Assembly: GCF_000186345.1 (NCBI RefSeq)
Contig: NC_014962.1
Coordinates: 806,001 to 870,000 of the forward strand
DNA length: 64,000 nucleotides
Origin: Isosphaera pallida ATCC 43644
GTDB taxonomy: Bacteria > Planctomycetota > Planctomycetia > Isosphaerales > Isosphaeraceae
Direction: 5' to 3'
Positions 1 to 64,000 of this stretch are shown piece by piece. How positions within the stretch are numbered: position 1 is the first letter of the stretch; each line of letters begins with the position of its first letter. The position numbers and the translations under genes were made by a program. The notes below the pieces were generated by a model that worked only from the letters and a program-made list of their open reading frames with translations, was not told the DNA's origin and made no database searches.

Positions 1-758
1 CGGGCGACCGTTCGTGATACCGTCGCATCGGGCCGGATTGAGATGATCGACCCATCCCGGACGCGGAAGGTGGGCGGGCTTGTTCCACGCGCCGCCGGGC
101 CGCGTTCATTCGCGGGAGTGGTGTTCGAGGTGACCCTCTTGGCGGCGTCGCGCGGGCCGAGCCGATCGCTCCACCTTATAAGGTTCCCCCGCTTGGGATG
201 CAACCGGGGCGCGGCGGCGATCCGCGCGGCTTGTCTAAACGCAGCCGGGGGGGCTGAAGGGTGTCGAAGGATGAACACTCTGAGCGGATCAACCACGAGG
301 GCACCCTGAGCCACACGCGGTCGGGAGAGGAGGACCATCGTGGTTGGGAAGCGGGTCGCTTCTCAACAATGAGTCATTCATTCTCGATTGGAACGACCTG
401 GGGGAGGAGGATTGGCAACGGCCAGCGTGAATGAACCCTTGAGCTTCCTGGAGATTCATAGTGATTGTTAACATCAGAACTGGTTAATATAAGTTATGGC
501 GGAATCGGCCTCGGACCGGTCGGAACATGGCGTTGGGATCCAAATGAGTTTACATGCGTGGATAATTCTAACCACAATGCGCCGCAAAGCCGAATTGCGG
601 GTGTTGGTTGGGTCGTTGGGGGTTGTGATGGGGAGACCGGATCCCGGAGTTGTCTTGACCGATTCGATATCATCAGAACATCGTAGGAACGCGGAGATTC
701 AGGACGCTAAAAGGTCGGGTGGGTGGTTGAACATTGGTGGTGAGTGGAGTGAGCGCAC
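1..758. other. Non-coding or unassigned left edge
   Basis: No convincing coding region is visible here. Frame 1 is open from the window edge to about 309, but its translation is Arg/Pro/Ala-rich and shows no domain, so I treat it as a GC-rich chance reading frame. The stretch from about 450 to 600 is clearly more AT-rich than its surroundings and holds the promoter-like sequence listed separately. The rest, up to the aguB start at 759, is probably leader sequence. Confidence 0.5.
465..493 (+). promoter_or_regulatory. Possible sigma-70-like promoter upstream of aguBA
   Basis: TTGTTA (465-470) and TATAAG (488-493) are separated by exactly 17 bp inside an AT-rich patch. The site lies about 265 bases upstream of the aguB start, on the same strand. 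Planctomycete housekeeping promoters are less well defined than those of E. coli, so this rests on consensus resemblance and spacing only. Confidence 0.35.
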
Positions 759-1646
759 ATGGGTGGACGAGTGTTTCGGGTGGGCTTGATTCAGATGCGG
801 ATCGACCCGGTCGCGGCGGTCAACCTGGAGCGGGCAGACGGCTTCATTCGTCAAGCGGCCGCGCGTGGGGCCGAGGTGATCGTATTGCCGGAGTTGTTCC
901 TGGGCCCCTATTTCTGTCAGACCGAGGATCACGCTCAGTTCGACCGTGCTGAGCCGATTCCCGGCCCGACCACGGCAGCGTTGGGACGTCTGGCAGCTGA
1001 ACTTGAGGTCGTGCTGGTCGGCTCGCTCTTTGAGAAACGCGCCCCCGGGGTATACCACAATACGGCGGTCGTTCTCGACGCCGACGGCACCCTAAGCGGG
1101 GTTTATCGGAAGATGCACATTCCCGATGACCCGTTGTATTACGAGAAGTTCTACTTCACGCCGGGCGACCTGGGATTTCAGGCGGTGGCGACTCGTCGGG
1201 CCAGCGTGGGGCCGTTGGTTTGTTGGGATCAATGGTATCCCGAGGCAGCGCGGTTGACAGCGCTTCAGGGGGCTGAGGTGTTGGTCTATCCCACTGCGAT
1301 CGGCTGGCATCCCTCGGAGAAGGAGGAGTTCGGTGCGTCCCAGGTCGATGCCTGGCGGACGATCCAGCGGTCGCACGCCATCGCCAACGGGTTGTATGTA
1401 GCAGTGGTCAACCGGGTCGGCCATGAGGGACCGGCCGAGGGAGGGATCGAGTTTTGGGGCCGCTCATTCCTCGCTGATCCGATGGGTCGGGTGATGGTCG
1501 AGGCTGGCGGCGAGGAGGAGATTCTGGTGGCCGAGTGCGACCCGGCTCTGATTGAGACGACTCGTCGGCACTGGCCGTTCCTGCGCGATCGTCGCATCGA
1601 CGCCTACGCGCCGATTACCCAACGTTGGGGGGACCACCACCGATGA
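759..1646 (+). CDS. aguB: N-carbamoylputrescine amidase
   Basis: A 295-residue nitrilase-superfamily (carbon-nitrogen hydrolase) protein. The Glu-Lys-Cys catalytic triad is visible: Glu45 in LPELFLGPYFC, Lys118 in YRKMHIPDD and Cys155 in VCWDQWYPE. The conserved surroundings and the length match N-carbamoylputrescine amidase, which hydrolyses N-carbamoylputrescine to putrescine, CO2 and ammonia in the cytoplasm. The next gene overlaps it by ATGA and encodes the preceding step, agmatine deiminase, which strongly supports this substrate over other nitrilase substrates. An ATG opens the frame at 759. No arginine decarboxylase is present in the window, so the source of agmatine is encoded elsewhere. 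Confidence 0.93.
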   Translation: MGGRVFRVGLIQMRIDPVAAVNLERADGFIRQAAARGAEVIVLPELFLGPYFCQTEDHAQFDRAEPIPGPTTAALGRLAAELEVVLVGSLFEKRAPGVYHNTAVVLDADGTLSGVYRKMHIPDDPLYYEKFYFTPGDLGFQAVATRRASVGPLVCWDQWYPEAARLTALQGAEVLVYPTAIGWHPSEKEEFGASQVDAWRTIQRSHAIANGLYVAVVNRVGHEGPAEGGIEFWGRSFLADPMGRVMVEAGGEEEILVAECDPALIETTRRHWPFLRDRRIDAYAPITQRWGDHHR

Positions 1647-2851
1647 CCACGCCGCCCATGCCGCCCGAGGCCGATCGTCCGACCTCGCCGTCGACCCCCG
1701 AACCCTCCACCAACGGCGAGCCGTTGGTCGCTCCTGAGGAGGCTGCCCCGCTTGGCGATCCGTTGGCTTTGTCCGAAGCGGAACCGGTTTACCGCCTGCC
1801 AGCCGAGTGGGAACCCCGGGCTGGAACCGTGATCGCCTGGCCTCACCAGCGCGAGGACTGGCCCGGCAAGTTCGGGCCAATCCCTTGGGTCTTCGCTGAG
1901 ATCGTTCAGGTCCTTTCCCAACGCGAACGGGTCTGGGTGCTCATCCCGGACGACGCTCACGAAACCACTGATCCGATCCTCGACCGCTTGGATCGCTGCG
2001 GCACACGGTTGGACGCGATCGAACTGCTCAAGGTCAAGACCGATCGTTGCTGGCTGCGCGACAGTGGCCCCATGCTGGTTGAGGAGACGACGACGGGTCG
2101 TCCAGTTGTCGTCGATTGGAAGTTTAACGCCTGGGCCAAGTATTCCAATTGGCGGCGCGACAACCGAGTACCCCGCGCTCTTTGCCGTCGTTTCGGTTGG
2201 GAGCGGATTAAGCCAAGAATTCTGGTGGACGGCACGCTGAGGCGTCTGGTGCTGGAAGGCGGCGCGATCGACTCCAACGGGTCAGGAACGCTTCTGACCA
2301 CCGAGGAATGCTTGCTCGACACGGTACAGCAGCGCAATCCCAGTCTGGACCGAGCCGGTTACGAGGCCGCCTTTGCGCGGTTCCTCGGGATTCGTCGCAC
2401 GATCTGGCTGGGTCGGGGAATCGTTGGCGACGACACCCACGGCCATGTGGACGACCTGGCACGGTTCGTCAACCCAAACACGGTGGTTGTGGTGGTCGAA
2501 CCCCACCCCGCCGACCCCAACTACGAGCCCACCCAGAATAACCTGAAGCGGTTGCGCGACGCCCGCGACGCCCACGACCAGCCCCTCAACGTGGCGACTT
2601 TGCCGATGCCCCGTCCTGTGATCTTCGACGGCCAACGCCTGCCGGCCAGCTACGCCAACTTTTATCTCGGCGACGGCGTAGCCCTGGTTCCCACCTTCAA
2701 CGATCCAGCTGACCGCGTGGCCCTAGCGACCCTCGCCGATCTCCTGCCCGACCGCGAGGTGATCGGCATCCATGCCCGCGACCTGGTCTGGGGGCTGGGA
2801 ACCCTCCACTGTTTGGCCCGCGATCTTCCCCGGATTGCCCAAAACGCCTAA
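1643..2851 (+). CDS. aguA: Agmatine deiminase
   Basis: A 402-residue member of the peptidylarginine/agmatine deiminase family, which converts agmatine to N-carbamoylputrescine and ammonia. Family hallmarks are WPHQREDWPGK near residue 70, the GDDTHGHVDDLARF segment with the catalytic His/Asp, and the C-terminal GLGTLHC motif carrying the nucleophile Cys390. I start it at the ATG at 1643, which overlaps the aguB stop as ATGA, rather than at the TTG at 1625. The first 50 or so residues are Pro/Ala/Glu-rich and extend beyond the usual family start. Together with aguB it forms a two-gene putrescine-synthesis operon. Confidence 0.93.
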   Translation: MTTPPMPPEADRPTSPSTPEPSTNGEPLVAPEEAAPLGDPLALSEAEPVYRLPAEWEPRAGTVIAWPHQREDWPGKFGPIPWVFAEIVQVLSQRERVWVLIPDDAHETTDPILDRLDRCGTRLDAIELLKVKTDRCWLRDSGPMLVEETTTGRPVVVDWKFNAWAKYSNWRRDNRVPRALCRRFGWERIKPRILVDGTLRRLVLEGGAIDSNGSGTLLTTEECLLDTVQQRNPSLDRAGYEAAFARFLGIRRTIWLGRGIVGDDTHGHVDDLARFVNPNTVVVVVEPHPADPNYEPTQNNLKRLRDARDAHDQPLNVATLPMPRPVIFDGQRLPASYANFYLGDGVALVPTFNDPADRVALATLADLLPDREVIGIHARDLVWGLGTLHCLARDLPRIAQNA

Positions 2852-3103
2852 GCTGCCGGTTCGGGACCGATCACGACGGGAAAATGAAGGAAAAAACCAA
2901 ACAAACCCCTGACATTGTCGCGTAGAAAAGAGTGGGATGATTGCACCGTTCGAATCGTGCTTAAGGTTCGCAACGTCGTATCGTCCTTCCCGCCATCATG
3001 GTTCATCGATCCCCGCCTCGTGTCCTGGCGACCGGGTGTGGGAGAAGCGATGAGTCCAGGATGATGGTTCTTTGGAAACGCATCTTCTTTGGAGCGAGCT
3101 TCT

Positions 3104-3730
3104 ATGCGATCCCTGGCTTTGAGCCTCACGGCCGTTCTGTTCCTGGTCGCCCCGGCTTTCGGCGCGGACGTCAAGTACAACAATCAAATCACCATCGGTC
3201 AAAAGGCCCCCGGCTTCTCGGGCATTCCGGCCACGACCCCGACTGGCGAAGATACCTCGATCTCGCTGGACGAGTGCAAGGAAGACGTGGTGGTGTTGGT
3301 CTTCCTAGCCAACCACTGCCCGGTCGTCGTCGCCTATGAGGATCGGATCATCGAACTGGCCGATTCGTTCAAGGGCAAGAGCGTCAAGTTTGTGGGCGTC
3401 TGCTGCACCACTGCCCCTGGTCAAGTCGAGCAGGACAACCTGGCCGCCATCAAGGAGCGGGTCAAGGAGAAGGGGTATAACTTCGTCTATGGTTATGACG
3501 AAACCCAGGCGATCGGCAAGGCTTACGGCGCTCGGGTTACCCCTGAGTTCTTCGTGCTGGACAAGAATCGCAACGTGGTCTACGCCGGTGCTCTGGACGA
3601 CTCTCCCCAGAACCCCGCCAATGCCAAGAAGTTCTACCTGAAGGACGCCATCAACGCCGCTCTGAATGGCGAGACCGTTGCGACGCCCACCACCCGTGCG
3701 GTTGGTTGCGGGATTCGTTACCAGAACTAA
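3104..3730 (+). CDS. Exported peroxiredoxin-like (PRX_like1-type) redoxin
   Basis: A 208-residue protein with a clear signal peptide (residues 1-20, ending AFG-A) and an AhpC/TSA-like thioredoxin fold. The active-site region reads FLANHCPVVVAYED, with a single Cys72 and no CxxC, and the C terminus has AVGCGIRY. This pattern is what I know from the PRX_like1 group of peroxiredoxin relatives, often found in planctomycetes; their substrates are not established. The ATG at 3104 is preferred over the upstream TTG because GGAGCGAG precedes it and it begins the signal peptide. It is the first of three consecutive exported thioredoxin-fold genes and shares its active-site pattern with the second. Confidence 0.8.
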   Translation: MRSLALSLTAVLFLVAPAFGADVKYNNQITIGQKAPGFSGIPATTPTGEDTSISLDECKEDVVVLVFLANHCPVVVAYEDRIIELADSFKGKSVKFVGVCCTTAPGQVEQDNLAAIKERVKEKGYNFVYGYDETQAIGKAYGARVTPEFFVLDKNRNVVYAGALDDSPQNPANAKKFYLKDAINAALNGETVATPTTRAVGCGIRYQN

Positions 3731-3736
3731 CCTAGA

Positions 3737-3764
3737 CTGAACTGAGTGTTCCATTCAAGTTCAG
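3737..3764 (+). terminator. Weak hairpin after the redoxin gene
   Basis: CTGAACT (3737-3743) and AGTTCAG (3758-3764) form a perfect 7-bp stem with a 14-base loop, starting six bases after the stop codon. A T5 run follows at 3776-3780. The loop is large and the T run is displaced by 11 bases, so this is only a possible intrinsic terminator. Confidence 0.35.
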
Positions 3765-3984
3765 GTTCGCCTCGCTTTTTAGAGGGGGCTGGGACCAACG
3801 GTCTCCTTGGTGACCGAAACAGCCTGTGTCTTAGGTTCCGGCTCCCATCGGGAATGAAGTGGGGTGGTGACGATGTAGGCGTGCGCCATTTGACTCGCCG
3901 TTGGATGTTTCGGCCCGTGTCGTTGCCCAAAACCGAGGCGCGTCACGGGTCTCATTGTTGGTGGGTAGCAAGAAGGGAATGGTC

Positions 3985-4749
3985 ATGCCTGGACGAAGCC
4001 GCCCGCGATGTCGTCGCGGCAACGCTTGGTGGATCGGCTTGATGACCGCCTTGGCGAGCGGAACCCTCGAGGTGGGATGCGGCTGGTACGATGGTTCTTT
4101 CCCCTCCCTCTCGTCTTCGTCGGCCAAGTCCACGCGAAGCGCGGACGAGGCAAGTTCGGCGACAGCCATGATGGTCGAGGCGTCCAAGGTTGGTCAGCCG
4201 TTTCCCTTTGGTGCGCCGATTCCCGCGTGGTTGCCCGGTTCCGATGCGTCCGGCGAACCTGTCGCCGGGGTGATCGACTGGGAGGTTTTGCGACGCGAGG
4301 CTCCCAACGGCCTGGTGGTGGCGTTCCTCTCCACCGCTTGCCCGGTGGTGGAGGAGTATGAGGAGCGGTTGAGTGACTTGGTCGCCCAATGGTCGAACCG
4401 CGGAGTGCGGCTCGTGGCGCTGAGTGTCAACGCGATTCCGGGCGATCGCTTCGAGGCGCTCAAGGATCGCATCCGCGACTCGGGCAAGTACACCTATCCC
4501 TATGGCCACGATCAACCCGGCGGGTTGGCCGACGCGCTGGGGGTGACCGCCACGCCGTGCGTCGTGGTGATTGACCGCGACGGAGTGATTCGCTACCGAG
4601 GGGCGTTCGACGATGACTTCAAGCCGCTCAAGGTCAAGCGGTCATATGTGGCCGACGCCCTGACGGCGCTGGCCCAAGGACGCGCGCCCAACCCCTCTTG
4701 GGTGCGGGAACGGGGAACACCACGCCTTGGTCCCCGGATGGAAGATTGA
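3985..4749 (+). CDS. Peroxiredoxin-like lipoprotein
   Basis: A 254-residue protein with an Arg-rich N terminus, a hydrophobic segment and a lipobox-like LEVGC (Cys32), so it is probably a lipid-anchored periplasmic protein. A low-complexity Ser/Ala linker follows, then a redoxin domain with STACPVVEEYEER around a lone Cys119 and the GVTATP cis-Pro motif. It resembles the preceding redoxin (CPVV..YE pattern) and looks like a diverged paralogue. The ATG at 3985 was chosen because AAGAAGG lies at a proper distance; the ATG at 3979 sits too close to that site. The peroxidase or reductant-shuttle role is inferred from fold only. The lack of a CxxC argues against a classical disulfide reductase. 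Confidence 0.7.
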   Translation: MPGRSRPRCRRGNAWWIGLMTALASGTLEVGCGWYDGSFPSLSSSSAKSTRSADEASSATAMMVEASKVGQPFPFGAPIPAWLPGSDASGEPVAGVIDWEVLRREAPNGLVVAFLSTACPVVEEYEERLSDLVAQWSNRGVRLVALSVNAIPGDRFEALKDRIRDSGKYTYPYGHDQPGGLADALGVTATPCVVVIDRDGVIRYRGAFDDDFKPLKVKRSYVADALTALAQGRAPNPSWVRERGTPRLGPRMED

Positions 4750-4980
4750 ACCAACCCAACGGAATCGCGGATGGGAGGCCATCGTGGCGACTGGAGAAGC
4801 GACCTGATTCGGCGTACCATGGTGAGCCGGACTGGATTGGAGGTTTCCAACCGTCGGCATCACAAAGAAGGTTGCTTCCGGCTGGATTCGTCGAACCTCG
4901 CGTCCGGTTGGCGGTTGGTTTACGCCAACCTCGTTTCGCTTCGTTTCATACTCGTGGCTCGCTTCACTGGAGTTCACCCG

Positions 4981-5622
4981 ATGCGCCAAGCTTGGATTGT
5001 TCCCGCAACCCTGACCGCCACTTTGTTGTGGACCCTGACTACCTCCTCGCTGGCTCTGGTGGCGCTGGCCGGTTGCGAAGGGCCGATGGCAATCGATCTG
5101 CCGGCGACCCCCGAATCAGCCCTGTCGCCCAAGACGAGGTCAGAAGCGGCCCAGGAGGCCAAGGTCAAACTCACTCCGGTCAAATCCTACGCCGATCTGA
5201 TCAACCAACTCAAGAATCTCAAGGTGCCCGGCGGCAAGTTCATCGTCATCGACGCTTGGGCCACCTGGTGCGGTCCCTGCAAGGAAAACTTCCCTCACCT
5301 GGTCGAAATGCATGAGAAATACGCCAAGCAGGGCGTGGTGGTCTGCTCGCTGTCGATGGACACCGGCTCGGTCGCCAAGGAATTCGCGGCCGCTGAGAAG
5401 TTCCTCAAACAATCCCAAGCAGTCTTCCCCAACTACATCACCGAGAACCCTGACGAGATGTTCGAGTCGTTAGACATCTCGGCCATCCCCGCCGTCTTCT
5501 TCTTCAGCACCGACGGCAAACTGCTCAAGGCGTTCACGATGGAAGACGTGAACAACCAGTTCACTTATGAGCAGGTCGAGGCAGAGATCAAAGCGCGGTT
5601 GTCTTCTCCGGCTGGCGAATGA
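4981..5622 (+). CDS. TlpA-like thioredoxin lipoprotein
   Basis: A 213-residue protein with a signal peptide ending in a lipobox (VALAGC, Cys32) and a thioredoxin-like domain with the redox motif WATWCGPC (Cys97 and Cys100). The cis-proline loop appears as ISAIPAVFFF near residue 165. TlpA/ResA-type proteins are membrane-anchored thiol-disulfide oxidoreductases that face the periplasm and reduce client disulfides. The frame is open far upstream, but the ATG at 4981 directly begins the lipoprotein signal. It closes a three-gene array of exported thioredoxin-fold proteins, and a strong hairpin follows its stop codon. Confidence 0.82.
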   Translation: MRQAWIVPATLTATLLWTLTTSSLALVALAGCEGPMAIDLPATPESALSPKTRSEAAQEAKVKLTPVKSYADLINQLKNLKVPGGKFIVIDAWATWCGPCKENFPHLVEMHEKYAKQGVVVCSLSMDTGSVAKEFAAAEKFLKQSQAVFPNYITENPDEMFESLDISAIPAVFFFSTDGKLLKAFTMEDVNNQFTYEQVEAEIKARLSSPAGE

Positions 5623-5654
5623 CCAGACGCAAGGCGAGGCTCGCATCGGGGAAT

Positions 5655-5689
5655 GGGGCGGCGCTGAACCTTCGGGGTTCAGCCTCCCC
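5655..5689 (+). terminator. Strong stem-loop after the TlpA-like gene
   Basis: GCTGAACC (5663-5670) pairs perfectly with GGTTCAGC (5676-5683) around a TTCGG loop. Flanking GGGG (5655-5658) and CCCC (5686-5689) can extend it with a small internal loop. It lies about 40 bases after the stop at 5622 and before prfA. No U-tract follows, as for most hairpins at gene ends in this window. Confidence 0.65.
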
Positions 5690-5837
5690 CTAGCGAGTGG
5701 ATGACGATTCCTCGGCGCGTTGGCCGCTGCTTGGCCTGACTCAGAGAGAGATCGAGGCGGCGTGGCGGCGGCGTGGCGTGAGGTGAATCGAGGAGGCATG
5801 GTTTGGGGGCGGTCGATCGCCCTGGGATGCGCGGCTC

Positions 5838-6932
5838 GTGTTCGAGAAGATCAAGGCCGATTACCGCCGTTACGAGGAACTCAACCGCGAGTTGGCCTCG
5901 CCCGACCTGGTCAATGACCCAGGACGACTGGCCGCGCTGATGCGTGAGCGCTCGGCCCTGGCCAAGCTGGCGGTCCCCTACGCCCGTTACCTGGAGTTGA
6001 CCCGCCGTCGTGCTGAGGTCCAACAGGTGATCGAAACCGAATCCGACCCCGAGATGAAGGAATACGCCCAGGCCGAGTTCGATCAGCTGGCCCAGGCGGA
6101 GGCGGAATCGGCCGAGTATCTGAAAACCTTGATCTACGAGCAGGCCACTGGATCGGACCACGCCGGAGTGATCGTTGAGATTCGGGCGGGCACCGGCGGC
6201 GACGAGGCCGCGCTTTTCGCGCGCGATCTCTACGAGATGTATCGCCGTTTTGTCGAGCGTCAGGGGTGGCGGTTCGAGCCGCTGGAGATCGCGCCTACCG
6301 AGTTGGGCGGGTTCCGCGAGGCGTCGTTTGGGGTCCGAGGCGAAGGAGCTTATCGTCACCTTCAATTTGAAAGCGGTGGCCACCGGGTGCAACGGGTGCC
6401 GGTCACTGAGACTCAGGGACGCATCCACACCTCGGCCGCCACCGTCGCCGTTCTGCCCGAACCCGAGGAGGTCGAGATCGAGCTGCGTGACGAGGATTTG
6501 CAGATCGACGTGATGCGGGCCGGCGGTCCCGGCGGGCAACACCAGAACAAAACCGAATCGGGAGTCCGAATCACCCACTTGCCCAGCGGCATTGTGGTCA
6601 ACTGCCGGGACGAACGCTCCCAGCACAAGAACAAAGCCAAGGCGCTGCGAATTTTGCGCAGCCGGTTGTACGAGGCGCAACGCAATGCCGCCCAGTCACA
6701 GCGTTCGCAAACCCGTCGCAGCTTGATCGGCAGCGGCGATCGCTCGCAACGGATTCGCACCTACAACTTCCCTCAGAACCGCGTCACCGATCACCGGATC
6801 AACTTGACCCTGCACCAACTGGACCGGATTGTCGCCGGCGAACTGGAACTGGTAACCCGTCCGCTCATCGAACACGACCGCCGCGAACAACTCGGCGGCT
6901 TTGACGTCGAGTCGCCTCACCTGCCGGTATGA
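5838..6932 (+). CDS. prfA: Peptide chain release factor 1
   Basis: A 364-residue class I release factor that reads UAA/UAG in the ribosomal A site and triggers peptide release. The catalytic GGQ is at residues 232-234 within [18 protein letters not shown]. The RF1-type PxT anticodon-mimic is PVT at 188-190 ([19 protein letters not shown]), whereas RF2 carries SPF. Length and layout match RF1. The GTG at 5838 gives MFEKIKADY, matching the family N terminus. The downstream gene encodes PrmC, which methylates the GGQ glutamine, so the pair forms the classical prfA-prmC unit. Confidence 0.95.
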
Positions 6933-7104
6933 TACACTGCGTCAGGGAACACCTGTACCAAGCCCCGCGTTCCGCGTGAACGCCAGCTGACTGACCGCCG
7001 CCTCGCCGCCGCCGCGGCAAGCACTAGGCGTCGTTGTGGTTCTCGCCGCGTCGCAGCGGCTCGACCTGCCTCGTCCCCCCTCTTTCGACCTCACGCGCGC
7101 CGTT

Positions 7105-7995
7105 ATGCCCGACCCCGCCGCCGAAGCCTGGACGATCCGTCGCCTGTTGAGTTGGACCACCGACTTCTTCGCCAAACGGGGATTCGAATCGCCCCGTCTG
7201 GAGGCCGAAGTGCTACTGGCCCACGTTCTGGACCACGCCCGCTATCAACTTTACATGCATATTGACGACGTGGTGTCTGACGCGGCCCGAAGCGCCTTTC
7301 GCGACCTCGTCAAACGCCGCTCCGAAGGAGAACCCTCGGCTTACCTAGTGGGTCGCAAAGAATTCTACGCCTTGAGCTTCAAGGTGACCCCCGCCGTTTT
7401 AATTCCGCGTCCCGACAGCGAGTTTCTCGTGATCGAAGCGCTTGAAGCGTTAGGAAAAATGGTTGGTCGGGAGACCCCCCGCCTAGCTGACGTGGGGACT
7501 GGCTCAGGCTGCCTGGCTGTGGCGGTTGCCCGTCGTTCCCCCCAGGTCCGGATTGTGGCGATCGACCGCTCCGCCGAAGCTTTGGCCGTGGCTCGCGAAA
7601 ATGCTCAAGCCCACGGCGTCGCCGATCGAATCGACTTCTGCGAGGGAGACCTGTTCGAACCCCTGGACCCGGAGGATCGCTTCGACCTCATCGTTTCTAA
7701 CCCCCCCTACGTCGCCACCCCGGTTTGGGAAACTCTGGAGCCCACCATCAAGAACTTCGAACCCCGCCTGGCGCTCGATGGCGGCATCGATGGTTTGGAT
7801 GTCATTCGTCGCTTGGTCGATCAGGCCGCGGTTCGTCTGCATCCTGGCGGAACGCTGGCGATGGAGATTGGTTCGGACCAAGGCGAGGCGGTGACCCGCC
7901 TGTTTGCGGGCGATCTTTGGTCCCCGCCGACCATCCGCCGCGATCACGCTGGACTCGACCGCGTGGTTACGACACGTCGTTTGCCGATTGCCTGA
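7105..7995 (+). CDS. prmC: Release factor glutamine methyltransferase
   Basis: A 296-residue protein with the HemK/PrmC layout: an N-terminal helical domain (about 1-85), the SAM-binding motif DVGTGSGC (129-136), and the catalytic NPPY (199-202) typical of N5-glutamine methyltransferases. It methylates the Gln of GGQ in RF1 and RF2. The ATG at 7105 is preferred to a GTG 69 bases upstream because homologues begin with the WTIRRLLSWTTDFF-like helix. It lies about 170 bases downstream of prfA on the same strand, which supports the assignment. Confidence 0.92.
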   Translation: MPDPAAEAWTIRRLLSWTTDFFAKRGFESPRLEAEVLLAHVLDHARYQLYMHIDDVVSDAARSAFRDLVKRRSEGEPSAYLVGRKEFYALSFKVTPAVLIPRPDSEFLVIEALEALGKMVGRETPRLADVGTGSGCLAVAVARRSPQVRIVAIDRSAEALAVARENAQAHGVADRIDFCEGDLFEPLDPEDRFDLIVSNPPYVATPVWETLEPTIKNFEPRLALDGGIDGLDVIRRLVDQAAVRLHPGGTLAMEIGSDQGEAVTRLFAGDLWSPPTIRRDHAGLDRVVTTRRLPIA

Positions 7996-8487
7996 CATAC
8001 GACGCTTCGGTGAGACGGCCGGCCTCTGGAGTCTTTCTTCCCCCGAACTTGTCCACCCCGACCCCTCTCCTCTTCAATTTCATTTCGAGCAAGGAGGAGG
8101 GGGTTTGGGTTGCGGCGTGATCAATCCTCGCCTAGAATGCATCGTTCCCGAAGGATTCGAAGACGGGTTCGCCTGGAGGAGGGATCTCTTCGAGGTGAGG
8201 CATTCCGCTCGTCTCGCTCTGAACGTGGTGGTGGGTCACAGCGGGTTGTCACCTCGGAGCGTACGCGGACCCTTGCTCACCATGCGTTGCAGGGAGCCGG
8301 CGGTGTTCCCGCCGCTAGAAGATGTCTCAACTCCGTCCGGTTTGCCCTACGGAACACAAACCAAAATGCGTGGGGACCGCCGGAACGCGAGGCTGGATTC
8401 GATCGGATCGCCGTGGCGCGCTGATGACCCCGCGGCACAGGGTCGCCTAAGAGGCGGCATTCTCGTTTGGACTCGAAAGGATCGGGC
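7996..8487. other. prmC-clpX intergenic region
   Basis: This 490-bp gap holds no convincing gene. The long frame crossing it (7904-8788) overlaps both prmC and clpX out of frame. I see a promoter-like pair (8110-8138, listed separately) and a GC hairpin with CGGCGG (8298-8303) and CCGCCG (8309-8314) around TGTTC. The hairpin could belong to the clpX leader. Confidence 0.5.
8110..8138 (+). promoter_or_regulatory. Possible promoter for clpX
   Basis: TTGCGG (8110-8115) and TAGAAT (8133-8138) have exact 17-bp spacing on the clpX strand. If used, the transcript would carry a leader of about 340 bases. It rests on resemblance to the sigma-70 consensus only. Confidence 0.35.
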
Positions 8488-9924
8488 ATGGCGTCGGGCC
8501 GCGACAATTCGGGAGGTCATGCGGGAAGCAAGCGGAACTCGGGAGGCGGTTCACCTCCTTCCGGTCCCGGAGGCGGCAAGCGCAACGCCATTTGCTCCTT
8601 TTGCCGGAAAAGCTACCGCGAAGTCGGTCCGTTGGTGGAAGGGCCGGCGGATGTTTACATTTGTGGCGAATGCATCGAGTTGTGTCAGTCGATCCTGGAG
8701 AAGGACCGTCGCAGCCGAGGGGGGCGTTCGTTGTTCGGCGAGATTCCCAACCCCCGCGAGATCAAAGCTCAGCTTGACCAATATGTGATTGGTCAGGATC
8801 GCGCTAAGAAGGTGCTGTCGGTGGCGGTCCACAACCACTACAAGCGGCTGGTCCACGACGAGGAACCGGAAACCGACGTCGAACTCGACAAGTCCAACAT
8901 TCTTCTGATCGGTCCCACCGGCTCGGGCAAGACCCTCTTGGCACGCACCCTCGCGCGAGTTTTGAATGTTCCGTTCGCCATCGGCGATGCCACGACCCTC
9001 ACTGAGGCCGGTTACGTCGGCGAGGATGTCGAGAACATCCTGCTCAAGCTGCTCCACGCCGCTAACTTCGACCTGGAAGCGGCCCAGCGCGGCATTGTCT
9101 ATATCGATGAAATCGACAAAATCGGCAAAACCAGCCACAACGTCTCGATCACCCGCGATGTCTCCGGCGAAGGGGTGCAGCAGGCGTTGCTCAAGATGCT
9201 CGAAGGGACGGTCGCCAATGTTCCGCCCCAGGGGGGCCGCAAGCATCCCGAACAACAATATATCCAGATGGACACCACCAATATTCTGTTCATCTGCGGC
9301 GGTACGTTTGTGGGACTGGACAACATCATCGCGCGGCGCATTGGGCGTAAAACCATCGGCTTCGGCGGTGCGATGGGGGACAGCGATTCGGCGCGCGAGA
9401 AGAACCTCGCGGACCTGTTGAATCAGGTGACCTCCGACGACGTGTTGGAGTTTGGTCTGATCCCCGAATTCATCGGTCGCTTGCCAGTGATCTGCCCGCT
9501 CATGCCGTTGGACGTCGAGGCGCTGGTTCAAATCCTCACTGAGCCCCGCAACGCTTTGGTCAAGCAATACCAAAGGCTCTTCGAGATGGAGGGAGCCAAA
9601 CTGCAGTTCGACTCCGAAGCGCTGCGTGAGATTGCCATTCTCGCCAAGGAGCGCGACACTGGAGCGCGGGGTTTGCGGTCGATCATTGAAGACACCATGC
9701 TCGACATTATGTTCGAGCTTCCCGAACGACCCGACAAGACCGAGAAAATTTTCCTGGTCACCCCTGCGGTGGTTCGCCGCGAGGTGAGTCTGTTCGACTC
9801 GACCTTGCCCCGGGTGGTCGAGGAGTCGGCCCATCCGCCCGCCGAGGGCGACCCCGAAGCGACAACCCAAGCCGATCCCCAGACCTCCGCCCAAGACCCC
9901 TCTTCACGCAAGGAAAGCGCGTGA
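8488..9924 (+). CDS. clpX: ATP-dependent Clp protease ATP-binding subunit ClpX
   Basis: A 478-residue AAA+ unfoldase that feeds substrates to ClpP. It has the ClpX zinc finger with Cys36, Cys39, Cys59 and Cys62 (CSFC...CGEC), Walker A GPTGSGKT (142-149), Walker B IVYIDE (203-208) and the [11 protein letters not shown] segment. The first 30 residues form a Gly/Ser-rich extension before the zinc finger, and the last 50 or so are an acidic Pro/Ala tail; both are longer than in E. coli ClpX. The ATG at 8488 has AAAGGA seven bases upstream. There is no clpP or tig next to it, unlike the common tig-clpP-clpX order. Confidence 0.95.
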
Positions 9925-9936
9925 CCACAAGGGCCA

Positions 9937-9964
9937 GGCGGTATGGAGAACTCTCCTTGCCGCC
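9937..9964 (+). terminator. Hairpin after clpX
   Basis: GGCGG (9937-9941) pairs with CCGCC (9960-9964), and an inner GGAG/CTCC stem closes the loop, with a short internal mismatch region. It starts 12 bases after the clpX stop. No U-tract follows. Confidence 0.4.
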
Positions 9965-10181
9965 ATGTCGGCCCTCGCCACGCCGATCCACCCGATCCAA
10001 TCCGATCCGGTGCAACGCGAGAAAACAACGGCCTTGCGCGTGAGCGAAACCATCCAAGTCGATCCGATTCGGTCCGACGTAGGAGCGTTCTGATCGACTT
10101 GGGTCTGTTGTCCGGTCGCGGTCGCCCCCGTGTCCTGCCTGCCGGGTCGTTCGCTTCCCGCCTCCAAGTCCAGACCACGCC

Positions 10182-11396
10182 ATGCCCTCTGACGATTTCA
10201 ACCCTCTGCGTCTTCAGACACGTTGCGCCCGGGTACAGGAACCGGTCAACTCGGCGACCCGGCCGTTGGTTCCTCCGCTGTCTTTAGGCGTGGTGGGGGT
10301 GGTGTCGGACCTGGAACAAATCGATGCGCTTTACGAAGGACGAGCCGAAGGACTGATCTACGCCCGTGACGGTCATGCCGAAGCGGAGCGGTTCGCCCGC
10401 AAGATCGCCAGTCTGGAAGGGGCCGAAGCAGCCTGGGCCACCGGATCGGGCATGGCCGCGGAGGCCGCCGTGTTCCTCGCCGCGTTGAGCGGCGGCGACC
10501 ATGTCGCGCTCGCGGAGGGACTCTACGGCAAGACCATCCGCCTGGTCCGCGACCAACTGACGCGGTTCGGCGTAAGCTACGATCTGTTCGACCCCACTCA
10601 TCCCAAATCGCTTGAACAGGTGTTGACTCCCGCAACGAAACTTGTGTTCGTCGAGACCATCTCCAACCCGTTGTTGCGGGTCGCCGACATTCCCGGCCTG
10701 GCGGCGTTGACCCGCCCTCGGGGAATCGCGCTGGCGGTGGATCACACGTTCGGCCCTTTGTTGGGCCGGCCTCTGGCATGGGGAGCTGACCTGGTGATCC
10801 ACTCGGCCACCAAACTCATCGGTGGCCACAGCGACCTGACTTTGGGCGTGGTGGCCGGTTCTCGCGGTTGGATCGACCGGATCGCTCCGGTGGTGACCAC
10901 CTTTGGATTCTCCGCAGCTCCGATGGATTGCTGGTTGGCCTCGCGGGGGTTGGCGACCCTAGCGCTTCGGGTCGAGCGTGCCTGCGCCAACGCCTTGACC
11001 TTGGCTCGACGATTGCAGGCACATCCGCAGGTCTGCGCGGTACATTATCCGGGTTTGGAATCCCACCCCGATCATCAACGCGCCTGCACGCTTTTGAGCG
11101 GCTTTGGCGCAATGGTGACGCTCGATGTGGGGGGACGCCCCCAGGCTGACCACGTGATTCGACGCCTGGCGGGCCGCATCCCCTTCGCTCCCAGCTTAGG
11201 CGACACCGCGACCACCTTGAGCCACCCCGCCACCACTAGTCATCGTGGTCTACGTCCTGAGGATTGGGCTCGCCAGGGGATTCATCCCGGCCTGATTCGT
11301 CTGTCGATTGGTTTGGAGGCGGTCGATGACCTGACCGCCGAATTGAACGCCGCGCTGGATGGTCTGGAAGCGGTTCCCCTTCCTCCCTCACCATGA
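10182..11396 (+). CDS. Cys/Met-metabolism PLP-dependent enzyme (cystathionine synthase/lyase family)
   Basis: A 404-residue fold-type I PLP enzyme. The Schiff-base lysine is Lys211 in VIHSATKLIGGHSD, Asp187 (AVDHTFGP) would contact the PLP ring nitrogen, and YARDGHAEAERFARKIASLEG matches the family's YxRxxNPT..LE region. Members act in trans-sulfuration (cystathionine gamma-synthase, beta/gamma-lyase, O-acetylhomoserine sulfhydrylase), and sequence alone does not separate these. DHTF replaces the more usual DNT motif, and GH replaces NP in the substrate loop, so the specificity may be unusual. It overlaps nothing, but the following glycosyltransferase begins two bases after its stop, suggesting co-transcription. 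Confidence 0.85.
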   Translation: MPSDDFNPLRLQTRCARVQEPVNSATRPLVPPLSLGVVGVVSDLEQIDALYEGRAEGLIYARDGHAEAERFARKIASLEGAEAAWATGSGMAAEAAVFLAALSGGDHVALAEGLYGKTIRLVRDQLTRFGVSYDLFDPTHPKSLEQVLTPATKLVFVETISNPLLRVADIPGLAALTRPRGIALAVDHTFGPLLGRPLAWGADLVIHSATKLIGGHSDLTLGVVAGSRGWIDRIAPVVTTFGFSAAPMDCWLASRGLATLALRVERACANALTLARRLQAHPQVCAVHYPGLESHPDHQRACTLLSGFGAMVTLDVGGRPQADHVIRRLAGRIPFAPSLGDTATTLSHPATTSHRGLRPEDWARQGIHPGLIRLSIGLEAVDDLTAELNAALDGLEAVPLPPSP

Positions 11397-11397
11397 C

Positions 11398-12642
11398 ATG
11401 ACGCCCGACTCACGTGTGAAGGTCGCCGTGGCGCTCGATCCGCCCGAGGAAGGCTGGCCGAGTATGGACCTAGTTGGTCACCAGCTGCGCGCCGAGTTGA
11501 CGCAGAACGATCCACATCGATCCCGCTTCGACATCTGCTGGATCGAGCCGCACTTGAAGCGTTGGATCTCTTGCCCGTTTGGGGCCGACTCCCGACTTGG
11601 CCGGGCGGCTTGGAGGGCGGATCGGTTGTGGGGGCGTCACTGGCAAGCAGTTCGCCTCGCGCGAAGGATTCTGAAACGCGAGGCCGCCGCGGGTCGTCCG
11701 CTCGAAGTGTTGCATGTCGCCGACCACACTTACGCTCAAGTCGCGTTGGCCGCCGATCCCGACATGGCGGTTGTTTGTCACTTGCACGATCTGAACGCCT
11801 TCCAACCGCTGCTCGATCCCCAACGTGATCCCCGCCCCTTCTGGTATCGCGCTTTGGTGCGGCGCATCGTCAAAGGATTGCGACGGGCCGAACGAGTGGT
11901 GTGCATCAGCGGGGCGACCCGGCGTCAAGCGATCGAGACCGGTTTGGTGTCAGCGGATCGTTTGGTGGTGGCTCACCTTGGTCCCAAGCCGTCGGTGGTG
12001 GCGGAACCGAAACCCGCGCTGCTCGAACGGGTTCGACGCGACTTAGGCATGGAGCGTGGCGGTCCCTGGTTGCTTCATGTCGGCTCGAACGTGCCGCGCA
12101 AACGGCTTGACCTCGTATTGGAGAGCCTGGCCGCAGCGCGTCGGGAATGGCCCGAGGCGCGTCTGATCAAGGTCGGTGATCGACTTACCCCCGCACAGAT
12201 GGAACGGGCTGGACGTTTGGGAGTGGCCGATGCCGTAATCCAGACCGGTGCGTTGTCCGAGGAGCGTTTAAGCGCAGTGTACCGCCTGGCCGATTTGACG
12301 TTGTTGCCCAGCGATGCGGAAGGATTCGGCCTGCCGATCGTCGAGGCATTGGCCGCGGGGTGCGCGGTGGTTGCCTCCGACCTGGAAGCGATCCGCGAGG
12401 TCGGTGGCGATCAAGTTCTCCGGGTTCCGCCTGGCGACGCCGACGCCTGGCGGGTTTGGACCTGTCGAGCGCTTCGGGATGAACGATCGGGGAATCCCGC
12501 ACTGGGAACGCAGCGCGAGCAGCTGCGCGCAGCGCGCCGAGCTTGGGCGGCCCGGTTCGGCTGGGATCAGCATGTCGCAGCGGTGACGCGGGCGTGGCTG
12601 GAGGCTCTAGAAGCGGCGCGACGCCGTTCGCGGCGTCGATGA
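11398..12642 (+). CDS. Glycosyltransferase, GT4/GT1-type
   Basis: A 414-residue GT-B glycosyltransferase. The C-terminal donor-binding half shows LLHVGSNVPRKRLDLVLE, then LLPSDAEGFGLPIVEALAAG, the EGFGLPxxEAxAxG signature of family 4. The N-terminal half is the variable acceptor domain. I start it at the ATG at 11398, immediately after the upstream stop (11394-11396), rather than at 11359, which overlaps the previous gene by 38 bases. The acceptor is unknown; a cell-envelope or exopolysaccharide glycan is the usual target. The Arg-rich tail (RRRSRRR) could assist membrane association. Confidence 0.82.
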   Translation: MTPDSRVKVAVALDPPEEGWPSMDLVGHQLRAELTQNDPHRSRFDICWIEPHLKRWISCPFGADSRLGRAAWRADRLWGRHWQAVRLARRILKREAAAGRPLEVLHVADHTYAQVALAADPDMAVVCHLHDLNAFQPLLDPQRDPRPFWYRALVRRIVKGLRRAERVVCISGATRRQAIETGLVSADRLVVAHLGPKPSVVAEPKPALLERVRRDLGMERGGPWLLHVGSNVPRKRLDLVLESLAAARREWPEARLIKVGDRLTPAQMERAGRLGVADAVIQTGALSEERLSAVYRLADLTLLPSDAEGFGLPIVEALAAGCAVVASDLEAIREVGGDQVLRVPPGDADAWRVWTCRALRDERSGNPALGTQREQLRAARRAWAARFGWDQHVAAVTRAWLEALEAARRRSRRR

Positions 12643-12710
12643 GGAGATTCATCGCAAGGACGATCAAGTTCTCCAAGGACCTCGCCGTGAGAGAAACACA
12701 ACGCAGTTGA

Positions 12711-13829
12711 TCATGGCTCGGGCGGGGATTGGTCGCGGTTGTCGGCTGGAGGCACACTCGACTCAGCGGCGGCGATCGCTTTTTCGCGGCGGACATCGCC
12801 GATTTCGATCAGATGGGCGACGGGTTCGATAGGGCGGTTGGGATCGAATTGGTTTTCTACTAGGTCGCGGGCGGTCTCAAGCGCCTTGCGAACCAGACCC
12901 GGCACGTTGAGCTGCACGATGCGTGAGGCCCGACCGATTCTCGCCATGTTCACCCCGTCCACGCAGGCGCAGTAGCCACCCACTAGGGTGGGGCGTTCCT
13001 CGTTCTTGATCATCTGATCGCGAGCTTCGGTGATCATATCGGCGGCAACGTCGCCCACGAAGAAGAGCAGATTGTTGAGCGGGTCGGCTCGAATCCAGCT
13101 TTGAATCGCGTTGATCTGATCGCGACGGGTTCCCTTGAGGTTGATCTCGTCGAAGGGGATTTCCAACTTGGCCAGAGCGTCGCGGAATTCTTGAATCCGG
13201 GGCGGGGTGAAGCGGCTGAGGACCGGTTCGCGGATGATGAGCGCGCGGGATTGGCGGGGGAGGTTGTAATCCTTGACATCGTTACGTGTCGTGGCGATCA
13301 CCTGTTCAATTTCTTCGGCGAAGGGTCGCCAGCCGACGCGGGGAAGCGGCTGGCCTTGGTAGGGGATGTCGCAGGTCTCGTCGCCGATGAGGACCACGGG
13401 CAGACCAGCTGCGCGTGCTTGGGCGATCGGCTCGACTAGGGTGGCGGGATCATCCTCGACCACCACGACCAGTGCCTGGTTGAGTCCGTTGGTCGCGGCC
13501 TCGCGGATGGTCCGGGCCTGCTCGCCGGGACGAAAGGGGAAGGGTTCGACGAGGACACGGGTGCGAACCAGTTCGGCCCGTCCGGCCCGTTTCCAGACCT
13601 CGCGGCTGGCGTCGGTCAGGTCGGGCAGGATGAGCGCAACATTCACGGGGGTCTGCGCGCCTCGTGGGTTCGAAGAAACACTGGGGAGCCGCCCGCGTCC
13701 CTTGCCAGCGACCGGGGTTGGGGCGGCTGTGTTGGCGTCGTCGCATCCCAGCGCCAGCGCTGAGAACGCGACCGCTAGCAGAACCGTCAGCGCGCGACCC
13801 GTGAAGAAGGAAGCGGTATGAGTCGTCAC
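12711..13829 (-). CDS. Sugar-binding-like periplasmic lipoprotein (type I fold)
   Basis: A 372-residue lipoprotein. A hydrophobic signal ends in LALGC (Cys29), followed by a type I periplasmic-binding-protein/LacI-like domain. Recognisable elements are VNVALILPDLTD, then QALVVVVEDD..LVEPIAQARAAGLPVVLIGD, and a C-terminal VGGYCACVDGV region. Such proteins capture sugars for ABC importers or chemosensors, but no permease or ATPase gene is adjacent, so it may act alone or with a distant transporter. The GTG at 13829 is chosen because GGAG lies eight bases upstream and the signal peptide begins there; the frame extends upstream without a credible start. Confidence 0.72.
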   Translation of the reverse strand: MTTHTASFFTGRALTVLLAVAFSALALGCDDANTAAPTPVAGKGRGRLPSVSSNPRGAQTPVNVALILPDLTDASREVWKRAGRAELVRTRVLVEPFPFRPGEQARTIREAATNGLNQALVVVVEDDPATLVEPIAQARAAGLPVVLIGDETCDIPYQGQPLPRVGWRPFAEEIEQVIATTRNDVKDYNLPRQSRALIIREPVLSRFTPPRIQEFRDALAKLEIPFDEINLKGTRRDQINAIQSWIRADPLNNLLFFVGDVAADMITEARDQMIKNEERPTLVGGYCACVDGVNMARIGRASRIVQLNVPGLVRKALETARDLVENQFDPNRPIEPVAHLIEIGDVRREKAIAAAESSVPPADNRDQSPPEP

Positions 13830-13965
13830 GAGTCTAACTCCGAGGAAAAGTTGATGTACAATAGGGCATGATGGCCAGGGCGAAGGTCTAGTTCCAGGAT
13901 GCTGCTTTGTCTGAGCGGACGGGCCAGGGACAAGGCCGGGCCGGCTGGGCGATGAAACCGGAACG

Positions 13966-15801
13966 TCAAGGGTTCGACATGGAGGGGTGCTTGATCCCGA
14001 ACACGTCGCGGAGCGCTTGGAGGGCCTCGGCGGCCCGCGAACGATCGACGGCGACATTGATCCGCACCTCGCTGGTGTTGATCAGCGCGATGTTGATGTC
14101 GCGGGCAGCCAGCGCGCCAAACATGCGTACGGCTACCCCAACGTGCGAGCGCATCCCGATTCCGGCAACGGCCAGCTTGGCCAGGTTTTCATCAAGGATG
14201 ACGGTTTGGACCTCGGGATGGGTTCGGATTACCTCAAGTGTCCGTGGGCCGTCTTGACGGGGGACCGTGAAGGACAGTGACGCGCTGCCGGCGACTCCGG
14301 CGTTCTGGACGATCATATCGACCATGATGCCGGCGTCGGCCACGGCGCGGAAGATGGAGGCGGCATAGCCGGGGCGGTCGGGGATCGACTCCAGAGTGAG
14401 GCGGGCCTGAGTGTCGTCGAGGTCCACGGCGGTGATGACCAGTCCCTCCATTCCCGAGTCGGGTCGAGCGAGGAAGCGGCGATGAGATTCGGGATCGTCC
14501 AGTTCGACCACCAGATCGTCGGTCGTGCGGTCAACGCTGGGGATGGGGGGTTGGGGAACGTAACCGGGCGGATCGTCCTGGGGGGGGCATTCCAACTTGA
14601 AGGCGGCATGCACCGCGCGAAGCGCCGCGGCGGCCTGATCGCGGGCTACCAGGGCGCTGATCTTGATTTCACTCGTTGTGATCATCTGAATGTTGATCCC
14701 GACCGAAGCCAGCGCCTCGAACATGGTGGCGGCCACGCCGTGATGGTATCTCATGCCGGTTCCGACTACCGAGACCTTGGAGACGTTGGGGTCGTGAACC
14801 ACGCGGCGGGCTCCAACGGCGCGGGCGGCTGCCTCGGCGGCCAGCAGGGTGTCGGCCAAATCGCTGGCAGCCACGGTGAAACTGACCTCAGCCAGGCCGT
14901 CGGTGGCGACGTTCTGAACGATCATATCGACCATGATGCGACGATCAGCGATCTCGCGGAACAGCGTATGGACCGCGCCGGGTTGGTCGGGGACTCCCAG
15001 GACCGTCACCCGCGCCTCGTCGCGGGCTAGGGCCGCGCCGGTGACGCACACGCCCAGACGTCGGGCTTCGTTGTCGCCCACGATCCAGGTGCCTGGCGCG
15101 TCAGACATTGAGTTGCGCACATGGATGCGCACCCCGTACTTCTTGGCGAACTCGATGGAGCGCGAGTGCATCACCCCCGCGCCAAGGCTAGCGAGTTCGA
15201 GCATCTCGTCGAAACTGATTTTGTCGATCCGTCGCGCCTCGGCCACGATCCGGGGATCGGTCGTGAAAACGCCATCGACATCGGTGTAGATTTCACAGAC
15301 ATCCGCCTTGAGAGCCGCGGCCAGAGCCACGGCGGTGGTGTCGGATCCGCCTCGTCCCAGGGTCGTGATGTTATAATGTTCATCGACCCCCTGAAAGCCC
15401 GCGACGATGACGATGAATCCATCTTCGAGGGCCGCCAAAATGCGCTGAGGGTCGATGTTTTTGATCCGGGCCTTGGTGTGGAAGCTGTCGGTGACGAGGC
15501 CGATTTGGCCGCCGGTGAAGCTGATGGCGCGTTCGCCAAGGGCTTCGATCGCCATCGCCATCAGAGCGACGGAGACCTGTTCGCCGGTGGACAAGAGCAT
15601 ATCCATTTCCCGCGCAGGGGGCCGTTCGTTGATTTCGAGAGCGGCTTTGATCAGTTCGTCGGTGGTGTGTCCCCGCGCAGAGACAACCATCAAGACGCGG
15701 TGGCCTTGACGCGCCGTGTTGATGGCGCGGCGCGCGGCGCTGAGGATTTTGCCGGAATCCGCCACGCTGGTACCGCCGAACTTTTGGACCACCAGGGACA
15801 C
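13966..15801 (-). CDS. lysC: Aspartate kinase with duplicated ACT regulatory region
   Basis: A 611-residue aspartokinase catalysing the first step of the Lys/Met/Thr pathway. The amino-acid kinase domain (about 1-245) starts with VVQKFGGTSV and contains GGSDTTAVALAAAL and the YTDVDGV motif. Two ACT-pair modules then follow instead of one: about 265-415 (VDMIVQNVATDGLAEVSFTV) and about 445-605 (VDMIVQNAGVAGSASLSFTV), separated by a Pro-rich linker. Typical enzymes are about 400-470 residues long. The doubled ACT region suggests allosteric control by more than one effector. The GTG at 15801 is chosen over the TTG at 15816 because GGAG precedes it at good spacing and homologues begin near MSLIVQKFGG. 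Confidence 0.93.
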   Translation of the reverse strand: MSLVVQKFGGTSVADSGKILSAARRAINTARQGHRVLMVVSARGHTTDELIKAALEINERPPAREMDMLLSTGEQVSVALMAMAIEALGERAISFTGGQIGLVTDSFHTKARIKNIDPQRILAALEDGFIVIVAGFQGVDEHYNITTLGRGGSDTTAVALAAALKADVCEIYTDVDGVFTTDPRIVAEARRIDKISFDEMLELASLGAGVMHSRSIEFAKKYGVRIHVRNSMSDAPGTWIVGDNEARRLGVCVTGAALARDEARVTVLGVPDQPGAVHTLFREIADRRIMVDMIVQNVATDGLAEVSFTVAASDLADTLLAAEAAARAVGARRVVHDPNVSKVSVVGTGMRYHHGVAATMFEALASVGINIQMITTSEIKISALVARDQAAAALRAVHAAFKLECPPQDDPPGYVPQPPIPSVDRTTDDLVVELDDPESHRRFLARPDSGMEGLVITAVDLDDTQARLTLESIPDRPGYAASIFRAVADAGIMVDMIVQNAGVAGSASLSFTVPRQDGPRTLEVIRTHPEVQTVILDENLAKLAVAGIGMRSHVGVAVRMFGALAARDINIALINTSEVRINVAVDRSRAAEALQALRDVFGIKHPSMSNP

Positions 15802-16016
15802 GTTATCTGTCTCCAATTTCGCAAACGAGTCGAGTCACGAGGCAACGTGGTTCCGCGGTCCTGTTGTCCTTCATACGGATTTGGATCGGAGAAGGGCCGA
15901 GTTGGAAGGAGGCGGGACGACGCGCGGGGGATGAGGGCAGGCTGACAAGAGGGGGGAACGGGCGTTCGTTAGGGAGAGATGAGGGGGAGCGGGGAACCCA
16001 GTGGTCAGAGGCACGT

Positions 16017-17237
16017 TCAGGTTGATTCCAAGAAACGGTCCATGAGCCGATAGCCCTGATCGATCATCGGGCAGCCTGGGCTTCGGGCGGCGAATTCGTC
16101 GTAGGTCAGACCCGAGCCGGAGATTCCTTCGCCCGACATGGCCCAGGGGACTGGCGCGCGGTCGTGGGCGCGGGTGCGCAACAGAGTCGAGTGGTCGGGC
16201 GAGATAAGGAGGCGGTGGCGGGGATAATGTTTGCGGAGGGTGTTGAGAAGGGGGCCGACGATGAGTTCGTCGATCCGTTCGAGGGCTTCGACCTTGGCGT
16301 CGGGGCGTCCTTCGTGGCTGGCCTCGTCGGGGGCTTCGATGTGGACACAGACCAGGTCGTGATCGCGGAGGGCTTCGATGGCGACGTGGCCTTTGGAGGC
16401 GTAATCGGTGTCGAGATAGCCGGTGGCGCCAGGGGCGTCGATGCGGGTCCAGCCGGCGAGGGCGGCGGTGCCCCGGACCAAATCGACGGCGGTGATGATC
16501 GCCCCTTTGAGACCGCGGAGGTCAATGAAGCGGGGCAGGGCGGGGGCTTGTCCCTGTCCCCAAAGCCAAATCGCGTTGGCGGGTCGTTGGCCGTTGGCGA
16601 TCCGTTGGGCGTTGACGGGGTGGGCCGCCACGATCCGCGAACCGGCCTCCATGAGTTGCCGAAGCTCCTGCGATCCCGTGCCGCGCGGTAGATGGTCGGC
16701 GGCGGGACGATCCGGCACGTCGTGGGGCGGGGTGGTGGTGGTCGAGTCGTCGAAGGGATCCTCGTTGGGACGTCCGCGGATCACCAAAAGGTTGCGGTAA
16801 CTGACTCCAGCGTAAAACTCGTAGCGCGGCGATCCCAGTTCCGAGGCGAGCGCGGCCATGAGTTGAGCTGCTTCGGCATTGGTGATGTGACCGGCGGTGA
16901 AGTCGGTGATGCGACCCTCAAGGATGGTCATGAGATTACAACGCACCGCCCAGTCGTGACATCCCAGGGTCACACCCATAGCGGCGGCTTCCAGAGGGGC
17001 GCGGCCAGTGTAGTAACGTTCAGGATCGTAGCCGAAGAGGCTAAGAGTGGCCACGTCGGAGGCGGGGAGGAAGCGTTCGGGCACGTTGCGGGCCAGGCCG
17101 ATCATTCCCTCGGCGGCCACCTGGTCGCAGTGGGGTAACCGGGCCGCTTGCAACGGAGTGCGTCCGCCCAAAGCCTCCACCGGTTCGTCGGCGGCTCCAT
17201 CGGGAATGATGATGACGTACTTACGCGCCTGAGGCAT
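16017..17237 (-). CDS. iPGM-like phosphotransferase; possible alternative homoserine kinase
   Basis: A 406-residue alkaline-phosphatase-superfamily protein of the archaeal-type cofactor-independent phosphoglycerate mutase group. Motifs are the metal-site IIPDGAADEP (residues 8-17), ASDVATLSLFGYDP with the catalytic Ser region, and C-terminal LISPDHSTLL. The family is split between true mutases and proteins proposed or shown to act as an alternative homoserine kinase in some bacteria. Its position directly upstream (same strand, about 215 bases) of aspartokinase favours a role in threonine synthesis. This is a context inference; the sequence alone does not decide between the two activities. 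Confidence 0.75.
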   Translation of the reverse strand: MPQARKYVIIIPDGAADEPVEALGGRTPLQAARLPHCDQVAAEGMIGLARNVPERFLPASDVATLSLFGYDPERYYTGRAPLEAAAMGVTLGCHDWAVRCNLMTILEGRITDFTAGHITNAEAAQLMAALASELGSPRYEFYAGVSYRNLLVIRGRPNEDPFDDSTTTTPPHDVPDRPAADHLPRGTGSQELRQLMEAGSRIVAAHPVNAQRIANGQRPANAIWLWGQGQAPALPRFIDLRGLKGAIITAVDLVRGTAALAGWTRIDAPGATGYLDTDYASKGHVAIEALRDHDLVCVHIEAPDEASHEGRPDAKVEALERIDELIVGPLLNTLRKHYPRHRLLISPDHSTLLRTRAHDRAPVPWAMSGEGISGSGLTYDEFAARSPGCPMIDQGYRLMDRFLEST

Positions 17238-17749
17238 GGGTTAAATCGTCCAAACAGTTCCAGGAGAGGAGGTCGAGGACACGCGGATGGAACAGCTTGC
17301 GGACCCGCCGGTTGACTTGGAAGCCGTGGTCTTGTCGTGGGTGGCCGAGCCGTGGTCCACCGGGTCACTTTAGCCGATTGGCCCGAGCTTGCAATTGTCC
17401 GGATGGTTCAATGAGATGGCAATCCGGCCTTAGGCGCGATGGGTTGTTCCACGATGGTTTCGGGAACCAAACCCTGCGATTCCTCTGGTCGAAATCGCCG
17501 CGGCGTGGTAACTCCTGAGCATCTTGGCGAGTCGTCGCCGGTTCGAGAACCGCGCAGCCGACTTGCCTTGCCTCTTGAAAATGATCCCGGGGAAGGATCG
17601 AGAACGCCTCGCGTTCCACCAGACCGGGCGAGGCGGCGTGATTGAAGTGGAGAGGGATGGGATCGGGCCGATTGGTCGGGACAACGTGGTTGCTCCACGT
17701 GGGACAGAACTGATGGATCGTCGGCACGCGCCAAGAGGAGTCCAGGGAT
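17238..17749. other. Divergent intergenic region
   Basis: This 512-bp gap lies between the start of the iPGM-like gene (minus) and the start of the TIGR03009-like gene (plus), so it should contain both promoters. Several overlapping reading frames cross it, but none shows protein-like composition or a ribosome binding site. No convincing repeat or RNA element is visible. Confidence 0.45.
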
Positions 17750-18688
17750 ATGACGGGGTGCTGTTCGCTCAACCGAGTCCTCCGCGTCCTCACGGTCGCT
17801 TTCGCGACGATTGCGGCGACGGCCGCCGTGGGGGGGGTGGGGATGGTCGTCTCGGCCCGTCCGCAACCCCCCGCCGACGGTCCATCCCCGGCCAAGCCCA
17901 AAGTGGCTGTCTTCAACGCCGACGACCCCCGCGCCCGGGCGCGGATGGATCAAATTCTCGACGAATGGGAACGCCGAAGTTCCCAGATCAGGTCGCTGCA
18001 CGCCGAGTTTCGTCGCCGCGATCAGGATGTCGTCCTCAACGAGAAGACCTATTTTCTAGGCCGCGCCTACTTGCAAGCGCCCAACCTCGCGGTGCTGGAC
18101 TTCCAATCCACCGACGCCCGGTTCGATCCTGAGAAGGCCAAGCCTTACGAGCGTTTCGTCTGCACCGGTGACGAGGTTTGGCACTACGTCGCCGAGGTCC
18201 GCGAGGTGGTGGTCTACCCCCTGGGGACCGACGAACGCGAACGCGCTCTCAAGGAAGGGCCGCTGCCGTTCCTCTTCAATTTCAAGGCCGCCGAAGCCAA
18301 GCGCAAGTACCGCATGAACCTCAGACGCGAGGACGACGACGCCTTCTACATCGAAATCCTCCCTCTGACCGAAGAGGAGCGGGACAATTTCAACCAGGCG
18401 ATTGTCAAACTGCTCCGCTCAAGCTTTCAGCCTGAACAACTGATGCTGATCGACGAAAATAAGAATTCCAAGGAATTTGTATTCACCCGTATCGACCGGA
18501 ATCCCCAAATCAACCCGGACTACTTCAAAGGCCGTGAACCCGGCAAGTCGTGGAAGGTGATCCGCAACCCTGCCGGGGTTGATCGCCAGTCCAACCCGAG
18601 GCGAGCCGCAATCCCGGGAGCCGACGCCAATTCTTATGACAATCCGACACGCCCGGTTTCCGGCGTTGGGGGTGATTCGGTAAAATAA
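17750..18688 (+). CDS. Exported TIGR03009-like planctomycete protein (LolA-like)
   Basis: A 312-residue protein with an N-terminal hydrophobic export signal (about 10-37) followed by a domain resembling the planctomycete-restricted TIGR03009 group. Visible features are RMDQILDEWERRSSQIRSLHA, then the strand-rich core with RFVCTGDEVWHYVAEVREVVVYPL, then PLPFLFNFKAAEAKRKY. The fold recalls LolA-type lipoprotein carriers, but its function is unknown. The C-terminal 40 or so residues are disordered (Asn/Pro/Gly-rich). A GAGGAG-like site precedes the ATG at 17750. The gene stands alone on the plus strand. Confidence 0.72.
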   Translation: MTGCCSLNRVLRVLTVAFATIAATAAVGGVGMVVSARPQPPADGPSPAKPKVAVFNADDPRARARMDQILDEWERRSSQIRSLHAEFRRRDQDVVLNEKTYFLGRAYLQAPNLAVLDFQSTDARFDPEKAKPYERFVCTGDEVWHYVAEVREVVVYPLGTDERERALKEGPLPFLFNFKAAEAKRKYRMNLRREDDDAFYIEILPLTEEERDNFNQAIVKLLRSSFQPEQLMLIDENKNSKEFVFTRIDRNPQINPDYFKGREPGKSWKVIRNPAGVDRQSNPRRAAIPGADANSYDNPTRPVSGVGGDSVK

Positions 18689-19154
18689 AATGGTATGGAT
18701 GGAGGTCGAACTAAGGCGACGATTGGCTTGTCCGCCCCTTGACCCGTCCACTGGGCGCGTCGATCCTAGAGTTCGTGATTCATTCCGCGAAAAATTTAAG
18801 GCGACTTGAGACGAATCAACTTGAAACAAGACGCAAACCGGGGTGTCGTACAACGGTTTTCCTTCTTCGCGGCCACGATTCCAAACCCGCAACCCCCGAC
18901 CCGGCCCCGATCCTGATTGATCGACCCTCTTCACAAGGGTCCGCAGGTGGTAAATGCTCATGGTTCGCTTAGCTCTGAATCGTCGCCGCCTTCGCGGATC
19001 GAACCAGTGGGAGTAGACCACATCGTCTAGGCCGAGTGGTTCGAGGAGGAACGAACAAACGGGTTTGAGCGAGCCGTCTTCCTAATAAGTAGTCAGGTTG
19101 GTTCTCCTCCATTCTCTTTTTCACTCACTTACTCTTCGGCAGGGACTTTCCGCT
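18689..19154. other. Intergenic region before the aminotransferase
   Basis: No gene is supported in this 466-bp stretch. It is AT-richer than its neighbours between 18770 and 18850. TTGAGC (19064-19069) and TAAGTA (19085-19090) resemble a weak promoter, but the spacing is short (15 bp). Confidence 0.4.
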
Positions 19155-20345
19155 ATGGCTCTGAGCTTGGCCGAGCGCGCCCGCTTGATTTCTCCGTCGG
19201 CGACGATTGCGATGGCCCAGAAGGCGCGCGATCTCAAAGCCCAAGGCCGCACCATCTTCGATTTCACTCTGGGCGAATCCGACTTCGACACGCCCGAGAA
19301 TGTGGGGCGAGCCGCCTGGCGGGCCATCGAGCGTGGGAAAACCCGCTACACCCCCGCAGCCGGCATCCCTGAACTCCGCGATGCAGTGGCCCGCCTTTAT
19401 CGAGACCGCGGCTTGGAGACGACCGCCAAGCAGGTCGTCATCTCCAATGGGGCCAAACATGCGCTGCACAACGCCTTCATGGCGTTGGTTAATCCCGGCG
19501 ACGAGGTGATTGTGCCCGCGCCGTTTTGGGTGAGTTACGCCGACCTAATCCGTCTGGCCGGTGGGGTGCCGATTATTCTGAACACCAGCGAATCCGACGA
19601 CTTTAAACTCAAGCCCGACGCCTTCCGCGCCGCAGTGACTCCCCGCACCCGTCTCCTGCTCCTCAACTCCCCCTGCAACCCGACCGGCATGGTTTACAGC
19701 GTCGAAGAGCAGACCGCTCTGGCCGACGCGATTCTGGAAACCGAAGTTGGCGTGGTTTCCGACGAAATCTACGAGCAGCTGATTTTCGACGGGACCGAGC
19801 CGGTTTGCTTCGCCACTCTCCGTCCCGGCCTGGCGGATCGGGTCGTCACCATTTCCGGGGTGAGCAAGTCCTACGCAATGACTGGTTGGCGGATTGGTTG
19901 GGCGGTCGCTCCGCCCGCGATCGCTGGGTTCATGGCCGACTTGCAAAGCCAGGAAACCAGCAACCCCTGCTCGATCAGCCAGCACGCCGCCCTGGAGGCC
20001 ATCACCGGACCTCAGGACTCGGTGCGGGAGATGCGCGAGGAGTTCGCCCGTCGTCGCTTGTACGCATTGGAACGGGTGGCTCAACTGCCGGACGTGACCT
20101 GTCGACCTCCGAGTGGAGCGTTTTATTTGTTCCTCAACGTCTCAGCCCACTATGGACGCACCCTGGGCGAACGATTAGTCACCAACTCCACCGAGTTCTG
20201 CATGGCCGCGTTGGAGACCGCCGGAGTTGCCTTGGTGATGGGCCAAGCGTTCGGGGCCGACCACTACGTGCGCCTGTCCTATGCCACCGACCTCGAAACC
20301 CTGAGTCAAGGATTCGACGCGCTGGCGGATTTTCTCAAGAAATAA
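19155..20345 (+). CDS. aspC: Aspartate/aromatic aminotransferase, class I
   Basis: A 396-residue fold-type I aminotransferase. The PLP lysine is Lys238 in SGVSKSYAMTGWRIGWA; the cofactor-binding NSPCNPTG is at 171-178 and DEIYEQL at 203-209. It matches the Iγ-type aspartate aminotransferase group of Thermus and Bacillus, which interconverts aspartate/2-oxoglutarate and oxaloacetate/glutamate; some members are broader or act on prephenate. The ATG at 19155 is preceded by AGGGAC; the upstream frame has no better start. Aspartate is the input of the aspartokinase pathway encoded a few kilobases away, but the two are separate transcription units. Confidence 0.88.
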   Translation: MALSLAERARLISPSATIAMAQKARDLKAQGRTIFDFTLGESDFDTPENVGRAAWRAIERGKTRYTPAAGIPELRDAVARLYRDRGLETTAKQVVISNGAKHALHNAFMALVNPGDEVIVPAPFWVSYADLIRLAGGVPIILNTSESDDFKLKPDAFRAAVTPRTRLLLLNSPCNPTGMVYSVEEQTALADAILETEVGVVSDEIYEQLIFDGTEPVCFATLRPGLADRVVTISGVSKSYAMTGWRIGWAVAPPAIAGFMADLQSQETSNPCSISQHAALEAITGPQDSVREMREEFARRRLYALERVAQLPDVTCRPPSGAFYLFLNVSAHYGRTLGERLVTNSTEFCMAALETAGVALVMGQAFGADHYVRLSYATDLETLSQGFDALADFLKK

Positions 20346-20350
20346 GCGGC

Positions 20351-20385
20351 TTTTGGTCGATCAAAACCAAGAAACGTTTGTTTCT
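20351..20385 (+). terminator. Tandem small hairpins after the aminotransferase
   Basis: TTTTGG (20351-20356) pairs with TCAAAA (20361-20366), including one G-U pair, around TCGA. Four bases on, AGAAAC (20370-20375) pairs with GTTTCT (20380-20385) around GTTT. They lie immediately after the stop codon. The stems are short and AT-rich, so this is a tentative terminator. Confidence 0.35.
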
Positions 20386-20562
20386 ACTCCCAAGGTCCGT
20401 CGGCTTGATTCAGACCGCAGGCTCGCCCGAGCATCATCGGGTATGATGTTGGAAGTGACAGTATCCCCCGCGCGAGCCGCTCAGTTTCCGACCCTTCGGT
20501 TTCCACCGTTGGAACGCCGTCTATCGCCGTGGCCCGTTCGATGACTCCGTGAGGTTGTGGGG

Positions 20563-21957
20563 ATGGTCAACCAAACCGTCAGGGCCGTCCAAACCGAACC
20601 CGTCGCATTGAAGCGTCCGTCGTTTGCGACACGCGACTTGGAACGTTGCGGTTCATGGGGGTTGGTTTGGATGGCTCTCGCCCTCTCAAGCCTCTCCGGC
20701 TGCGTCGCGGCGATGCGTCCCGATCGGTCCGCGGTTCCCAACCCCGCCCTCGCTGACCTGGAACGTCAACGCACCGTGGAAGAGGCGATGGCCCAGGTCA
20801 ACCAAAACGCACGCCGCCTAGTCAGCCTCCGCGCCCGTCCTAGCATCGCGGTTCAGACCGCCGATCAGCGTCACCGGGTCTCGGGCGTCTTGTCGTTCCA
20901 AAAACCCCGCGACTTCAAGCTGGCGCTCAAATCGACGGTCAGTCCCGAGGCCGACATCGGATCCAACACCGAAGGCTTCTGGTTCTGGATGCGCAACCGA
21001 GGCAACGGCCCCCGCGAAGCTTATGTGTGCGACTACGACGCCACTGGCGAGTCGCCGGTTCAGGCCACCTTTCAACCTGACTGGATTGTGGAAGCCCTGG
21101 GCCTTCGCCCATTCGAGCGTAGTGAATTGGCCAATGCCCAAATCGAGGAAGGCACCGGCTCCGAAGCCGGCGCTTGGGTTGTCACACAACGTCGGGTCAA
21201 CTCACGAGGCGAAACGACCCTCAAGCGGACCATCATTGACCGAAGCACCGGGCTGATCCGCGAACACCAACTCATGGCCGACGACGGACAGACCCTGCTC
21301 GCTCGGGCGGTCGTCCAGGATTACCAGGACGTGCCGGTGCCCGCGACGCCTGAGCAACCTCGTCCCGCCCCCATCAAGCTGCCCTACAAGTTCCGCCTCG
21401 ATTGGGTACCCGAACAACTGAGCCTGGAAATTACCCTCAACTCCCCGGAAGTCAACCAACCCATCCCCGCGGTCGTCTTCCAAGTGCCCTCGTTCAAGGG
21501 ATACGCCAAGGTCAACCTGCGGGACGCGATGGGACTGACTCGGCGCTTGGGATCGGAAACCCGTCAGTCAACCCCTTTGGTTTCGCCACCAACCGCGTCG
21601 CTCGTCGATCAAGGAGTCGTCGCCCTGGCTGCCTCCCGCGAGCCTTTCGACGATCAACCACCCACCCGCGCTGACTTCGACCCCAACACCGCTCGACACG
21701 CCACCAATCCTTCCGCCGATTCGCTCACCGGCATTGAGACCGAAACCAACGGATCGGCAATCCCCACGAACCCCAACGCCGAACTCAATGACCGCCACCT
21801 TCGTCGCGCCTTCGGCGGCAACAAGGTGGTCAACCCCGACACCCGCGCCGCTGATCGTCTCATCGATCAGGTGATCGACGCACGCTATCCCCGCGCACCA
21901 GGCGCTCAAAGTGAATTCTCTGTTCCTCCGACCTCCTCCTGGTTTCGCCGTCCCTAA
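20563..21957 (+). CDS. Hypothetical lipoprotein, LolB/LolA-like fold suspected
   Basis: A 464-residue protein. A signal of about 47 residues ends in LSSLSGC (Cys47), indicating a lipoprotein. The middle (about 80-330) is beta-strand rich and reads like outer-membrane-lipoprotein-carrier proteins: RHRVSGVLSFQKPRDFKLAL, EGFWFWMRNR, TTLKRTIIDRSTGLIREHQL and IKLPYKFRLDWVPEQLSLEI. The last 130 residues are low-complexity (Thr/Pro/Asn/Asp). The ATG at 20563 has TGAGG upstream; a GTG at 20557 is the alternative. The role is unknown. With the TIGR03009-like gene upstream, this small region holds two exported LolA-type proteins. Confidence 0.6.
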   Translation: MVNQTVRAVQTEPVALKRPSFATRDLERCGSWGLVWMALALSSLSGCVAAMRPDRSAVPNPALADLERQRTVEEAMAQVNQNARRLVSLRARPSIAVQTADQRHRVSGVLSFQKPRDFKLALKSTVSPEADIGSNTEGFWFWMRNRGNGPREAYVCDYDATGESPVQATFQPDWIVEALGLRPFERSELANAQIEEGTGSEAGAWVVTQRRVNSRGETTLKRTIIDRSTGLIREHQLMADDGQTLLARAVVQDYQDVPVPATPEQPRPAPIKLPYKFRLDWVPEQLSLEITLNSPEVNQPIPAVVFQVPSFKGYAKVNLRDAMGLTRRLGSETRQSTPLVSPPTASLVDQGVVALAASREPFDDQPPTRADFDPNTARHATNPSADSLTGIETETNGSAIPTNPNAELNDRHLRRAFGGNKVVNPDTRAADRLIDQVIDARYPRAPGAQSEFSVPPTSSWFRRP

Positions 21958-22314
21958 TCCCAACCGCGTTGGTTCGATGAGGGAATAAGGGCAACGAAAA
22001 TTGGTCGTGTGCTCGACGCTGCGACGCCGATGATTGCCAGCTAAGGACGCGGCCACGATCACGATGATGAACGGTGAATGCGGGAAGCCGAGCCGATGGC
22101 CGACGACGTGGTTTGACACGTTGCTGGAAAATTTGTTAAAGAGAAACGGCAACCATCCGCCGATCGAGTGAAGATGATCGGACGCGGCTCCACCCCGTTT
22201 GAAATGGTTTTAACTTTCAACGTCAGCCGTTCGGTTTGATCGTTCCGTTCCGTGCGTGATTCAACGGATCGTCGCAAGGTTGGAAGGCGAGCACCATCGG
22301 TCAAGGAGGTCACG
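21958..22314. other. Intergenic region before the PEP-CTERM pair
   Basis: This 357-bp stretch shows no gene. It is relatively AT-rich between about 22110 and 22220, where promoter elements for the PEP-CTERM gene could lie. A short CCAAC/GTTGG stem (21960-21972) follows the previous stop codon but is too small to call a terminator. Confidence 0.4.
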
Positions 22315-23223
22315 ATGTTGGGTTGGACGCCCTCCCGCGCAGTGTCAATGTTGATGTCGCTGGGCATGATGGTCGGGGTGTGGGAAGTGCCATTGGCCTC
22401 ACCCGCGGCCCGTGCGGAATTGATGGAGCCGACTCCGTTGCAAGCGGAGAAAGCCGAACAGATCGTCTCGGCGCTGAACTTCGAGCTCTACGGTCGATCC
22501 GACGCGCCGGGGATCTACTCCAACGGAAGTCTTCCAGTCATTTTCAACCTGTTTCAGACCAGTTTTGTTTTGAACAACCCCACGCCGTTCGGCTCGCCCA
22601 ACTGGTTGTCGCAAGATCGGATCGCGGCGGTGTCCGCTCAAGTGATTAGTACGGTGGGCAACGCGACTCACCTTGACTTAATCCGAATTGTGACGAAGTG
22701 GGGCACGCCCGAGGCGACCTTCTCTGTGCCGAACAACGTGAGTTTTTCCGGCGGGCGAGCCGGGGTGGGCGGTATTCAGTTGGGGACGTTCGGCGGGGAT
22801 CTGAACCCCAACCAACCAGGCTTCCTGGCACCCAACGTCCTTCATCGCCCGACTCAGAACCTTCGTTACGACGGCCAGGGCACACCCGCCATCGGTAATG
22901 ATTTTGGTCGGTTGATGTATCAATCCGACGGGGTTCAACTGACCGGCTTCCAAGTGCTGCTCAATACGTCTTACGTTGCCCGTGTCTTCGGCTTGCCCGC
23001 CCCGCCGGAACTCGGGTCGGTCGTTCTCAACCTGCAACGCGGCGGGGGATCGCGCATTGAGGCATTGATCTTTCGTCCTTTCGGCGATGACAGCAGCGTT
23101 GATCCCGTTCCCAACGACGGCGCTGTCCCCGAGCCGGGTTCAATCGTTTTGGCGTCACTGGCGTTGGTCGCGGCCGGCGTCTGGCGTGTTTATCGTCCAT
23201 CGCAACGCCAACCCATCCGGTGA
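22315..23223 (+). CDS. PEP-CTERM sorting domain protein (paralogue A)
   Basis: A 302-residue exported protein: signal peptide (about 1-34, ending ASPAARA), a strand-rich central domain, and a C-terminal sorting signal. That signal consists of VPEPGS, a hydrophobic helix (IVLASLALVAAGV) and a basic end (RVYRPSQRQ). PEP-CTERM tails are processed by an exosortase, and the proteins are delivered to the surface or extracellular matrix. An AGGAGG site (22304-22309) fixes the ATG at 22315. It is a close paralogue of the gene at 23747, sharing RIVTKWGTP, NVSFSGG, GFLAP, RVFGLPAP and NLQRGGG blocks. The central domain is not one I recognise. Confidence 0.85.
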   Translation: MLGWTPSRAVSMLMSLGMMVGVWEVPLASPAARAELMEPTPLQAEKAEQIVSALNFELYGRSDAPGIYSNGSLPVIFNLFQTSFVLNNPTPFGSPNWLSQDRIAAVSAQVISTVGNATHLDLIRIVTKWGTPEATFSVPNNVSFSGGRAGVGGIQLGTFGGDLNPNQPGFLAPNVLHRPTQNLRYDGQGTPAIGNDFGRLMYQSDGVQLTGFQVLLNTSYVARVFGLPAPPELGSVVLNLQRGGGSRIEALIFRPFGDDSSVDPVPNDGAVPEPGSIVLASLALVAAGVWRVYRPSQRQPIR

Positions 23224-23640
23224 ACCACCCCCACCCTTTCACCAACACTCGTGTCCAACGCCAAGCGAGAGACGTTTCGTTGATTGAATAAGTCGCGTTT
23301 TGCCGAAAGACGATGACGATTCCTCCGTTCGCGTCATACCCCTCATCTCTCATCGATAAAATGAGGGGTCTAGTGATCGTGAGGCGATCGTCGGCCGGGA
23401 TCGGGTGGAGTTGCGCTTCCCAAACGCCTTCGGGAGGCGCGATGGTGATTCCCCCCTCCCACATCGTCCGGCTCGGAAGCCTGCGGAACCATCAAAATGA
23501 GATCGAACTGCACTCGTCCATCCACCAAAGCTGAAGTGGGTGTCACCAATCCTCCGTAGACGACGTAAAACAACATTGGCGGTTCGTTCAACTCGACATA
23601 CGGGGTGACAAGCTCATCTGGCTGATGCGGGCCAGATCGT
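23224..23640 (-). pseudogene. Frameshifted minus-strand gene between the PEP-CTERM paralogues
   Basis: Reading the minus strand, two adjacent frames each look like genuine protein and join at a G6 run (forward C6, about 23451-23456). The upstream frame gives YVELNEPPMLFYVVYGG and GRVQFDLILMVPQASEPDD. After losing one G the reading continues as GGITIAPPEGVWEAQLHPIP, then RLTITRPLILSMRDEGYDAN and IVIVFRQNATYSINE. Neither half is long enough alone. The true start and end are unclear (the end may overlap the PEP-CTERM gene). It could be a recent pseudogene, a slippage-controlled gene or a sequencing error. I recognise no family. Confidence 0.45.
23338..23369. repeat. 9-bp perfect inverted repeat
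   Basis: ACCCCTCAT (23338-23346) and ATGAGGGGT (23361-23369) are exact reverse complements with a 14-base spacer. It lies 115 bases after the stop of PEP-CTERM paralogue A and inside the frameshifted minus-strand gene, so it could be a late terminator, an operator, or a coincidence of coding sequence. Confidence 0.4.
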
Positions 23641-23746
23641 GTTCCCGACCCTTTGGGAAGGGCGGCCGCCGTCAAGTTCCCGAGCGAACTTGACGAAAAT
23701 GCCGGGCAATCCTGAACGTGTTCCAACTTCAAAGGATCGCGGCGCG

Positions 23747-24577
23747 ATGCTGACTCGTCTCGCCATACTCGTACCAAGCCCCGGTGCGATCCCGCTCTTC
23801 GTTGTCCTGACGACATCGATCTGGGCGGGGTCTGCTCACGCCAATTTATTGACCGGCAACCCGCTGGATGACGCCTGGGAGTTTTTCGGAAATTCCGCGG
23901 ATCCGGGGATTTACGCGGCCGGAAGCTCCTCCATCAATTTCAACCTGTATCGAGCCGCATTCTTTGTGGACTCACCCTTGACGTTTGGTTCACCCAACTG
24001 GATGTCGCGGGATGTCGTGTTGGGAGTGGGAGGGGTGATTCTCAGCGCCTCGGGGAACGACGCGCGGTTGGATCTGATCCGCTTCGTCACCAAGTGGGGG
24101 ACTCCCCAAGCCACCTTCAGTCCAGGCAATGTCAGCTTCTCGGGTGGGGCCGGTGGGGCCGGCAGCCTCCAGTTGGCAACCTTGGGCGGCAATCTCGACC
24201 CTAATCTGTCCGGCTTCCTCGCGCCGGGGCTGCTGCACCGCTTCACCGACAATCGCCGTTTCGATGGAACCAGTTCGGTGCTTCTGGCCAACGACGATTT
24301 CGGACGCTTCATCTATCTGCCGAACGGCCCTAACCTGGGATCATTTCAGGTTTTGATTAACATCAGTTATGTTCAGCGCGTGTTTGGCCTCCCTGCACCG
24401 CAGGAATACACGGCAATGGTAATGAACTTGCAGCGTGGCGGGGGGGCGCGGATTGAAGCCATTGTGCTAAACACAGGAGTTCCCGAACCGGGGACGTTGA
24501 CTCTGGGGATGCTGATTGCGTCTGGAATGGTGGTGGCGGTGGCGCGTCGGCGTTCGATTCCAACCACTCGGACTTGA
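23747..24577 (+). CDS. PEP-CTERM sorting domain protein (paralogue B)
   Basis: A 276-residue exported protein with a signal peptide (about 1-32, ending GSAHA), the same central domain as the gene at 22315, and a C-terminal VPEPGT, hydrophobic helix and ARRRS tail. Shared blocks with paralogue A include LDLIRFVTKWGTPQATFS, NVSFSGG, GFLAPGLLHR, SYVQRVFGLPAP and NLQRGGGARIEA in the same order, so the two arose by duplication. The ATG at 23747 has AAAGGA ten bases upstream and begins the signal peptide. It converges on the polysaccharide operon across a strong hairpin. Exosortase processing is expected, but no exosortase gene lies in the window. Confidence 0.84.
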   Translation: MLTRLAILVPSPGAIPLFVVLTTSIWAGSAHANLLTGNPLDDAWEFFGNSADPGIYAAGSSSINFNLYRAAFFVDSPLTFGSPNWMSRDVVLGVGGVILSASGNDARLDLIRFVTKWGTPQATFSPGNVSFSGGAGGAGSLQLATLGGNLDPNLSGFLAPGLLHRFTDNRRFDGTSSVLLANDDFGRFIYLPNGPNLGSFQVLINISYVQRVFGLPAPQEYTAMVMNLQRGGGARIEAIVLNTGVPEPGTLTLGMLIASGMVVAVARRRSIPTTRT

Positions 24578-24619
24578 ACCCAATCGCTTCGGTTGCTCGT
24601 CACACGCCGTTCAAGGCCT

Positions 24620-24667
24620 CGACGGGTGGGTTAGACCGGACCCTTCAAGGAATCAACCCGCCCGTCG
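24620..24667. terminator. Bidirectional terminator between PEP-CTERM gene and polysaccharide operon
   Basis: CGACGGGTGGGTT (24620-24632) pairs with AACCCGCCCGTCG (24655-24667) over 13 positions with a single G-T pair. The 22-base loop contains a small CCTT/AAGG stem. It sits between two convergent stop codons (24577 and 24673), which is where a two-way terminator is expected. No T-tract follows on either side. Confidence 0.8.
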
Positions 24668-24672
24668 TGTTG

Positions 24673-25515
24673 TCACACCTCAGCGTGTAACCAAAAACTA
24701 TGCCCCACTGGAAGTGGGAGGCCCCAACGTCCCACCCAAGCGGTTTCCCAGGCGGCGATGGCATGGGCCAATCGAGACGACCTGGTGCGATCGCCGTTAG
24801 AATCGAGAACCAATCCCCGACCGGCGGGATGTCCCGAAGCCGTTGGACTTCGTCTCCAACCCCGCTTCAGCAACGCGCGGAGTTCCTCGTAGAGCGATCC
24901 GACCGCGTTGGCCCGCGAGCTTCGTCGAACTCTCAAACCAGCGTTGGCGCACCATTTGAACAGCTCGCGTGGATGGATCGGCTGCTCCTCTCGCGCCACG
25001 GAAGAGACGCGGCATCGAAACAGGGGTGGAGCGTTGGAGCGCAACACCAGATGTCCCCCCGGCCGCAGGACGCGACTGATTTCCAAAAGCAGGGCGGGGC
25101 GACTGGCGATCGGCAGATGTTGAATTACGTCCAAACACATCACGAAATCAACGGATTGGCTTGCAACGGGTAAGCGTTCGCCCGCACCGCGGACGAGATA
25201 GGGAATCCGATTCTTTGAAATAGACGCCGATTGCCTGAAATGGGCGTGAATCAACGCTTCGGCAACTGGCTCCACTCCAATGACGCGCTGGAGTTCCGAA
25301 CGTCTGGCCAGTCGTTCCAAAGTCGCTCCCGCTCCGCAACCAAGATCCAACGCCACGCCGTTTCGCCGACCGATCAAGATACGATCCAGCCAAGCGGTTT
25401 CAATCGCCGCCATCAGGCGCCACCACCAATGGCCTTGCTCAAGATGAACAAGAATCCGAAAATAAAGGTGAGGATCTGTTTCGAGACGCGCGGAACCAAG
25501 AATAGTCATCGACAT
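24673..25515 (-). CDS. Class I SAM-dependent methyltransferase
   Basis: A 280-residue methyltransferase with motif I ALDLGCGAGATLERL (55-69), acidic loop GVEPVAEAL, a VMCLDVIQHL motif and the post-motif LRPGGHLVLRSN. This is the Methyltransf_11/UbiE-like layout. It is the last gene of the nine-gene operon. The start is at the ATG at 25515 or 25509; the latter overlaps the upstream stop as ATGA, and I use the first of the two. In a polysaccharide locus it may methylate a sugar or the chain end, as in some capsule systems; the acceptor is unknown. Confidence 0.78.
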   Translation of the reverse strand: MSMTILGSARLETDPHLYFRILVHLEQGHWWWRLMAAIETAWLDRILIGRRNGVALDLGCGAGATLERLARRSELQRVIGVEPVAEALIHAHFRQSASISKNRIPYLVRGAGERLPVASQSVDFVMCLDVIQHLPIASRPALLLEISRVLRPGGHLVLRSNAPPLFRCRVSSVAREEQPIHPRELFKWCANAGLRVRRSSRANAVGSLYEELRALLKRGWRRSPTASGHPAGRGLVLDSNGDRTRSSRLAHAIAAWETAWVGRWGLPLPVGHSFWLHAEV

Positions 25516-26612
25516 GGATTGGACTCGGAACGAATGGCGGTAAGTTGCCAAAGTGGTCCATACTCCGTCAGCAAACTACGAAGAAGAGACTGGCGACAGG
25601 CGACCGCGTAAACCGAATGCAGCCGCTCCCAACCATGCGCTGCTTGGGAGAGCCACCGTCGAGTCACGCTCGCGGGTTGCACCACGACGCTTGACCAGGC
25701 CGAACAGTCGAACCAGGAGGCCGCCTCCCGAGCAGTTCGACAGCGGGGTTTCCAAAACGGTGATGAAGGTGATGCGGAGGAGAAGATGCAGGGTGGTCGA
25801 AGAGACCGAGATTGGCGCACGCCGTGGGGATCGTCTAGCCATTGGCGTCGATTGGGCGACCACAGAATCACTCGGCCTCCCGGCCGGACGACACGCCGCA
25901 ACTCAGTCACCACCACTTGCGGGTCGTCAAGATGCTCCACCAGGGAGTCGGCCACGGCCGCATCGAACCAGCCGTGACGAAACGGCAGCCGTTCAGCTTG
26001 AGCGGCAATCAAGCGGATCGAAGCTCTGGCGGTATATCCAGAACCGATTGTCCGAGTAGATCCTGAAACAAAACCAAGCTCACGCAGTCGTCGTTTCGCC
26101 ACCACCAGCCAGCGCGATGCCAGATCGACTCCCTCCAGTCGCCAGTCGGATCGAACGCGGGCCGCCGCCGCCAAGAATCCGCCCGACCCGCAACCGATCT
26201 CCAGAACCCGTCCACCGTAAGGCACATGTTCACAAATTTGACTCACGAGACCTTCCGCTCGAACTTCCGCTCGATCCAGGTGAGCAAGGAACCGTTCGCG
26301 GCGGGGGTCGCCCGTGATGGCGTAATACACCCGAGCCAGGTCCAACGCGCTGAGGTGCTGACGTTGAGCCAGGGTGTCGAGCAGTTCAGCCCGCCGCCGC
26401 TCCGCGTCTAAAGGCAAGTAACGATCGGACGTATCCCGAACGTCCGGTAAACCCGCCGTCAGCGTGAGCAGACGGCCACATCGAGGGCATTCGTTCAGGC
26501 TTCCGTCTAAACGAGCGTCCAAGGGGGTCCAACACGACGGCTCGGGACAAATCAAGTCGTCCCAGTCCGCACGGATCCGTTTCTTGGTCACGCGGGGGAG
26601 CTTGATAACCAT
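25506..26612 (-). CDS. Methyltransferase with N-terminal zinc ribbon (Trm112-like)
   Basis: A 368-residue protein. Cys22, Cys27, Cys42 and Cys45 form a zinc-ribbon-like module ahead of a class I methyltransferase domain with VLEIGCGSGGFLAAA (136-150), VADSLVEHLDD and RPGGRVILWSPNR. The ATG at 26612 has GGGAGAA upstream and overlaps the deacetylase gene by 25 bases. Oddity: residues of about 265-320, after DDPH, are Ser/Pro/Arg/Cys-rich and unlike a methyltransferase, while the end (LLTEYGPLWQLTAIR) looks normal again. In an alternative frame this stretch holds a hydrophobic LHLLLRITFITVLETPL, so paired frameshifts are possible. Confidence 0.72.
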   Translation of the reverse strand: MVIKLPRVTKKRIRADWDDLICPEPSCWTPLDARLDGSLNECPRCGRLLTLTAGLPDVRDTSDRYLPLDAERRRAELLDTLAQRQHLSALDLARVYYAITGDPRRERFLAHLDRAEVRAEGLVSQICEHVPYGGRVLEIGCGSGGFLAAAARVRSDWRLEGVDLASRWLVVAKRRLRELGFVSGSTRTIGSGYTARASIRLIAAQAERLPFRHGWFDAAVADSLVEHLDDPQVVVTELRRVVRPGGRVILWSPNRRQWLDDPHGVRQSRSLRPPCIFSSASPSSPFWKPRCRTAREAASWFDCSAWSSVVVQPASVTRRWLSQAAHGWERLHSVYAVACRQSLLRSLLTEYGPLWQLTAIRSESNPCR

Positions 26613-27376
26613 CGCCGCGTCTTCTCCCACGAGGTCCGCAGTTGGCGAATCGAGCGTCGAGGGACCATCCACCAGTCTCCCCACGACCCCATCCAGCGCG
26701 CGGCCACATCGGGATTGCGAAGGTGATACGCATCGATTCGTGGCAAAACGAGCGGACAATCGCTCGGACGGGGACGTCCCAACCGTGTCCCCAGACCGAT
26801 TCGATGAAACTCCCCCACAATCCGTCGGGTCCGTCGATCCCAGTCGCCATAGGGATAAGCAAACGGGGCATCATCGAACGCTGCGGACAACTCCGCGGCG
26901 ATCCGTTCCCGCGCGCGGAGAAGATCGTCGCGGAGCGTTGCCGAATCCAATTGAGTGACGGGATGATGATCCCACCCGTGCGAAGCAAAGCGAATCCCCC
27001 GCTCAGCCAATTCCCGACACTCCGACCAGGTCAACAACCGTTGCCGGGGAACCCTGATACGACATCCAGGAAAATCATTCCATCCTCCCACACGTCCCGC
27101 GACCAGAAATACGGTGGCCGACAATCCCAACCGCTCCAAAATCGGAACCGCGCGGCGAATCGTGCATAACCCGTCGTCGAACGTGAGAATCATGGTCTGA
27201 TCAGAAATGGGTTGTGAATGCTGGTTGTGATCGCTGAAATTGATCGATTTCCATCCTCGTTCGACCAATCCGTTTAAAAGTCGCTCGAACCGATCTGGCT
27301 CCAGCGAGATCGGCGACCTTGACGTGTCCAGTGAATGAAACATGAGAATCGCCGGTACGTTCATGTGTAAAATCAT
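26588..27376 (-). CDS. NodB-type polysaccharide deacetylase
   Basis: A 262-residue carbohydrate-esterase-4 protein. The NodB metal and catalytic motifs are MILTFDDG (TFDDG at 65-69), FASHGWDHHP with His133/His137/His138, and FAYPYGDWDRR. These enzymes remove N- or O-acetyl groups from amino-sugar polymers and work in exopolysaccharide, peptidoglycan or lipid-linked sugar metabolism. No signal peptide is evident, suggesting cytoplasmic action on a lipid-linked or nucleotide-linked intermediate. Its ATG overlaps the upstream oxidoreductase stop as ATGA (27373-27376). Confidence 0.85.
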   Translation of the reverse strand: MILHMNVPAILMFHSLDTSRSPISLEPDRFERLLNGLVERGWKSINFSDHNQHSQPISDQTMILTFDDGLCTIRRAVPILERLGLSATVFLVAGRVGGWNDFPGCRIRVPRQRLLTWSECRELAERGIRFASHGWDHHPVTQLDSATLRDDLLRARERIAAELSAAFDDAPFAYPYGDWDRRTRRIVGEFHRIGLGTRLGRPRPSDCPLVLPRIDAYHLRNPDVAARWMGSWGDWWMVPRRSIRQLRTSWEKTRRWLSSSPA

Positions 27377-28506
27377 CTGTCTAGTCCAGCACTCATTCGT
27401 TGTTGAGATGGCGTGTTGTTTGAAACGACTTGTGGGGGAGGAGTGACCATCGCTTGGGCGACGGAAACCTTACGTCCGGTTCGACAAGCAAGTTCCACTG
27501 CTTCGACCATTTGGACAGCCCGCAACCCATCGTATCCCGTAGCGAGCGAAGGAAGGGATTGGGGTCGCGGAGATGCGCTGAACTGTACAAGCTCGCGGAC
27601 CAGCGACCGTTCCCCGCCATGCCGAGCTCGGTGAAGCCGTTCCCGGATTCGGGCAGCGAGAAATCGATCCCGATGGATTCGTCCTCGCTGATCAAGTCGA
27701 ATCAGTGACCACGGAGTGGTTTGGACTTCGACACGTCCCTGCTCCCCAACGGCCCGCAATTCGAGATAGCCTCGGGTTTTGCGCCAGGAGGCAGTGATTT
27801 GACAACACGCCCCCGACGCATAGTGGAAGGTGGCGTGTGTCTCCAAGTCGATCGCGTCGGGTTGAGGGGTCAAAGGGATCGACCAGGCCGACACATCGAT
27901 GGGTTCACCCAGAAGAAGTCGAGCCAAATCGCAGGCGTGGGAGCCGTTGTCGAGGAAGGCTCCACCACCCGACAATGATCGCTTGCCATGCCAACCGGCG
28001 AGAAACTCGGGAGACGCGGCGTGACCGATGGCGATTTCGAGGGATTGCAGTTTGCCGATCGCGCCCGACGCGATCAACTGGATCGCCTTTTCGATAGGAG
28101 GAAAAAAGCGGTGATTGAATCCGACCGCAAGATGCAAGCGCATCCGATTAGACAGATCAAGAAGTCGAAAAGCGTGATCGCTGCTGGTAGTGATTGGTTT
28201 CTCAATCAGAATATTCAAACCAGCCTCAAGACAGAGATAAGCGGATTCCACATGGTCGGTGTGAGGTGTGGCGATTGCCGCTGCGTCAAACTCGTGTCGA
28301 TCAAGCGCGTCTTGAAGACCGCGAATCATGGGAACGCCTAGATCGTTAGCCAAACGATGGGCGATTTCCGGCTCACAATCGTAAACGGCCGCGAGACGAT
28401 GTCCCGGTGTGGCAGCGATCGACTTGGCTCGGCGGCGTCCCTGCCCGCCGCAGCCAATCACCAACCAACGGGTTTGAGCATGACGATGCGACGAAGGACC
28501 GGGCAT
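27373..28506 (-). CDS. Gfo/Idh/MocA family oxidoreductase
   Basis: A 377-residue NAD(P)-dependent sugar oxidoreductase: Rossmann fingerprint VIGCGGQGRRRA (17-28), IEKPITTSS (101-109) with the family catalytic Lys in EKP, and a C-terminal Gfo/Idh/MocA sandwich domain with GGGAFLDNGSHACDLARLLL. Such enzymes oxidise, reduce or epimerise nucleotide sugars and inositols; in polysaccharide loci they often make modified amino or uronic sugars. The ATG at 28506 has GGAG eight bases upstream; the open frame before it lacks Rossmann-type sequence. It lies 53 bases downstream of the AlgJ-like gene. Confidence 0.85.
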   Translation of the reverse strand: MPGPSSHRHAQTRWLVIGCGGQGRRRAKSIAATPGHRLAAVYDCEPEIAHRLANDLGVPMIRGLQDALDRHEFDAAAIATPHTDHVESAYLCLEAGLNILIEKPITTSSDHAFRLLDLSNRMRLHLAVGFNHRFFPPIEKAIQLIASGAIGKLQSLEIAIGHAASPEFLAGWHGKRSLSGGGAFLDNGSHACDLARLLLGEPIDVSAWSIPLTPQPDAIDLETHATFHYASGACCQITASWRKTRGYLELRAVGEQGRVEVQTTPWSLIRLDQRGRIHRDRFLAARIRERLHRARHGGERSLVRELVQFSASPRPQSLPSLATGYDGLRAVQMVEAVELACRTGRKVSVAQAMVTPPPQVVSNNTPSQQRMSAGLDR

Positions 28507-28559
28507 TAAACGACTCCAGAATCCGTGAGAGTAAGAGAGCAGTTGGTCGTGAAGAACGG

Positions 28560-29855
28560 TCAACGGAGCCGAGGAGACGACTCCTCGAAGGGGCGGGCTA
28601 GATTCCACGTGGGATGGAGTCTTCCTGATGCGTCGGCGTCGGGTTGAGAGGGTTCCGAAGACGGCGGAAGGAGTTGAGGTGACTGAAGCGCGAGGAACCA
28701 ACGTTCGGAAAGAGCCTGAATGACAAGATCGGGCTTGAACTCCTCAATCAGTTTCGCGGGGAACTCATTCTGGAAGACACCAATGATTTCAGAACATTCA
28801 TGAGCGAGCAGGCGAGTCGCGGACGTAAAAAACGAATCATGGAGAAGCACCACGCGCGGACGATTCCGCAACGAAGCCGCCTTGCAACGATAATGGTTGA
28901 TAGTCGAATCAGACGATTCAACTTGGTTGACCGTATGGGGATGATTCCAGATCAACGAGTCGAACGGTTCGTCAAAGGGACGCGACAGCCCAGTTCGCCG
29001 AATCCACGGTTCGGACAACCCAGCGATTCGGGTCAGGTCGAAAGGCTGCTCTTTGGGGATGGTTGAATCGACTTGAAACAGGTCAACCCAAGAGTCGGAT
29101 GATTCTGATTCGCTTGAATCGCCGATTTGACGTAGGCGAGCCACGATCGGTCTTAACCCGTGTATCATCCCTAGCAGATTCCAATGAGAATCCGTTCGGT
29201 AAGCCAAACATTGACCCGATTGAGCGATTTGACTTAAAAAAATACGCAAGTCAATCAACTCAAACCGCTTGTCAGGTTGAAGTTGGTTAAGAGCAAGTTC
29301 TTGATTGAACGTGCCGATCTCCTCATTCCAACGTTCTAAAAAACGAGCAGGAGCAGATTCGGGATGGATGGTTTGCTTCTCAGGCGCGAGAACGACCCAA
29401 AGCGGGATGCCTCGCGCAGCCAGCCAGTCACGGCGTTGACGAAGGCGATCGAGGTTGGTTTGCACGATCCGCTGGCGAAGAGGTTCATTCCAATTCGGTC
29501 GAATCGAGTGCGAGGCATCCAGATAAAGCCAATGATTCGATCCCAAGACCACCAGACCCGAAGGGAGTTGACCGAAGAGGCCATACTTCCACAACAAACG
29601 AACCTGAAGCGCCTCGCAACGGAATCCAATCCGATCAAGCAAGGCGTTTTCCAGTTCGCTGGGCATCCGTTTCCAGTGCGACATCTTCTGAGGAAACGAT
29701 GGAAACGGTCTGGCGAGACGTTGTTCCGGCATGAGCAAACAGGGAGAGTCGAGCCAGCGCGTGGTCAAGACGGGTAAATAGAGAGTGGCCACGAAGAGGA
29801 TCACCAAAAACCACTGGGCCCAGCGAGGCGACGTCGGCGTGCTGGAGTCGAACAT
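28560..29855 (-). CDS. AlgJ/AlgX-like SGNH acetyltransferase-associated protein
   Basis: A 431-residue protein with an N-terminal membrane anchor (about 14-32) and an extracytoplasmic SGNH-hydrolase-like domain. The catalytic DxHW of the AlgJ/AlgX group is DSHW at 222-225, and the nucleophile is probably Ser341 in VVLLHDSFF. In alginate and related polymers these proteins move acetyl groups, delivered by an MBOAT partner, onto the chain in the periplasm. The MBOAT gene lies 18 bases upstream, which supports this pairing. Base composition is noticeably lower in GC than in surrounding genes (29 of 60 bases in 28861-28920). Confidence 0.85.
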   Translation of the reverse strand: MFDSSTPTSPRWAQWFLVILFVATLYLPVLTTRWLDSPCLLMPEQRLARPFPSFPQKMSHWKRMPSELENALLDRIGFRCEALQVRLLWKYGLFGQLPSGLVVLGSNHWLYLDASHSIRPNWNEPLRQRIVQTNLDRLRQRRDWLAARGIPLWVVLAPEKQTIHPESAPARFLERWNEEIGTFNQELALNQLQPDKRFELIDLRIFLSQIAQSGQCLAYRTDSHWNLLGMIHGLRPIVARLRQIGDSSESESSDSWVDLFQVDSTIPKEQPFDLTRIAGLSEPWIRRTGLSRPFDEPFDSLIWNHPHTVNQVESSDSTINHYRCKAASLRNRPRVVLLHDSFFTSATRLLAHECSEIIGVFQNEFPAKLIEEFKPDLVIQALSERWFLALQSPQLLPPSSEPSQPDADASGRLHPTWNLARPFEESSPRLR

Positions 29856-29873
29856 GCCGAGAATCCTCCCGTG

Positions 29874-31325
29874 TCAAAACTTAAAGTAAATGAATGGATT
29901 ATACGTTCCTGAAACGAGAAGAGCTGATGAAAGCCAAAGCAAACCGGTCAACGCTAGGGTTCGCGACAGGATTAGGGGGGATTGGAGGAGCAATGCGAGG
30001 CGTGAGGTCTGAACGCGATGGAAAATCTGTCCGATCCAAGGAGCCCAAGGGTACATGAGGATCCACCCGGTCAAGAGTGTGACAAGGCATTCCCAATCCC
30101 AATATTTGTCAATGGGATGCGAGCTACTTCCCAAACCAAAAAGAGCTCCGTAGTATTCGAAGGCGTAAGCAAGCGAATCGGCGCGGAAGAGGACAAAGGT
30201 GAGCATTGCCATGATTGGCACGTATAAGAATCCCAAAGGCCAAATCTTCTGAATGAGCCGTTCCAGACCGACCCGCTCTAGAATCAACACGACCCCGTGG
30301 GCCGTTCCCCAGAGAATGAAAGTCCAGCCCGCGCCGTGCCACAAGCCGCAAAGCAAGAAGACAATAGCCAGGTTGCGCGCTGTTCGGATCGGACCCTGAC
30401 GGTTGCCGCCCAGAGGGATATAGAGATAGTCACGGAACCAACTGGAGAGCGAGATATGCCATCGTCTCCAGAAGTCGGTCATCGACGTGGCGGCCAGAGG
30501 ATGACGGAAATTCTCGGGAAAATCGAAGCCGAACAGCTTTCCCAAGCCAATCGCCATATCGGAATACCCCGAGAAGTCGTAGTAGAGTTGCAAGGTGTAA
30601 CAGGCGATCCCAAGCCAGGCCACTTCCGCGGAGAGCGACCCAGCAGGGGTGTCAAAGATCGCGTCGGCGGTGGTCGCCAATGTGTTGGCGATCAAGACTT
30701 TCTTGGACAGGCCGACGATGAACCGTTCAACGCCCTGAGTAAATTGTTCTAATCGAATCGAACGTTTATCAAGAAATCGTGCAACGTCGATGTATCGCAC
30801 AATGGGGCCGGCGATCAACTGAGGAAAAAAAGAAAGGTATGTACTGAACTTGATCAAATTTCGCTGGGCCTCCACCGAACCCCGCGCAACGTCGATCACA
30901 TAAGAGAGGCCCTGAAATGTAAAGAACGAAATTCCAATCGGGAGGTGGATATCGTTGTGAGGTAGGGCAGGTAGTCCCATGAGGCGAGCGGCTTCGGAGA
31001 GGTTGTCGAAGAAGAAGCCCGCGTATTTGAACCAACAGAGGATGCCGAGATTGAAGAAGGCGGAAGACACCATCACCTGACGCACCCGACGTTGGGACCG
31101 CGTGGGGTCGGCGTTGTTTCGAGCCTGTTGGGCCGCCAGGCCCAGTGTGTAATTCCCAACGATAGAGCCCAGAAAAAGCAGGGTGTAGCCGAATTCCCCC
31201 CAGGCATAAAAAAAGAGGCTCGAAGTCAATAGCCACAGATTTCGCCATCGTTGGGGCAGGATGAGTCCAAATCCTAAAACGACGGGAAGAAAGAAGAAAA
31301 GGAAAAATGGTGAGGCGAAGATCAC
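29874..31325 (-). CDS. MBOAT O-acyltransferase, AlgI-like
   Basis: A 483-residue polytopic membrane protein of the MBOAT family. Multiple hydrophobic helices are obvious from the N terminus. The diagnostic histidines are His330 in FLLCGLWHGAGWTF and His290 in WRRWHISLSSWFRDYLYIPL. AlgI-type proteins pass acetyl groups across the inner membrane for O-acetylation of exported polysaccharide. The GTG start overlaps the upstream glycosyltransferase stop as GTGA (31322-31325), and the AlgJ-like partner follows directly, making a two-component O-acetylation module. Confidence 0.92.
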   Translation of the reverse strand: MIFASPFFLFFFLPVVLGFGLILPQRWRNLWLLTSSLFFYAWGEFGYTLLFLGSIVGNYTLGLAAQQARNNADPTRSQRRVRQVMVSSAFFNLGILCWFKYAGFFFDNLSEAARLMGLPALPHNDIHLPIGISFFTFQGLSYVIDVARGSVEAQRNLIKFSTYLSFFPQLIAGPIVRYIDVARFLDKRSIRLEQFTQGVERFIVGLSKKVLIANTLATTADAIFDTPAGSLSAEVAWLGIACYTLQLYYDFSGYSDMAIGLGKLFGFDFPENFRHPLAATSMTDFWRRWHISLSSWFRDYLYIPLGGNRQGPIRTARNLAIVFLLCGLWHGAGWTFILWGTAHGVVLILERVGLERLIQKIWPLGFLYVPIMAMLTFVLFRADSLAYAFEYYGALFGLGSSSHPIDKYWDWECLVTLLTGWILMYPWAPWIGQIFHRVQTSRLALLLQSPLILSRTLALTGLLWLSSALLVSGTYNPFIYFKF

Positions 31326-32218
31326 AGTTCAGCACTCCTTTCGGCGTGAATTTGCGAACGTAACAACGCGGGCTTCAGCAGTCCTACCGCCTCACCGCAT
31401 GACCAAGCCAGCGCAAGACCAAGAAGATCACCGATGTCTCGAAATTCTAACAGAATACACTGATGTCTCATTTGATGAAGGCTTCGATACATTAGCGCTC
31501 CTGCGGCTATTGGCGCTCCCAACGAACGAATCAGGCGGTTGGGCCAGCCCCATTGATGGATTGCCCCGCGTTTTGCCCCAAATTGTCGAGCGTGCCAGTA
31601 ACGGTTTCTCATCATCGCCGCCCGATCCAACCCTCCTCTATAAGCGAGAGTCAGGTTTGGAACAAAACAAAATTGATATTGGTGAGAAACAAGAGTGCGC
31701 TGAACGTCGCATTCCCAGAATCCATCGGCCCAAGACTGGCGAATCTCTGGCCGCAGGAGCGCGGAGCGACGATAGGCCGCGTGTTCACCGGGTGGGAACA
31801 GGTAGGGAAGGTCGGTTCGCCCGTAACGCGCGTATCTCAAAGCATAAACCGAGCGATCGAGTGAGGAGAGCTGATCCCAACCCACCCCGGGAACGATTGC
31901 TCCGCCGATTCCCGCGATCGATTCATCGACTGAAGCAATCTGTCTTTGAATCTCTTCCATCCAACCATTATGAATCTCAAGATTCAATGAGGTGAAGACA
32001 ACCCAGTCGGCCCGGGCGCGTTGTAGTCCAGCCGCCCAAAGCTCAGGAACCAGTGGAGGAGTCCGATCGTTGACCAACTTGGAGGCGTTCGCAGTCACGA
32101 CGATGGGATTTCCCAAAGGGGCGATGCGTTGACACGCCTGGTCGATCCAACCACGCAACCGAGGACGGACTGCTGGGGCGAACTCCCACTCGGCTACAGC
32201 GAGCACCACATCGATCAT
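31322..32218 (-). CDS. Glycosyltransferase family 2-like protein
   Basis: A 298-residue protein with a GT-A-like core: VDVV-type start strand (IDVVLAVAEW), then DWVVFTSLNLEIHNGWMEEI at the DxD position, a GEHAAYRRSALL acceptor loop and DGFWECDVQR (ED-like catalytic motif). A C-terminal hydrophobic stretch suggests membrane association. The canonical DxD is replaced by SLNLE, so the donor site is unusual and activity is less certain than for the gene at 33467. It overlaps its upstream and downstream neighbours by four bases (ATGA and GTGA), indicating translational coupling. Confidence 0.65.
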   Translation of the reverse strand: MIDVVLAVAEWEFAPAVRPRLRGWIDQACQRIAPLGNPIVVTANASKLVNDRTPPLVPELWAAGLQRARADWVVFTSLNLEIHNGWMEEIQRQIASVDESIAGIGGAIVPGVGWDQLSSLDRSVYALRYARYGRTDLPYLFPPGEHAAYRRSALLRPEIRQSWADGFWECDVQRTLVSHQYQFCFVPNLTLAYRGGLDRAAMMRNRYWHARQFGAKRGAIHQWGWPNRLIRSLGAPIAAGALMYRSLHQMRHQCILLEFRDIGDLLGLALAWSCGEAVGLLKPALLRSQIHAERSAEL

Positions 32219-33480
32219 GGTTGTGCCGTCCTCGATGGGGTGTGGGGAGCGATATCGGTGTCCGAGACGACCGCTTCAACTCGATGGGGACCTCGAAGCG
32301 TAGGGAGATGGTCCAAAGGTGCTGGAGTTTGAGACGAATTGCTTAAAAGCATATCGGGGTAAAACCAAGATTCGCTCACTTTGCGCCAAAATGGCTGAAC
32401 AAAATGACATGAATGAGGTCGGCATGGGTGGCGAACCGATTCGAGAGGATCACCCACGAGGTCGATTTGATCGAGTTGAGCCCAGCCGAGACCACGTGTT
32501 TGCGCTTCAGCGAGATAACCGATCTGAAGGGGATCAAAGCCCATGACCGCGGCGGCCACGGCGTCTACCGCCACCGGGTCGGTCCCCGCCAGGGCGACTC
32601 CAAGACGGATGGGTGTACCCTGACGTGGACCTTCGCCATGCATCGCCTCGAAACCATCCAAAACGGTGAGATGGGGCGCGGTCAAGGCAGCCAATCTTGC
32701 CAGATTCTCATGCATCGCCGCAACCGATTTGAGGAAGGCGCGATCGGCGGGTGAGAGACGTTCATAAGCGTTTGGACCAAGACGTCCTGTGCATATGTTG
32801 ACGAGCGTGCGAACTCGTCCCAGACCTCGGGTAAGTTGCCGTACCAAGACGTCGTCGCGTTTGAGGAAGGCGCGAACCGCCCCTCGCCAACCACGCGTGC
32901 CGGTGGTGGTCCCGCCTTCGTAACCGTGCATTTGCACACGGTCCAGTGGATGAATGGCGGAGAGCATGTTTTTGATACCAAAGGTGACCCCAGCGGTCAT
33001 ATGTGTTTTCATCAACGCCACTGACACACGAAATGGGGCTTCGACAACCGTCTGGGAAACCCGCGCCTTTCTTAGCGAGCCATCGATGGCTCTGAGAGGC
33101 AATTCAATCCAGTTGTGTTCGTCGTGATTGAGGTCGAAAAACCTGACCGGGCGAAGTGCGGTCTCGCGGTCATGGCCGAACCGTCGCCAGCCCGCCGGAG
33201 CGTCGGTGGCCCCCTCGGCGACGGTGATCGGCGCGCCGCCGTTGGCCGCCAGGAGGGCGTCCAGAGTGGCCGAAAGGGCGTCGCGGTGAGTTGAGGGAGC
33301 CTGGCGTCGATGGCTCACAAGGTTGATTTTCACCAAGATGGGTTGGCCTGGTCTAAGACGTCGCGCCAATTCCGGCTGGATCAGCCCTAGCGCCTCGGCG
33401 ATCGCGCCTCGCCGGCGTTGGGAGCGAACCAAGGCCACCTTCGAGCGATTCGCGGCGAGTTGGGGATCAGCGGGTCGCAT
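32215..33480 (-). CDS. DUF362 domain protein
   Basis: A 421-residue protein of the DUF362 family, recognised from VKINLVSHRR (the family's K-N strand), VALMKTHMTAGVTFGIKNML, and LDGFEAMHGEGPRQGTPIRL with AGTDPVAVDAVAAAVMGFDP. Family members have no agreed activity; some carry ferredoxin domains, which this one lacks. Its ATG-side end overlaps the upstream glycosyltransferase by 14 bases, and its stop overlaps the next gene as ATGA, so it is firmly embedded in the polysaccharide operon. The last 70 residues (Pro/His/Ser-rich) extend beyond the recognisable domain. I do not assign a function. Confidence 0.82.
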   Translation of the reverse strand: MRPADPQLAANRSKVALVRSQRRRGAIAEALGLIQPELARRLRPGQPILVKINLVSHRRQAPSTHRDALSATLDALLAANGGAPITVAEGATDAPAGWRRFGHDRETALRPVRFFDLNHDEHNWIELPLRAIDGSLRKARVSQTVVEAPFRVSVALMKTHMTAGVTFGIKNMLSAIHPLDRVQMHGYEGGTTTGTRGWRGAVRAFLKRDDVLVRQLTRGLGRVRTLVNICTGRLGPNAYERLSPADRAFLKSVAAMHENLARLAALTAPHLTVLDGFEAMHGEGPRQGTPIRLGVALAGTDPVAVDAVAAAVMGFDPLQIGYLAEAQTRGLGWAQLDQIDLVGDPLESVRHPCRPHSCHFVQPFWRKVSESWFYPDMLLSNSSQTPAPLDHLPTLRGPHRVEAVVSDTDIAPHTPSRTAQP

Positions 33481-34606
33481 GAGGAGGCTCCACCCATTGA
33501 CGAGTGCCGGTGGGTTGGTGGGGCGCGGGAATCGTGGCGATGGGGATTGGTCGCAATCGGGTGTCGATTCCCGCCCAGCGGATCACCAGCCACGCGATCG
33601 GTACAGATGCCAGGCAGCAACCGTAATACACCAGGAGGCACGGCACGCAGCCTAACGCGAATCCTAGACCGAAGCGTCGAGCAGCAAATTGAAAAAAGGA
33701 CCTATTAATCAGAATCATCACGAATGTTGTTAATGCAAATCCCAGCGCAAATCCTGGATACCAGAACGTTGCCGGCAGGCAAGCCACACCGGCCGCCACC
33801 AGGGCGGCGGCCCATTTCTGGCGAGGATCGAGATTGAGGTCAGTTTGGGGCGCGGTTCGACTTCGGAGCAGAATAAGCCAGGGAACACCACGTTTAAAGA
33901 TGTCGGTTCGAATGGTGTCGAACAAGGTCCAGCGTTTGAGGTGGGTTGCTTGGATCGCGGGCATCAGTTGAAGGCGTCCGCCTTGATCGGTCAAGCGGTA
34001 GCCGAACTCAATGTCTTCAATCGAAGGACGTGGATAGCGTCGGGCGTCGAAACCACCAAGTTCCAAGAAGCGGGCGCGCCGGAGGACTCCCACGCCAGTC
34101 CAGAAGGTGGAAGCGGGGCGCGCGCCTTCAGCGTCGAATTCTCCACGATGGTGAATGTGATGATGCCAGAGGTTGCGGAAGCGGCTGAGCAAGCCGACGG
34201 CCTCGGGATGATCGTCGTAGGAGCCGAACACGCCGTCAATTTCCGGGTGCCGCTCCAGATGGGCCACGGCACGTGCCAGGGCGTCGCGGTGCGGGATCAC
34301 ATCGGCGTCGAAGAAGGCCAGGAGATCGCCGCTGGCGGCTTGAGCTCCGGTGTTACGGGCCGCCGAGGGTCCCAACGCGCGGTCGTGACGCACCACCCGC
34401 GCCCCGTGCTGGGTAGCGACATCGCTGGTAGCGTCGGTCGAGCCGTCATCCACGACGATGAGTTCATCGGGCGTGCGGTCACCGGCGCGGATCGCCACGA
34501 GACAGCGTTTGAGGTCGTGGGCGGCGTTGTGAGCCGGCACGACCACGCTGACCCGAAGGTTTGGGTGGGTTGTTGGCGGGCGGTCGTCCATGACCGGGCG
34601 TCCCAT
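33467..34606 (-). CDS. Membrane-associated family 2 glycosyltransferase
   Basis: A 379-residue GT2 enzyme. The GT-A core shows VSVVVPAHNAAHDL (19-32), VVDDGSTDAT (51-60), the donor/metal DAD in LAFFDADVIP (100-102) and a PSIEDIEFGYRL catalytic-base region. Two or more transmembrane helices occupy about 285-350 (ALVAAGVACLPATFW, FALGFALTTFVMILI). It probably adds a sugar to a lipid-linked intermediate at the membrane. The start is at the ATG at 34606 or at 34591, the latter having a better GGGA spacing. It is the first gene of the nine-gene operon, and two tandem hairpins lie in its leader. Confidence 0.83.
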   Translation of the reverse strand: MGRPVMDDRPPTTHPNLRVSVVVPAHNAAHDLKRCLVAIRAGDRTPDELIVVDDGSTDATSDVATQHGARVVRHDRALGPSAARNTGAQAASGDLLAFFDADVIPHRDALARAVAHLERHPEIDGVFGSYDDHPEAVGLLSRFRNLWHHHIHHRGEFDAEGARPASTFWTGVGVLRRARFLELGGFDARRYPRPSIEDIEFGYRLTDQGGRLQLMPAIQATHLKRWTLFDTIRTDIFKRGVPWLILLRSRTAPQTDLNLDPRQKWAAALVAAGVACLPATFWYPGFALGFALTTFVMILINRSFFQFAARRFGLGFALGCVPCLLVYYGCCLASVPIAWLVIRWAGIDTRLRPIPIATIPAPHQPTGTRQWVEPPHATR

Positions 34607-34630
34607 GATGAGGAGGCATTCGCGGGCAAG

Positions 34631-34667
34631 GCGGGGAGGCGTTCCCCGCGACGAGATGGGCTCGTCG
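34631..34667 (-). promoter_or_regulatory. Two adjacent perfect hairpins in the operon leader
   Basis: GCGGGGA (34631-34637) pairs with TCCCCGC (34643-34649), and CGACGAG (34649-34655) pairs with CTCGTCG (34661-34667). Each is a perfect 7-bp stem with a 5-base loop, and the two share one base. On the minus strand they end about 25 bases before the ATG at 34606, so they would sit next to the ribosome-binding region of the polysaccharide operon. A regulatory or mRNA-stability role is plausible but unproven. Confidence 0.45.
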
Positions 34668-34894
34668 GGGACGCAACAGCGCAGAGCGAACCTAGCCGAG
34701 ATCGCCTGGACTGTCAACCTCGATCGGAGGCGGAGAAGGAGCGTTGCTGTTAACCTTAATTGATGGTTTGGTGGGATCGAGCGGTTTTGATGGAGTTTCG
34801 AGGTTGTTGGGGCGATTTCTGAAAGGGGGGATTTCACCTGAGCGCGGATGGAAGTGGTGCTCCACACCAACGCGGTCTCGCCAGGAGTGGATTC

Positions 34895-36928
34895 ATGCGC
34901 AGCCAAACTTCTCGAAGGCGAACGATTCCAAGGTTGGAGAGCTGCGAGCCGCGGACTATGCTCAGCTCGGCTCCCGGAGAGCTGGCGGCCGACGAGGTTC
35001 GGACTCTCTTGGACCGGGCTGCGGCGGCCAGCTCCAGCGAGGACGCGATTATCGCGGTGGTCGATCGCGGCGGGCGGATTCTCGGAGTCAAGGTCGAGGG
35101 CCAAGTCGCTCCCGAACTGGTTCAGGACCCAGCCCTACTCAGCTTCGCCATCGACGGCGCGGTGGCCAAGGCCCGCACCGCGGCCTTCTTTGCCAACAAC
35201 GAAGCCCCGTTGACCTCGCGTACCATCAACGCCTTGTCGCAATCGACCATCACGCAGCGCATGGTGGAATCGAACCCCAACGACGTGGACCCCGACTCCA
35301 CCCGACGTGGTCCCGGCGTGGTGGCGGCAGTTGGTCTAAACGCACACTTTCCCGCCGATGTGAACTTTACGCCGCAAGTGGACCTGTTCAACATCGAATT
35401 CACGAATCGCGACGCCACCCTTCACCCCGGACCCGATCGGATTCGCGGCACCGACGACGACATCGTGCTTGCGTTCCGGTTTAACGCTCATCCCGAGTTC
35501 ATTCCTAAGGAGATTCTTGAGGAGGGGTTGTTCCCGCCGCCGCCCGATTCGTATGGATTCGTGTCGGGACTCGCGCCGGAAGCCTCGCCGCGGGGAATCG
35601 CCACCCTGCCCGGCGGTCTGCCGATTGTGAGGGCCGGGGTGGGCGTGGTTGGAGGTCTGGGGGTTTTTTTCCCAGGCACGACTGGATATGCCAGTGAGGA
35701 ACATTCCCGGCTCAACGATTTTCCTATCCCATCGACGAAATTGGATCGCTCGGTCGAGGCCGAGTTCATCGCCATCGCCGCGTTGGGAGGGGTTGGAGCG
35801 ACGGATGACCGGGTGAACGTCTCGTTCGGCGAGTTGGACGGGATTCCGCCGGTCGAGGGAATCGTGCTGCCCTTCGGTACGATCACCTTGGTGGGAATCA
35901 CGTTGGACATCTACGGTCCCGGTGGCACCCAGGGGATTCAGCGGATTCTGGAGTTTGCGCGTGCTCATTTGAGTCCCGGTCAGGCTGAGACCGGCTTCTT
36001 CGCGCCGATCGCGCCGATTCCCAACGATGTGGTCAATCCCTCGCCCGAGACGACCCCCGAGTTCTTCTTCGCCGCGGGTCGTCCGGTGGGTGAGGGGATG
36101 CTGGTGCGTCCTCACGACGGCGTGGGTGGGCTGACCGCCGAGGATGTCAAGACGATCATCAATCAGGGTAGGGGGCGCGCCTCGCGGGTTCGGGCGGCGA
36201 TTCGTCTGCCCCAGTCCCGCCCAGCGCGGTTCGTTTACGCTGTGACCGACCTCGACGGGAATGTGATTGGACTCTTTCGCGATCCGGATGCGACGATCTT
36301 TTCGTTGGACGTGGCGGTGGCCAAGGCACGCAACGCGGCCTATTATGCTGATCCCGCCAAACTCCAGCAAGCCGATCGCTTGCCCGGTGTGCCGCTAGGA
36401 ACCGCCTTCACCGCGCGGAGCTTCCGCTATCTGGCCGGCCCGCGGTTCCCCCAATCAATTGACGGCCGACCGCCGGGACCGTTCTCGGTCCTCAACGATG
36501 GCGGATCGAGCCTGCGCAATGGGGTCAACGTTGGTCCCCCCCTGCCGGCGTCGGCCTTCCAATCCGTGGTGGGTTACGACATCTTCAACCCCGGCACGAA
36601 CTTCCGCGACACCTCCACCCCCGTGGAGAATCAAAACGGTGTCGTCTTCTTTCCCGGAAGTCTGCCGCTCTACAAGGATGTCAACGGCGACGGCGTTCCT
36701 GAACTGGTGGGAGGATTAGGCATCTCGGGCGACGGGGTCGATCAGGACGACATCGTGACGATCGCCGCCTCACGCGGGTTCCGACCCACGCCACCCATCC
36801 TTCGAGCGGATCAGACGTTCGTAAGAGGCGTGCGGCTACCCTTCGTGCATTTCAATCGCAACCCCTCGCTTCAGATTCCCAAGGACGCTCCTGGAGTGGC
36901 GATTGGTTCGCGTTCGCGCCGACCATGA
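34895..36928 (+). CDS. Surface protein with two HbpS/GlcG-like heme-degrading domains
   Basis: A 677-residue protein. The N terminus has LESCEPRTMLSS, close to the planctomycete LEPR-xLL export-associated motif. Two copies of an HbpS/GlcG-type (Haem_degrading, DUF336) segment follow: about 30-110 (IIAVVDRGGRILGVKVEG, then DGAVAKARTAAFFA) and about 420-500 (VYAVTDLDGNVIGLFRDP, then DVAVAKARNAAYYA). Long Gly/Pro-rich regions separate them. HbpS-type domains bind heme or are fused to oxidoreductases; the substrate here is unknown. AGGAG eight bases before the ATG at 34895 supports the start. It is divergent from the polysaccharide operon. Confidence 0.8.
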   Translation: MRSQTSRRRTIPRLESCEPRTMLSSAPGELAADEVRTLLDRAAAASSSEDAIIAVVDRGGRILGVKVEGQVAPELVQDPALLSFAIDGAVAKARTAAFFANNEAPLTSRTINALSQSTITQRMVESNPNDVDPDSTRRGPGVVAAVGLNAHFPADVNFTPQVDLFNIEFTNRDATLHPGPDRIRGTDDDIVLAFRFNAHPEFIPKEILEEGLFPPPPDSYGFVSGLAPEASPRGIATLPGGLPIVRAGVGVVGGLGVFFPGTTGYASEEHSRLNDFPIPSTKLDRSVEAEFIAIAALGGVGATDDRVNVSFGELDGIPPVEGIVLPFGTITLVGITLDIYGPGGTQGIQRILEFARAHLSPGQAETGFFAPIAPIPNDVVNPSPETTPEFFFAAGRPVGEGMLVRPHDGVGGLTAEDVKTIINQGRGRASRVRAAIRLPQSRPARFVYAVTDLDGNVIGLFRDPDATIFSLDVAVAKARNAAYYADPAKLQQADRLPGVPLGTAFTARSFRYLAGPRFPQSIDGRPPGPFSVLNDGGSSLRNGVNVGPPLPASAFQSVVGYDIFNPGTNFRDTSTPVENQNGVVFFPGSLPLYKDVNGDGVPELVGGLGISGDGVDQDDIVTIAASRGFRPTPPILRADQTFVRGVRLPFVHFNRNPSLQIPKDAPGVAIGSRSRRP

Positions 36929-36946
36929 TTGGGCTGTTGGAATGAC

Positions 36947-36966
36947 GCGGCGCGTCGTCGCGCCGC
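36947..36966 (+). terminator. Perfect 8-bp GC hairpin after the HbpS-like gene
   Basis: GCGGCGCG (36947-36954) pairs exactly with CGCGCCGC (36959-36966) around the tetraloop TCGT, 18 bases after the stop codon. No T-run follows. Confidence 0.5.
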
Positions 36967-37021
36967 TCGATGAGTGGGGGTGGGATTCTGAGAATGAATC
37001 GAATCGTGGGGGGCCTTGCGA

Positions 37022-37666
37022 ATGTCTCGTTGGTCACTTCTGGGAAGAATCGTTGGGACGGTCTTGGCGGGGAACGCCCTCCAGTTCGCAACTGTAGGCT
37101 CGGTTCGGGGCGACGAGCCCATCGGGCCGGTTGTCGAGGTGGCTGAACCGCTGGCTGAGTGCCTGCGTCGGGTGGTGGATTCCTCGGAACGCTGGCGCGA
37201 GCATTACGGAGTTTCCGAGGGGATGGGTTATTATGAACAGGCGCACAACCACGCGCGGGCCGGTTGGCCATTGACCCTCGGAGCCAACGCGGTGACGCGG
37301 TACGAGCCGGGTCGTGGCTTGTATGAAGTGGGTGGGGATTCGCCCCAGCCGCCCCGCATGTTCACATGGCGGCAACGGGGCGAGTTCGATGGGCTGCCCC
37401 ATCCGTTGCCTGGCACGGTGGGCCACGACTTCTTGGGCGTCCACTTGCCACGCAAGGTAACCCTTTTCAGTTCGTGGGGCGTTCGTTTCAAGGGTGGATA
37501 CGGGGCGTACCAGACCGATGGTCCGGCAATCCCGGACATCCTCGCCCTCAAGCCGTTCCGCCGGGAAAAGTTGGAATCCCAGGAGGAGGGCCATGCTTGG
37601 GTGGCCTTTCCTCGTCCCCACGGACACAATGAAGCCTGGGGCTGGAGCGCGGTGCGGCCTCGTTAA
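37022..37666 (+). CDS. Secreted protein of unknown function
   Basis: A 214-residue protein with a probable signal peptide (about 1-30, ending GSVRG). I do not recognise the mature part. It contains repeated Trp/Gly/His-rich segments: HYGVSEGMGYYEQAHNHARA, VTLFSSWGVRFKGGYGAYQT and HAWVAFPRPHGHNEAWGWSA. The composition and lack of competing frames argue that it is real. The ATG at 37022 is favoured over the TTG six bases upstream. The next gene on the same strand is ArfB-like, about 110 bases away. No metal-binding or catalytic motif is certain. Confidence 0.55.
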   Translation: MSRWSLLGRIVGTVLAGNALQFATVGSVRGDEPIGPVVEVAEPLAECLRRVVDSSERWREHYGVSEGMGYYEQAHNHARAGWPLTLGANAVTRYEPGRGLYEVGGDSPQPPRMFTWRQRGEFDGLPHPLPGTVGHDFLGVHLPRKVTLFSSWGVRFKGGYGAYQTDGPAIPDILALKPFRREKLESQEEGHAWVAFPRPHGHNEAWGWSAVRPR

Positions 37667-37777
37667 TTGCGACGTTGGGTCACCCAGCAGTCAGCCGGAG
37701 TCGTCGTGGAATGCGCAACCCGTTTGATTCCATGACGTTTCGAGTTGAGCGACCTTGAGACGTGGAGGACGTGGTCG

Positions 37778-38206
37778 ATGGGCTGGGTGGCGATTAACGA
37801 CCGGGTGGGGATTCGCAAGGAGGAGGTGACGTTCGAGTTTATCCGGTCTTCAGGTCCGGGAGGCCAGAACGTCAACAAGGTGGCTACAGCGGTTCGGTTG
37901 CGGTTCAACGTGGTGGAGTCGCCGTCGTTGTCCGAGGAGGTCAAGAGTCGTTTGCTCGGCCTGGTTGGTCGGCGGGTGGGAACCGATGGCGTCCTCGTGA
38001 TTACCGCCCAGGCCGAGCGGACCCAGGAGGCCAACCGTCGCGTGGCGCTATCGTGGTTGATCGACCTGGTGAGGTTGGCTTGTGTGCGTCCCGAGGTTCG
38101 CCGGCCTACACGACCCACCGCTGGTTCACAGCGGCGTCGCCTGGAATCCAAACGCGCCCACGCGCGAATCAAACGCGAACGCCGGGGAGTGGTCGGCGAG
38201 GAGTGA
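37778..38206 (+). CDS. arfB: Ribosome-rescue peptidyl-tRNA hydrolase ArfB-like
   Basis: A 142-residue protein with the release-factor catalytic loop RSSGPGGQNVNKVATAVRLR (GGQ at 28-30) but no codon-recognition domain, and a basic C-terminal tail (RRRLESKRAHARIKRERR). This is the ArfB/YaeJ (ICT1-like) layout, and the length is almost identical to the E. coli protein. It frees ribosomes stalled at mRNA ends by inserting the basic tail in the mRNA channel. The ATG at 37778 has GGAGG upstream and gives the family-size protein; a TTG 33 bases earlier is the alternative. Confidence 0.9.
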   Translation: MGWVAINDRVGIRKEEVTFEFIRSSGPGGQNVNKVATAVRLRFNVVESPSLSEEVKSRLLGLVGRRVGTDGVLVITAQAERTQEANRRVALSWLIDLVRLACVRPEVRRPTRPTAGSQRRRLESKRAHARIKRERRGVVGEE

Positions 38207-38250
38207 CCGACCATTCCCCCGGTTCATCGGCGACGGCCACGTCGGGTTCG

Positions 38251-38266
38251 GTTTGGTCCGCCAAAC
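38251..38266 (-). terminator. Short perfect hairpin between convergent genes
   Basis: GTTTGG (38251-38256) pairs with CCAAAC (38261-38266) around TCCG. It lies directly next to the stop codon of the minus-strand hydrolase (38267-38269) and 44 bases after the arfB stop. No T-tract follows. Confidence 0.4.
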
Positions 38267-39817
38267 TCAACGATCACGATCGAGGGCCGATTGGAGGAAA
38301 CGATCCACCCGGTCCATCGCCGCCTGCACAATCGCCAGGTGTTCGATGTGAGGGAATTCCTCGTATTCGAGTCGTTCGGGATTCAATTGTTGCAGGGCGT
38401 CGCGCAATTGACGCGCGCCTCGCAGAGCGAAATCGCGATCACCCACGCCGATCAGGAAGGGCACGTGGGCCAATTCCTGGCGGGGCGTCACTCGTCCGCC
38501 GCCGCCCAGGGCCACCACGGCGCGATAAAGTTCGGGCCGGGCACTCACCGCCGTCACTGCTTGTCCAGCCCCCATCGAGTGGCCCACCAGGGCGATCCGT
38601 TGGCGGTCGATGGGATAAATGCGAGCGAGTTCGTCGATCAGTTCAGGCAGGGGAGCGATCCCAAAGCCGGACCGGGGCGCGACCATGAGCCAACCACGGC
38701 GGGCGCAGACCTTGGCCAGTGCGCCGTCGCCGTAGCCGTCGAAGAAGAGATTCTCGGTGCCGCCCGCGCCGTGAAGCGCCAGAACCAGGGGAAGGGTTTG
38801 GCCCTTCTCACGAACCTCGGGGCCGTTCTCAGGCACTTGAACCCGGACGACCCAGGAACGCTTGCGGGGCAGAGCCAGATTCAGCCACGCTTGACCCACT
38901 CGATCCGGCCCGTGGAACGACCGCCCTTCCTGAAGCGCTTGAGCCAACGCTTCGGCCTCGGCGAGCAAACGAGCGGCGGGATAGTCCGTTTCGTAGGTGT
39001 TACCGCGTTTCAAGCCTTTGAGCAAGTCCACATTCAAGCGCAAGCTCAAGCGGTCAGTCGTGCGGGGAGGCGAGGCGGCTTCCGGCTTGGACTGGGACGC
39101 GGCCTCCTGGTCGGAGTCATCGGCGGCTTCCCAAGAGGTCAGAAGGCTGTCGAGCCGCGTTAGGCGGGAATCCAAGTCGGAAACCAGCGAGACGGTTTGT
39201 TCGATGGTCGCGCGGGCCCGACCCTCGATCTCAACGACGCCGATGAGTGAGGCGTCCACATTGGTGAAGACGTCCGGGACAAGGGTTGGGTTTGGCCTCC
39301 AATCCCAGTCGAAAACCACTGGCCAGGATGCGATCGGCTCGACGAGGGTTTCGGCCTGGTGTCCGCCCACTTTGAGCGTGAGACGGAGCCGGGCTTGAGC
39401 GGGGATCGGCTCTTTGGGCGAGTGGAACGGTGCTAGGTCGCCGGCGATCCGGTCGTTGGCCGCGTCGAGCAACCGCCTCTCCAGACGAATCCGCAACGAC
39501 CGCGCCCAGCGGTCCTTGGGGTCGGGAGCCTCGGCGCTTTGAAGGGCGAACCAAGCCTCGTCCATCATCTTGCCCGCTTCAGGCAGACGGAACCCGAAGA
39601 AGGATTGAACCGCTCGGTCGAGCAGGGCGGTGGTCCGTTGTCGAGCTTCGGGGTCGGGGATTTGGTCCCACGCCTTCTCGAAGACCCGTAACCGTCGGCC
39701 CAACTCGTAACGCTCGATTTGGGCGTAAGCCGGGGTTCCGATCCAACCGGTACCCCAGAGCAGCCAACCCGCAACCAAACTGTAAATCAGAATCATTCGA
39801 TGACGGTATACGATCAT
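38267..39817 (-). CDS. Exported alpha/beta hydrolase (esterase-like)
   Basis: A 516-residue protein with a signal peptide (about 1-32, ending TPAYA), an N-terminal helical and strand region of about 290 residues that I do not recognise, and a C-terminal alpha/beta hydrolase domain. The latter has the oxyanion segment LALHGAGGTENLF, the nucleophile elbow GHSMG (Ser414), a likely acid in GVGDRDF (460-462) and histidine in FPHIEHLAI (490-493). It resembles feruloyl-esterase/PHB-depolymerase-like secreted hydrolases. The substrate is unknown; a carbohydrate ester is plausible. An AAGG site lies ten bases before the ATG at 39817. Confidence 0.78.
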   Translation of the reverse strand: MIVYRHRMILIYSLVAGWLLWGTGWIGTPAYAQIERYELGRRLRVFEKAWDQIPDPEARQRTTALLDRAVQSFFGFRLPEAGKMMDEAWFALQSAEAPDPKDRWARSLRIRLERRLLDAANDRIAGDLAPFHSPKEPIPAQARLRLTLKVGGHQAETLVEPIASWPVVFDWDWRPNPTLVPDVFTNVDASLIGVVEIEGRARATIEQTVSLVSDLDSRLTRLDSLLTSWEAADDSDQEAASQSKPEAASPPRTTDRLSLRLNVDLLKGLKRGNTYETDYPAARLLAEAEALAQALQEGRSFHGPDRVGQAWLNLALPRKRSWVVRVQVPENGPEVREKGQTLPLVLALHGAGGTENLFFDGYGDGALAKVCARRGWLMVAPRSGFGIAPLPELIDELARIYPIDRQRIALVGHSMGAGQAVTAVSARPELYRAVVALGGGGRVTPRQELAHVPFLIGVGDRDFALRGARQLRDALQQLNPERLEYEEFPHIEHLAIVQAAMDRVDRFLQSALDRDR

Positions 39818-39892
39818 GCCGAGTGCGCCTTGACCAGATTCGATGGGGGAGAGTAGAGACCAATAGCCCGGTGGTTCCGACGGCGGCGGGTG

Positions 39893-40840
39893 TTAGAAGT
39901 CGCGGACCCGTTGCAGAACGGCGCGGAAGGTTTCGAGCGCGTTGTCGTCGTGGTCGGGCAAAACGGTGAGGAAGCCGCGATAGCCGATTTCTTCGAGAGC
40001 GCCGAGGTATTCCTCCCAGTCGAGAACGCCGGGAGCGAAACCCGTGCCGCGAGGATTGGCCGGGAGGCGATGGCCCGCGTGTCCAAGACCGACCGCGTCG
40101 CCGGCGTGGGCGTGGGCGACGTACCCGGCGAGTTCGCGGGTGGTGGTCACCGGGTCGAGACCGCGCGTGAGCAGAGCGACGGGGTTGAGGTCGGCGAAGA
40201 CCGGCGGACCGGGCAAGGCTTGGAGGAATTCGGCCAAGGTTCGCCCGGTCTCAGCTCCGGTTTCCAGAGCCAGACGGACGCCGCGATGATCGGCGCGTCG
40301 GGCCAGTTCGGTCACGGCGGTCTCGAAGATTTCTCGACGCGAGGGACCCCGGGGCGTGGTTTGAGCGCGTTGCCGTTGAGCGGAGGCGGCGGCCAGGTCG
40401 GGTGGCAGGATCAGGCCGCCGGGAGTCACCAGGCTGGAAGAGGCTGTTGGTGGAGGCGTCTCGGACCCGGAGGCGTCAGCGACGGGCTCGGGAGGTGGCA
40501 CGGGACCGACGTTGACCAGCACCAAGTCGGTTCCCAGGTCGTAGGCCAACGCGAAGGCGCGGTCCGCCCGCGCCAGACGGTCCTCAAGCTGGTCGAGGGT
40601 GTCGAATGGGCGACGGGTCGGCAAACCCAAAGCGATCCAGACCGCATCGGCGCTTCGGACCAACCGCCGTACCTCGCGGCGTCCCGACTCGCCCAGACGG
40701 TCGGGCGACAGTTCGCCCAGAGCGTCGATGACGAAGCCCCGCGCGCCGGCGGCGACCCCCTCCAACACCGCTTGTTTGAGCGGACGGGTTCCGCCCAGCC
40801 GCAAACCCAACGGAGACCGAATCATAGGCTCGCGCCCCAT
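39893..40840 (-). CDS. Sugar phosphate isomerase/epimerase-like TIM barrel
   Basis: A 315-residue protein of the xylose-isomerase-like (AP_endonuc_2) TIM-barrel family. Conserved parts are ARGFVIDALGELSP, LGTDLVLVNVGPVPPP, HRGVRLALETGAETG, FADLNPVALLTRG and the terminal LEEIGYRGFLTVLPD. Metal ligands are expected at Glu in LALETG, Asp in FADLN, and His in AHAHAGD. Planctomycetes carry many such proteins, and their substrates are mostly unknown. The start is at the ATG at 40840 or 40825; the long frame upstream is not protein-like. Its neighbour, a DUF1080 protein, also belongs to a sugar-catabolic theme. Confidence 0.78.
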   Translation of the reverse strand: MGREPMIRSPLGLRLGGTRPLKQAVLEGVAAGARGFVIDALGELSPDRLGESGRREVRRLVRSADAVWIALGLPTRRPFDTLDQLEDRLARADRAFALAYDLGTDLVLVNVGPVPPPEPVADASGSETPPPTASSSLVTPGGLILPPDLAAASAQRQRAQTTPRGPSRREIFETAVTELARRADHRGVRLALETGAETGRTLAEFLQALPGPPVFADLNPVALLTRGLDPVTTTRELAGYVAHAHAGDAVGLGHAGHRLPANPRGTGFAPGVLDWEEYLGALEEIGYRGFLTVLPDHDDNALETFRAVLQRVRDF

Positions 40841-41168
40841 CGCATTCAAAAGCAAGCGGGGGAGATTGGATCGTCCAATTCCGCTGGAGTGAAAATAGAA
40901 TGGGATGTTCCATCCAACCCGCTCGTCCCTCCCACGCGGACGCCCGACCAACAACCACGGGCCGCCGCGTCGGCCAATCGAGCGAAGACCAATCCCGGTC
41001 CGCATTGCAAGGATTCGAGTCGATCTGATCGGCCTTCGCTCGCTGAGATTGTATTGTACGCCGAGCGTCCCGGGTCGGTTCGGATCGCGGATGCGCTCGG
41101 ACCTTGACTAAGGACGCAACGGCGAAGCCAACAGAAGCGTTCGGGTCGGTGACGGAGCACCACTCGAC
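40841..41168. other. Gap between the TIM-barrel and DUF1080 genes
   Basis: These 328 bases, between two minus-strand genes, show no gene with protein-like composition. Upstream extensions of the TIM-barrel frame cross it but are Gly/Arg-rich and lack a start with a ribosome site. Nothing else is visible. Confidence 0.4.
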
Positions 41169-41837
41169 TCAATCTAGCTTCTTGATCTTGATGTTGCGGA
41201 ACTCGATGGGAGCGCCTTCGGATTGGAGCAGAATCTTGCCTTTGGTGAGTTCGGCCTTCTCACCTTGGTTGACGAGAACACCGTTGATGACCAGCGTGAT
41301 TTTGTCGCCCTTGCAGGTGATTTCATAAGTGTTCCACTCGCCATTGGGCTTCTCCACGCCTTCCTTCATGCGAAAGTAGTGGCGTCCGACGCGGGGGTCA
41401 CGCCGGGCGGGATCAACGTCGAGCTTGAAGTCGCCCACCAGCCAAAAGTCGCCAGCGCGGCCGTTTTGAAGTTGGGCCTCGACTCCCTTGGGCCAGATCA
41501 TGTCGGGTCCGACCACATGAACGAAGACTCCCGAATTACCCACTTTGGGGTCAGGCCAGCGCCATTCCAGCTTCAAGACGTAGTTTTCATATTCGTCGGT
41601 TGTGATGAGGTAGCCGTTGACTGTGCCCTCGCAGCGGATGACCCCATCCTTGATTGACCAGATTTCTTCAGGGGTGGCCGACTTGTTGGGATCGAGGAAA
41701 GTGGTCCAGCCGGTGAGGTCGTTGCCGTTGAATAGCGGGGTGAACCCCTCGTCGTCGCCGGGGACCGTCGCCGTGGCGGTCCAGACCATGCCCAGGGCGA
41801 CTACCGCCGCCCCCCAACTCAGCACGTTTCGCAGCAT
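41169..41837 (-). CDS. 3-keto-disaccharide hydrolase domain protein (DUF1080)
   Basis: A 222-residue exported protein: signal peptide (about 1-28) followed by a single DUF1080/3-keto-disaccharide hydrolase jelly roll. Diagnostic segments are GFTPLFNGNDLTGW, VIRCEGTVNGYLITTDEYEN, LEWRWPDPKVGNSGVFVHV and the C-terminal PIEFRNIKIKKLD. Members act on 3-keto-glycosides or bind glycans, and they are strongly expanded in planctomycetes. The ATG at 41837 has GGAGA eight bases upstream; an in-frame ATG at 41852 is the alternative. The neighbouring TIM-barrel protein could act on the released sugar. Confidence 0.88.
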   Translation of the reverse strand: MLRNVLSWGAAVVALGMVWTATATVPGDDEGFTPLFNGNDLTGWTTFLDPNKSATPEEIWSIKDGVIRCEGTVNGYLITTDEYENYVLKLEWRWPDPKVGNSGVFVHVVGPDMIWPKGVEAQLQNGRAGDFWLVGDFKLDVDPARRDPRVGRHYFRMKEGVEKPNGEWNTYEITCKGDKITLVINGVLVNQGEKAELTKGKILLQSEGAPIEFRNIKIKKLD

Positions 41838-42045
41838 TGCAGGCGTCTCCATGACGTCGAAACTCAAGGAAGGAAGAACTGGAGAGCGTCCGGGAGAGGA
41901 TGGAGTCATCGCCTCCCGCTTCCTCCTGACGGCGCGAACGACCCGATTGGTTTGGTTCGATACGCATTGCATCGCATTGCGTCGAGTCAATTCGATGGTC
42001 TTGTCCGCTCCGCCGATGTCATCGGACTTTCCCGCATCATTCAAG

Positions 42046-42536
42046 TCAAGGGGCGGGCGGTTGCCCGTGTCCGGAAGGCGACTGCATTCGAGAAGGGAAG
42101 GAAGGCGTCGGGTCGGGGTTGCGCCAACGCCAAGCCAGGGTAGGGGAGGCCAAAAGAACGAGCATCCCCAGACTGAGCAGACCACCCCGCCGTGGGTCGT
42201 CATTCTCTGCCAGTCGGGCGGTCAGGTCGGGACCAGCGAGCAGCCAGCCCAGGCCTACCTCGAAGGCCACGGTGAGGATCACCCAGGCCGCGCCGATAGT
42301 CCAGCGACGAATCGGGGTGGAGGGGGCAATCCAACGGACCGTCAAGGCGGCGATCGTCCAAATCAGCGCCGAGCCGGTGAACACCGTGAGCCGTCGAGCC
42401 GTTCGGTCCCCCAGCCAGGGAATCAAGGTGACCTGTCGCAGGATACCATGAAGAGTTTCTACGGAAGAGTTTCTAGGCCGATGATGAGCAGCCAGACCAG
42501 GAACGCCCGAAGTCGCCAACTCGGTTGGAATCGCAT
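42046..42536 (-). pseudogene. Small membrane protein gene split by a 14-bp tandem duplication
   Basis: Starting at the ATG at 42536 the minus strand reads MRFQPSWRLRAFLVWLLIIG-LETL and hits a stop (42459-42461). The rest of the protein is in another frame: ETLHGILRQVTLIPWLGD, RRLTVFTGSALIWTIAAL and further hydrophobic helices to 42046. Removing one 14-bp copy of a direct repeat (42450-42475) joins the frames exactly at LETLHGILRQ, giving a protein of about 158 residues with four transmembrane helices. Its N-terminal WLL..LETLHG.LR..L.P..GD pattern matches a family of small integral membrane proteins of unknown function. As read, the gene is disrupted; a duplicated-state (reversible) allele or assembly error are alternatives. 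Confidence 0.72.
42450..42475. repeat. 12-bp direct repeat with 14-bp period
   Basis: GAAGAGTTTCTA occurs at 42450-42461 and again at 42464-42475, separated by two bases, giving a 14-bp tandem duplication. Since 14 is not a multiple of three, it shifts the reading frame of the membrane-protein gene it lies in. Confidence 0.9.
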
Positions 42537-42722
42537 GGACAAACACCCAAAGGATCGGCACCACAGGGACCGCGGCCAACGTGGTTGGTTGGTATGTTGC
42601 GGGGCGGGGGTGAGCCGACTACGATCAAACCGTCGCGCCGACGTGGGCGGATGGTCCTCATCGTCGTCGGAGCGGAATGGTTGCTCAAGTCAGTTCTTGA
42701 TTGAAGGGAGAATGGCGCGTTG

Positions 42723-45446
42723 ATGACGACCTGGGTGGGACGGTGGCGAGCGGTTGGCCGCGACGTGCGGGTGGTCGGTCTTATGGTTCTGGCTCTGGCG
42801 TTGGCCGGCGTTTCGACGATCGCGCGTGGCCAGGAGGTCGCGGGAGGCTCGGCGGGCCTGATGTCGCCCGAGGCCAAACTCGGATATCGCCCGGGAGCCG
42901 ACGGCAAGCTGGTCGAATGGTCCACCGTGGCCGAGTACGTCCGCGAAGTGGGGGAGCGTTCCCGTCGGGTCGAGGTCGTCGAGTTGGGCCGCACCACCGA
43001 GGATCGCCCTTATCTGGTGGCGATTGTCTCCAACGAGGCGACCATTGCGAATCTCGACCGCGCTAAGGAGCATCAGGCCAAGCTGCACGATCCCCGCAAG
43101 CTCGCTGACCAGGACGAGGCCGTGCGGATCGTCAAGGAATCCAAGCCGGTCGTGTTGATCACCTGCACGATCCACTCCAGCGAAACCGCCTCGACCTTCA
43201 CGGCGATGGAACTGTTGCACGAACTGGCCACCGGCGACGACCCGGCGACCCGCGAGATTCTCGACAACACGATCCTGCTGTTGGTGCCCTCGGCCAACCC
43301 CGACGGCGTGGACATCACCGCGCGCTGGTATGAGAAAACCAAGGGCAAGCCGTGGGAGGGCGACGGGATGCCGGTCCTCTACCACAAGTACGCCGGCCAC
43401 GACACCAACCGCGACTGGTTTATGCTCAACCTTCAAGAAACCCGGTTGCTCACCCGGATGCTCTACTTCGAGTGGTTGCCCACCATCACCTACGACATTC
43501 ATCAGATGGGTTCAACCGGAGCGCGGATATTCGTCCCTCCGTTCTACGAGCCGCAGAATCCCAACATTCATCCCCGGGTGACCCAAGGGATTTTTCTGAT
43601 CGGTGCCCACATGGCCTGGTCGCTGGCCTCCGAGCGCAAGCAGGGGGTGCTGACTAACGCGATGTACGACAATTGGTGGAATGGCGGTTGCCGCACCGTG
43701 CCCCAGCGCCACAACATGGTCGGCATCCTCACCGAGTCGGCCAGCGTCAAGCTTGCCACGCCGATCTTCTTGGAGAAGTCGCAACTCAAGGGAGCCACAC
43801 GCGGCTTCCCCAACCACGATCTGGCGGTCAACTTCGCCGATCCCTGGCCGGGAGGCTGGTGGCGGTTGCGGGACATCGTTGATTATCAACTCATTTGCGC
43901 CCGCGCCACGCTGTCGTTGGCCGCGCGTTACCGCGAGTGTTTCCAGGGCAACCTGTTGGAGATGAGCCGCGACGCGATCGCCACTGGCGAAAACGAACCC
44001 CCTTACGGCTGGGTCGTTACGCCCGACCCCGCCGACCCCGCCCGCGCGGCTCGGATGGTCAGGATCCTCCACGACACCGGCATTGACGTCCTCCAGGCCG
44101 AGGATGAGTTCACCCTAGGCGGGCACACCTACTCCAAGGGAACCTATGTGCTGCCAGCTTCCCAACCGTTTCGGCCCCACCTCAAAGATATGATGGAGCG
44201 TCAGGTCTACCCCAACCGTCTGCGCAGCGACGGCACCGCGGAACCCCCTTACGACGTGGCTGGGTGGACTTTGCCGCTGTTGATGGGAGTCGCCAGCGCC
44301 CCTTTGAGTGAACCGCTCGATCCCTCGTGGCCTCTCACCAAGCTGACCAAATTCGAGGCTCCCCAAGGTCGCGTCGAGGGGTTGGAAACGGCTAAGGTGG
44401 TTTTGATTCCGGCCCGCGAGGTCGAGGCGGTTGCAGCGCTAGCGGCTTTGAACCAGGCGGGCGTCGAAGTTCGCCGCCGGGTTGTGGCGTCCGCCGATCG
44501 CCCCGAGGCGTCGGTCGGTTCCTGGGTGGTCCGCGCGGTGTCCTCAGCGCGCGAGGTGTTAGAGCCTCTGGCCCGCGAGCGCGGCTTGAGGGTGGTAGGC
44601 GTCGCGGGCGACCAGGCCGACTCACTGTTCGAGCGGGACACCCAACCGCTCCGGCTGGGTCGGATTGGCTTGTACAAACCTTGGAAACCCAGCATGGACG
44701 AGGGTTGGACTCGTCTCGTTCTGGAAACGCATGGCGTTTCCTACACCACCTTACACGACGCCGATATCAAGGGGGGAAATCTGAACGAACGGTTCGACGT
44801 CATCGTGCTGCCCTCGGTGTCGGCCGCAACCATCCGCGACGGTTGGGGACTCAACGAGACCGATCCAGCTTATGTCGGCGGCCTGGGCCGCGAGGGACAA
44901 ACCCACCTGCGACGGTTCGTCAATGAGGGAGGGCGGTTGGTCTGCTTGGAGAATTCCTGCGAGTTCGCCATTGCCGCCTTCAAGCCACCGATCGTCGAGG
45001 TATTGAGATCGCTTAAGTCGTCGGAGTTCTATGGACCCGGTTCGATCTTCCGCGCCCAGGTGCCCGCCAAGGCGCGGGAGTCGCCGTTTGCGTTTCTCTT
45101 GGACGCCATGCCCGATGATCCCACGGTCTATTTCTCCCGCTCACTGGCCTTCGCGCTTCGACCCGAGGGGGGCGACCCCAGGGGAAACGCCGCTGAATCC
45201 CTGCTTGACTACGCCTTGCGCGACGTTCTGGAAAGCGGTTGGTTGTTGGGCGAGGAGAAGATCGCGGGCCGCTCGGCCCTCATGGCGTTAAGGCATGGCA
45301 AGGGGGAGGTGATCCTGTTTGGCTTTCCGCCCCAGTTCCGGGGTCAGACCGTCGGCACCTTCCGCCTCTTCTTCAATGCGTTGATGCTCACGCGGGACCA
45401 GAACCAGGATCGGCAGACCGCCAAGCCTCCGGTCAGCCGCTCCTAA
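42723..45446 (+). CDS. Secreted M14-family zinc carboxypeptidase
   Basis: A 907-residue protein with a signal peptide (about 1-36) and an N-terminal M14 peptidase domain. The zinc motif HxxE is His151-Glu154 in CTIHSSETAST and the third ligand is His260 in YDIHQMG; DTNRDWF (227-233) holds the substrate-binding Asn-Arg. The C-terminal half (about 500-900) carries alpha/beta segments such as VVLIPAREVEAVAALAALN and a late GKGEVILFGFPPQFRGQ, recalling the glutamine-amidotransferase-like tail of large M14 proteins. It acts outside the cytoplasm on peptides. The ATG at 42723 follows a TTG codon; a GAAGGGAGA site is upstream. Its stop overlaps that of the convergent M1 peptidase. Confidence 0.88.
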   Translation: MTTWVGRWRAVGRDVRVVGLMVLALALAGVSTIARGQEVAGGSAGLMSPEAKLGYRPGADGKLVEWSTVAEYVREVGERSRRVEVVELGRTTEDRPYLVAIVSNEATIANLDRAKEHQAKLHDPRKLADQDEAVRIVKESKPVVLITCTIHSSETASTFTAMELLHELATGDDPATREILDNTILLLVPSANPDGVDITARWYEKTKGKPWEGDGMPVLYHKYAGHDTNRDWFMLNLQETRLLTRMLYFEWLPTITYDIHQMGSTGARIFVPPFYEPQNPNIHPRVTQGIFLIGAHMAWSLASERKQGVLTNAMYDNWWNGGCRTVPQRHNMVGILTESASVKLATPIFLEKSQLKGATRGFPNHDLAVNFADPWPGGWWRLRDIVDYQLICARATLSLAARYRECFQGNLLEMSRDAIATGENEPPYGWVVTPDPADPARAARMVRILHDTGIDVLQAEDEFTLGGHTYSKGTYVLPASQPFRPHLKDMMERQVYPNRLRSDGTAEPPYDVAGWTLPLLMGVASAPLSEPLDPSWPLTKLTKFEAPQGRVEGLETAKVVLIPAREVEAVAALAALNQAGVEVRRRVVASADRPEASVGSWVVRAVSSAREVLEPLARERGLRVVGVAGDQADSLFERDTQPLRLGRIGLYKPWKPSMDEGWTRLVLETHGVSYTTLHDADIKGGNLNERFDVIVLPSVSAATIRDGWGLNETDPAYVGGLGREGQTHLRRFVNEGGRLVCLENSCEFAIAAFKPPIVEVLRSLKSSEFYGPGSIFRAQVPAKARESPFAFLLDAMPDDPTVYFSRSLAFALRPEGGDPRGNAAESLLDYALRDVLESGWLLGEEKIAGRSALMALRHGKGEVILFGFPPQFRGQTVGTFRLFFNALMLTRDQNQDRQTAKPPVSRS

Positions 45447-48400
45447 AACGCCTGACTGAAGCCCAGCCAGAGGACTGGACCTTGGCCGATCCCGATCGGC
45501 TGGGCCAAGTCGAGCCTGAGCACACCCCGCTCTAAGAACGACATCAGGCGCACATCGGCCCGTAGTCCCGCCCCGACCCCGTGAAGGGTGCGGGACCAAC
45601 CGCCGCCGAACGCGACGCCCCCCACGTCGTAAAACACCACAGCGCTGGTTCGTTGCAGGGTCGCCACCCCGTCGAAGGCGTCGGCGTCCCAATCGGGACC
45701 GATCGGCAGCCGCCATTCGACCGTTCCCAGCCAAAAGGCGTTGCCCTCGGCCTGGTCAAGGTTGAGCGCCCGGTGACGGTCGCCCCCGCCCAGACGAAAC
45801 GCGAACACATCCTCGGGCCAGGCGTAGCCCCCCGCCAACCTCAACGCCAGGCGGGTCCGATGCCACGATCCCCACGACTCAGGAGGACGGTGGATTGTGG
45901 CCCACTCCCCCGCCACCCGGCGGTAATCCCGATTCGATCCTAACGCCCGGTCGCCCCACTCGCCCGAAACCTCGATCAGGTCGCCCGACTCCGGGTCCCA
46001 GTAGGGAAACCGCAGGTCGAAACGCAACCGCGCCCCCAGCGCCGCCAGTCGGGAACGGATCGGACGACTCGAATCGCCCAACCAAAACTCGTTGCCGAAC
46101 CCGTAATAGAAATCGAGAATGCCCACATCATCTTGCAACAGACTGCTTTTCTCCAACAAGGTTCGCCGTAGAGTCACCGCTCCGCCGTCGTGAATGTCGT
46201 CGCCGTTGAACCAAAAGCCGTTGAACAACCCTTGTTCATAAAATCCCCGCAGCGCCCATCCCGGCGCGAAGGGCAGGTTCAATTCTCCAACGGCTCCCGA
46301 AACGAACCGCGATTGGATTGGTTGCAACCCGGTGAAGCCACCCAGCGAATACCGGTGGGCGCGATGAAGTTCGGCCTTGATCCCCAAACGTCCGTACTGA
46401 TCCACGAAGGGCCCGGCCACCAGCGCGGGACGATCATAAGGCAGGAACAGATTGGAACCTTCTAGCGGAGTCACCGCCGGAGTCAAACGGACCACCCAGA
46501 GGGTCTTCCAGGCGTTGTTGTCGGGGTTGGCGTCGAGCAGCACGCGATCTGGGTCGATCTCGACCTGATCGGGGGGACCGGGGGCGGTCAGACTGATCCG
46601 CCAGCGTTGACCGTCCAGACGCCTTACCTCCGCGCCGGGAACGGCGTAATCACCCCGCTCGGGCAGGATCGGCACGGTGAGCGTGTGGGGGCCGACCCAG
46701 GTGGTCACCACGGTCGGTTCGGCAATCGAGCCGTGTTGATGAATGACGACTTCGACAACCGTCCCGGTTCCGGGCACCTCGGCGGAACGATGGGTCACCT
46801 CGTCGATGCCCCAATCGGTTTGGGCGTCGTAACGCAGCCAGGCTTCCAGGAACGTTGGCCAGTCCCCCAGGGGGTCGAAGGCGTCGAGTTCCCTCTTAAA
46901 GTCGTCGTACCGCAGGATGCGAAAGGCGTAGCGGCGATAGATTCGGCGCAGCAATTCGAAGAAAGCGTCGTCGCCCATGCGGTTGCGAATCTGATCAACC
47001 ACCATGCCGCCTCGGTCGTAAGCCAGGGTGAAGAGCGTTTCGAGGTTGCCCATCTCGGTCATGTTCTGGATGACCGGGGCCGGTCCGCCTCCCCGCGCCC
47101 GCCAACCATAGTGGCCGCTCAGCCGATAGTCGCGCCGCCCCACCACGGGCAACCACTTGAAACCCGCGGGCCACTCAATCAACGACGAGTTGGAACCACC
47201 GTTTTTGGCGGTCAGACGAATTTGGGTCAACGCATTGACAAACCCTTCGTCCATGAAGGTTTCGGCGTAACCGTGGGTGCCGACCACGTTCCACCACCAT
47301 TGATGACAAGTCTCGTGGGTGACCAGGTGATCGAGGTAAGGGGCCAGCATCCCCGGCATCCGAAACACCCGGTCGTCCAGCAGGACGAGGCCGGCGCATT
47401 CGTTGCCGTTCCAGCCGAAAAAGGCGTTGGCAATCTCGAACTCATCGTCGAAGTAGGGTCCAAACCATTGTTCATAAAGTGGTAGGACTTCCAAAGCGGA
47501 TTGCAAGGCGCGTTGGCCGTTGGCCTCTCGACCAGGCAACACATGCACCTTGACGGCAATCCGCCCGGCTTGTCCCTCCAGCGTGATGTAGCGGGCCGAG
47601 GCGGTTAGAGCAAAGTCGCGGGCCGGGTTGCGGGTGGTGCGCAGCGTCAACGTCTGCCAACCATCCGCCTCATCGCAACGTTCGACGATGGTGCCGGTCG
47701 AAGCGACGACATGATCGCTCGGCAAGGTCAGTTCGACTTCGTACCAAGCCGCTTCTTGATACCACGGTTGATGCCACGGCACAAACGGCGAACGATCCCA
47801 CCCGCTTTCCTCAAGAACCGCCAGCACGGGATACCAGTTGGCCAGGGTAGTCACGCCCTCCCAGCGTCCCCAGCGTCCCCAGGTGTTGGGAAGGTCCAGC
47901 GTCCAGGCGAGTTCGACCACGACCGCGGCGTGCGGTTCCAAAGGCTCCGGTAGCGCGATGCTCATCAGCGTGCCGTCGTTGATGGGCTCGGCGGCATGGT
48001 GGGGGGGGTGGAGCTTGTGACGATGGGCGGGGTCATCGGGCTCTTGGCGGGCGTCGTCGTTGAAGCCGAACGGCACGGGTTGGCCGTTGACCGCAACCCG
48101 CTGGAAGGTGATCCGATCGCCGCGGCGATCAAAGCCGATGTCGGGATCGACCCGCAGGAACTCGAAGGTTTTGACCAGCAACCCTGTGCCGCGATTGGGG
48201 GGGATGTAACGGGGATAAACGTGAAAGACCAATTCCCGGGTCGCGCGACTCGTGCGATTGACGAATCGAACCTTTTGAACCGCGTCGAGACGCCCCGCCA
48301 CCGGATCGAGTCGCGCTTTCAAGTGATAGACCGGCAGTCTGTCGGGAATTTCCAAAGGGAGGTTGGAGGAAGGCTGGAACGTGGTGGCGTGGGCTGTTTG

Positions 48401-48529
48401 GATCCCCGCCAGCGCAAGCGTCAACGCCCAGACAACCACCAACGTCGCGCGACTCCCAAGCCCGACCCCAACGCGCGGCGTTAACTTGAAGGACGTGGGT
48501 TGGTCCGGCCCCGTCTTCGCAACGCTCAC
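45443..48529 (-). CDS. M1 aminopeptidase fused to a predicted outer-membrane beta barrel
   Basis: A 1028-residue protein. After a signal peptide (to about residue 48) comes an M1 metallopeptidase: a GNEC substrate motif near 375, HETCH zinc motif (405-409) followed by Glu428 in MDEGF. From about residue 690 the sequence turns into alternating strands rich in aromatic and Gly residues (GALGARLRFDLRFPYW-type pattern) and ends VLWLGFSQAF, a terminal Phe typical of Omp85/BamA-like barrels; FRLGGGDRHR resembles the conserved late-barrel region of surface-antigen proteins. This suggests a protease anchored in the outer membrane by its own barrel. The GTG at 48529 has GGGGGA upstream; a GTG at 48598 is the alternative. 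Confidence 0.85.
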   Translation of the reverse strand: MSVAKTGPDQPTSFKLTPRVGVGLGSRATLVVVWALTLALAGIQTAHATTFQPSSNLPLEIPDRLPVYHLKARLDPVAGRLDAVQKVRFVNRTSRATRELVFHVYPRYIPPNRGTGLLVKTFEFLRVDPDIGFDRRGDRITFQRVAVNGQPVPFGFNDDARQEPDDPAHRHKLHPPHHAAEPINDGTLMSIALPEPLEPHAAVVVELAWTLDLPNTWGRWGRWEGVTTLANWYPVLAVLEESGWDRSPFVPWHQPWYQEAAWYEVELTLPSDHVVASTGTIVERCDEADGWQTLTLRTTRNPARDFALTASARYITLEGQAGRIAVKVHVLPGREANGQRALQSALEVLPLYEQWFGPYFDDEFEIANAFFGWNGNECAGLVLLDDRVFRMPGMLAPYLDHLVTHETCHQWWWNVVGTHGYAETFMDEGFVNALTQIRLTAKNGGSNSSLIEWPAGFKWLPVVGRRDYRLSGHYGWRARGGGPAPVIQNMTEMGNLETLFTLAYDRGGMVVDQIRNRMGDDAFFELLRRIYRRYAFRILRYDDFKRELDAFDPLGDWPTFLEAWLRYDAQTDWGIDEVTHRSAEVPGTGTVVEVVIHQHGSIAEPTVVTTWVGPHTLTVPILPERGDYAVPGAEVRRLDGQRWRISLTAPGPPDQVEIDPDRVLLDANPDNNAWKTLWVVRLTPAVTPLEGSNLFLPYDRPALVAGPFVDQYGRLGIKAELHRAHRYSLGGFTGLQPIQSRFVSGAVGELNLPFAPGWALRGFYEQGLFNGFWFNGDDIHDGGAVTLRRTLLEKSSLLQDDVGILDFYYGFGNEFWLGDSSRPIRSRLAALGARLRFDLRFPYWDPESGDLIEVSGEWGDRALGSNRDYRRVAGEWATIHRPPESWGSWHRTRLALRLAGGYAWPEDVFAFRLGGGDRHRALNLDQAEGNAFWLGTVEWRLPIGPDWDADAFDGVATLQRTSAVVFYDVGGVAFGGGWSRTLHGVGAGLRADVRLMSFLERGVLRLDLAQPIGIGQGPVLWLGFSQAF

Positions 48530-48857
48530 CGTGATTCCCCCGTCCGTGAATCCACCTCCGATGCGTTGGAGCGCGGTCCGTCCTCGTCCCGTATCCACCA
48601 GAGCGGCATTCTAGCCAGGTCACGTTTTTTCACCAGGCCAATCGTCCCCCCTCCGACGCAACGCAAGAGGATTCGCGTCCGCATTCCAGTTCGAGCCGTC
48701 GCTTGTGGCCACGCGCCGTTGGGTTGATCGACGACGTGGTGGAAGGTTATCTTGGCCGGGTGGGGGCGATGGTCTCAACGCACGTCAATCCGTGCGTAAC
48801 ACGCGCCCCGCGTCGTTTTGTCCCGACCATGTTTCCCCTTCGGACGAGCCCGCCCCC
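48530..48857. other. Divergent region between M1 peptidase and pyruvate carboxylase
   Basis: No gene is supported. Both neighbours begin here, so promoters are expected. On the minus strand TAGAAT (forward ATTCTA, 48609-48614) is a good -10-like element for the peptidase, but no clear -35 lies at standard spacing. Nothing else is evident. Confidence 0.4.
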
Positions 48858-51800
48858 ATGACCTCTGCCTCGCCGTCCCCGATGGTTTCGCCGATTCGCA
48901 AGCTCATGGTTGCCAACCGGGGCGAGATCGCGGTGCGGGTGTTTCGCTCGGCGGTCGAGTTGGGCATCCGAACCGTGGCGATCCATTCGTATGAGGATCG
49001 CTTTGGGATTCACCGTCTCAAAGCCGACGAAGCCTATCAGATCGGCAAACCAGGCGAACCTATTCGATCCTACTTGCGCATCGACGAGATCGTGGCTCTG
49101 GCCCGCGAGAAGCAAGTGGACGCGATTCATCCCGGCTACGGCTTTCTGTCGGAGAATGCCCAGTTTGCCCGAGCCTGCCGCGAGGCGGGCATCCGCTTCG
49201 TCGGGCCGACTGCCGAAGTCCTGGAGGCGTTGGGCGACAAGGTCTCGGCCCGCCGAATCGCCCAGGAGGCCGGAGTGCCGGTGCTGGGTGGCGCGGGTCG
49301 TCCAGTCACGCCCGGCGTGGACGCCCACGAGTTGGCTAAGCAACTCGGCTATCCCGTGATCGTCAAGGCGTCGATGGGCGGCGGCGGTCGCGGCATGAGA
49401 GTCGTTGAAACCCCCGACCAACTCGACCACGCGATCGAATCGGCCGCCCGCGAGGCGGGGTCGGCTTTCGGCAACCCCGAGGTCTTTCTAGAACGCTACA
49501 TTCAACGCGCCCGCCACATCGAAGTCCAACTGCTGGGCGATTGCCACGGTACCCTGGTCCATCTCCACGAACGCGATTGCTCAGTCCAACGGCGGCACCA
49601 GAAAATCATCGAAATGGCCCCTGCCCTTGGTCTGACACCCGATCTTCGCCGCCAAATCCATCAGGCCGCGCTGGCCATCGGCCACAAAGTCGGCTACACC
49701 AACGCCGGAACAGTCGAATTTTTATTGGACGTGGATACAAACACATTCTACTTCATTGAGGTCAATCCTCGGATTCAAGTGGAACACACCGTGACCGAGG
49801 TGGTGACGGGGATTGATCTGGTCAAGGCGCAAATTCTGGTGGCCCAAGGGGAACGGTTGAGTCACGAGGAGATTGGGATTGATTCACAGGAGTCAATCCA
49901 GGTTCAAGGATACGCCGTGCAGTGTCGCGTGACCACCGAGGACCCGGAAAATGGCTTCGCGCCGGATTATGGCAGGATCACCCACTATCGTTCCGCCTCC
50001 GGTATGGGGATTCGGCTTGACGGCGGTACGGCCACCTCGGGGGCGCTAGTGACACCATTTTATGATTCGATGTTGGTGAAGGTGATCGCCTCGGGAAGGC
50101 GGTTTGCCGACGCGGTCAAGCGGATGGACCGCGCCTTGCACGAGTTCCGGGTGCGCGGGGTGAAGACCAACATCCCGTTTTTGCTCAACGTGATCAATCA
50201 TCCCACTTTCCAAGCGGGGCGGTGCGTCACTCGGTTCATCGACGAGACGCCTGAATTGTTCATCTTTCCGACCCGTCGGGATCGGGCATCCAAGCTGCTG
50301 ACCTACGCGGCCGAGTTGGCGGTCAACGGCTTTCCTGGCATCGAGCGTCCCGCGGCGGGCAAGCCGTTGCCGGTCGAGCCGCAACCACCAGCGTATGATC
50401 ATCTCGCCCCACTTCAACCCGGCTCGCGCGACCTACTCAAGCAACTGGGACCGGTCAAGTTCGCTGCCTGGGCGCGGGAGCAGACCCCGCTGTTGTTGAC
50501 CGACACCACCTTCCGCGACGCCCATCAGTCGTTGCTGGCCACCCGGATGCGGACCCGCGACATGGTGCGGGTGGCGCGGGCTTACGCCGCGCTGGTGCCG
50601 CAACTGTTTTCCATCGAGATGTGGGGGGGGGCCACCTTCGACACCGCCATGCGGTTCCTCAAGGAAGATCCCTGGGACCGCTTGGCCCAACTCCGCGAAC
50701 TGATTCCCAACATCCTCTTTCAGATGTTGCTTCGCGGAGCCAACGCAGTCGGCTATTCGAGTTATCCCGATAATGTGGTGCGGGCCTTTGTTCATGAGTC
50801 GGCTCAAGCCGGGATCGACCTGTTCCGGGTCTTCGACTCGCTCAACTGGGTGCCCAACATGAGCGTCGCCATCGAGGCCGTGTTGGAGTCAGGGGCATTG
50901 TGCGAGGCAGCGATTTGCTACACCGGCGACCTTTTGGACCCCTCCCGACCCAAGTACAACCTGCGCTATTATGTCGAAATGGCCCGCGATTTGGAGAAGC
51001 GCGGGGTCCACCTCATCGCCGTCAAGGACATGGCCGGGTTGTGCAAGCCGCTGGCCGCGGCCAAGCTGGTCGAGACCCTGCGTCAGGAAGTCGGAGTGCC
51101 GATCCACTTCCACACCCACGACATGGGCGGCATTCAGGGAGCGGCGGTCCTGTTGGCAGCTCAGGCCGGGCTGGACGTGGCCGACGGCGCGATTGCCTCA
51201 ATGTCGTCGATGACCTCGCAACCCAGTCTCAACGCGATCGTCGAGGCGTTGAGATTCTCGCCCCGCGAGTCCAGCTTGGATCCGCAGGCGCTTTTGGCCC
51301 TGTCGCGGTATTGGGCCGACGTCCGCGGGCTTTACGAGCCGTTCGAGGCAGGCATCCTCGCCCCCTCCGCCGAGGTGTACGCCTACGAGATGCCCGGCGG
51401 CCAGGCCACCAACCTGCTCCAGCAGGCCAAGGCGCTGGGGTTGGGTGGACGTTGGTCCGAGATCGGGGCGATGTACGCAGCGGTCAACCAACTCTTCGGC
51501 GACATTGTCAAGGTCACACCCAGTTCCAAGGTCGTCGGCGACCTCGCACTGTTCCTGGTGGCCAACAACCTCACAACCGACGACGTGCTAGACCCCTCGC
51601 GCGACCTGGCGTTCCCGGCCTCGGTGGTCGAGATGATGGAGGGACGTTTAGGCCAACCGCCCGGCGGTTTCCCCGAGGCAGTGCGTTCCCGGATCCTCAA
51701 AGGGAGACCGTACCTGACCGAACGTCCCTCGGCCAGCCTGCCCCCCGCCGACCTCGCCGCCGCCACCGAACAAGCCGGACGACTGCTCAACCGTCCCGCT

Positions 51801-52331
51801 ACCACCCGTGACGCTCTGAGTTTCCTTCTGTATGATAAAGTGTTTGTCGCCTTGGCAGAACATCAACATACCTACTCGGATACCTCAGTGTTGCCTACGC
51901 CAATGTTCTTCCACGGTCTGGAGCCCGGGGTGGAAACCCAAGTGGAGATTGAGCCTGGCAAGACCCTGATTTTCAAGCTGTTGACCGTTGGCGACCCGCA
52001 CGAGGACGGTACACGGACCGTCTTTTTCGAGCTCAACGGCCAACCGCGCGAGGTGCGTGTGCTGGATCGCGCCTTGGGCGGCGCGGAGCGACGGGTGGTG
52101 AAAGCCGACCCCGCCGATGCCCGCCAAATCGGCTCGCCGCTGCCCGGTCTGGTGGTGACCTTGGCCGTCAAGGAGGGGGACGAGGTGGAGGCCGGTCAGA
52201 AGCTTTTGGCCATCGAGGCGATGAAGATGGAATCGACCCTCAACGCCGAACGACCGGGCAGGGTGGTCAAGGTCCACACCCACGTCGGCCGTCAGGTCGA
52301 GACCGGCGAATTGCTTCTGGAAATCGAATGA
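48858..52331 (+). CDS. pyc: Pyruvate carboxylase
   Basis: A 1157-residue single-chain pyruvate carboxylase, the usual family length. The biotin carboxylase domain begins KLMVANRGEIAVRVFRSA and has the ATP loop MGGGGRGMRVV; the carboxyltransferase domain (from about 530) has LLTDTTFRDAHQSLLATRMR and FDSLNWVPNM; a C-terminal biotinyl domain has EAMKMES with the biotin lysine at 1123. It makes oxaloacetate from pyruvate (anaplerosis). The start is taken at the ATG at 48858 (MTSASPSPM), with the ATG at 48882 close to the conserved domain as an alternative; the longer frame upstream is not homologous-looking. Confidence 0.96.
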   Translation: MTSASPSPMVSPIRKLMVANRGEIAVRVFRSAVELGIRTVAIHSYEDRFGIHRLKADEAYQIGKPGEPIRSYLRIDEIVALAREKQVDAIHPGYGFLSENAQFARACREAGIRFVGPTAEVLEALGDKVSARRIAQEAGVPVLGGAGRPVTPGVDAHELAKQLGYPVIVKASMGGGGRGMRVVETPDQLDHAIESAAREAGSAFGNPEVFLERYIQRARHIEVQLLGDCHGTLVHLHERDCSVQRRHQKIIEMAPALGLTPDLRRQIHQAALAIGHKVGYTNAGTVEFLLDVDTNTFYFIEVNPRIQVEHTVTEVVTGIDLVKAQILVAQGERLSHEEIGIDSQESIQVQGYAVQCRVTTEDPENGFAPDYGRITHYRSASGMGIRLDGGTATSGALVTPFYDSMLVKVIASGRRFADAVKRMDRALHEFRVRGVKTNIPFLLNVINHPTFQAGRCVTRFIDETPELFIFPTRRDRASKLLTYAAELAVNGFPGIERPAAGKPLPVEPQPPAYDHLAPLQPGSRDLLKQLGPVKFAAWAREQTPLLLTDTTFRDAHQSLLATRMRTRDMVRVARAYAALVPQLFSIEMWGGATFDTAMRFLKEDPWDRLAQLRELIPNILFQMLLRGANAVGYSSYPDNVVRAFVHESAQAGIDLFRVFDSLNWVPNMSVAIEAVLESGALCEAAICYTGDLLDPSRPKYNLRYYVEMARDLEKRGVHLIAVKDMAGLCKPLAAAKLVETLRQEVGVPIHFHTHDMGGIQGAAVLLAAQAGLDVADGAIASMSSMTSQPSLNAIVEALRFSPRESSLDPQALLALSRYWADVRGLYEPFEAGILAPSAEVYAYEMPGGQATNLLQQAKALGLGGRWSEIGAMYAAVNQLFGDIVKVTPSSKVVGDLALFLVANNLTTDDVLDPSRDLAFPASVVEMMEGRLGQPPGGFPEAVRSRILKGRPYLTERPSASLPPADLAAATEQAGRLLNRPATTRDALSFLLYDKVFVALAEHQHTYSDTSVLPTPMFFHGLEPGVETQVEIEPGKTLIFKLLTVGDPHEDGTRTVFFELNGQPREVRVLDRALGGAERRVVKADPADARQIGSPLPGLVVTLAVKEGDEVEAGQKLLAIEAMKMESTLNAERPGRVVKVHTHVGRQVETGELLLEIE

Positions 52332-52336
52332 GTTGA

Positions 52337-52400
52337 GCCGACCTGGAAGGAGGCCGAATCGAGATCGAATCGGTCGTTTGGCCCATCCTTCCAAGTCGGC
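52337..52400. terminator. Large stem-loop between convergent pyc and TlpA genes
   Basis: GCCGAC (52337-52342) plus TGGAAGGA (52344-52351) pair with TCCTTCCA (52386-52393) plus GTCGGC (52395-52400), interrupted by a single C/A mismatch. GGCC/GGCC (52352-52355 and 52380-52383) extends it inward. It begins six bases after the pyc stop and ends 25 bases before the stop of the minus-strand gene, so it probably serves both transcripts. Confidence 0.75.
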
Positions 52401-52424
52401 CCGCGTTTATGCTGGCATGGACGC

Positions 52425-53054
52425 TCATTTGCTCGTCGCGGAGGAGTCGCCAGTGGCCTGAGCATTGTCTGGACGTTTGATCAGAGTGCTCAACAAACTG
52501 GCCACTTCGGGGGCGTTCCAGTTGGCCGCGCCGACCTCGGAGACGACGATCGAGCCGGAGCGGTCCAGAATGAAGGTGGCCGGGATGCCGTCGGTCTGGA
52601 ACTCCGGCGGCAGCTCGGTGGTGGGATCGATCCAGAGAACCCGTGGAACCAGAGGCGTTGAGGCGACGAACTGGCGCACCGTCTCGCGCGTGTCATCGAC
52701 CGAAACGCAGAGAAAAACCACCTCCTTGAGTTCGGAACGCGCTGCCAAGTCGTTGATCGAGGGCAACTCAGCACGACAGGGCGGGCACCAGGTGGCCCAA
52801 ATGTTGAGGAACACCGGGTGGCCCTGAAACTCGGAGAAGGGCACCTCCTTGCCGTCGAGGTCGCGGGCGGTCCAGTGGAACGAGGCTTGACGCAACCCGC
52901 CCGAGTTGGCCAACTTGGGATCGGCCAAGGGATTGGCGATGTTGGGCATGAAGACCCGAACCACCCAGAACCACACCGCGACCGTGGCCACCAGCGCCAG
53001 GATCAACCGGCCCGTTCGTCCCGGCGGGTCGTCCGAATTCACGGCGGAAGACAT
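52425..53054 (-). CDS. TlpA-like membrane-anchored thioredoxin
   Basis: A 209-residue protein with an N-terminal transmembrane anchor (about 17-34) and a periplasmic redoxin domain. The redox centre is WATWCPPC (Cys90, Cys93) and the cis-Pro loop is DGIPATFILD. It belongs with TlpA/ResA disulfide reductases used in cytochrome c or metal-site maturation; no such genes are adjacent. The ATG at 53054 has GCGAGAG upstream and begins just before the anchor. It is 49 bases downstream of the DUF4272 gene, so they are probably co-transcribed. Confidence 0.82.
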   Translation of the reverse strand: MSSAVNSDDPPGRTGRLILALVATVAVWFWVVRVFMPNIANPLADPKLANSGGLRQASFHWTARDLDGKEVPFSEFQGHPVFLNIWATWCPPCRAELPSINDLAARSELKEVVFLCVSVDDTRETVRQFVASTPLVPRVLWIDPTTELPPEFQTDGIPATFILDRSGSIVVSEVGAANWNAPEVASLLSTLIKRPDNAQATGDSSATSK

Positions 53055-53103
53055 GATTGACTCTCGCTTTCCTTGTCGAAGATGGATCAAGGGGGAAACC
53101 AAA

Positions 53104-54435
53104 TCAGGTGGAGGTGTCGGTGGCCGAGTAGAGGGCCGGCCCGTTCAAAACCCAGTTGAGAGCATGGTGACGTTCTTGAATGACGCTATGAATGGTCGAG
53201 AGGGTTTCCTCGTCGGCCGCGGCCAAGGGCAGACCGCTGAGTTCGAGGTCCCCGTTGATCAAACGCGCGCCGTCGAGTTCCATCGTGCCGAACCAGCATT
53301 CGGCGGCGAACTGAGCGAAGTCGAGCGGTTGGCGATCCACGAATCGAAACTGCCGGAGACGCCAGTTGAGCGTGAAGTAAAACCGCTGAGTCTTGTCGAT
53401 TTGATCGATCGCGCGAAGCCGCGCGTGTTCGATTAGCCCCCGCGCCTCTTCCACGTCGAGGAAACCAACGGCGGGCATGAGGTCGTCGGGGACGATGAGT
53501 TGGTCGTATTCGGGGAGTTCGCTTCGCTCCAACACCCAAGCGAGAATCGTCAAGCCTTCGATGCGCCAGGTGGCGTTGACGGTGGTGGTGGGGTTCAGTT
53601 GGCCCGGAGGAGCGGATACGACGGCCCATTCGTCGGCTTCGAATTCGTCCAGCAACTCCAGCTTGGTAACCCAGGCCATGAGACGTTCCCAATGAACCTG
53701 GGTCATGGGGTCGGCCAGGTCGCGTTGTTCCAGCAGCGCCCGGCCCGTCAGGGCGGCCAGAGCTAGCGTGCGGCGGGCGACCCGTCGAGGACTTGGCGGG
53801 TCGATGGGAACGCCATCGTTACCGGGTTGGGTCTCGTCGTCGTCCAAATCGTCGGGGGCCGAGCCGATCGAGATCGGCAAGGCTTCGGAACTCGCGCTGG
53901 CCTCGTTGAGCGGACGGCTTGGAGGGTCGGACGGTGGTGGTTCGGACAAACGCGCCAAGGGATCGAACCGACCTTCGGCGTGGATCAAAACACGACCGTT
54001 GGCATCCCTCACGCTGGAGGGAGTGAAGATCAATCCATCAAGATTCTGAGCGACTAGGCGGATCCAGCGTCCGCGGTCGTCCTCGGGATCGTCCAGGTCG
54101 ATTCCCGGTTCAGCGACGGTGCCAAGAGCGAAGGTAAGGTGTGGGATTTCGTCAAGGGTGGCGGTCTTGAAGGGGGTGTCGGGGAAGCGTTCGAGATAAC
54201 GGCGCATTCCGGCTTTCTGACGCGAGCCGTTGGGTTCGGCGAGAGAGGCGGGGTCATAGGTAAACTGGAGCAGACGAGCTGGTTGGCCCAGCCGCTCGGG
54301 GGTGATGAGTTCGAGCCGTTCCCAGGCTTCATCCGACCCAACCTGGCGCAAACGGGGTTGCAACGAGCGGAGCAGGGCGGCGATCCGGGCGGGGTCGCCA
54401 CGACGAGCGTAAATCGTGATTGGTTCGGTCGCCAT
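53104..54435 (-). CDS. DUF4272 domain protein
   Basis: A 443-residue cytoplasmic-looking protein. The C-terminal half matches the DUF4272 family: RRVARRTLALAALTGRALLE, then WVTKLELLDEFEADEW, and NATWRIEGLTILAWVLERSE with LPEYDQLIVPDDL. The N-terminal 130 residues (ITIYARRGDPARIAALLRSL) resemble the leading region of this family, and an acidic, Pro/Ser-rich linker of about 70 residues lies between them. No activity is known for the family. The ATG at 54435 begins the conserved part; the frame extends 15 codons further. No catalytic residues can be named. Confidence 0.72.
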   Translation of the reverse strand: MATEPITIYARRGDPARIAALLRSLQPRLRQVGSDEAWERLELITPERLGQPARLLQFTYDPASLAEPNGSRQKAGMRRYLERFPDTPFKTATLDEIPHLTFALGTVAEPGIDLDDPEDDRGRWIRLVAQNLDGLIFTPSSVRDANGRVLIHAEGRFDPLARLSEPPPSDPPSRPLNEASASSEALPISIGSAPDDLDDDETQPGNDGVPIDPPSPRRVARRTLALAALTGRALLEQRDLADPMTQVHWERLMAWVTKLELLDEFEADEWAVVSAPPGQLNPTTTVNATWRIEGLTILAWVLERSELPEYDQLIVPDDLMPAVGFLDVEEARGLIEHARLRAIDQIDKTQRFYFTLNWRLRQFRFVDRQPLDFAQFAAECWFGTMELDGARLINGDLELSGLPLAAADEETLSTIHSVIQERHHALNWVLNGPALYSATDTST

Positions 54436-54550
54436 CGGGGGGACTCCACTCCCGATCTTCACCGGGGCGGGAGGGGACACGGCGTCAGGTTTGCCCGGAC
54501 ATTACGTCATGCTGTTGGTTCCGACCATCCCTCCCAGTCTCCCATCCATG

Positions 54551-55729
54551 CTACGGGCGCAGCGGTCGGTTTGTCGAGACGCCGTCGAGACAGCCTGCGA
54601 CCGTCGCAGCATGGGCAGGTAGTGACGGCTTGGCCGAGGCGTGGGAGACGGTATGGGGGCTGGGAAACGCCGTCGTGGTGGTGCCCCGGTGTTGAAGGTG
54701 GCGACGCATCGCCCGAACCTCGCGGATGGGGAATAGAGCTGGCCAGGCTTCCAGGCGAGGCGAGCGTCCCCAACGCGCGGCCAGTTCAAGGTTCTCCCGC
54801 CGTCGTCGCCACATCAACCCCGGGTCGCTCCAGGCGTCCACCAGACCGCCCAGGATGCTCCAGGCTCGGCCGTTGCTCAGCCCCCGCGCCATGTTGAGAC
54901 CCAAATAGGCCAGGCGAACCGCCAGACCCGCCGCGATCCAGCTCCGAGGCGCACATGACCAAAACAGCCGTTCGCCATTGCGGGCCACCCGCCGATGCAG
55001 CTGCGGCTTGCGGTGGTCGTAGCTGGCGTGTCCATGATGCTTGACCCGGCAGGATGGCTCGAACACGCAACGATAACCGGCCCAACGAATTCGAAACGCA
55101 AGCTCCACATCTTCATAATATGAGCCGTAAGCGCGATTGAAGCCCCCTAGGTCTCGAATCAGTTCGCCCAGATAGAAGGCTGCCGAGGCGCTGGCTCCGA
55201 AGACCTCGACCGGCCCGCGATCGGCTACCGAGGCGCTAGGATGATGACTGAGACGATTGTAGGGCAGGCCGGCCAGCGAGTAGCCGTCGCCGGCTGCGTC
55301 GATGAGGTCGGGACGAGCCATCAGCACCACGAGGGGAGCGACGGCTCCCACGTCGGGGTCGTTGAAGTGGATCAAGGCCCGTTCGATCCAGCCTTCGGTA
55401 ACTTCGGTGTCGTTGTTGAGCAGTTGAACGACTCGTCCTCGCGCGACGCTCAAGCCGAGATTGGCCGCGCCGCAAAATCCCTGGTTGACCGGGTTGCGGA
55501 CCACAGTCACTTCGGGATAGACCGCGGCTAGCCAGGAGGCGGTGCCGTCAGTCGAAGCGTCGTCGGCCACGATCACTTCCAGAGTGACCCGTTGGGGGTC
55601 GGGGCGATGCCTTCGGATCGACGCCAGCAATCGTTCCAGCCAAACGCGGCCGTTGTAGGTGGGGATCACCACCGAGCAATCCGGCGGGGCTGAGGCGCTG
55701 GAAGACGGTGGGGACGCGGCCTCCTCCAT
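54551..55729 (-). CDS. Family 2 glycosyltransferase
   Basis: A 392-residue GT2 enzyme of the WbbL/rhamnosyltransferase-like type: DCSVVIPTYNGRVWLERLL (17-35), VIVADDASTDGTASWL, the DxD-like VVQLLNNDTEVTEGW and the catalytic-base GSYYEDVELAFRIRWAG. A C-terminal tail of about 100 residues is basic and partly disordered. The acceptor is unknown; such enzymes extend surface polysaccharides or glycolipids. It is on the minus strand, about 115 bases upstream of the DUF4272 gene and 158 bases downstream of a TlpA gene, so any operon link is uncertain. The ATG at 55729 begins a short Ala/Ser/Pro-rich lead. Confidence 0.85.
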   Translation of the reverse strand: MEEAASPPSSSASAPPDCSVVIPTYNGRVWLERLLASIRRHRPDPQRVTLEVIVADDASTDGTASWLAAVYPEVTVVRNPVNQGFCGAANLGLSVARGRVVQLLNNDTEVTEGWIERALIHFNDPDVGAVAPLVVLMARPDLIDAAGDGYSLAGLPYNRLSHHPSASVADRGPVEVFGASASAAFYLGELIRDLGGFNRAYGSYYEDVELAFRIRWAGYRCVFEPSCRVKHHGHASYDHRKPQLHRRVARNGERLFWSCAPRSWIAAGLAVRLAYLGLNMARGLSNGRAWSILGGLVDAWSDPGLMWRRRRENLELAARWGRSPRLEAWPALFPIREVRAMRRHLQHRGTTTTAFPSPHTVSHASAKPSLPAHAATVAGCLDGVSTNRPLRP

Positions 55730-55887
55730 GACGGACGGTCCTCAATCGCAAGGGAAGAGCGGCGCAGCGAGCCACGCCACGCCGTGGGATGGGGTGTGAG
55801 TGATCGCACTTACCCTAACCCACTGTAGGGAATCGCTCCAGACCGACTCGACTGCCTGAACCTGGACGCTCCACCTTGGGACGTTGC

Positions 55888-56463
55888 TCAGTGGCGGGCG
55901 GCCTCGTTGCTAGCGACCACCTGGGCCAACGCCTGGTCGATCTGAGTGGGCGAGCCGATCCAAGCGATCCGTCCTTGACCATCAACGATGAACGCCGCGG
56001 GAATCCCCTGTTGACCCGAGGCGGTCAGCCAGCTGCGGGCCATCGCTCCTTCGGTCGAGTCGAAGCCGGGCGGGACCGAATCGACCGCCACCCGGTAAGC
56101 CATCTGGTGGCCCATACTTTGCACGAACGGTACAACGCTCGCAGGGTTGTTCTCCCACACATTGACCCCGATGATCGTCACACGATCACCATATTGCGCT
56201 TGGATGCGGCTTAGGTGGGGCATCGCCGCGCGGCACGGTCCGCACCAGGTGGCCCAGAACTCGACCACGTAAACCCGACCCGGCTGAAACTGCGTGACCG
56301 GCTGGCCTTTGACCCAACCGGCCACTTCGAGCTTTGGCGCGGGCGAGCCGACCCGAAGCGTCGGTTGGAACCCAGCGATCGCTTCACCGATCCTACCCAT
56401 CGAACCCAATGCGACCGCTGTCGCGACCGCAACCATCAGGGCGGAACCTCGACCGATTTGCAT
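55888..56463 (-). CDS. Exported TlpA-like thioredoxin
   Basis: A 191-residue protein: signal peptide (about 1-30), then a redoxin domain starting with LRVGSPAPKLEVAGWVKGQP. The redox motif WATWCGPC has Cys74 and Cys77, and IPAAFIVDGQGRIAWIG marks the cis-Pro loop. It is closely similar to the next gene upstream (56832), sharing GxPVTxFxPGxxYVVEFWATWCGPC, ending before that gene's TPR extension; the pair is a tandem duplication. The ATG at 56463 is at the start of the signal peptide; the upstream frame is not protein-like. Confidence 0.83.
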   Translation of the reverse strand: MQIGRGSALMVAVATAVALGSMGRIGEAIAGFQPTLRVGSPAPKLEVAGWVKGQPVTQFQPGRVYVVEFWATWCGPCRAAMPHLSRIQAQYGDRVTIIGVNVWENNPASVVPFVQSMGHQMAYRVAVDSVPPGFDSTEGAMARSWLTASGQQGIPAAFIVDGQGRIAWIGSPTQIDQALAQVVASNEAARH

Positions 56464-56831
56464 GGCGTTTTGTTGTCCACGGAGACCATGATGAAATGCG
56501 GAGCGCAACCCACGAGGCGACAACCCGATGCCGTCACCCGAAACGCTCCTTGCTTTGTCCATCCATCCGTCTCGTTTCCGGAGGAATCGGCCCCTTATCG
56601 CCCTCTCTGTGGGAAATTCGGTCAATCGTGCCGTTTACGGCTTCAACGAGAACAAACCTATCGAAGATCCCCAAAAAATGACGCCGCGCCCAGTCGAAGC
56701 GACCAAGCGCGGCGTCGAGCGGCAAGGACATTCACCCCGTGATGGGTTGGCGGATTCGTCACCCCTGCGTCAAGGAGAGGAGAGGTAACTTGGTTGGTTC
56801 GTGGGGTTAGGCATCACCAATCCGATGAGGA
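56464..56831. other. Gap between the paired TlpA genes
   Basis: This 368-bp region shows no gene. A small AATCC/GGATT stem (56819-56833) touches the stop of the upstream gene. The AT-richer stretch 56600-56700 probably contains the promoter for the gene at 55888. Confidence 0.4.
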
Positions 56832-57926
56832 TTATGGACGGCTGGCTTCGAATTCCTCGAGGCGGGCTTTGATCTCGGCGATCGCATCCTCGTTGCCGGT
56901 CTTTTCGATCAGAGCGACCGCTTTACGTTGCAGTTCGATCGCCTTGGCGCGGTTACCCATACGAAACTTGACATAGGCAAGGGTGTCGAGGATCATGCCG
57001 TCGTTGGCTTCGGTCAGTTCGACGGCCCGTTCAGCCAGCTTGTCAGCAATCTTGAGGTCCAGACCGTCCGGCTGCTTGCCTTCGGGATCGACCATCATCC
57101 AGGCGATCGTGTTGAGAACTTGGGCTTCCTCAGAGCGACCTTTGAACAAGTCGGCGATGCGCAGGGCATAGGCGTTGGTCGCCTGGGCGTCTTTGAGTTG
57201 GGTCATCAGAAGGTCGAGCTTGAATCGACCGATTTGCCGTTCCAACAACTCATCGCCTTCGACGACTTGATCGAGGGCGGCCAAAATCCGCTTGGGATCG
57301 TTGGATTGCAGGGCCGGTTGCAACACGGCCATAGCGCGCTGCATCTTGGCTTGCAGCTGCTTTTGTTCTTCGAGTTCGGCCTTGGCGGCGGCGGGGTCGT
57401 ACTTGCCGGCGACGATCTGTTCCAGCGGCTTGTCCATCTGCATCGGGTGGCCGATCCAGGCAATGATGCCCTGGCCGTCGATGATGAAGGCGGCGGGGAT
57501 GCCATCCTGACCGGCCGCGGCCATCCAGTTCTTGGCCATGAAGCCTTCGCTGGGGTCGTCGCCGGGAACGTCGTCGGTGGCGACCCGGTAGGTCATCTTG
57601 TCGCCCATTTGCTTGACGAACGGAGCCACGCCCGCCACGTCGTTCTCCCACACGTTGGCCCCAATCACGATCACCTTGTCGCCGTACTTGGTCTGGAGAT
57701 CGTTGACGTGCGGAATCGTAGCGCGGCAGGGGCCGCACCAAGTCGCCCAGAACTCGACCACATAAATCTGGCCCGGCTTGAACTCAGTGACCGGTTCACC
57801 CTGAACCCAATTCTTGACTTGCAGCTTGGGGGCCTTGTCGCCGATCGACAGCCCATCGGCCCGAACCGTCTCGACCGAAACAGTCAGCGCCAAGACCATC
57901 AAACTCAAACCACGCAGGTTGACCAT
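56832..57926 (-). CDS. TlpA-like thioredoxin with C-terminal TPR-like helices
   Basis: A 364-residue exported protein: signal peptide (about 1-23), a redoxin domain (25-175) with WATWCGPC (Cys64, Cys67) and IPAAFIIDGQGIIAWIG, and a helical C-terminal half (180-364). That half contains KAELEEQKQLQAKMQRAMAV and a TPR-like ANDGMILDTLAYVKFRMGNR followed by AIELQRKAVAL. The TPR part may bring a client protein to the thioredoxin. It is a paralogue of the 191-residue gene downstream. GAGGA lies six bases before the ATG at 57926. Confidence 0.86.
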   Translation of the reverse strand: MVNLRGLSLMVLALTVSVETVRADGLSIGDKAPKLQVKNWVQGEPVTEFKPGQIYVVEFWATWCGPCRATIPHVNDLQTKYGDKVIVIGANVWENDVAGVAPFVKQMGDKMTYRVATDDVPGDDPSEGFMAKNWMAAAGQDGIPAAFIIDGQGIIAWIGHPMQMDKPLEQIVAGKYDPAAAKAELEEQKQLQAKMQRAMAVLQPALQSNDPKRILAALDQVVEGDELLERQIGRFKLDLLMTQLKDAQATNAYALRIADLFKGRSEEAQVLNTIAWMMVDPEGKQPDGLDLKIADKLAERAVELTEANDGMILDTLAYVKFRMGNRAKAIELQRKAVALIEKTGNEDAIAEIKARLEEFEASRP

Positions 57927-58582
57927 CGGAAATCCTCATCTTTCAGAGAAGGAACTATCGAAGTCGCCGGTGCGAGTGGGAGACCATGTCGGTTCCGCAT
58001 CGTTGAAGCGCGCTGCCCCGGTGAATCGAAGGTCCCAGTGTCTCAAATTGGTGGGCGACCTGTCACGCGAAAATCTTCGAAAATCGTCCAAGGTCGCCAC
58101 ACAGGTTTCAAGGCGTCGCATCCGCCGGATCCCAAATTCAGACTCTTGTACGACACCTGGATTGGCCATACCTACCAGCGGACTCACGCCGATGTCACAA
58201 TTCAGACCTACTGGGACGCCGATCGTCTCGATTTAGGGCAGGTGGGCGTGACTCCGTGTCTCGGTGATCTTTGTACGAAGACAGCGAAGCATCCCGAAAT
58301 GTTGAACTAGACTCACGAACGAGCCACTCGAAAGTTCGTTCCTGAATTCATCCTTACGGAGTGGGGCATCCCGTTTGGGAGTCATCTTGACCCCTGAGGG
58401 CTGAAACCTTGATCGATCCAACGAGTTGCTCCGACGCCGCTCCGTGAACCACAAGAAACGTTGAAGACCAAGGTCGAAACGAAGCGGGGAGGACGGGGGG
58501 AACCAATGGTATCTCAACGCCTGATTAATCAGCGATCATTCATCTCATGATTCGTGTGGGTTTCAATCGCGGCGTGTTGGTC
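57927..58582. other. Long intergenic region with a 12-bp palindrome
   Basis: The 656 bases between two minus-strand genes hold no gene I can support. A frame on the plus strand (about 58090-58310) is short and lacks a start or ribosome site. CTGATTAATCAG (58521-58532) is a perfect 12-bp palindrome about 50 bases past the stop of the PEP-CTERM gene and might be an operator. The rest, AT-richer near 58380-58520, may carry the promoter for the TlpA-TPR gene. Confidence 0.45.
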
Positions 58583-59296
58583 TCAAGCCTTGACTCGTGC
58601 ATAGCGGCGGTGAACCGTGGCAACGACGCCCACCACGACCCCCATGCCCATCAAGGTCAGCGCGGCTGGTTCAGGGATCACGTTGGCTTGGATCAACGCC
58701 GAGCCCACCATTGCGCCGGTGAGGTCGGAGGCGGCCAGACCCGCGGTTTGTAAAACCGAGGCGAATTCGGGTGAAACCAAGAGGTTGGCCTGGATCGTCA
58801 GACCGCTTGCCAGCGCCTCCAGCACCGAAGGAGCGGCCACGTCGAACAAGATCGCCGCCAGTCCTACCGTGCTTTCCACAAAAAAGCCGCTGGCGTCGCC
58901 GCCGACCCGGCTCCCGTCGAAGCCGATGCGGAAGTGACCCACTTCGATGGTGTCGTTATTGAAGAAGACCGATCCCTCGTGTTCAATCGTTCCCGAGAAC
59001 GTACTCAGAAAGTCGTTCGAGTCGTATTCAAATGTCGTCGGAAACAATGGGGCGGTCGCGTTGCGTGGGTTGATCGGAAAGGCCACCGAGTTAGGTCCGA
59101 GATTGCCTGGCGTGATCACCTTGGCCGACACGCCTGAAAGCGTCAAGCCGGCCGCCGACTCCAGCGTGGTCAGGTCCAGCAGGACGCTGGTTTGGCCCGA
59201 GTCAAGAAATACTGGATCGGCCTGAGCCGTCGGAACAGCCAATGCCATCGAGACAACCGCCCAAACCACTGCAATCCTTGTCGAACGAAGCGTCAT
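58583..59296 (-). CDS. PEP-CTERM sorting domain protein
   Basis: A 237-residue exported protein: signal peptide (about 1-26, ending PTAQA), a strand-rich body of unknown fold, and a C-terminal sorting signal made of IPEPAA, a hydrophobic stretch (LTLMGMGVVVGVVATV) and a basic end (HRRYARVKA). The body differs from the tandem pair at 22-24.6 kb, so it is a separate family. The ATG at 59296 opens a clear signal peptide. An exosortase would cleave at the PEP motif, but none is present in the window. Confidence 0.85.
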   Translation of the reverse strand: MTLRSTRIAVVWAVVSMALAVPTAQADPVFLDSGQTSVLLDLTTLESAAGLTLSGVSAKVITPGNLGPNSVAFPINPRNATAPLFPTTFEYDSNDFLSTFSGTIEHEGSVFFNNDTIEVGHFRIGFDGSRVGGDASGFFVESTVGLAAILFDVAAPSVLEALASGLTIQANLLVSPEFASVLQTAGLAASDLTGAMVGSALIQANVIPEPAALTLMGMGVVVGVVATVHRRYARVKA

Positions 59297-59764
59297 GAGT
59301 ACGATCTCCCCCTCAAACGGCGCTCATCCCGCGCCGAACGCTTGTGTCGCTGTCACATTACCAACGGAACATGGGTGAATCGTTATGGTCAGGGCGGGTT
59401 CGAGCCGAATCTCCCCGAAGAGAACAGCATTGAATTTGAATTGAACGGAAACACAATCGCACGGTCGCCGATTGCGTCAAATCCTCGCTGACGATAACAA
59501 CAAGGTCCAACCAAACTTTCCCCTTGGTCAGGAGCAGGAGGTCGCATTGGTTCCCTTGTGTTGACCTTCGCCACCTTTCCAGGACTCCAATCGTTGGGAA
59601 GGGGTCGAAAGGTTCACTCAATCACGCGTTGCGCAAAAGGCGAGACTAAGTTTAGGCAAAGCGTTCCTGACGACAAGCGTTGGGTTTGGGAAAATCCAGT
59701 GAAAACAGGGTCATGGTCTCCGATCCCAGCAAATGTCGCAGAAAAAGCAGGGGTTCTTTGAGAC
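59297..59764. other. Gap between the PEP-CTERM and protease genes
   Basis: A 468-bp, relatively AT-rich gap (clearly so at 59420-59520) between two minus-strand genes. No gene is supported. A minus-strand frame at 59358-59621 has some protein-like stretches but no ribosome site or recognisable motif. Promoter elements of the PEP-CTERM gene are expected in its left part. Confidence 0.4.
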
Positions 59765-61453
59765 TCATCGAGAAAGGCCGGGAACATCAACCAAGATTCG
59801 CAATTCGGGTTTGCCGCGTTTGAGGATGCGGACCACAAAGTCGCCCCCGTTTTCATGTTCGAGGAGGGCGGCGTGGAGATCGGCGAGGCGATGGATGCGG
59901 CGGTTGCCTAGATCGGTGAGGACCATGCCGAGTTCTAGGCCGCCGCGATCGGCGGGGCCGTCGGGGGTTACGCCGACGACCACGGGTCCGGGAAGGGGGG
60001 TGTTGGGGTCATCGAGGGAGTTGTGCCCGATGAGGCCGCGCGCCTCAACGGAGTCCGGTTCGGCGAGACGCAGCCCCAGCGTGGGGAAGCGAGTAGGGCT
60101 GCGTCGCGTCTCAGTGGGGGCGGGGCGGGCAGCGATGCCAGGGATGCCGGGGGTGGGAGCGGAGCGGGGTGAGGAATTGGGAATCCTGGAGGAGGCGTCG
60201 GAGAGGCGCGGAGGGGGCGCGTCTCGTTCCAGGATCGGACGGATGGCCGCGGGCGCGGGGATCGGTTGAAGTTCGACCGTGAGGCGTTGGGGAAGGACCT
60301 TGGACCTGGATTCGCTAGCGTTCAAGGTCAACGGGTCGAGGGAACGGATGAGGGTCAAACGCAGTGGTGGATGAGGAGGGAGGCTGGCTTCGATCCGCTC
60401 CTGAAGTGGACCCAGGCTGGCGAGGGGCTGGTCGTCAAGGGCCACAATCAGATCGCCCCGACGAATGCCCGCCTGAGCAGCTGGTCCGTCCCGCGTCAGT
60501 GCTGTGACGATCCAAGCGCCAGGGTAGCCTAGAGCTTCGGCGAGGTCAGGATCGGCCCGTGACACGTTCAGACCCACCCAGCCCCGGCGGACTTCGCCAT
60601 ACGCGATCAGGTCGTGGGCCACTCGTCGCGCTCGGTGAGCGGGAACCGCCAAACCCACTCCTTCGGCCCCGCCGGCGCGGGTTTTGATCGCGGTGGCGAT
60701 CCCCACGACTCGACCCTCCAGGTCGATCAAGGGACCGCCCGAGTTACCTGGATTGATGGCCGCGTCGGTTTGGAGGAAATCTTCCGGGCCATCAGGTTTC
60801 AACGCGCGTCCCGTGCCCGAGACGATGCCTGCCGTAACGGTGCCAGTCAAACCAAACGGCTGTCCGACCGCCAGCACCCAGTCGCCCACTTCCAGGTGTT
60901 GCGAATCGCCCCATTCAGCCACCTGCAGGCCCTCGGCCTCGATCCGCATCACCGCGAGATCAGCGAGTATGTCCCGCCGAACTTCCTGGACGAGCCGCCG
61001 CCGACCATCGGCCAGGGTCACCATGATCGGACCCGAGCCGTCGATGACATGAGCATTGGTGAGAATCCAACCCTCCGGCGCAATCAGGATTCCCGAACCC
61101 CCTTCGGCGGTCTCTCCCCTGACTTTGGGCTGGGGCGTGGTCGAAACCACGGCACCTGAACCATTGCGGGGTCGCGTCGCTTCAGTCTCCAAACAGATTG
61201 AGACCACCGAGGGACCGATCTTGCGAGCCGCGGCCCGAAATGCCTCACTCAAACGGCGGGCGTCGGCCGTTGGCGACGACGCTACAGGGGGATCGTCTGC
61301 GAGAGGGACGGCGAACGCGGTGCCACTCAAACCGCTTGCGACGAACGCCCACAGCGTTCCGAGAACCACTCTGCACCAATCAAGCGCTCGGAGCGTCCGC
61401 CGACTGTCGAACATGGTGGGGGAACGGGAACCAGGGAATCGCGCGCGGGTCAT
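59765..61453 (-). CDS. DegP/HtrA-like S1C serine protease with two PDZ domains
   Basis: A 562-residue exported protease. After a signal region (to about 48), the trypsin-like domain carries the triad His135 (LTNAHVIDG), Asp165 (RRDILADLAV) and Ser238 (NPGNSGGPL). PDZ1 lies at about 270-375 (GWVGLNVSRAD, then AAQAGIRRGDLIVALDD) and PDZ2 at about 470-555 (VVGVTPDGPADRGGLELGMV), with a Pro/Ser/Arg-rich linker. HtrA proteins degrade misfolded periplasmic proteins. A GGGAG site precedes the ATG at 61453. It lies 119 bases downstream of the redoxin gene on the same strand, probably in one operon. Confidence 0.93.
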   Translation of the reverse strand: MTRARFPGSRSPTMFDSRRTLRALDWCRVVLGTLWAFVASGLSGTAFAVPLADDPPVASSPTADARRLSEAFRAAARKIGPSVVSICLETEATRPRNGSGAVVSTTPQPKVRGETAEGGSGILIAPEGWILTNAHVIDGSGPIMVTLADGRRRLVQEVRRDILADLAVMRIEAEGLQVAEWGDSQHLEVGDWVLAVGQPFGLTGTVTAGIVSGTGRALKPDGPEDFLQTDAAINPGNSGGPLIDLEGRVVGIATAIKTRAGGAEGVGLAVPAHRARRVAHDLIAYGEVRRGWVGLNVSRADPDLAEALGYPGAWIVTALTRDGPAAQAGIRRGDLIVALDDQPLASLGPLQERIEASLPPHPPLRLTLIRSLDPLTLNASESRSKVLPQRLTVELQPIPAPAAIRPILERDAPPPRLSDASSRIPNSSPRSAPTPGIPGIAARPAPTETRRSPTRFPTLGLRLAEPDSVEARGLIGHNSLDDPNTPLPGPVVVGVTPDGPADRGGLELGMVLTDLGNRRIHRLADLHAALLEHENGGDFVVRILKRGKPELRILVDVPGLSR

Positions 61454-61572
61454 GGGACTGGGCTCCCTGCGAGAGCGACGTGGTCGGAGGGCACCACAGG
61501 CGGACGGTTTGGCGAACCGCGACGCAACGGAACCCCGCCCAACGGTCCGCCCGACGGCCCGTTATTCCAAGG

Positions 61573-63453
61573 TCAACGCTTGTTGGTGTTCGTCGAGGTC
61601 GCGGGTTTCTTGGCGTTCCCGGCTTTGACGGCCGGATGGTCCGGTCCCAAAACGCGGCCGGGCAGACCAGGCTTGCCTCCGGCGTCCACCTGTTTGACCA
61701 CCCCGTTAGGGTCGATCAAGATCAAACTCGGCAGCGCGGGAATCTCGAAGAGTTGAAGCAACGTCTGGTCGGGGTCGATCGCTAAACGGCCGTTGGGCCG
61801 ATGCTCGATCTTGACCCCGGCCTTGTTGAGTTCGGCCCGCAAGGCGGCGACCAGTTCGGCGGGGTCCTCCGGTTCGTCGTCGCTGGAAACGGCGATCACC
61901 AGAGTCGGCGCGCCCGGTTGGTCGAGCGCTTCGATGAGTGTTTGGACCTCCGCCAGCGTCTCGACACTCGCCGCGCTCCAGGTGGCCCAGAAGACGAGCA
62001 GGATGGTCTTGTCCTTGAGCGTAGGGTCGTCAAGCGTGCGCTCCTGGGGTTGCTTGGCGTTGGCCGACTCCAGCAGACGCAGGGTGAACTTGGGCACCAT
62101 TTGACCCACCCAGCGCTGGGCGAAAGCCGGCTGAGGGTCGGCGAGGGGTGGCGGAGCCTCCCCTTCGTCCACACCGGGCAGACCGCCGTCGGCGGCCATG
62201 CGGAACCGCCGCGCCAGGTCCTCCAATTCCGCCCCTTCAGGCATCAGTTCCCGAGCACGGGCGATCATCTCCTCCAGACCGGCCCCCTCGGGCAGCTGCT
62301 TCTGAAGTCGAGAGATCATCTCTTCAATTTCACGGGCGTTCGGATTTTCTTTGCGGAATTGGTCGATGCGGCGACGGATCGCCTCGGCGTCGGGGTTATC
62401 TCGGCGGAACTTCTCGATCGCCTCCCGAATTGGTTTGGCGTCGGGTCCTCCCTCGCCTTGGCGGAGTTGATCGATGATTTCCTCAAGACGGGCCGCGTCG
62501 GGTCCGCCGGGACCGAAGCGGGCGATGAGGTCCTCCAATCCGCCGCCGGGTTGGTCGGGCGTCTTCTTTCCGTCGGGGGTGTCCTGGGCGTAGGCCTTGG
62601 CCAGTTCGACCACCTTGACTCGTTGCTCTTGGGGCAGAATGAAGGCTGCATCGTCGGGTTGGGACGTGATGACGCCGGCGTTCCAACCGGCGTAGGTCAG
62701 AGCGACCCTGAGCGCTGCGGGTTGAGCCGGGGCGTCACCCGGTGCGGCCTGGGGTTGGTCCAGCAGGGTTTCGGATTCGATGATCAACAGGCGTTCGGGG
62801 TCGAGAGTCAAGCGGGTGGCAGCCAGGTTGGGACGCTCCAGGAGGAGGCGGGGGAAGACCCGGCCGTCCTGTTCCAGCGGTTCGGCCAAGCGGACGCGCG
62901 TCTGACCGCCTTCGAGCAGGCCGACGCCGGCTTCGGGATCGAGCAGGAAGCGCAACGGCACCTCGGCGGCCCGACCGTCGGGGCTTCCCGCCAGGATCGC
63001 TTTGATTTGGGGATGGCGATCCAGCAGAAGCGTCCAGGAGCTGGGCAGGGGACCCGTTAGGATCTCGCGGGTTTTGAGGCTGGACTGGTCGATCACCACC
63101 CGGTCGGGCGCGGCCTGCAACTCGAAAACCCCCGCCTTGAGCGCGATGCGACCGTCAGCGGCCCGCGCCAGGCTCAAAGGCTGTGCGACTTCGAAGGTTT
63201 GGTCGCCCCGCCGCGAGCGGACCACGAGGCGGCCTTGGTCGGCGTAGCCTTGAAGATCGCGGTAGGCTCGCGCGACCTGCTCCCAAAGCGCCTTGGCCTC
63301 CGCATCGATCGGCGGGTTGGCGTTAGCGCCTGGCGGATCGTCTGGGGGCGCGGCGATCGCGTGGGCGATCGGATTCGGATGGGCGACCCAGGCGGCCAGC
63401 AGAACGAGCGGGAACATCCGACGGAGCAAGCAATCCAACGAGAATGAAGGCAT
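61573..63453 (-). CDS. LolA-like/coiled-repeat/redoxin fusion lacking the CxxC cysteines
   Basis: A 626-residue exported protein. After the signal peptide (to about 35) comes a LolA/DUF2092-like domain (about 45-290), then a charged helical region (about 310-440) with 18-20-residue repeats such as IEKFRRDNPDAEAIRRRIDQ and a related EGAGLEEMIARARELMPEGA. The C-terminal domain (about 450-600) is a TlpA/redoxin fold with FWATWSAASVETL: the two cysteines of the CxxC are Ser493 and Ser496. Disulfide chemistry is therefore unlikely in this domain. The ATG at 63453 is chosen because it opens the signal peptide; the frame starts earlier. Confidence 0.8.
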   Translation of the reverse strand: MPSFSLDCLLRRMFPLVLLAAWVAHPNPIAHAIAAPPDDPPGANANPPIDAEAKALWEQVARAYRDLQGYADQGRLVVRSRRGDQTFEVAQPLSLARAADGRIALKAGVFELQAAPDRVVIDQSSLKTREILTGPLPSSWTLLLDRHPQIKAILAGSPDGRAAEVPLRFLLDPEAGVGLLEGGQTRVRLAEPLEQDGRVFPRLLLERPNLAATRLTLDPERLLIIESETLLDQPQAAPGDAPAQPAALRVALTYAGWNAGVITSQPDDAAFILPQEQRVKVVELAKAYAQDTPDGKKTPDQPGGGLEDLIARFGPGGPDAARLEEIIDQLRQGEGGPDAKPIREAIEKFRRDNPDAEAIRRRIDQFRKENPNAREIEEMISRLQKQLPEGAGLEEMIARARELMPEGAELEDLARRFRMAADGGLPGVDEGEAPPPLADPQPAFAQRWVGQMVPKFTLRLLESANAKQPQERTLDDPTLKDKTILLVFWATWSAASVETLAEVQTLIEALDQPGAPTLVIAVSSDDEPEDPAELVAALRAELNKAGVKIEHRPNGRLAIDPDQTLLQLFEIPALPSLILIDPNGVVKQVDAGGKPGLPGRVLGPDHPAVKAGNAKKPATSTNTNKR

Positions 63454-63708
63454 AACCACAGCGCGGACTCCGACGGGATAGGACAAACAGACAATGAGCG
63501 AACCGGTTTCGCCCTGGACGAACCTCAACCATCCCACGAGGCTGGGCCGGGGAAGGAGGTCAGTTGGGAGAAAGGGAATTCAGCGTCTGACACCCAATCC
63601 AATCCCAACCGTGGGATTGCCGACCCGTCCGCCAGGCGCGTTCGACTTCGGAGGATCAAGCCATCTCGTGGTTCGCCGTCTCTCCCATCATAGCTGTTCA
63701 TCGACGGT

Positions 63709-64000
63709 TCACAACGCGCCCGCCAGGGTGCCGAAGGCGGGAGCGACCGCGCGGGGGTCGTACTCGGCTTGACGGCTTAGACGTTCCTTGACCGCCGGAA
63801 CATAGAGCGAATCGGGCGAGGCAGGACGTTGGGCGGCTTGACGTTTGTTCTCAATCACCAAGTGGAGTTGGTCACGCAGCCCGTGAATCGCTTCAACGGC
63901 CCGGGCGTGGTCGGGGCCGCGTTGGTCTGGGGCGATCTCGTCGAGCAGCACCAGCGAGGCGAAGGCCAGTTGCCGGGCCGAGTCGAAGTCGAGGGGGGGA
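63709..64000 (-). CDS. 3' end of a gene cut by the window edge
   Basis: Minus-strand coding sequence runs from beyond 64000 to a stop at 63709. The visible part is helical and charged: FDSARQLAFASLVLLDEIAP, IHGLRDQLHLVIENKRQAAQ and a C-terminal YDPRAVAPAFGTLAGAL. The gene continues past the window, so its size and family cannot be judged. A GTG at 63951 is in frame but is unlikely to be the start, because the frame stays protein-like to the edge. Confidence 0.55.
   Translation of the reverse strand, partial: PPLDFDSARQLAFASLVLLDEIAPDQRGPDHARAVEAIHGLRDQLHLVIENKRQAAQRPASPDSLYVPAVKERLSRQAEYDPRAVAPAFGTLAGAL

Follow-up and report, generated by a model that had tools for sequence, protein, structure and literature searches.

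A putative glycan operon of Isosphaera pallida that combines a family core around DUF362 with an MBOAT/AlgJ-like acetylation pair

Nine consecutive minus-strand open reading frames were found at 24673-34606 of the window, a 64,000-nucleotide stretch of the genome of the hot-spring bacterium Isosphaera pallida. Judged by their sequences, the nine genes look like an operon for glycan assembly and modification. The set is a composite of a family core and an acetylation pair, not one conserved unit. We consider it probable that the operon serves to assemble and decorate a surface glycan, with cytoplasmic modification followed by O-acetylation on the outside. This explanation was favored because the core was conserved in part of the family, GT4 homologues lay together elsewhere in the genome, motifs were intact, junctions were tight, and a relative of the operon GT2 lay beside an MBOAT-AlgJ pair in another genome. 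Gene content, gene order, conservation, motifs and predicted folds are what the analysis shows. No title or abstract opening listed by the literature searches names this cluster.

The layout of the locus is given in Table 1. Junctions were recomputed using ATG starts for GT2 (34606), Gfo (28506), the zinc-ribbon methyltransferase (26612) and the last methyltransferase (25515). The results confirmed a sequence-only reading of this DNA, which had claimed nine consecutive minus-strand genes that overlap at six junctions and are separated by 18 and 53 bases at the other two. The gene order and family labels of that reading also held. Pfam, searched at a threshold of E 0.01, agreed for eight proteins, and the ninth, GT2-like, was backed by its predicted fold.

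Table 1. Features of the I. pallida locus, with each gene's junction to the next gene in the order of transcription
Feature	Position	Strand	Basis	Junction to next gene
GT2 glycosyltransferase, two C-terminal TM-like segments	33467..34606	-	PF00535 E 1.8e-31, TM-like windows	overlap 14 bases
DUF362 protein, predicted LarA N-domain fold	32215..33480	-	PF04015 E 2.3e-37, AlphaFold model	overlap 4 bases (ATGA)
GT2-like protein with a predicted GT-A fold, DxD motif missing	31322..32218	-	model fold comparison	overlap 4 bases (GTGA)
MBOAT acyltransferase, C-terminal FIYFKF	29874..31325	-	PF03062 E 4.5e-35	gap 18 bases
AlgJ/AlgX-like SGNH protein	28560..29855	-	PF16822 E 4.8e-13	gap 53 bases
Gfo/Idh/MocA oxidoreductase	27373..28506	-	PF01408, PF22725, EKP motif; start ATG 28506	overlap 4 bases
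NodB-type deacetylase	26588..27376	-	PF01522 E 9.6e-22	overlap 25 bases
SAM methyltransferase, N-terminal zinc ribbon	25506..26612	-	PF08241 E 1.3e-17	overlap 10 bases
SAM methyltransferase (last gene)	24673..25515	-	PF08241 E 7.7e-19	
Promoter-like site TTGACA-N17-TAGGTT, 5' of GT2	34689..34717	-	post hoc reading, 288-base divergent gap	

Conservation was examined in 20 fetched DUF362 loci from the same family (Isosphaeraceae). The Gfo/Idh/MocA, NodB and zinc-ribbon methyltransferase genes accompanied DUF362 in 10 of the 20. Five of these (L049-L052, L054) carried all seven core genes in the I. pallida order, including those of Singulisphaera acidiphila (L051/L089) and S. sp. GP187 (L052/L090). 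GT2 relatives with 44-51% identity adjoined DUF362 in 17 of the 20 loci, and a relative of the last methyltransferase stood at the same cluster end in nine of ten, the tenth ending at a contig edge. MBOAT and AlgJ were present in 0/20. Against the refuting condition named in the sequence-only reading, scattering of the genes in relatives, the core stood in half of the loci and the acetylation pair did not. The simplest view of the pair is that this lineage added it to a family core of greater age. Some results counted against the favored explanation. The NodB and methyltransferase genes were missing from 10/20 loci, among them L056 at a contig edge, and no GT2 or GT2-like match was found near DUF362 in G005, G022 and G032. 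In G022 and G032, DUF362 was on the opposite strand, about 4 kb away.

The acetylation pair itself looks complete. The MBOAT protein matched DltB-type structures (E 2.5e-28), and its C-terminus, FIYFKF, fits FXYXXF, which passages of PMC12148441 describe as the C-terminal acyl-shuttle motif of MBOAT partners in an MBOAT-SGNH relay mechanism. The AlgJ-like protein matched the AlgJ structure 4o8v weakly (E 0.0011); D222 and H224 (D-x-H) and S341, forming a Ser-His-Asp triad, were invariant in 8/8 aligned proteins. The motifs support the proposed acetylation pair, and the relay appears intact from the sequences. The two genes were neighbours in 9/10 relatives with an AlgJ match, six by gene neighbourhood and three (G004, G013, G027) by coordinates; the exception was G058. 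AlgJ relatives at E 1e-12 occurred in 14/391 other genomes of the phylum draw. The I. pallida MBOAT fell in an 8-row clade (100/99) whose other members come from Isosphaeraceae and from further families of the class, with no resolved branching order within it.

We regard it as unlikely that MBOAT and AlgJ are passengers in the operon that acetylate another polymer. Such a role would fit their absence from the relatives' DUF362 loci, their constancy as mutual neighbours, and the gaps on either side of AlgJ where the other six junctions overlap. However, MBOAT is joined to the GT2-like gene by a 4-base start-stop overlap, and no second MBOAT of this kind was found in the I. pallida genome at E 1e-80. 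In addition, a relative of the operon GT2, the relationship being taken from the tree, divergently adjoins an MBOAT-AlgJ pair in G017 (L067). Low GC composition was rejected as proof of an MBOAT/AlgJ insertion, because third-position GC was low across the entire operon (0.53-0.67, compared with 0.62-0.80 in the window's other long ORFs, a set that includes some spurious antisense ORFs).

The remaining sugar enzymes kept their motifs. GT2 retained DxD and ED in 10/10 aligned proteins. In 11/11 aligned proteins each, Gfo/Idh/MocA retained EKP, NodB its DD and HxxxH, and the zinc-ribbon methyltransferase its four cysteines. NodB matched PgaB-type structures (E 2.8e-7). The GT2-like protein gave no Pfam match at E 0.01, and its profile gave no significant match among solved-structure sequences. 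Its model (pLDDT 75.5, pTM 0.76) resembled TarP 6h4m (Z 15.0, rmsd 2.9, 174 aligned), and the label GT2-like was right because the model has a GT-A fold. The DxD motif was missing in 7/7 aligned rows, and the protein may not be a catalyst, a point against the favored explanation.

Partners outside the operon were then considered. In relatives, two GT4 genes come after the core, and the first (GT4a) followed the last methyltransferase in 9/9 clusters with sequence beyond it. The I. pallida homologues of GT4a and of the second, GT4b, lay together within C2:1,761,661-1,764,269 (1.76 Mb), 0.92 Mb from the operon; they share 42-51% and 55-62% identity, respectively, with their counterparts in six relatives. 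Further results counted against the favored explanation. Neither a polymerase nor an initiating transferase could be assigned to any of the nine operon proteins, and Pfam agreed with the earlier statement that they include no polymerase or flippase. A profile search of the I. pallida genome, whose listed completeness is 99.97%, did not find the family Wzx-type flippase; the profile matched one or two proteins in 12/12 relatives, four of which were its sources. One other PF01943 protein is encoded in I. pallida, at 75 kb. The GT4 genes account for part of the partners that the operon lacks, and this flippase was not found.

These results also bore on chain length. The locus had been described as one for an extracellular polysaccharide. 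The gene content supports glycan assembly and modification; the word polysaccharide goes further, and since no polymerase was identified, a lipid-linked oligosaccharide or glycolipid is possible as well. We give somewhat less than an even chance to a core that makes a glycolipid or a short lipid- or protein-linked oligosaccharide instead of a polymer. This would be compatible with the favored explanation, which leaves chain length open. Pfam found no polymerase among 20 neighbouring proteins of relatives either, and the best NCBIfam match of GT4a was MshA (86 bits, cut-off 462). NodB had no TM-like window in a TM scan, as is the case for enzymes whose substrates are cytoplasmic lipid-linked sugars. 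In contrast, the MBOAT-SGNH pairs named in the abstract of PMC12148441 have polymers as substrates (peptidoglycan, alginate, cellulose, wall polysaccharides). In 7/10 relatives' clusters, a Wzx-type gene lay between the zinc-ribbon and last methyltransferase genes, which fits both a polymer and a short product.

For the surface glycan that we favor, we infer every activity, the step order, a common product and the transfer route as follows. GT2, the GT-A-fold protein and the two GT4 enzymes would assemble an oligosaccharide on a cytoplasmic lipid carrier. Its sugars would be oxidised or epimerised by Gfo/Idh/MocA, N-deacetylated by NodB and methylated by the two methyltransferases, and DUF362, with its LarA-type N-domain, would most likely act on a sugar or sugar-acid precursor. 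The glycan would then be transferred across the membrane. MBOAT would load acetyl from acetyl-CoA onto the tyrosine of its own FIYFKF, and the AlgJ-like protein would receive it and O-acetylate the glycan.

The DUF362 protein is predicted to have the N-domain fold of LarA, the nickel-using lactate racemases. Its AlphaFold model (pLDDT 80.7, pTM 0.81) matched LarA, malate racemase, LarA-like proteins and 4nar, 12 entries in all, at Z 13.9-18.4, compared with 5.5 for the next unrelated entry. The best alignment, to malate racemase 6d6z (Z 18.4, rmsd 2.8, 215 aligned), was restricted to the N-domain (residues 34-265), leaving the LarA C-terminal domain unmatched; for 2yjg_B and 6c1w_A the ranges extended to 421-422, at roughly 220 aligned residues. 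Foldseek gave E 1.1e-6, but a TM-score of just 0.37. DUF362 and the LarA superfamily (nickel-pincer nucleotide racemases, PF09861, clan CL0471) belong to one Pfam clan according to passages of PMC11770544, although to different families. PF04015 was the sole Pfam match of the operon protein, which did not match PF09861 at E 0.01, and its gene was not among four PF09861 places in the genome. Two I. pallida genes weakly matched PF04015 and PF09861 at the same places. The DUF362 profile found no LarA among solved-structure sequences (best E 0.14). In hhalign, His160 and Lys170 aligned with LarA His172 and Lys182, likewise ten residues apart, in an alignment that was not significant (probability 0.28%, E 0.22) and in which LarA His106 fell in a gap. 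In LarA, Lys182 is the cofactor lysine, His172 the neighbouring catalytic histidine and His106 the second one.

K158, H160, K170, N171 and H185 of DUF362 were identical in 14/14 aligned orthologues. All 15 tested positions were identical in 13 orthologues, as were the 13 covered positions in the fourteenth. Two other I. pallida DUF362 loci were left out of these counts, L075 because its aligned parts miss residues 158-171, and L076 for want of a match at E 1e-5. Lys170 was kept in 0/8 reduced loci without the NodB and methyltransferase genes, where the GT2-DUF362 adjacency remained. The strict rule that both are lost together was weakened, because L055 (G002) kept Lys170 without adjoining modification genes; L056 (G010), which ends at a contig edge, also kept it. 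Counted on the best GT2 tree, the two losses gave three independent pairs, and on well-supported branches one, so few that significance was not possible. It is possible, though less likely than not, that DUF362 does no chemistry here and instead serves the neighbouring GT2 as a binding or scaffolding partner. The adjacency outlives the putative active site in the eight loci, and the restriction of the best fold alignment to the LarA N-domain would suit this role; the invariance of the tested positions argues against it.

A more specific idea is improbable on present evidence. DUF362 proteins might form a second branch of the enzymes that use a nickel-pincer or similar covalent cofactor, and one of these proteins in Isosphaeraceae would change, with Gfo/Idh/MocA, the stereochemistry or redox state of a surface-glycan sugar precursor. 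If so, Lys170 loss in the eight reduced loci would mark loss of that sugar, and nickel-pincer chemistry would reach glycan biosynthesis. LarC, which is used in nickel-pincer cofactor synthesis, was found in I. pallida, but also in 56/59 genomes overall, and its co-occurrence was uninformative as a test. DUF362 was present in 5/14 control genomes; LarC was found in four of these five and in two of the nine without DUF362. Against the idea, Bacteroides ihuae carries DUF362 while no LarC was matched in it, and the same is true of G021, a genome only 68% complete. LarC divergently adjoins a different DUF362 gene in four of six genomes of one group (f3: G038, G047, G051, G056), a hint only, because one inherited arrangement could explain it. 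Passages on DUF362 in two papers gave no function for it. One partial match to DUF362 was found in plasmids.

The locus was compared with known systems. As in the AlgI/AlgJ and PatA/PatB pairs, an MBOAT with an FXYXXF C-terminus adjoins an SGNH protein with D-x-H and Ser; unlike them, the pair is embedded in a DUF362-containing glycan core that is specific to the family, and AlgF, AlgX or a synthase is not among the nine. Wzx-dependent polysaccharide loci share GT2/GT4, deacetylase and methyltransferase genes, and the PF01943 flippase in relatives; they differ in that here no polymerase was seen, no such flippase was found in I. pallida, and DUF362 is present. Passages of PMC5352709 report nine CAZyme gene clusters in Paludisphaera borealis, of the same family as I. 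pallida; DUF362, MBOAT, acyltransferase and exopolysaccharide have 0 occurrences in its main text. Through this cluster, one DUF362 subfamily is linked to a defined group of genes for sugar modification. The cluster also points to residues that should matter, for which natural versions without Lys170 serve as controls. The operon further suggests a way for an existing glycan pathway to acquire an acetylation pair.

Rfam and tRNA scans of the 64-kb window gave no matches. The promoter-like site in Table 1, read from 34717 to 34689, was missing from the list of a consensus promoter scan, which gave 7 sites against 3.6 expected; the terminator scan gave 15 against 12.8 expected.

The operon comprises nine genes in the order GT2, DUF362 (PF04015), GT2-like, MBOAT, AlgJ-like, Gfo/Idh/MocA (Gfo), NodB, zinc-ribbon methyltransferase (MTzn), and methyltransferase (MT). 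These minus-strand genes and their junctions matched the sequence-only reading, which had proposed one operon for an O-acetylated, modified extracellular polysaccharide. The gene set was real, and that interpretation was right in part. The host was Isosphaera pallida IS1B. At 5,472,964 bases, the window's contig equaled the chromosome in an excerpt of the published description (PMC3072084), and the assembly, at 5,529,304 bases, equaled its chromosome plus plasmid. In addition, LarA (nickel-pincer nucleotide racemase) of this genome and 9eia, the protein crystallised from I. pallida, were identical across 425 matched residues.

Coordinates of the operon, its neighbours, and related genes (L, fetched locus; G, genome, G000 being I. 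pallida; C, contig; other positions are those of the window)
Position	Strand	Feature
24673-34606	minus	nine-gene operon
34895-36928	plus	677-aa protein with HbpS-like domain match, divergent from operon over 288-base gap
22252-23223, 23639-24577	plus	two similar secreted-looking proteins, clustered together, convergent with operon end; C-termini PEP-CTERM-like
11359-12642	plus	further GT4 glycosyltransferase; shares 38 bases with next entry
10182-11396		ORF of Cys/Met metabolism PLP enzyme
L067:7402-11680 (G017)		MBOAT-AlgJ pair divergent from relative of operon's GT2; locus without DUF362 match
G000:C2:4287367-4287786, 356743-357114		two genes weakly matching both DUF362 and Lar_N (PF09861) profiles at the same places
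L163:7124-8224	minus	another I. pallida DUF362 protein (~4.99 Mb), twin-arginine-like start SRRGFL
L157:6108-9378, L158:6693-9918, L159:5881-9213, G047:C1:568010-570991		LarC divergent beside DUF362 gene (group f3)

DUF362 was searched for in 58 relatives and in the I. pallida genome itself. Twenty same-family loci, one per genome, were fetched with their surroundings (L048-L063, L071-L074), and the remaining, weaker matches lay outside this sample. Judged by length, 11 of 12 loci from named genomes were on contigs already fetched; L089 was Singulisphaera acidiphila DSM 18658. Conservation of the nine-gene order held, in part of the family, for the core, which is the seven genes other than MBOAT and AlgJ. 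However, it did not hold for MBOAT and AlgJ, which were found in none of the 20 fetched same-family loci. Gfo, NodB, and MTzn accompanied DUF362 in 10 of the 20 (L048-L054, L057-L059), and the complete core stood in order in five (L049-L052, L054). MT was also present in nine of the ten, and the tenth, L048, ended at a contig edge. GT2 adjoined DUF362 in seven of the ten and GT2-like was detected in six; L053 lacked GT2-like, and L057-L059 lacked both. L057 had one other gene between DUF362 and Gfo, and in L058 and L059 DUF362 was on the opposite strand, ~4 kb away. In eight reduced loci (L060-L063, L071-L074), GT2-DUF362 occurred but NodB and the methyltransferases were missing; a member of the GT4-type cluster c0 came next in 8/8 (one member Pfam-checked). 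Gfo matched at 32% in L073 and more weakly, at 24-27%, in L063, L071, and L072. GT2-DUF362 stood alone in L055 and L056, the latter cut off by a contig edge. The operon is a composite of a putative surface-glycan core common to part of the family and an acetylation gene pair that no genome but I. pallida was seen to carry here.

The operon's partners are split off in I. pallida. In the relatives, the glycosyltransferase gene GT4a lay beyond MT in 9/9 clusters with sequence there, and GT4b in the 7/9 that were long enough. The I. pallida homologues of both were together at 1.76 Mb, beside purD. A Wzx-type protein lay between MTzn and MT in 4/10 clusters, and a diverged one was present in three more (Wzx profile E 2e-16 to 7e-11). 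The family Wzx-type flippase was not found in the I. pallida genome by protein or profile search. The profile matched 12/12 relatives, four of which were its own source genomes. A distant flippase copy was usual, because in four genomes (G002, G010, G018, G020) the single match was located away from the DUF362 locus. I. pallida had one other PF01943 protein, at 75 kb, overlapped by a gene without Pfam match; TilS, SpoIIE-type, and PMT-type genes lay no more than 8 kb away.

The C-terminal end of the operon MBOAT, FIYFKF, fits the acyl-shuttle motif FXYXXF, which matched there in 22/22 MBOATs compared, this one included. The motif tyrosine is described as the acetyl acceptor in PatA in an excerpt of PMC12148441. 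D222, H224, and S341 of the AlgJ-like protein were kept in 8/8. MBOAT adjoined AlgJ in six of the seven AlgJ loci fetched from relatives, and none of the seven had a DUF362 match at E 1e-6. The GT2 relative beside the G017 pair clustered with the GT2s of five reduced loci (tree, support 95/94).

Motifs of the other proteins were also kept: DD and HxxxH of NodB, the four zinc-ribbon cysteines of MTzn, and EKP of Gfo in 11/11 each, and DxD and ED of GT2 in 10/10. GT2-like showed a GT-A fold in its predicted model, and DxD was absent from 7/7 aligned.

DUF362 was the most surprising member, with a predicted LarA-like fold. Its AlphaFold model was good (pLDDT 80.7, pTM 0.81), with residues 376-421 poor. 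The best structural matches were LarA, malate racemase, and LarA-like (12 entries, Z 13.9-18.4; next unrelated fold 5.5), and I. pallida's own LarA ranked top in Foldseek (E 1.1e-6, TM-score 0.37). Pfam clan CL0471 already holds both families, according to a passage of PMC11770544. Judged from their profile matches, the two doubly matching I. pallida genes are a possible link between them. K-x-H-x9-K-N was the same in 14/14 DUF362 orthologues and in 5/5 other-subfamily proteins aligning there; two further I. pallida loci were not aligned over the motif. In hhalign, H160 and K170 fell on H172 and K182 of LarA (usual numbering), a catalytic histidine and the cofactor lysine. Since the probability was 0.28% and E was 0.22, this register reflects fold and spacing, not significant sequence similarity. 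Lys170 was lost in 8/8 reduced loci and His160 in 5/8. On the GT2 tree, these losses come to no more than three independent contrasts, of which one is on well-supported branches.

The twin-arginine-like start of the other I. pallida DUF362 protein (L163) would fit export with a cofactor already bound. In four genomes of group f3, a DUF362 gene had LarC, which is used in cofactor synthesis, as its divergent neighbour.
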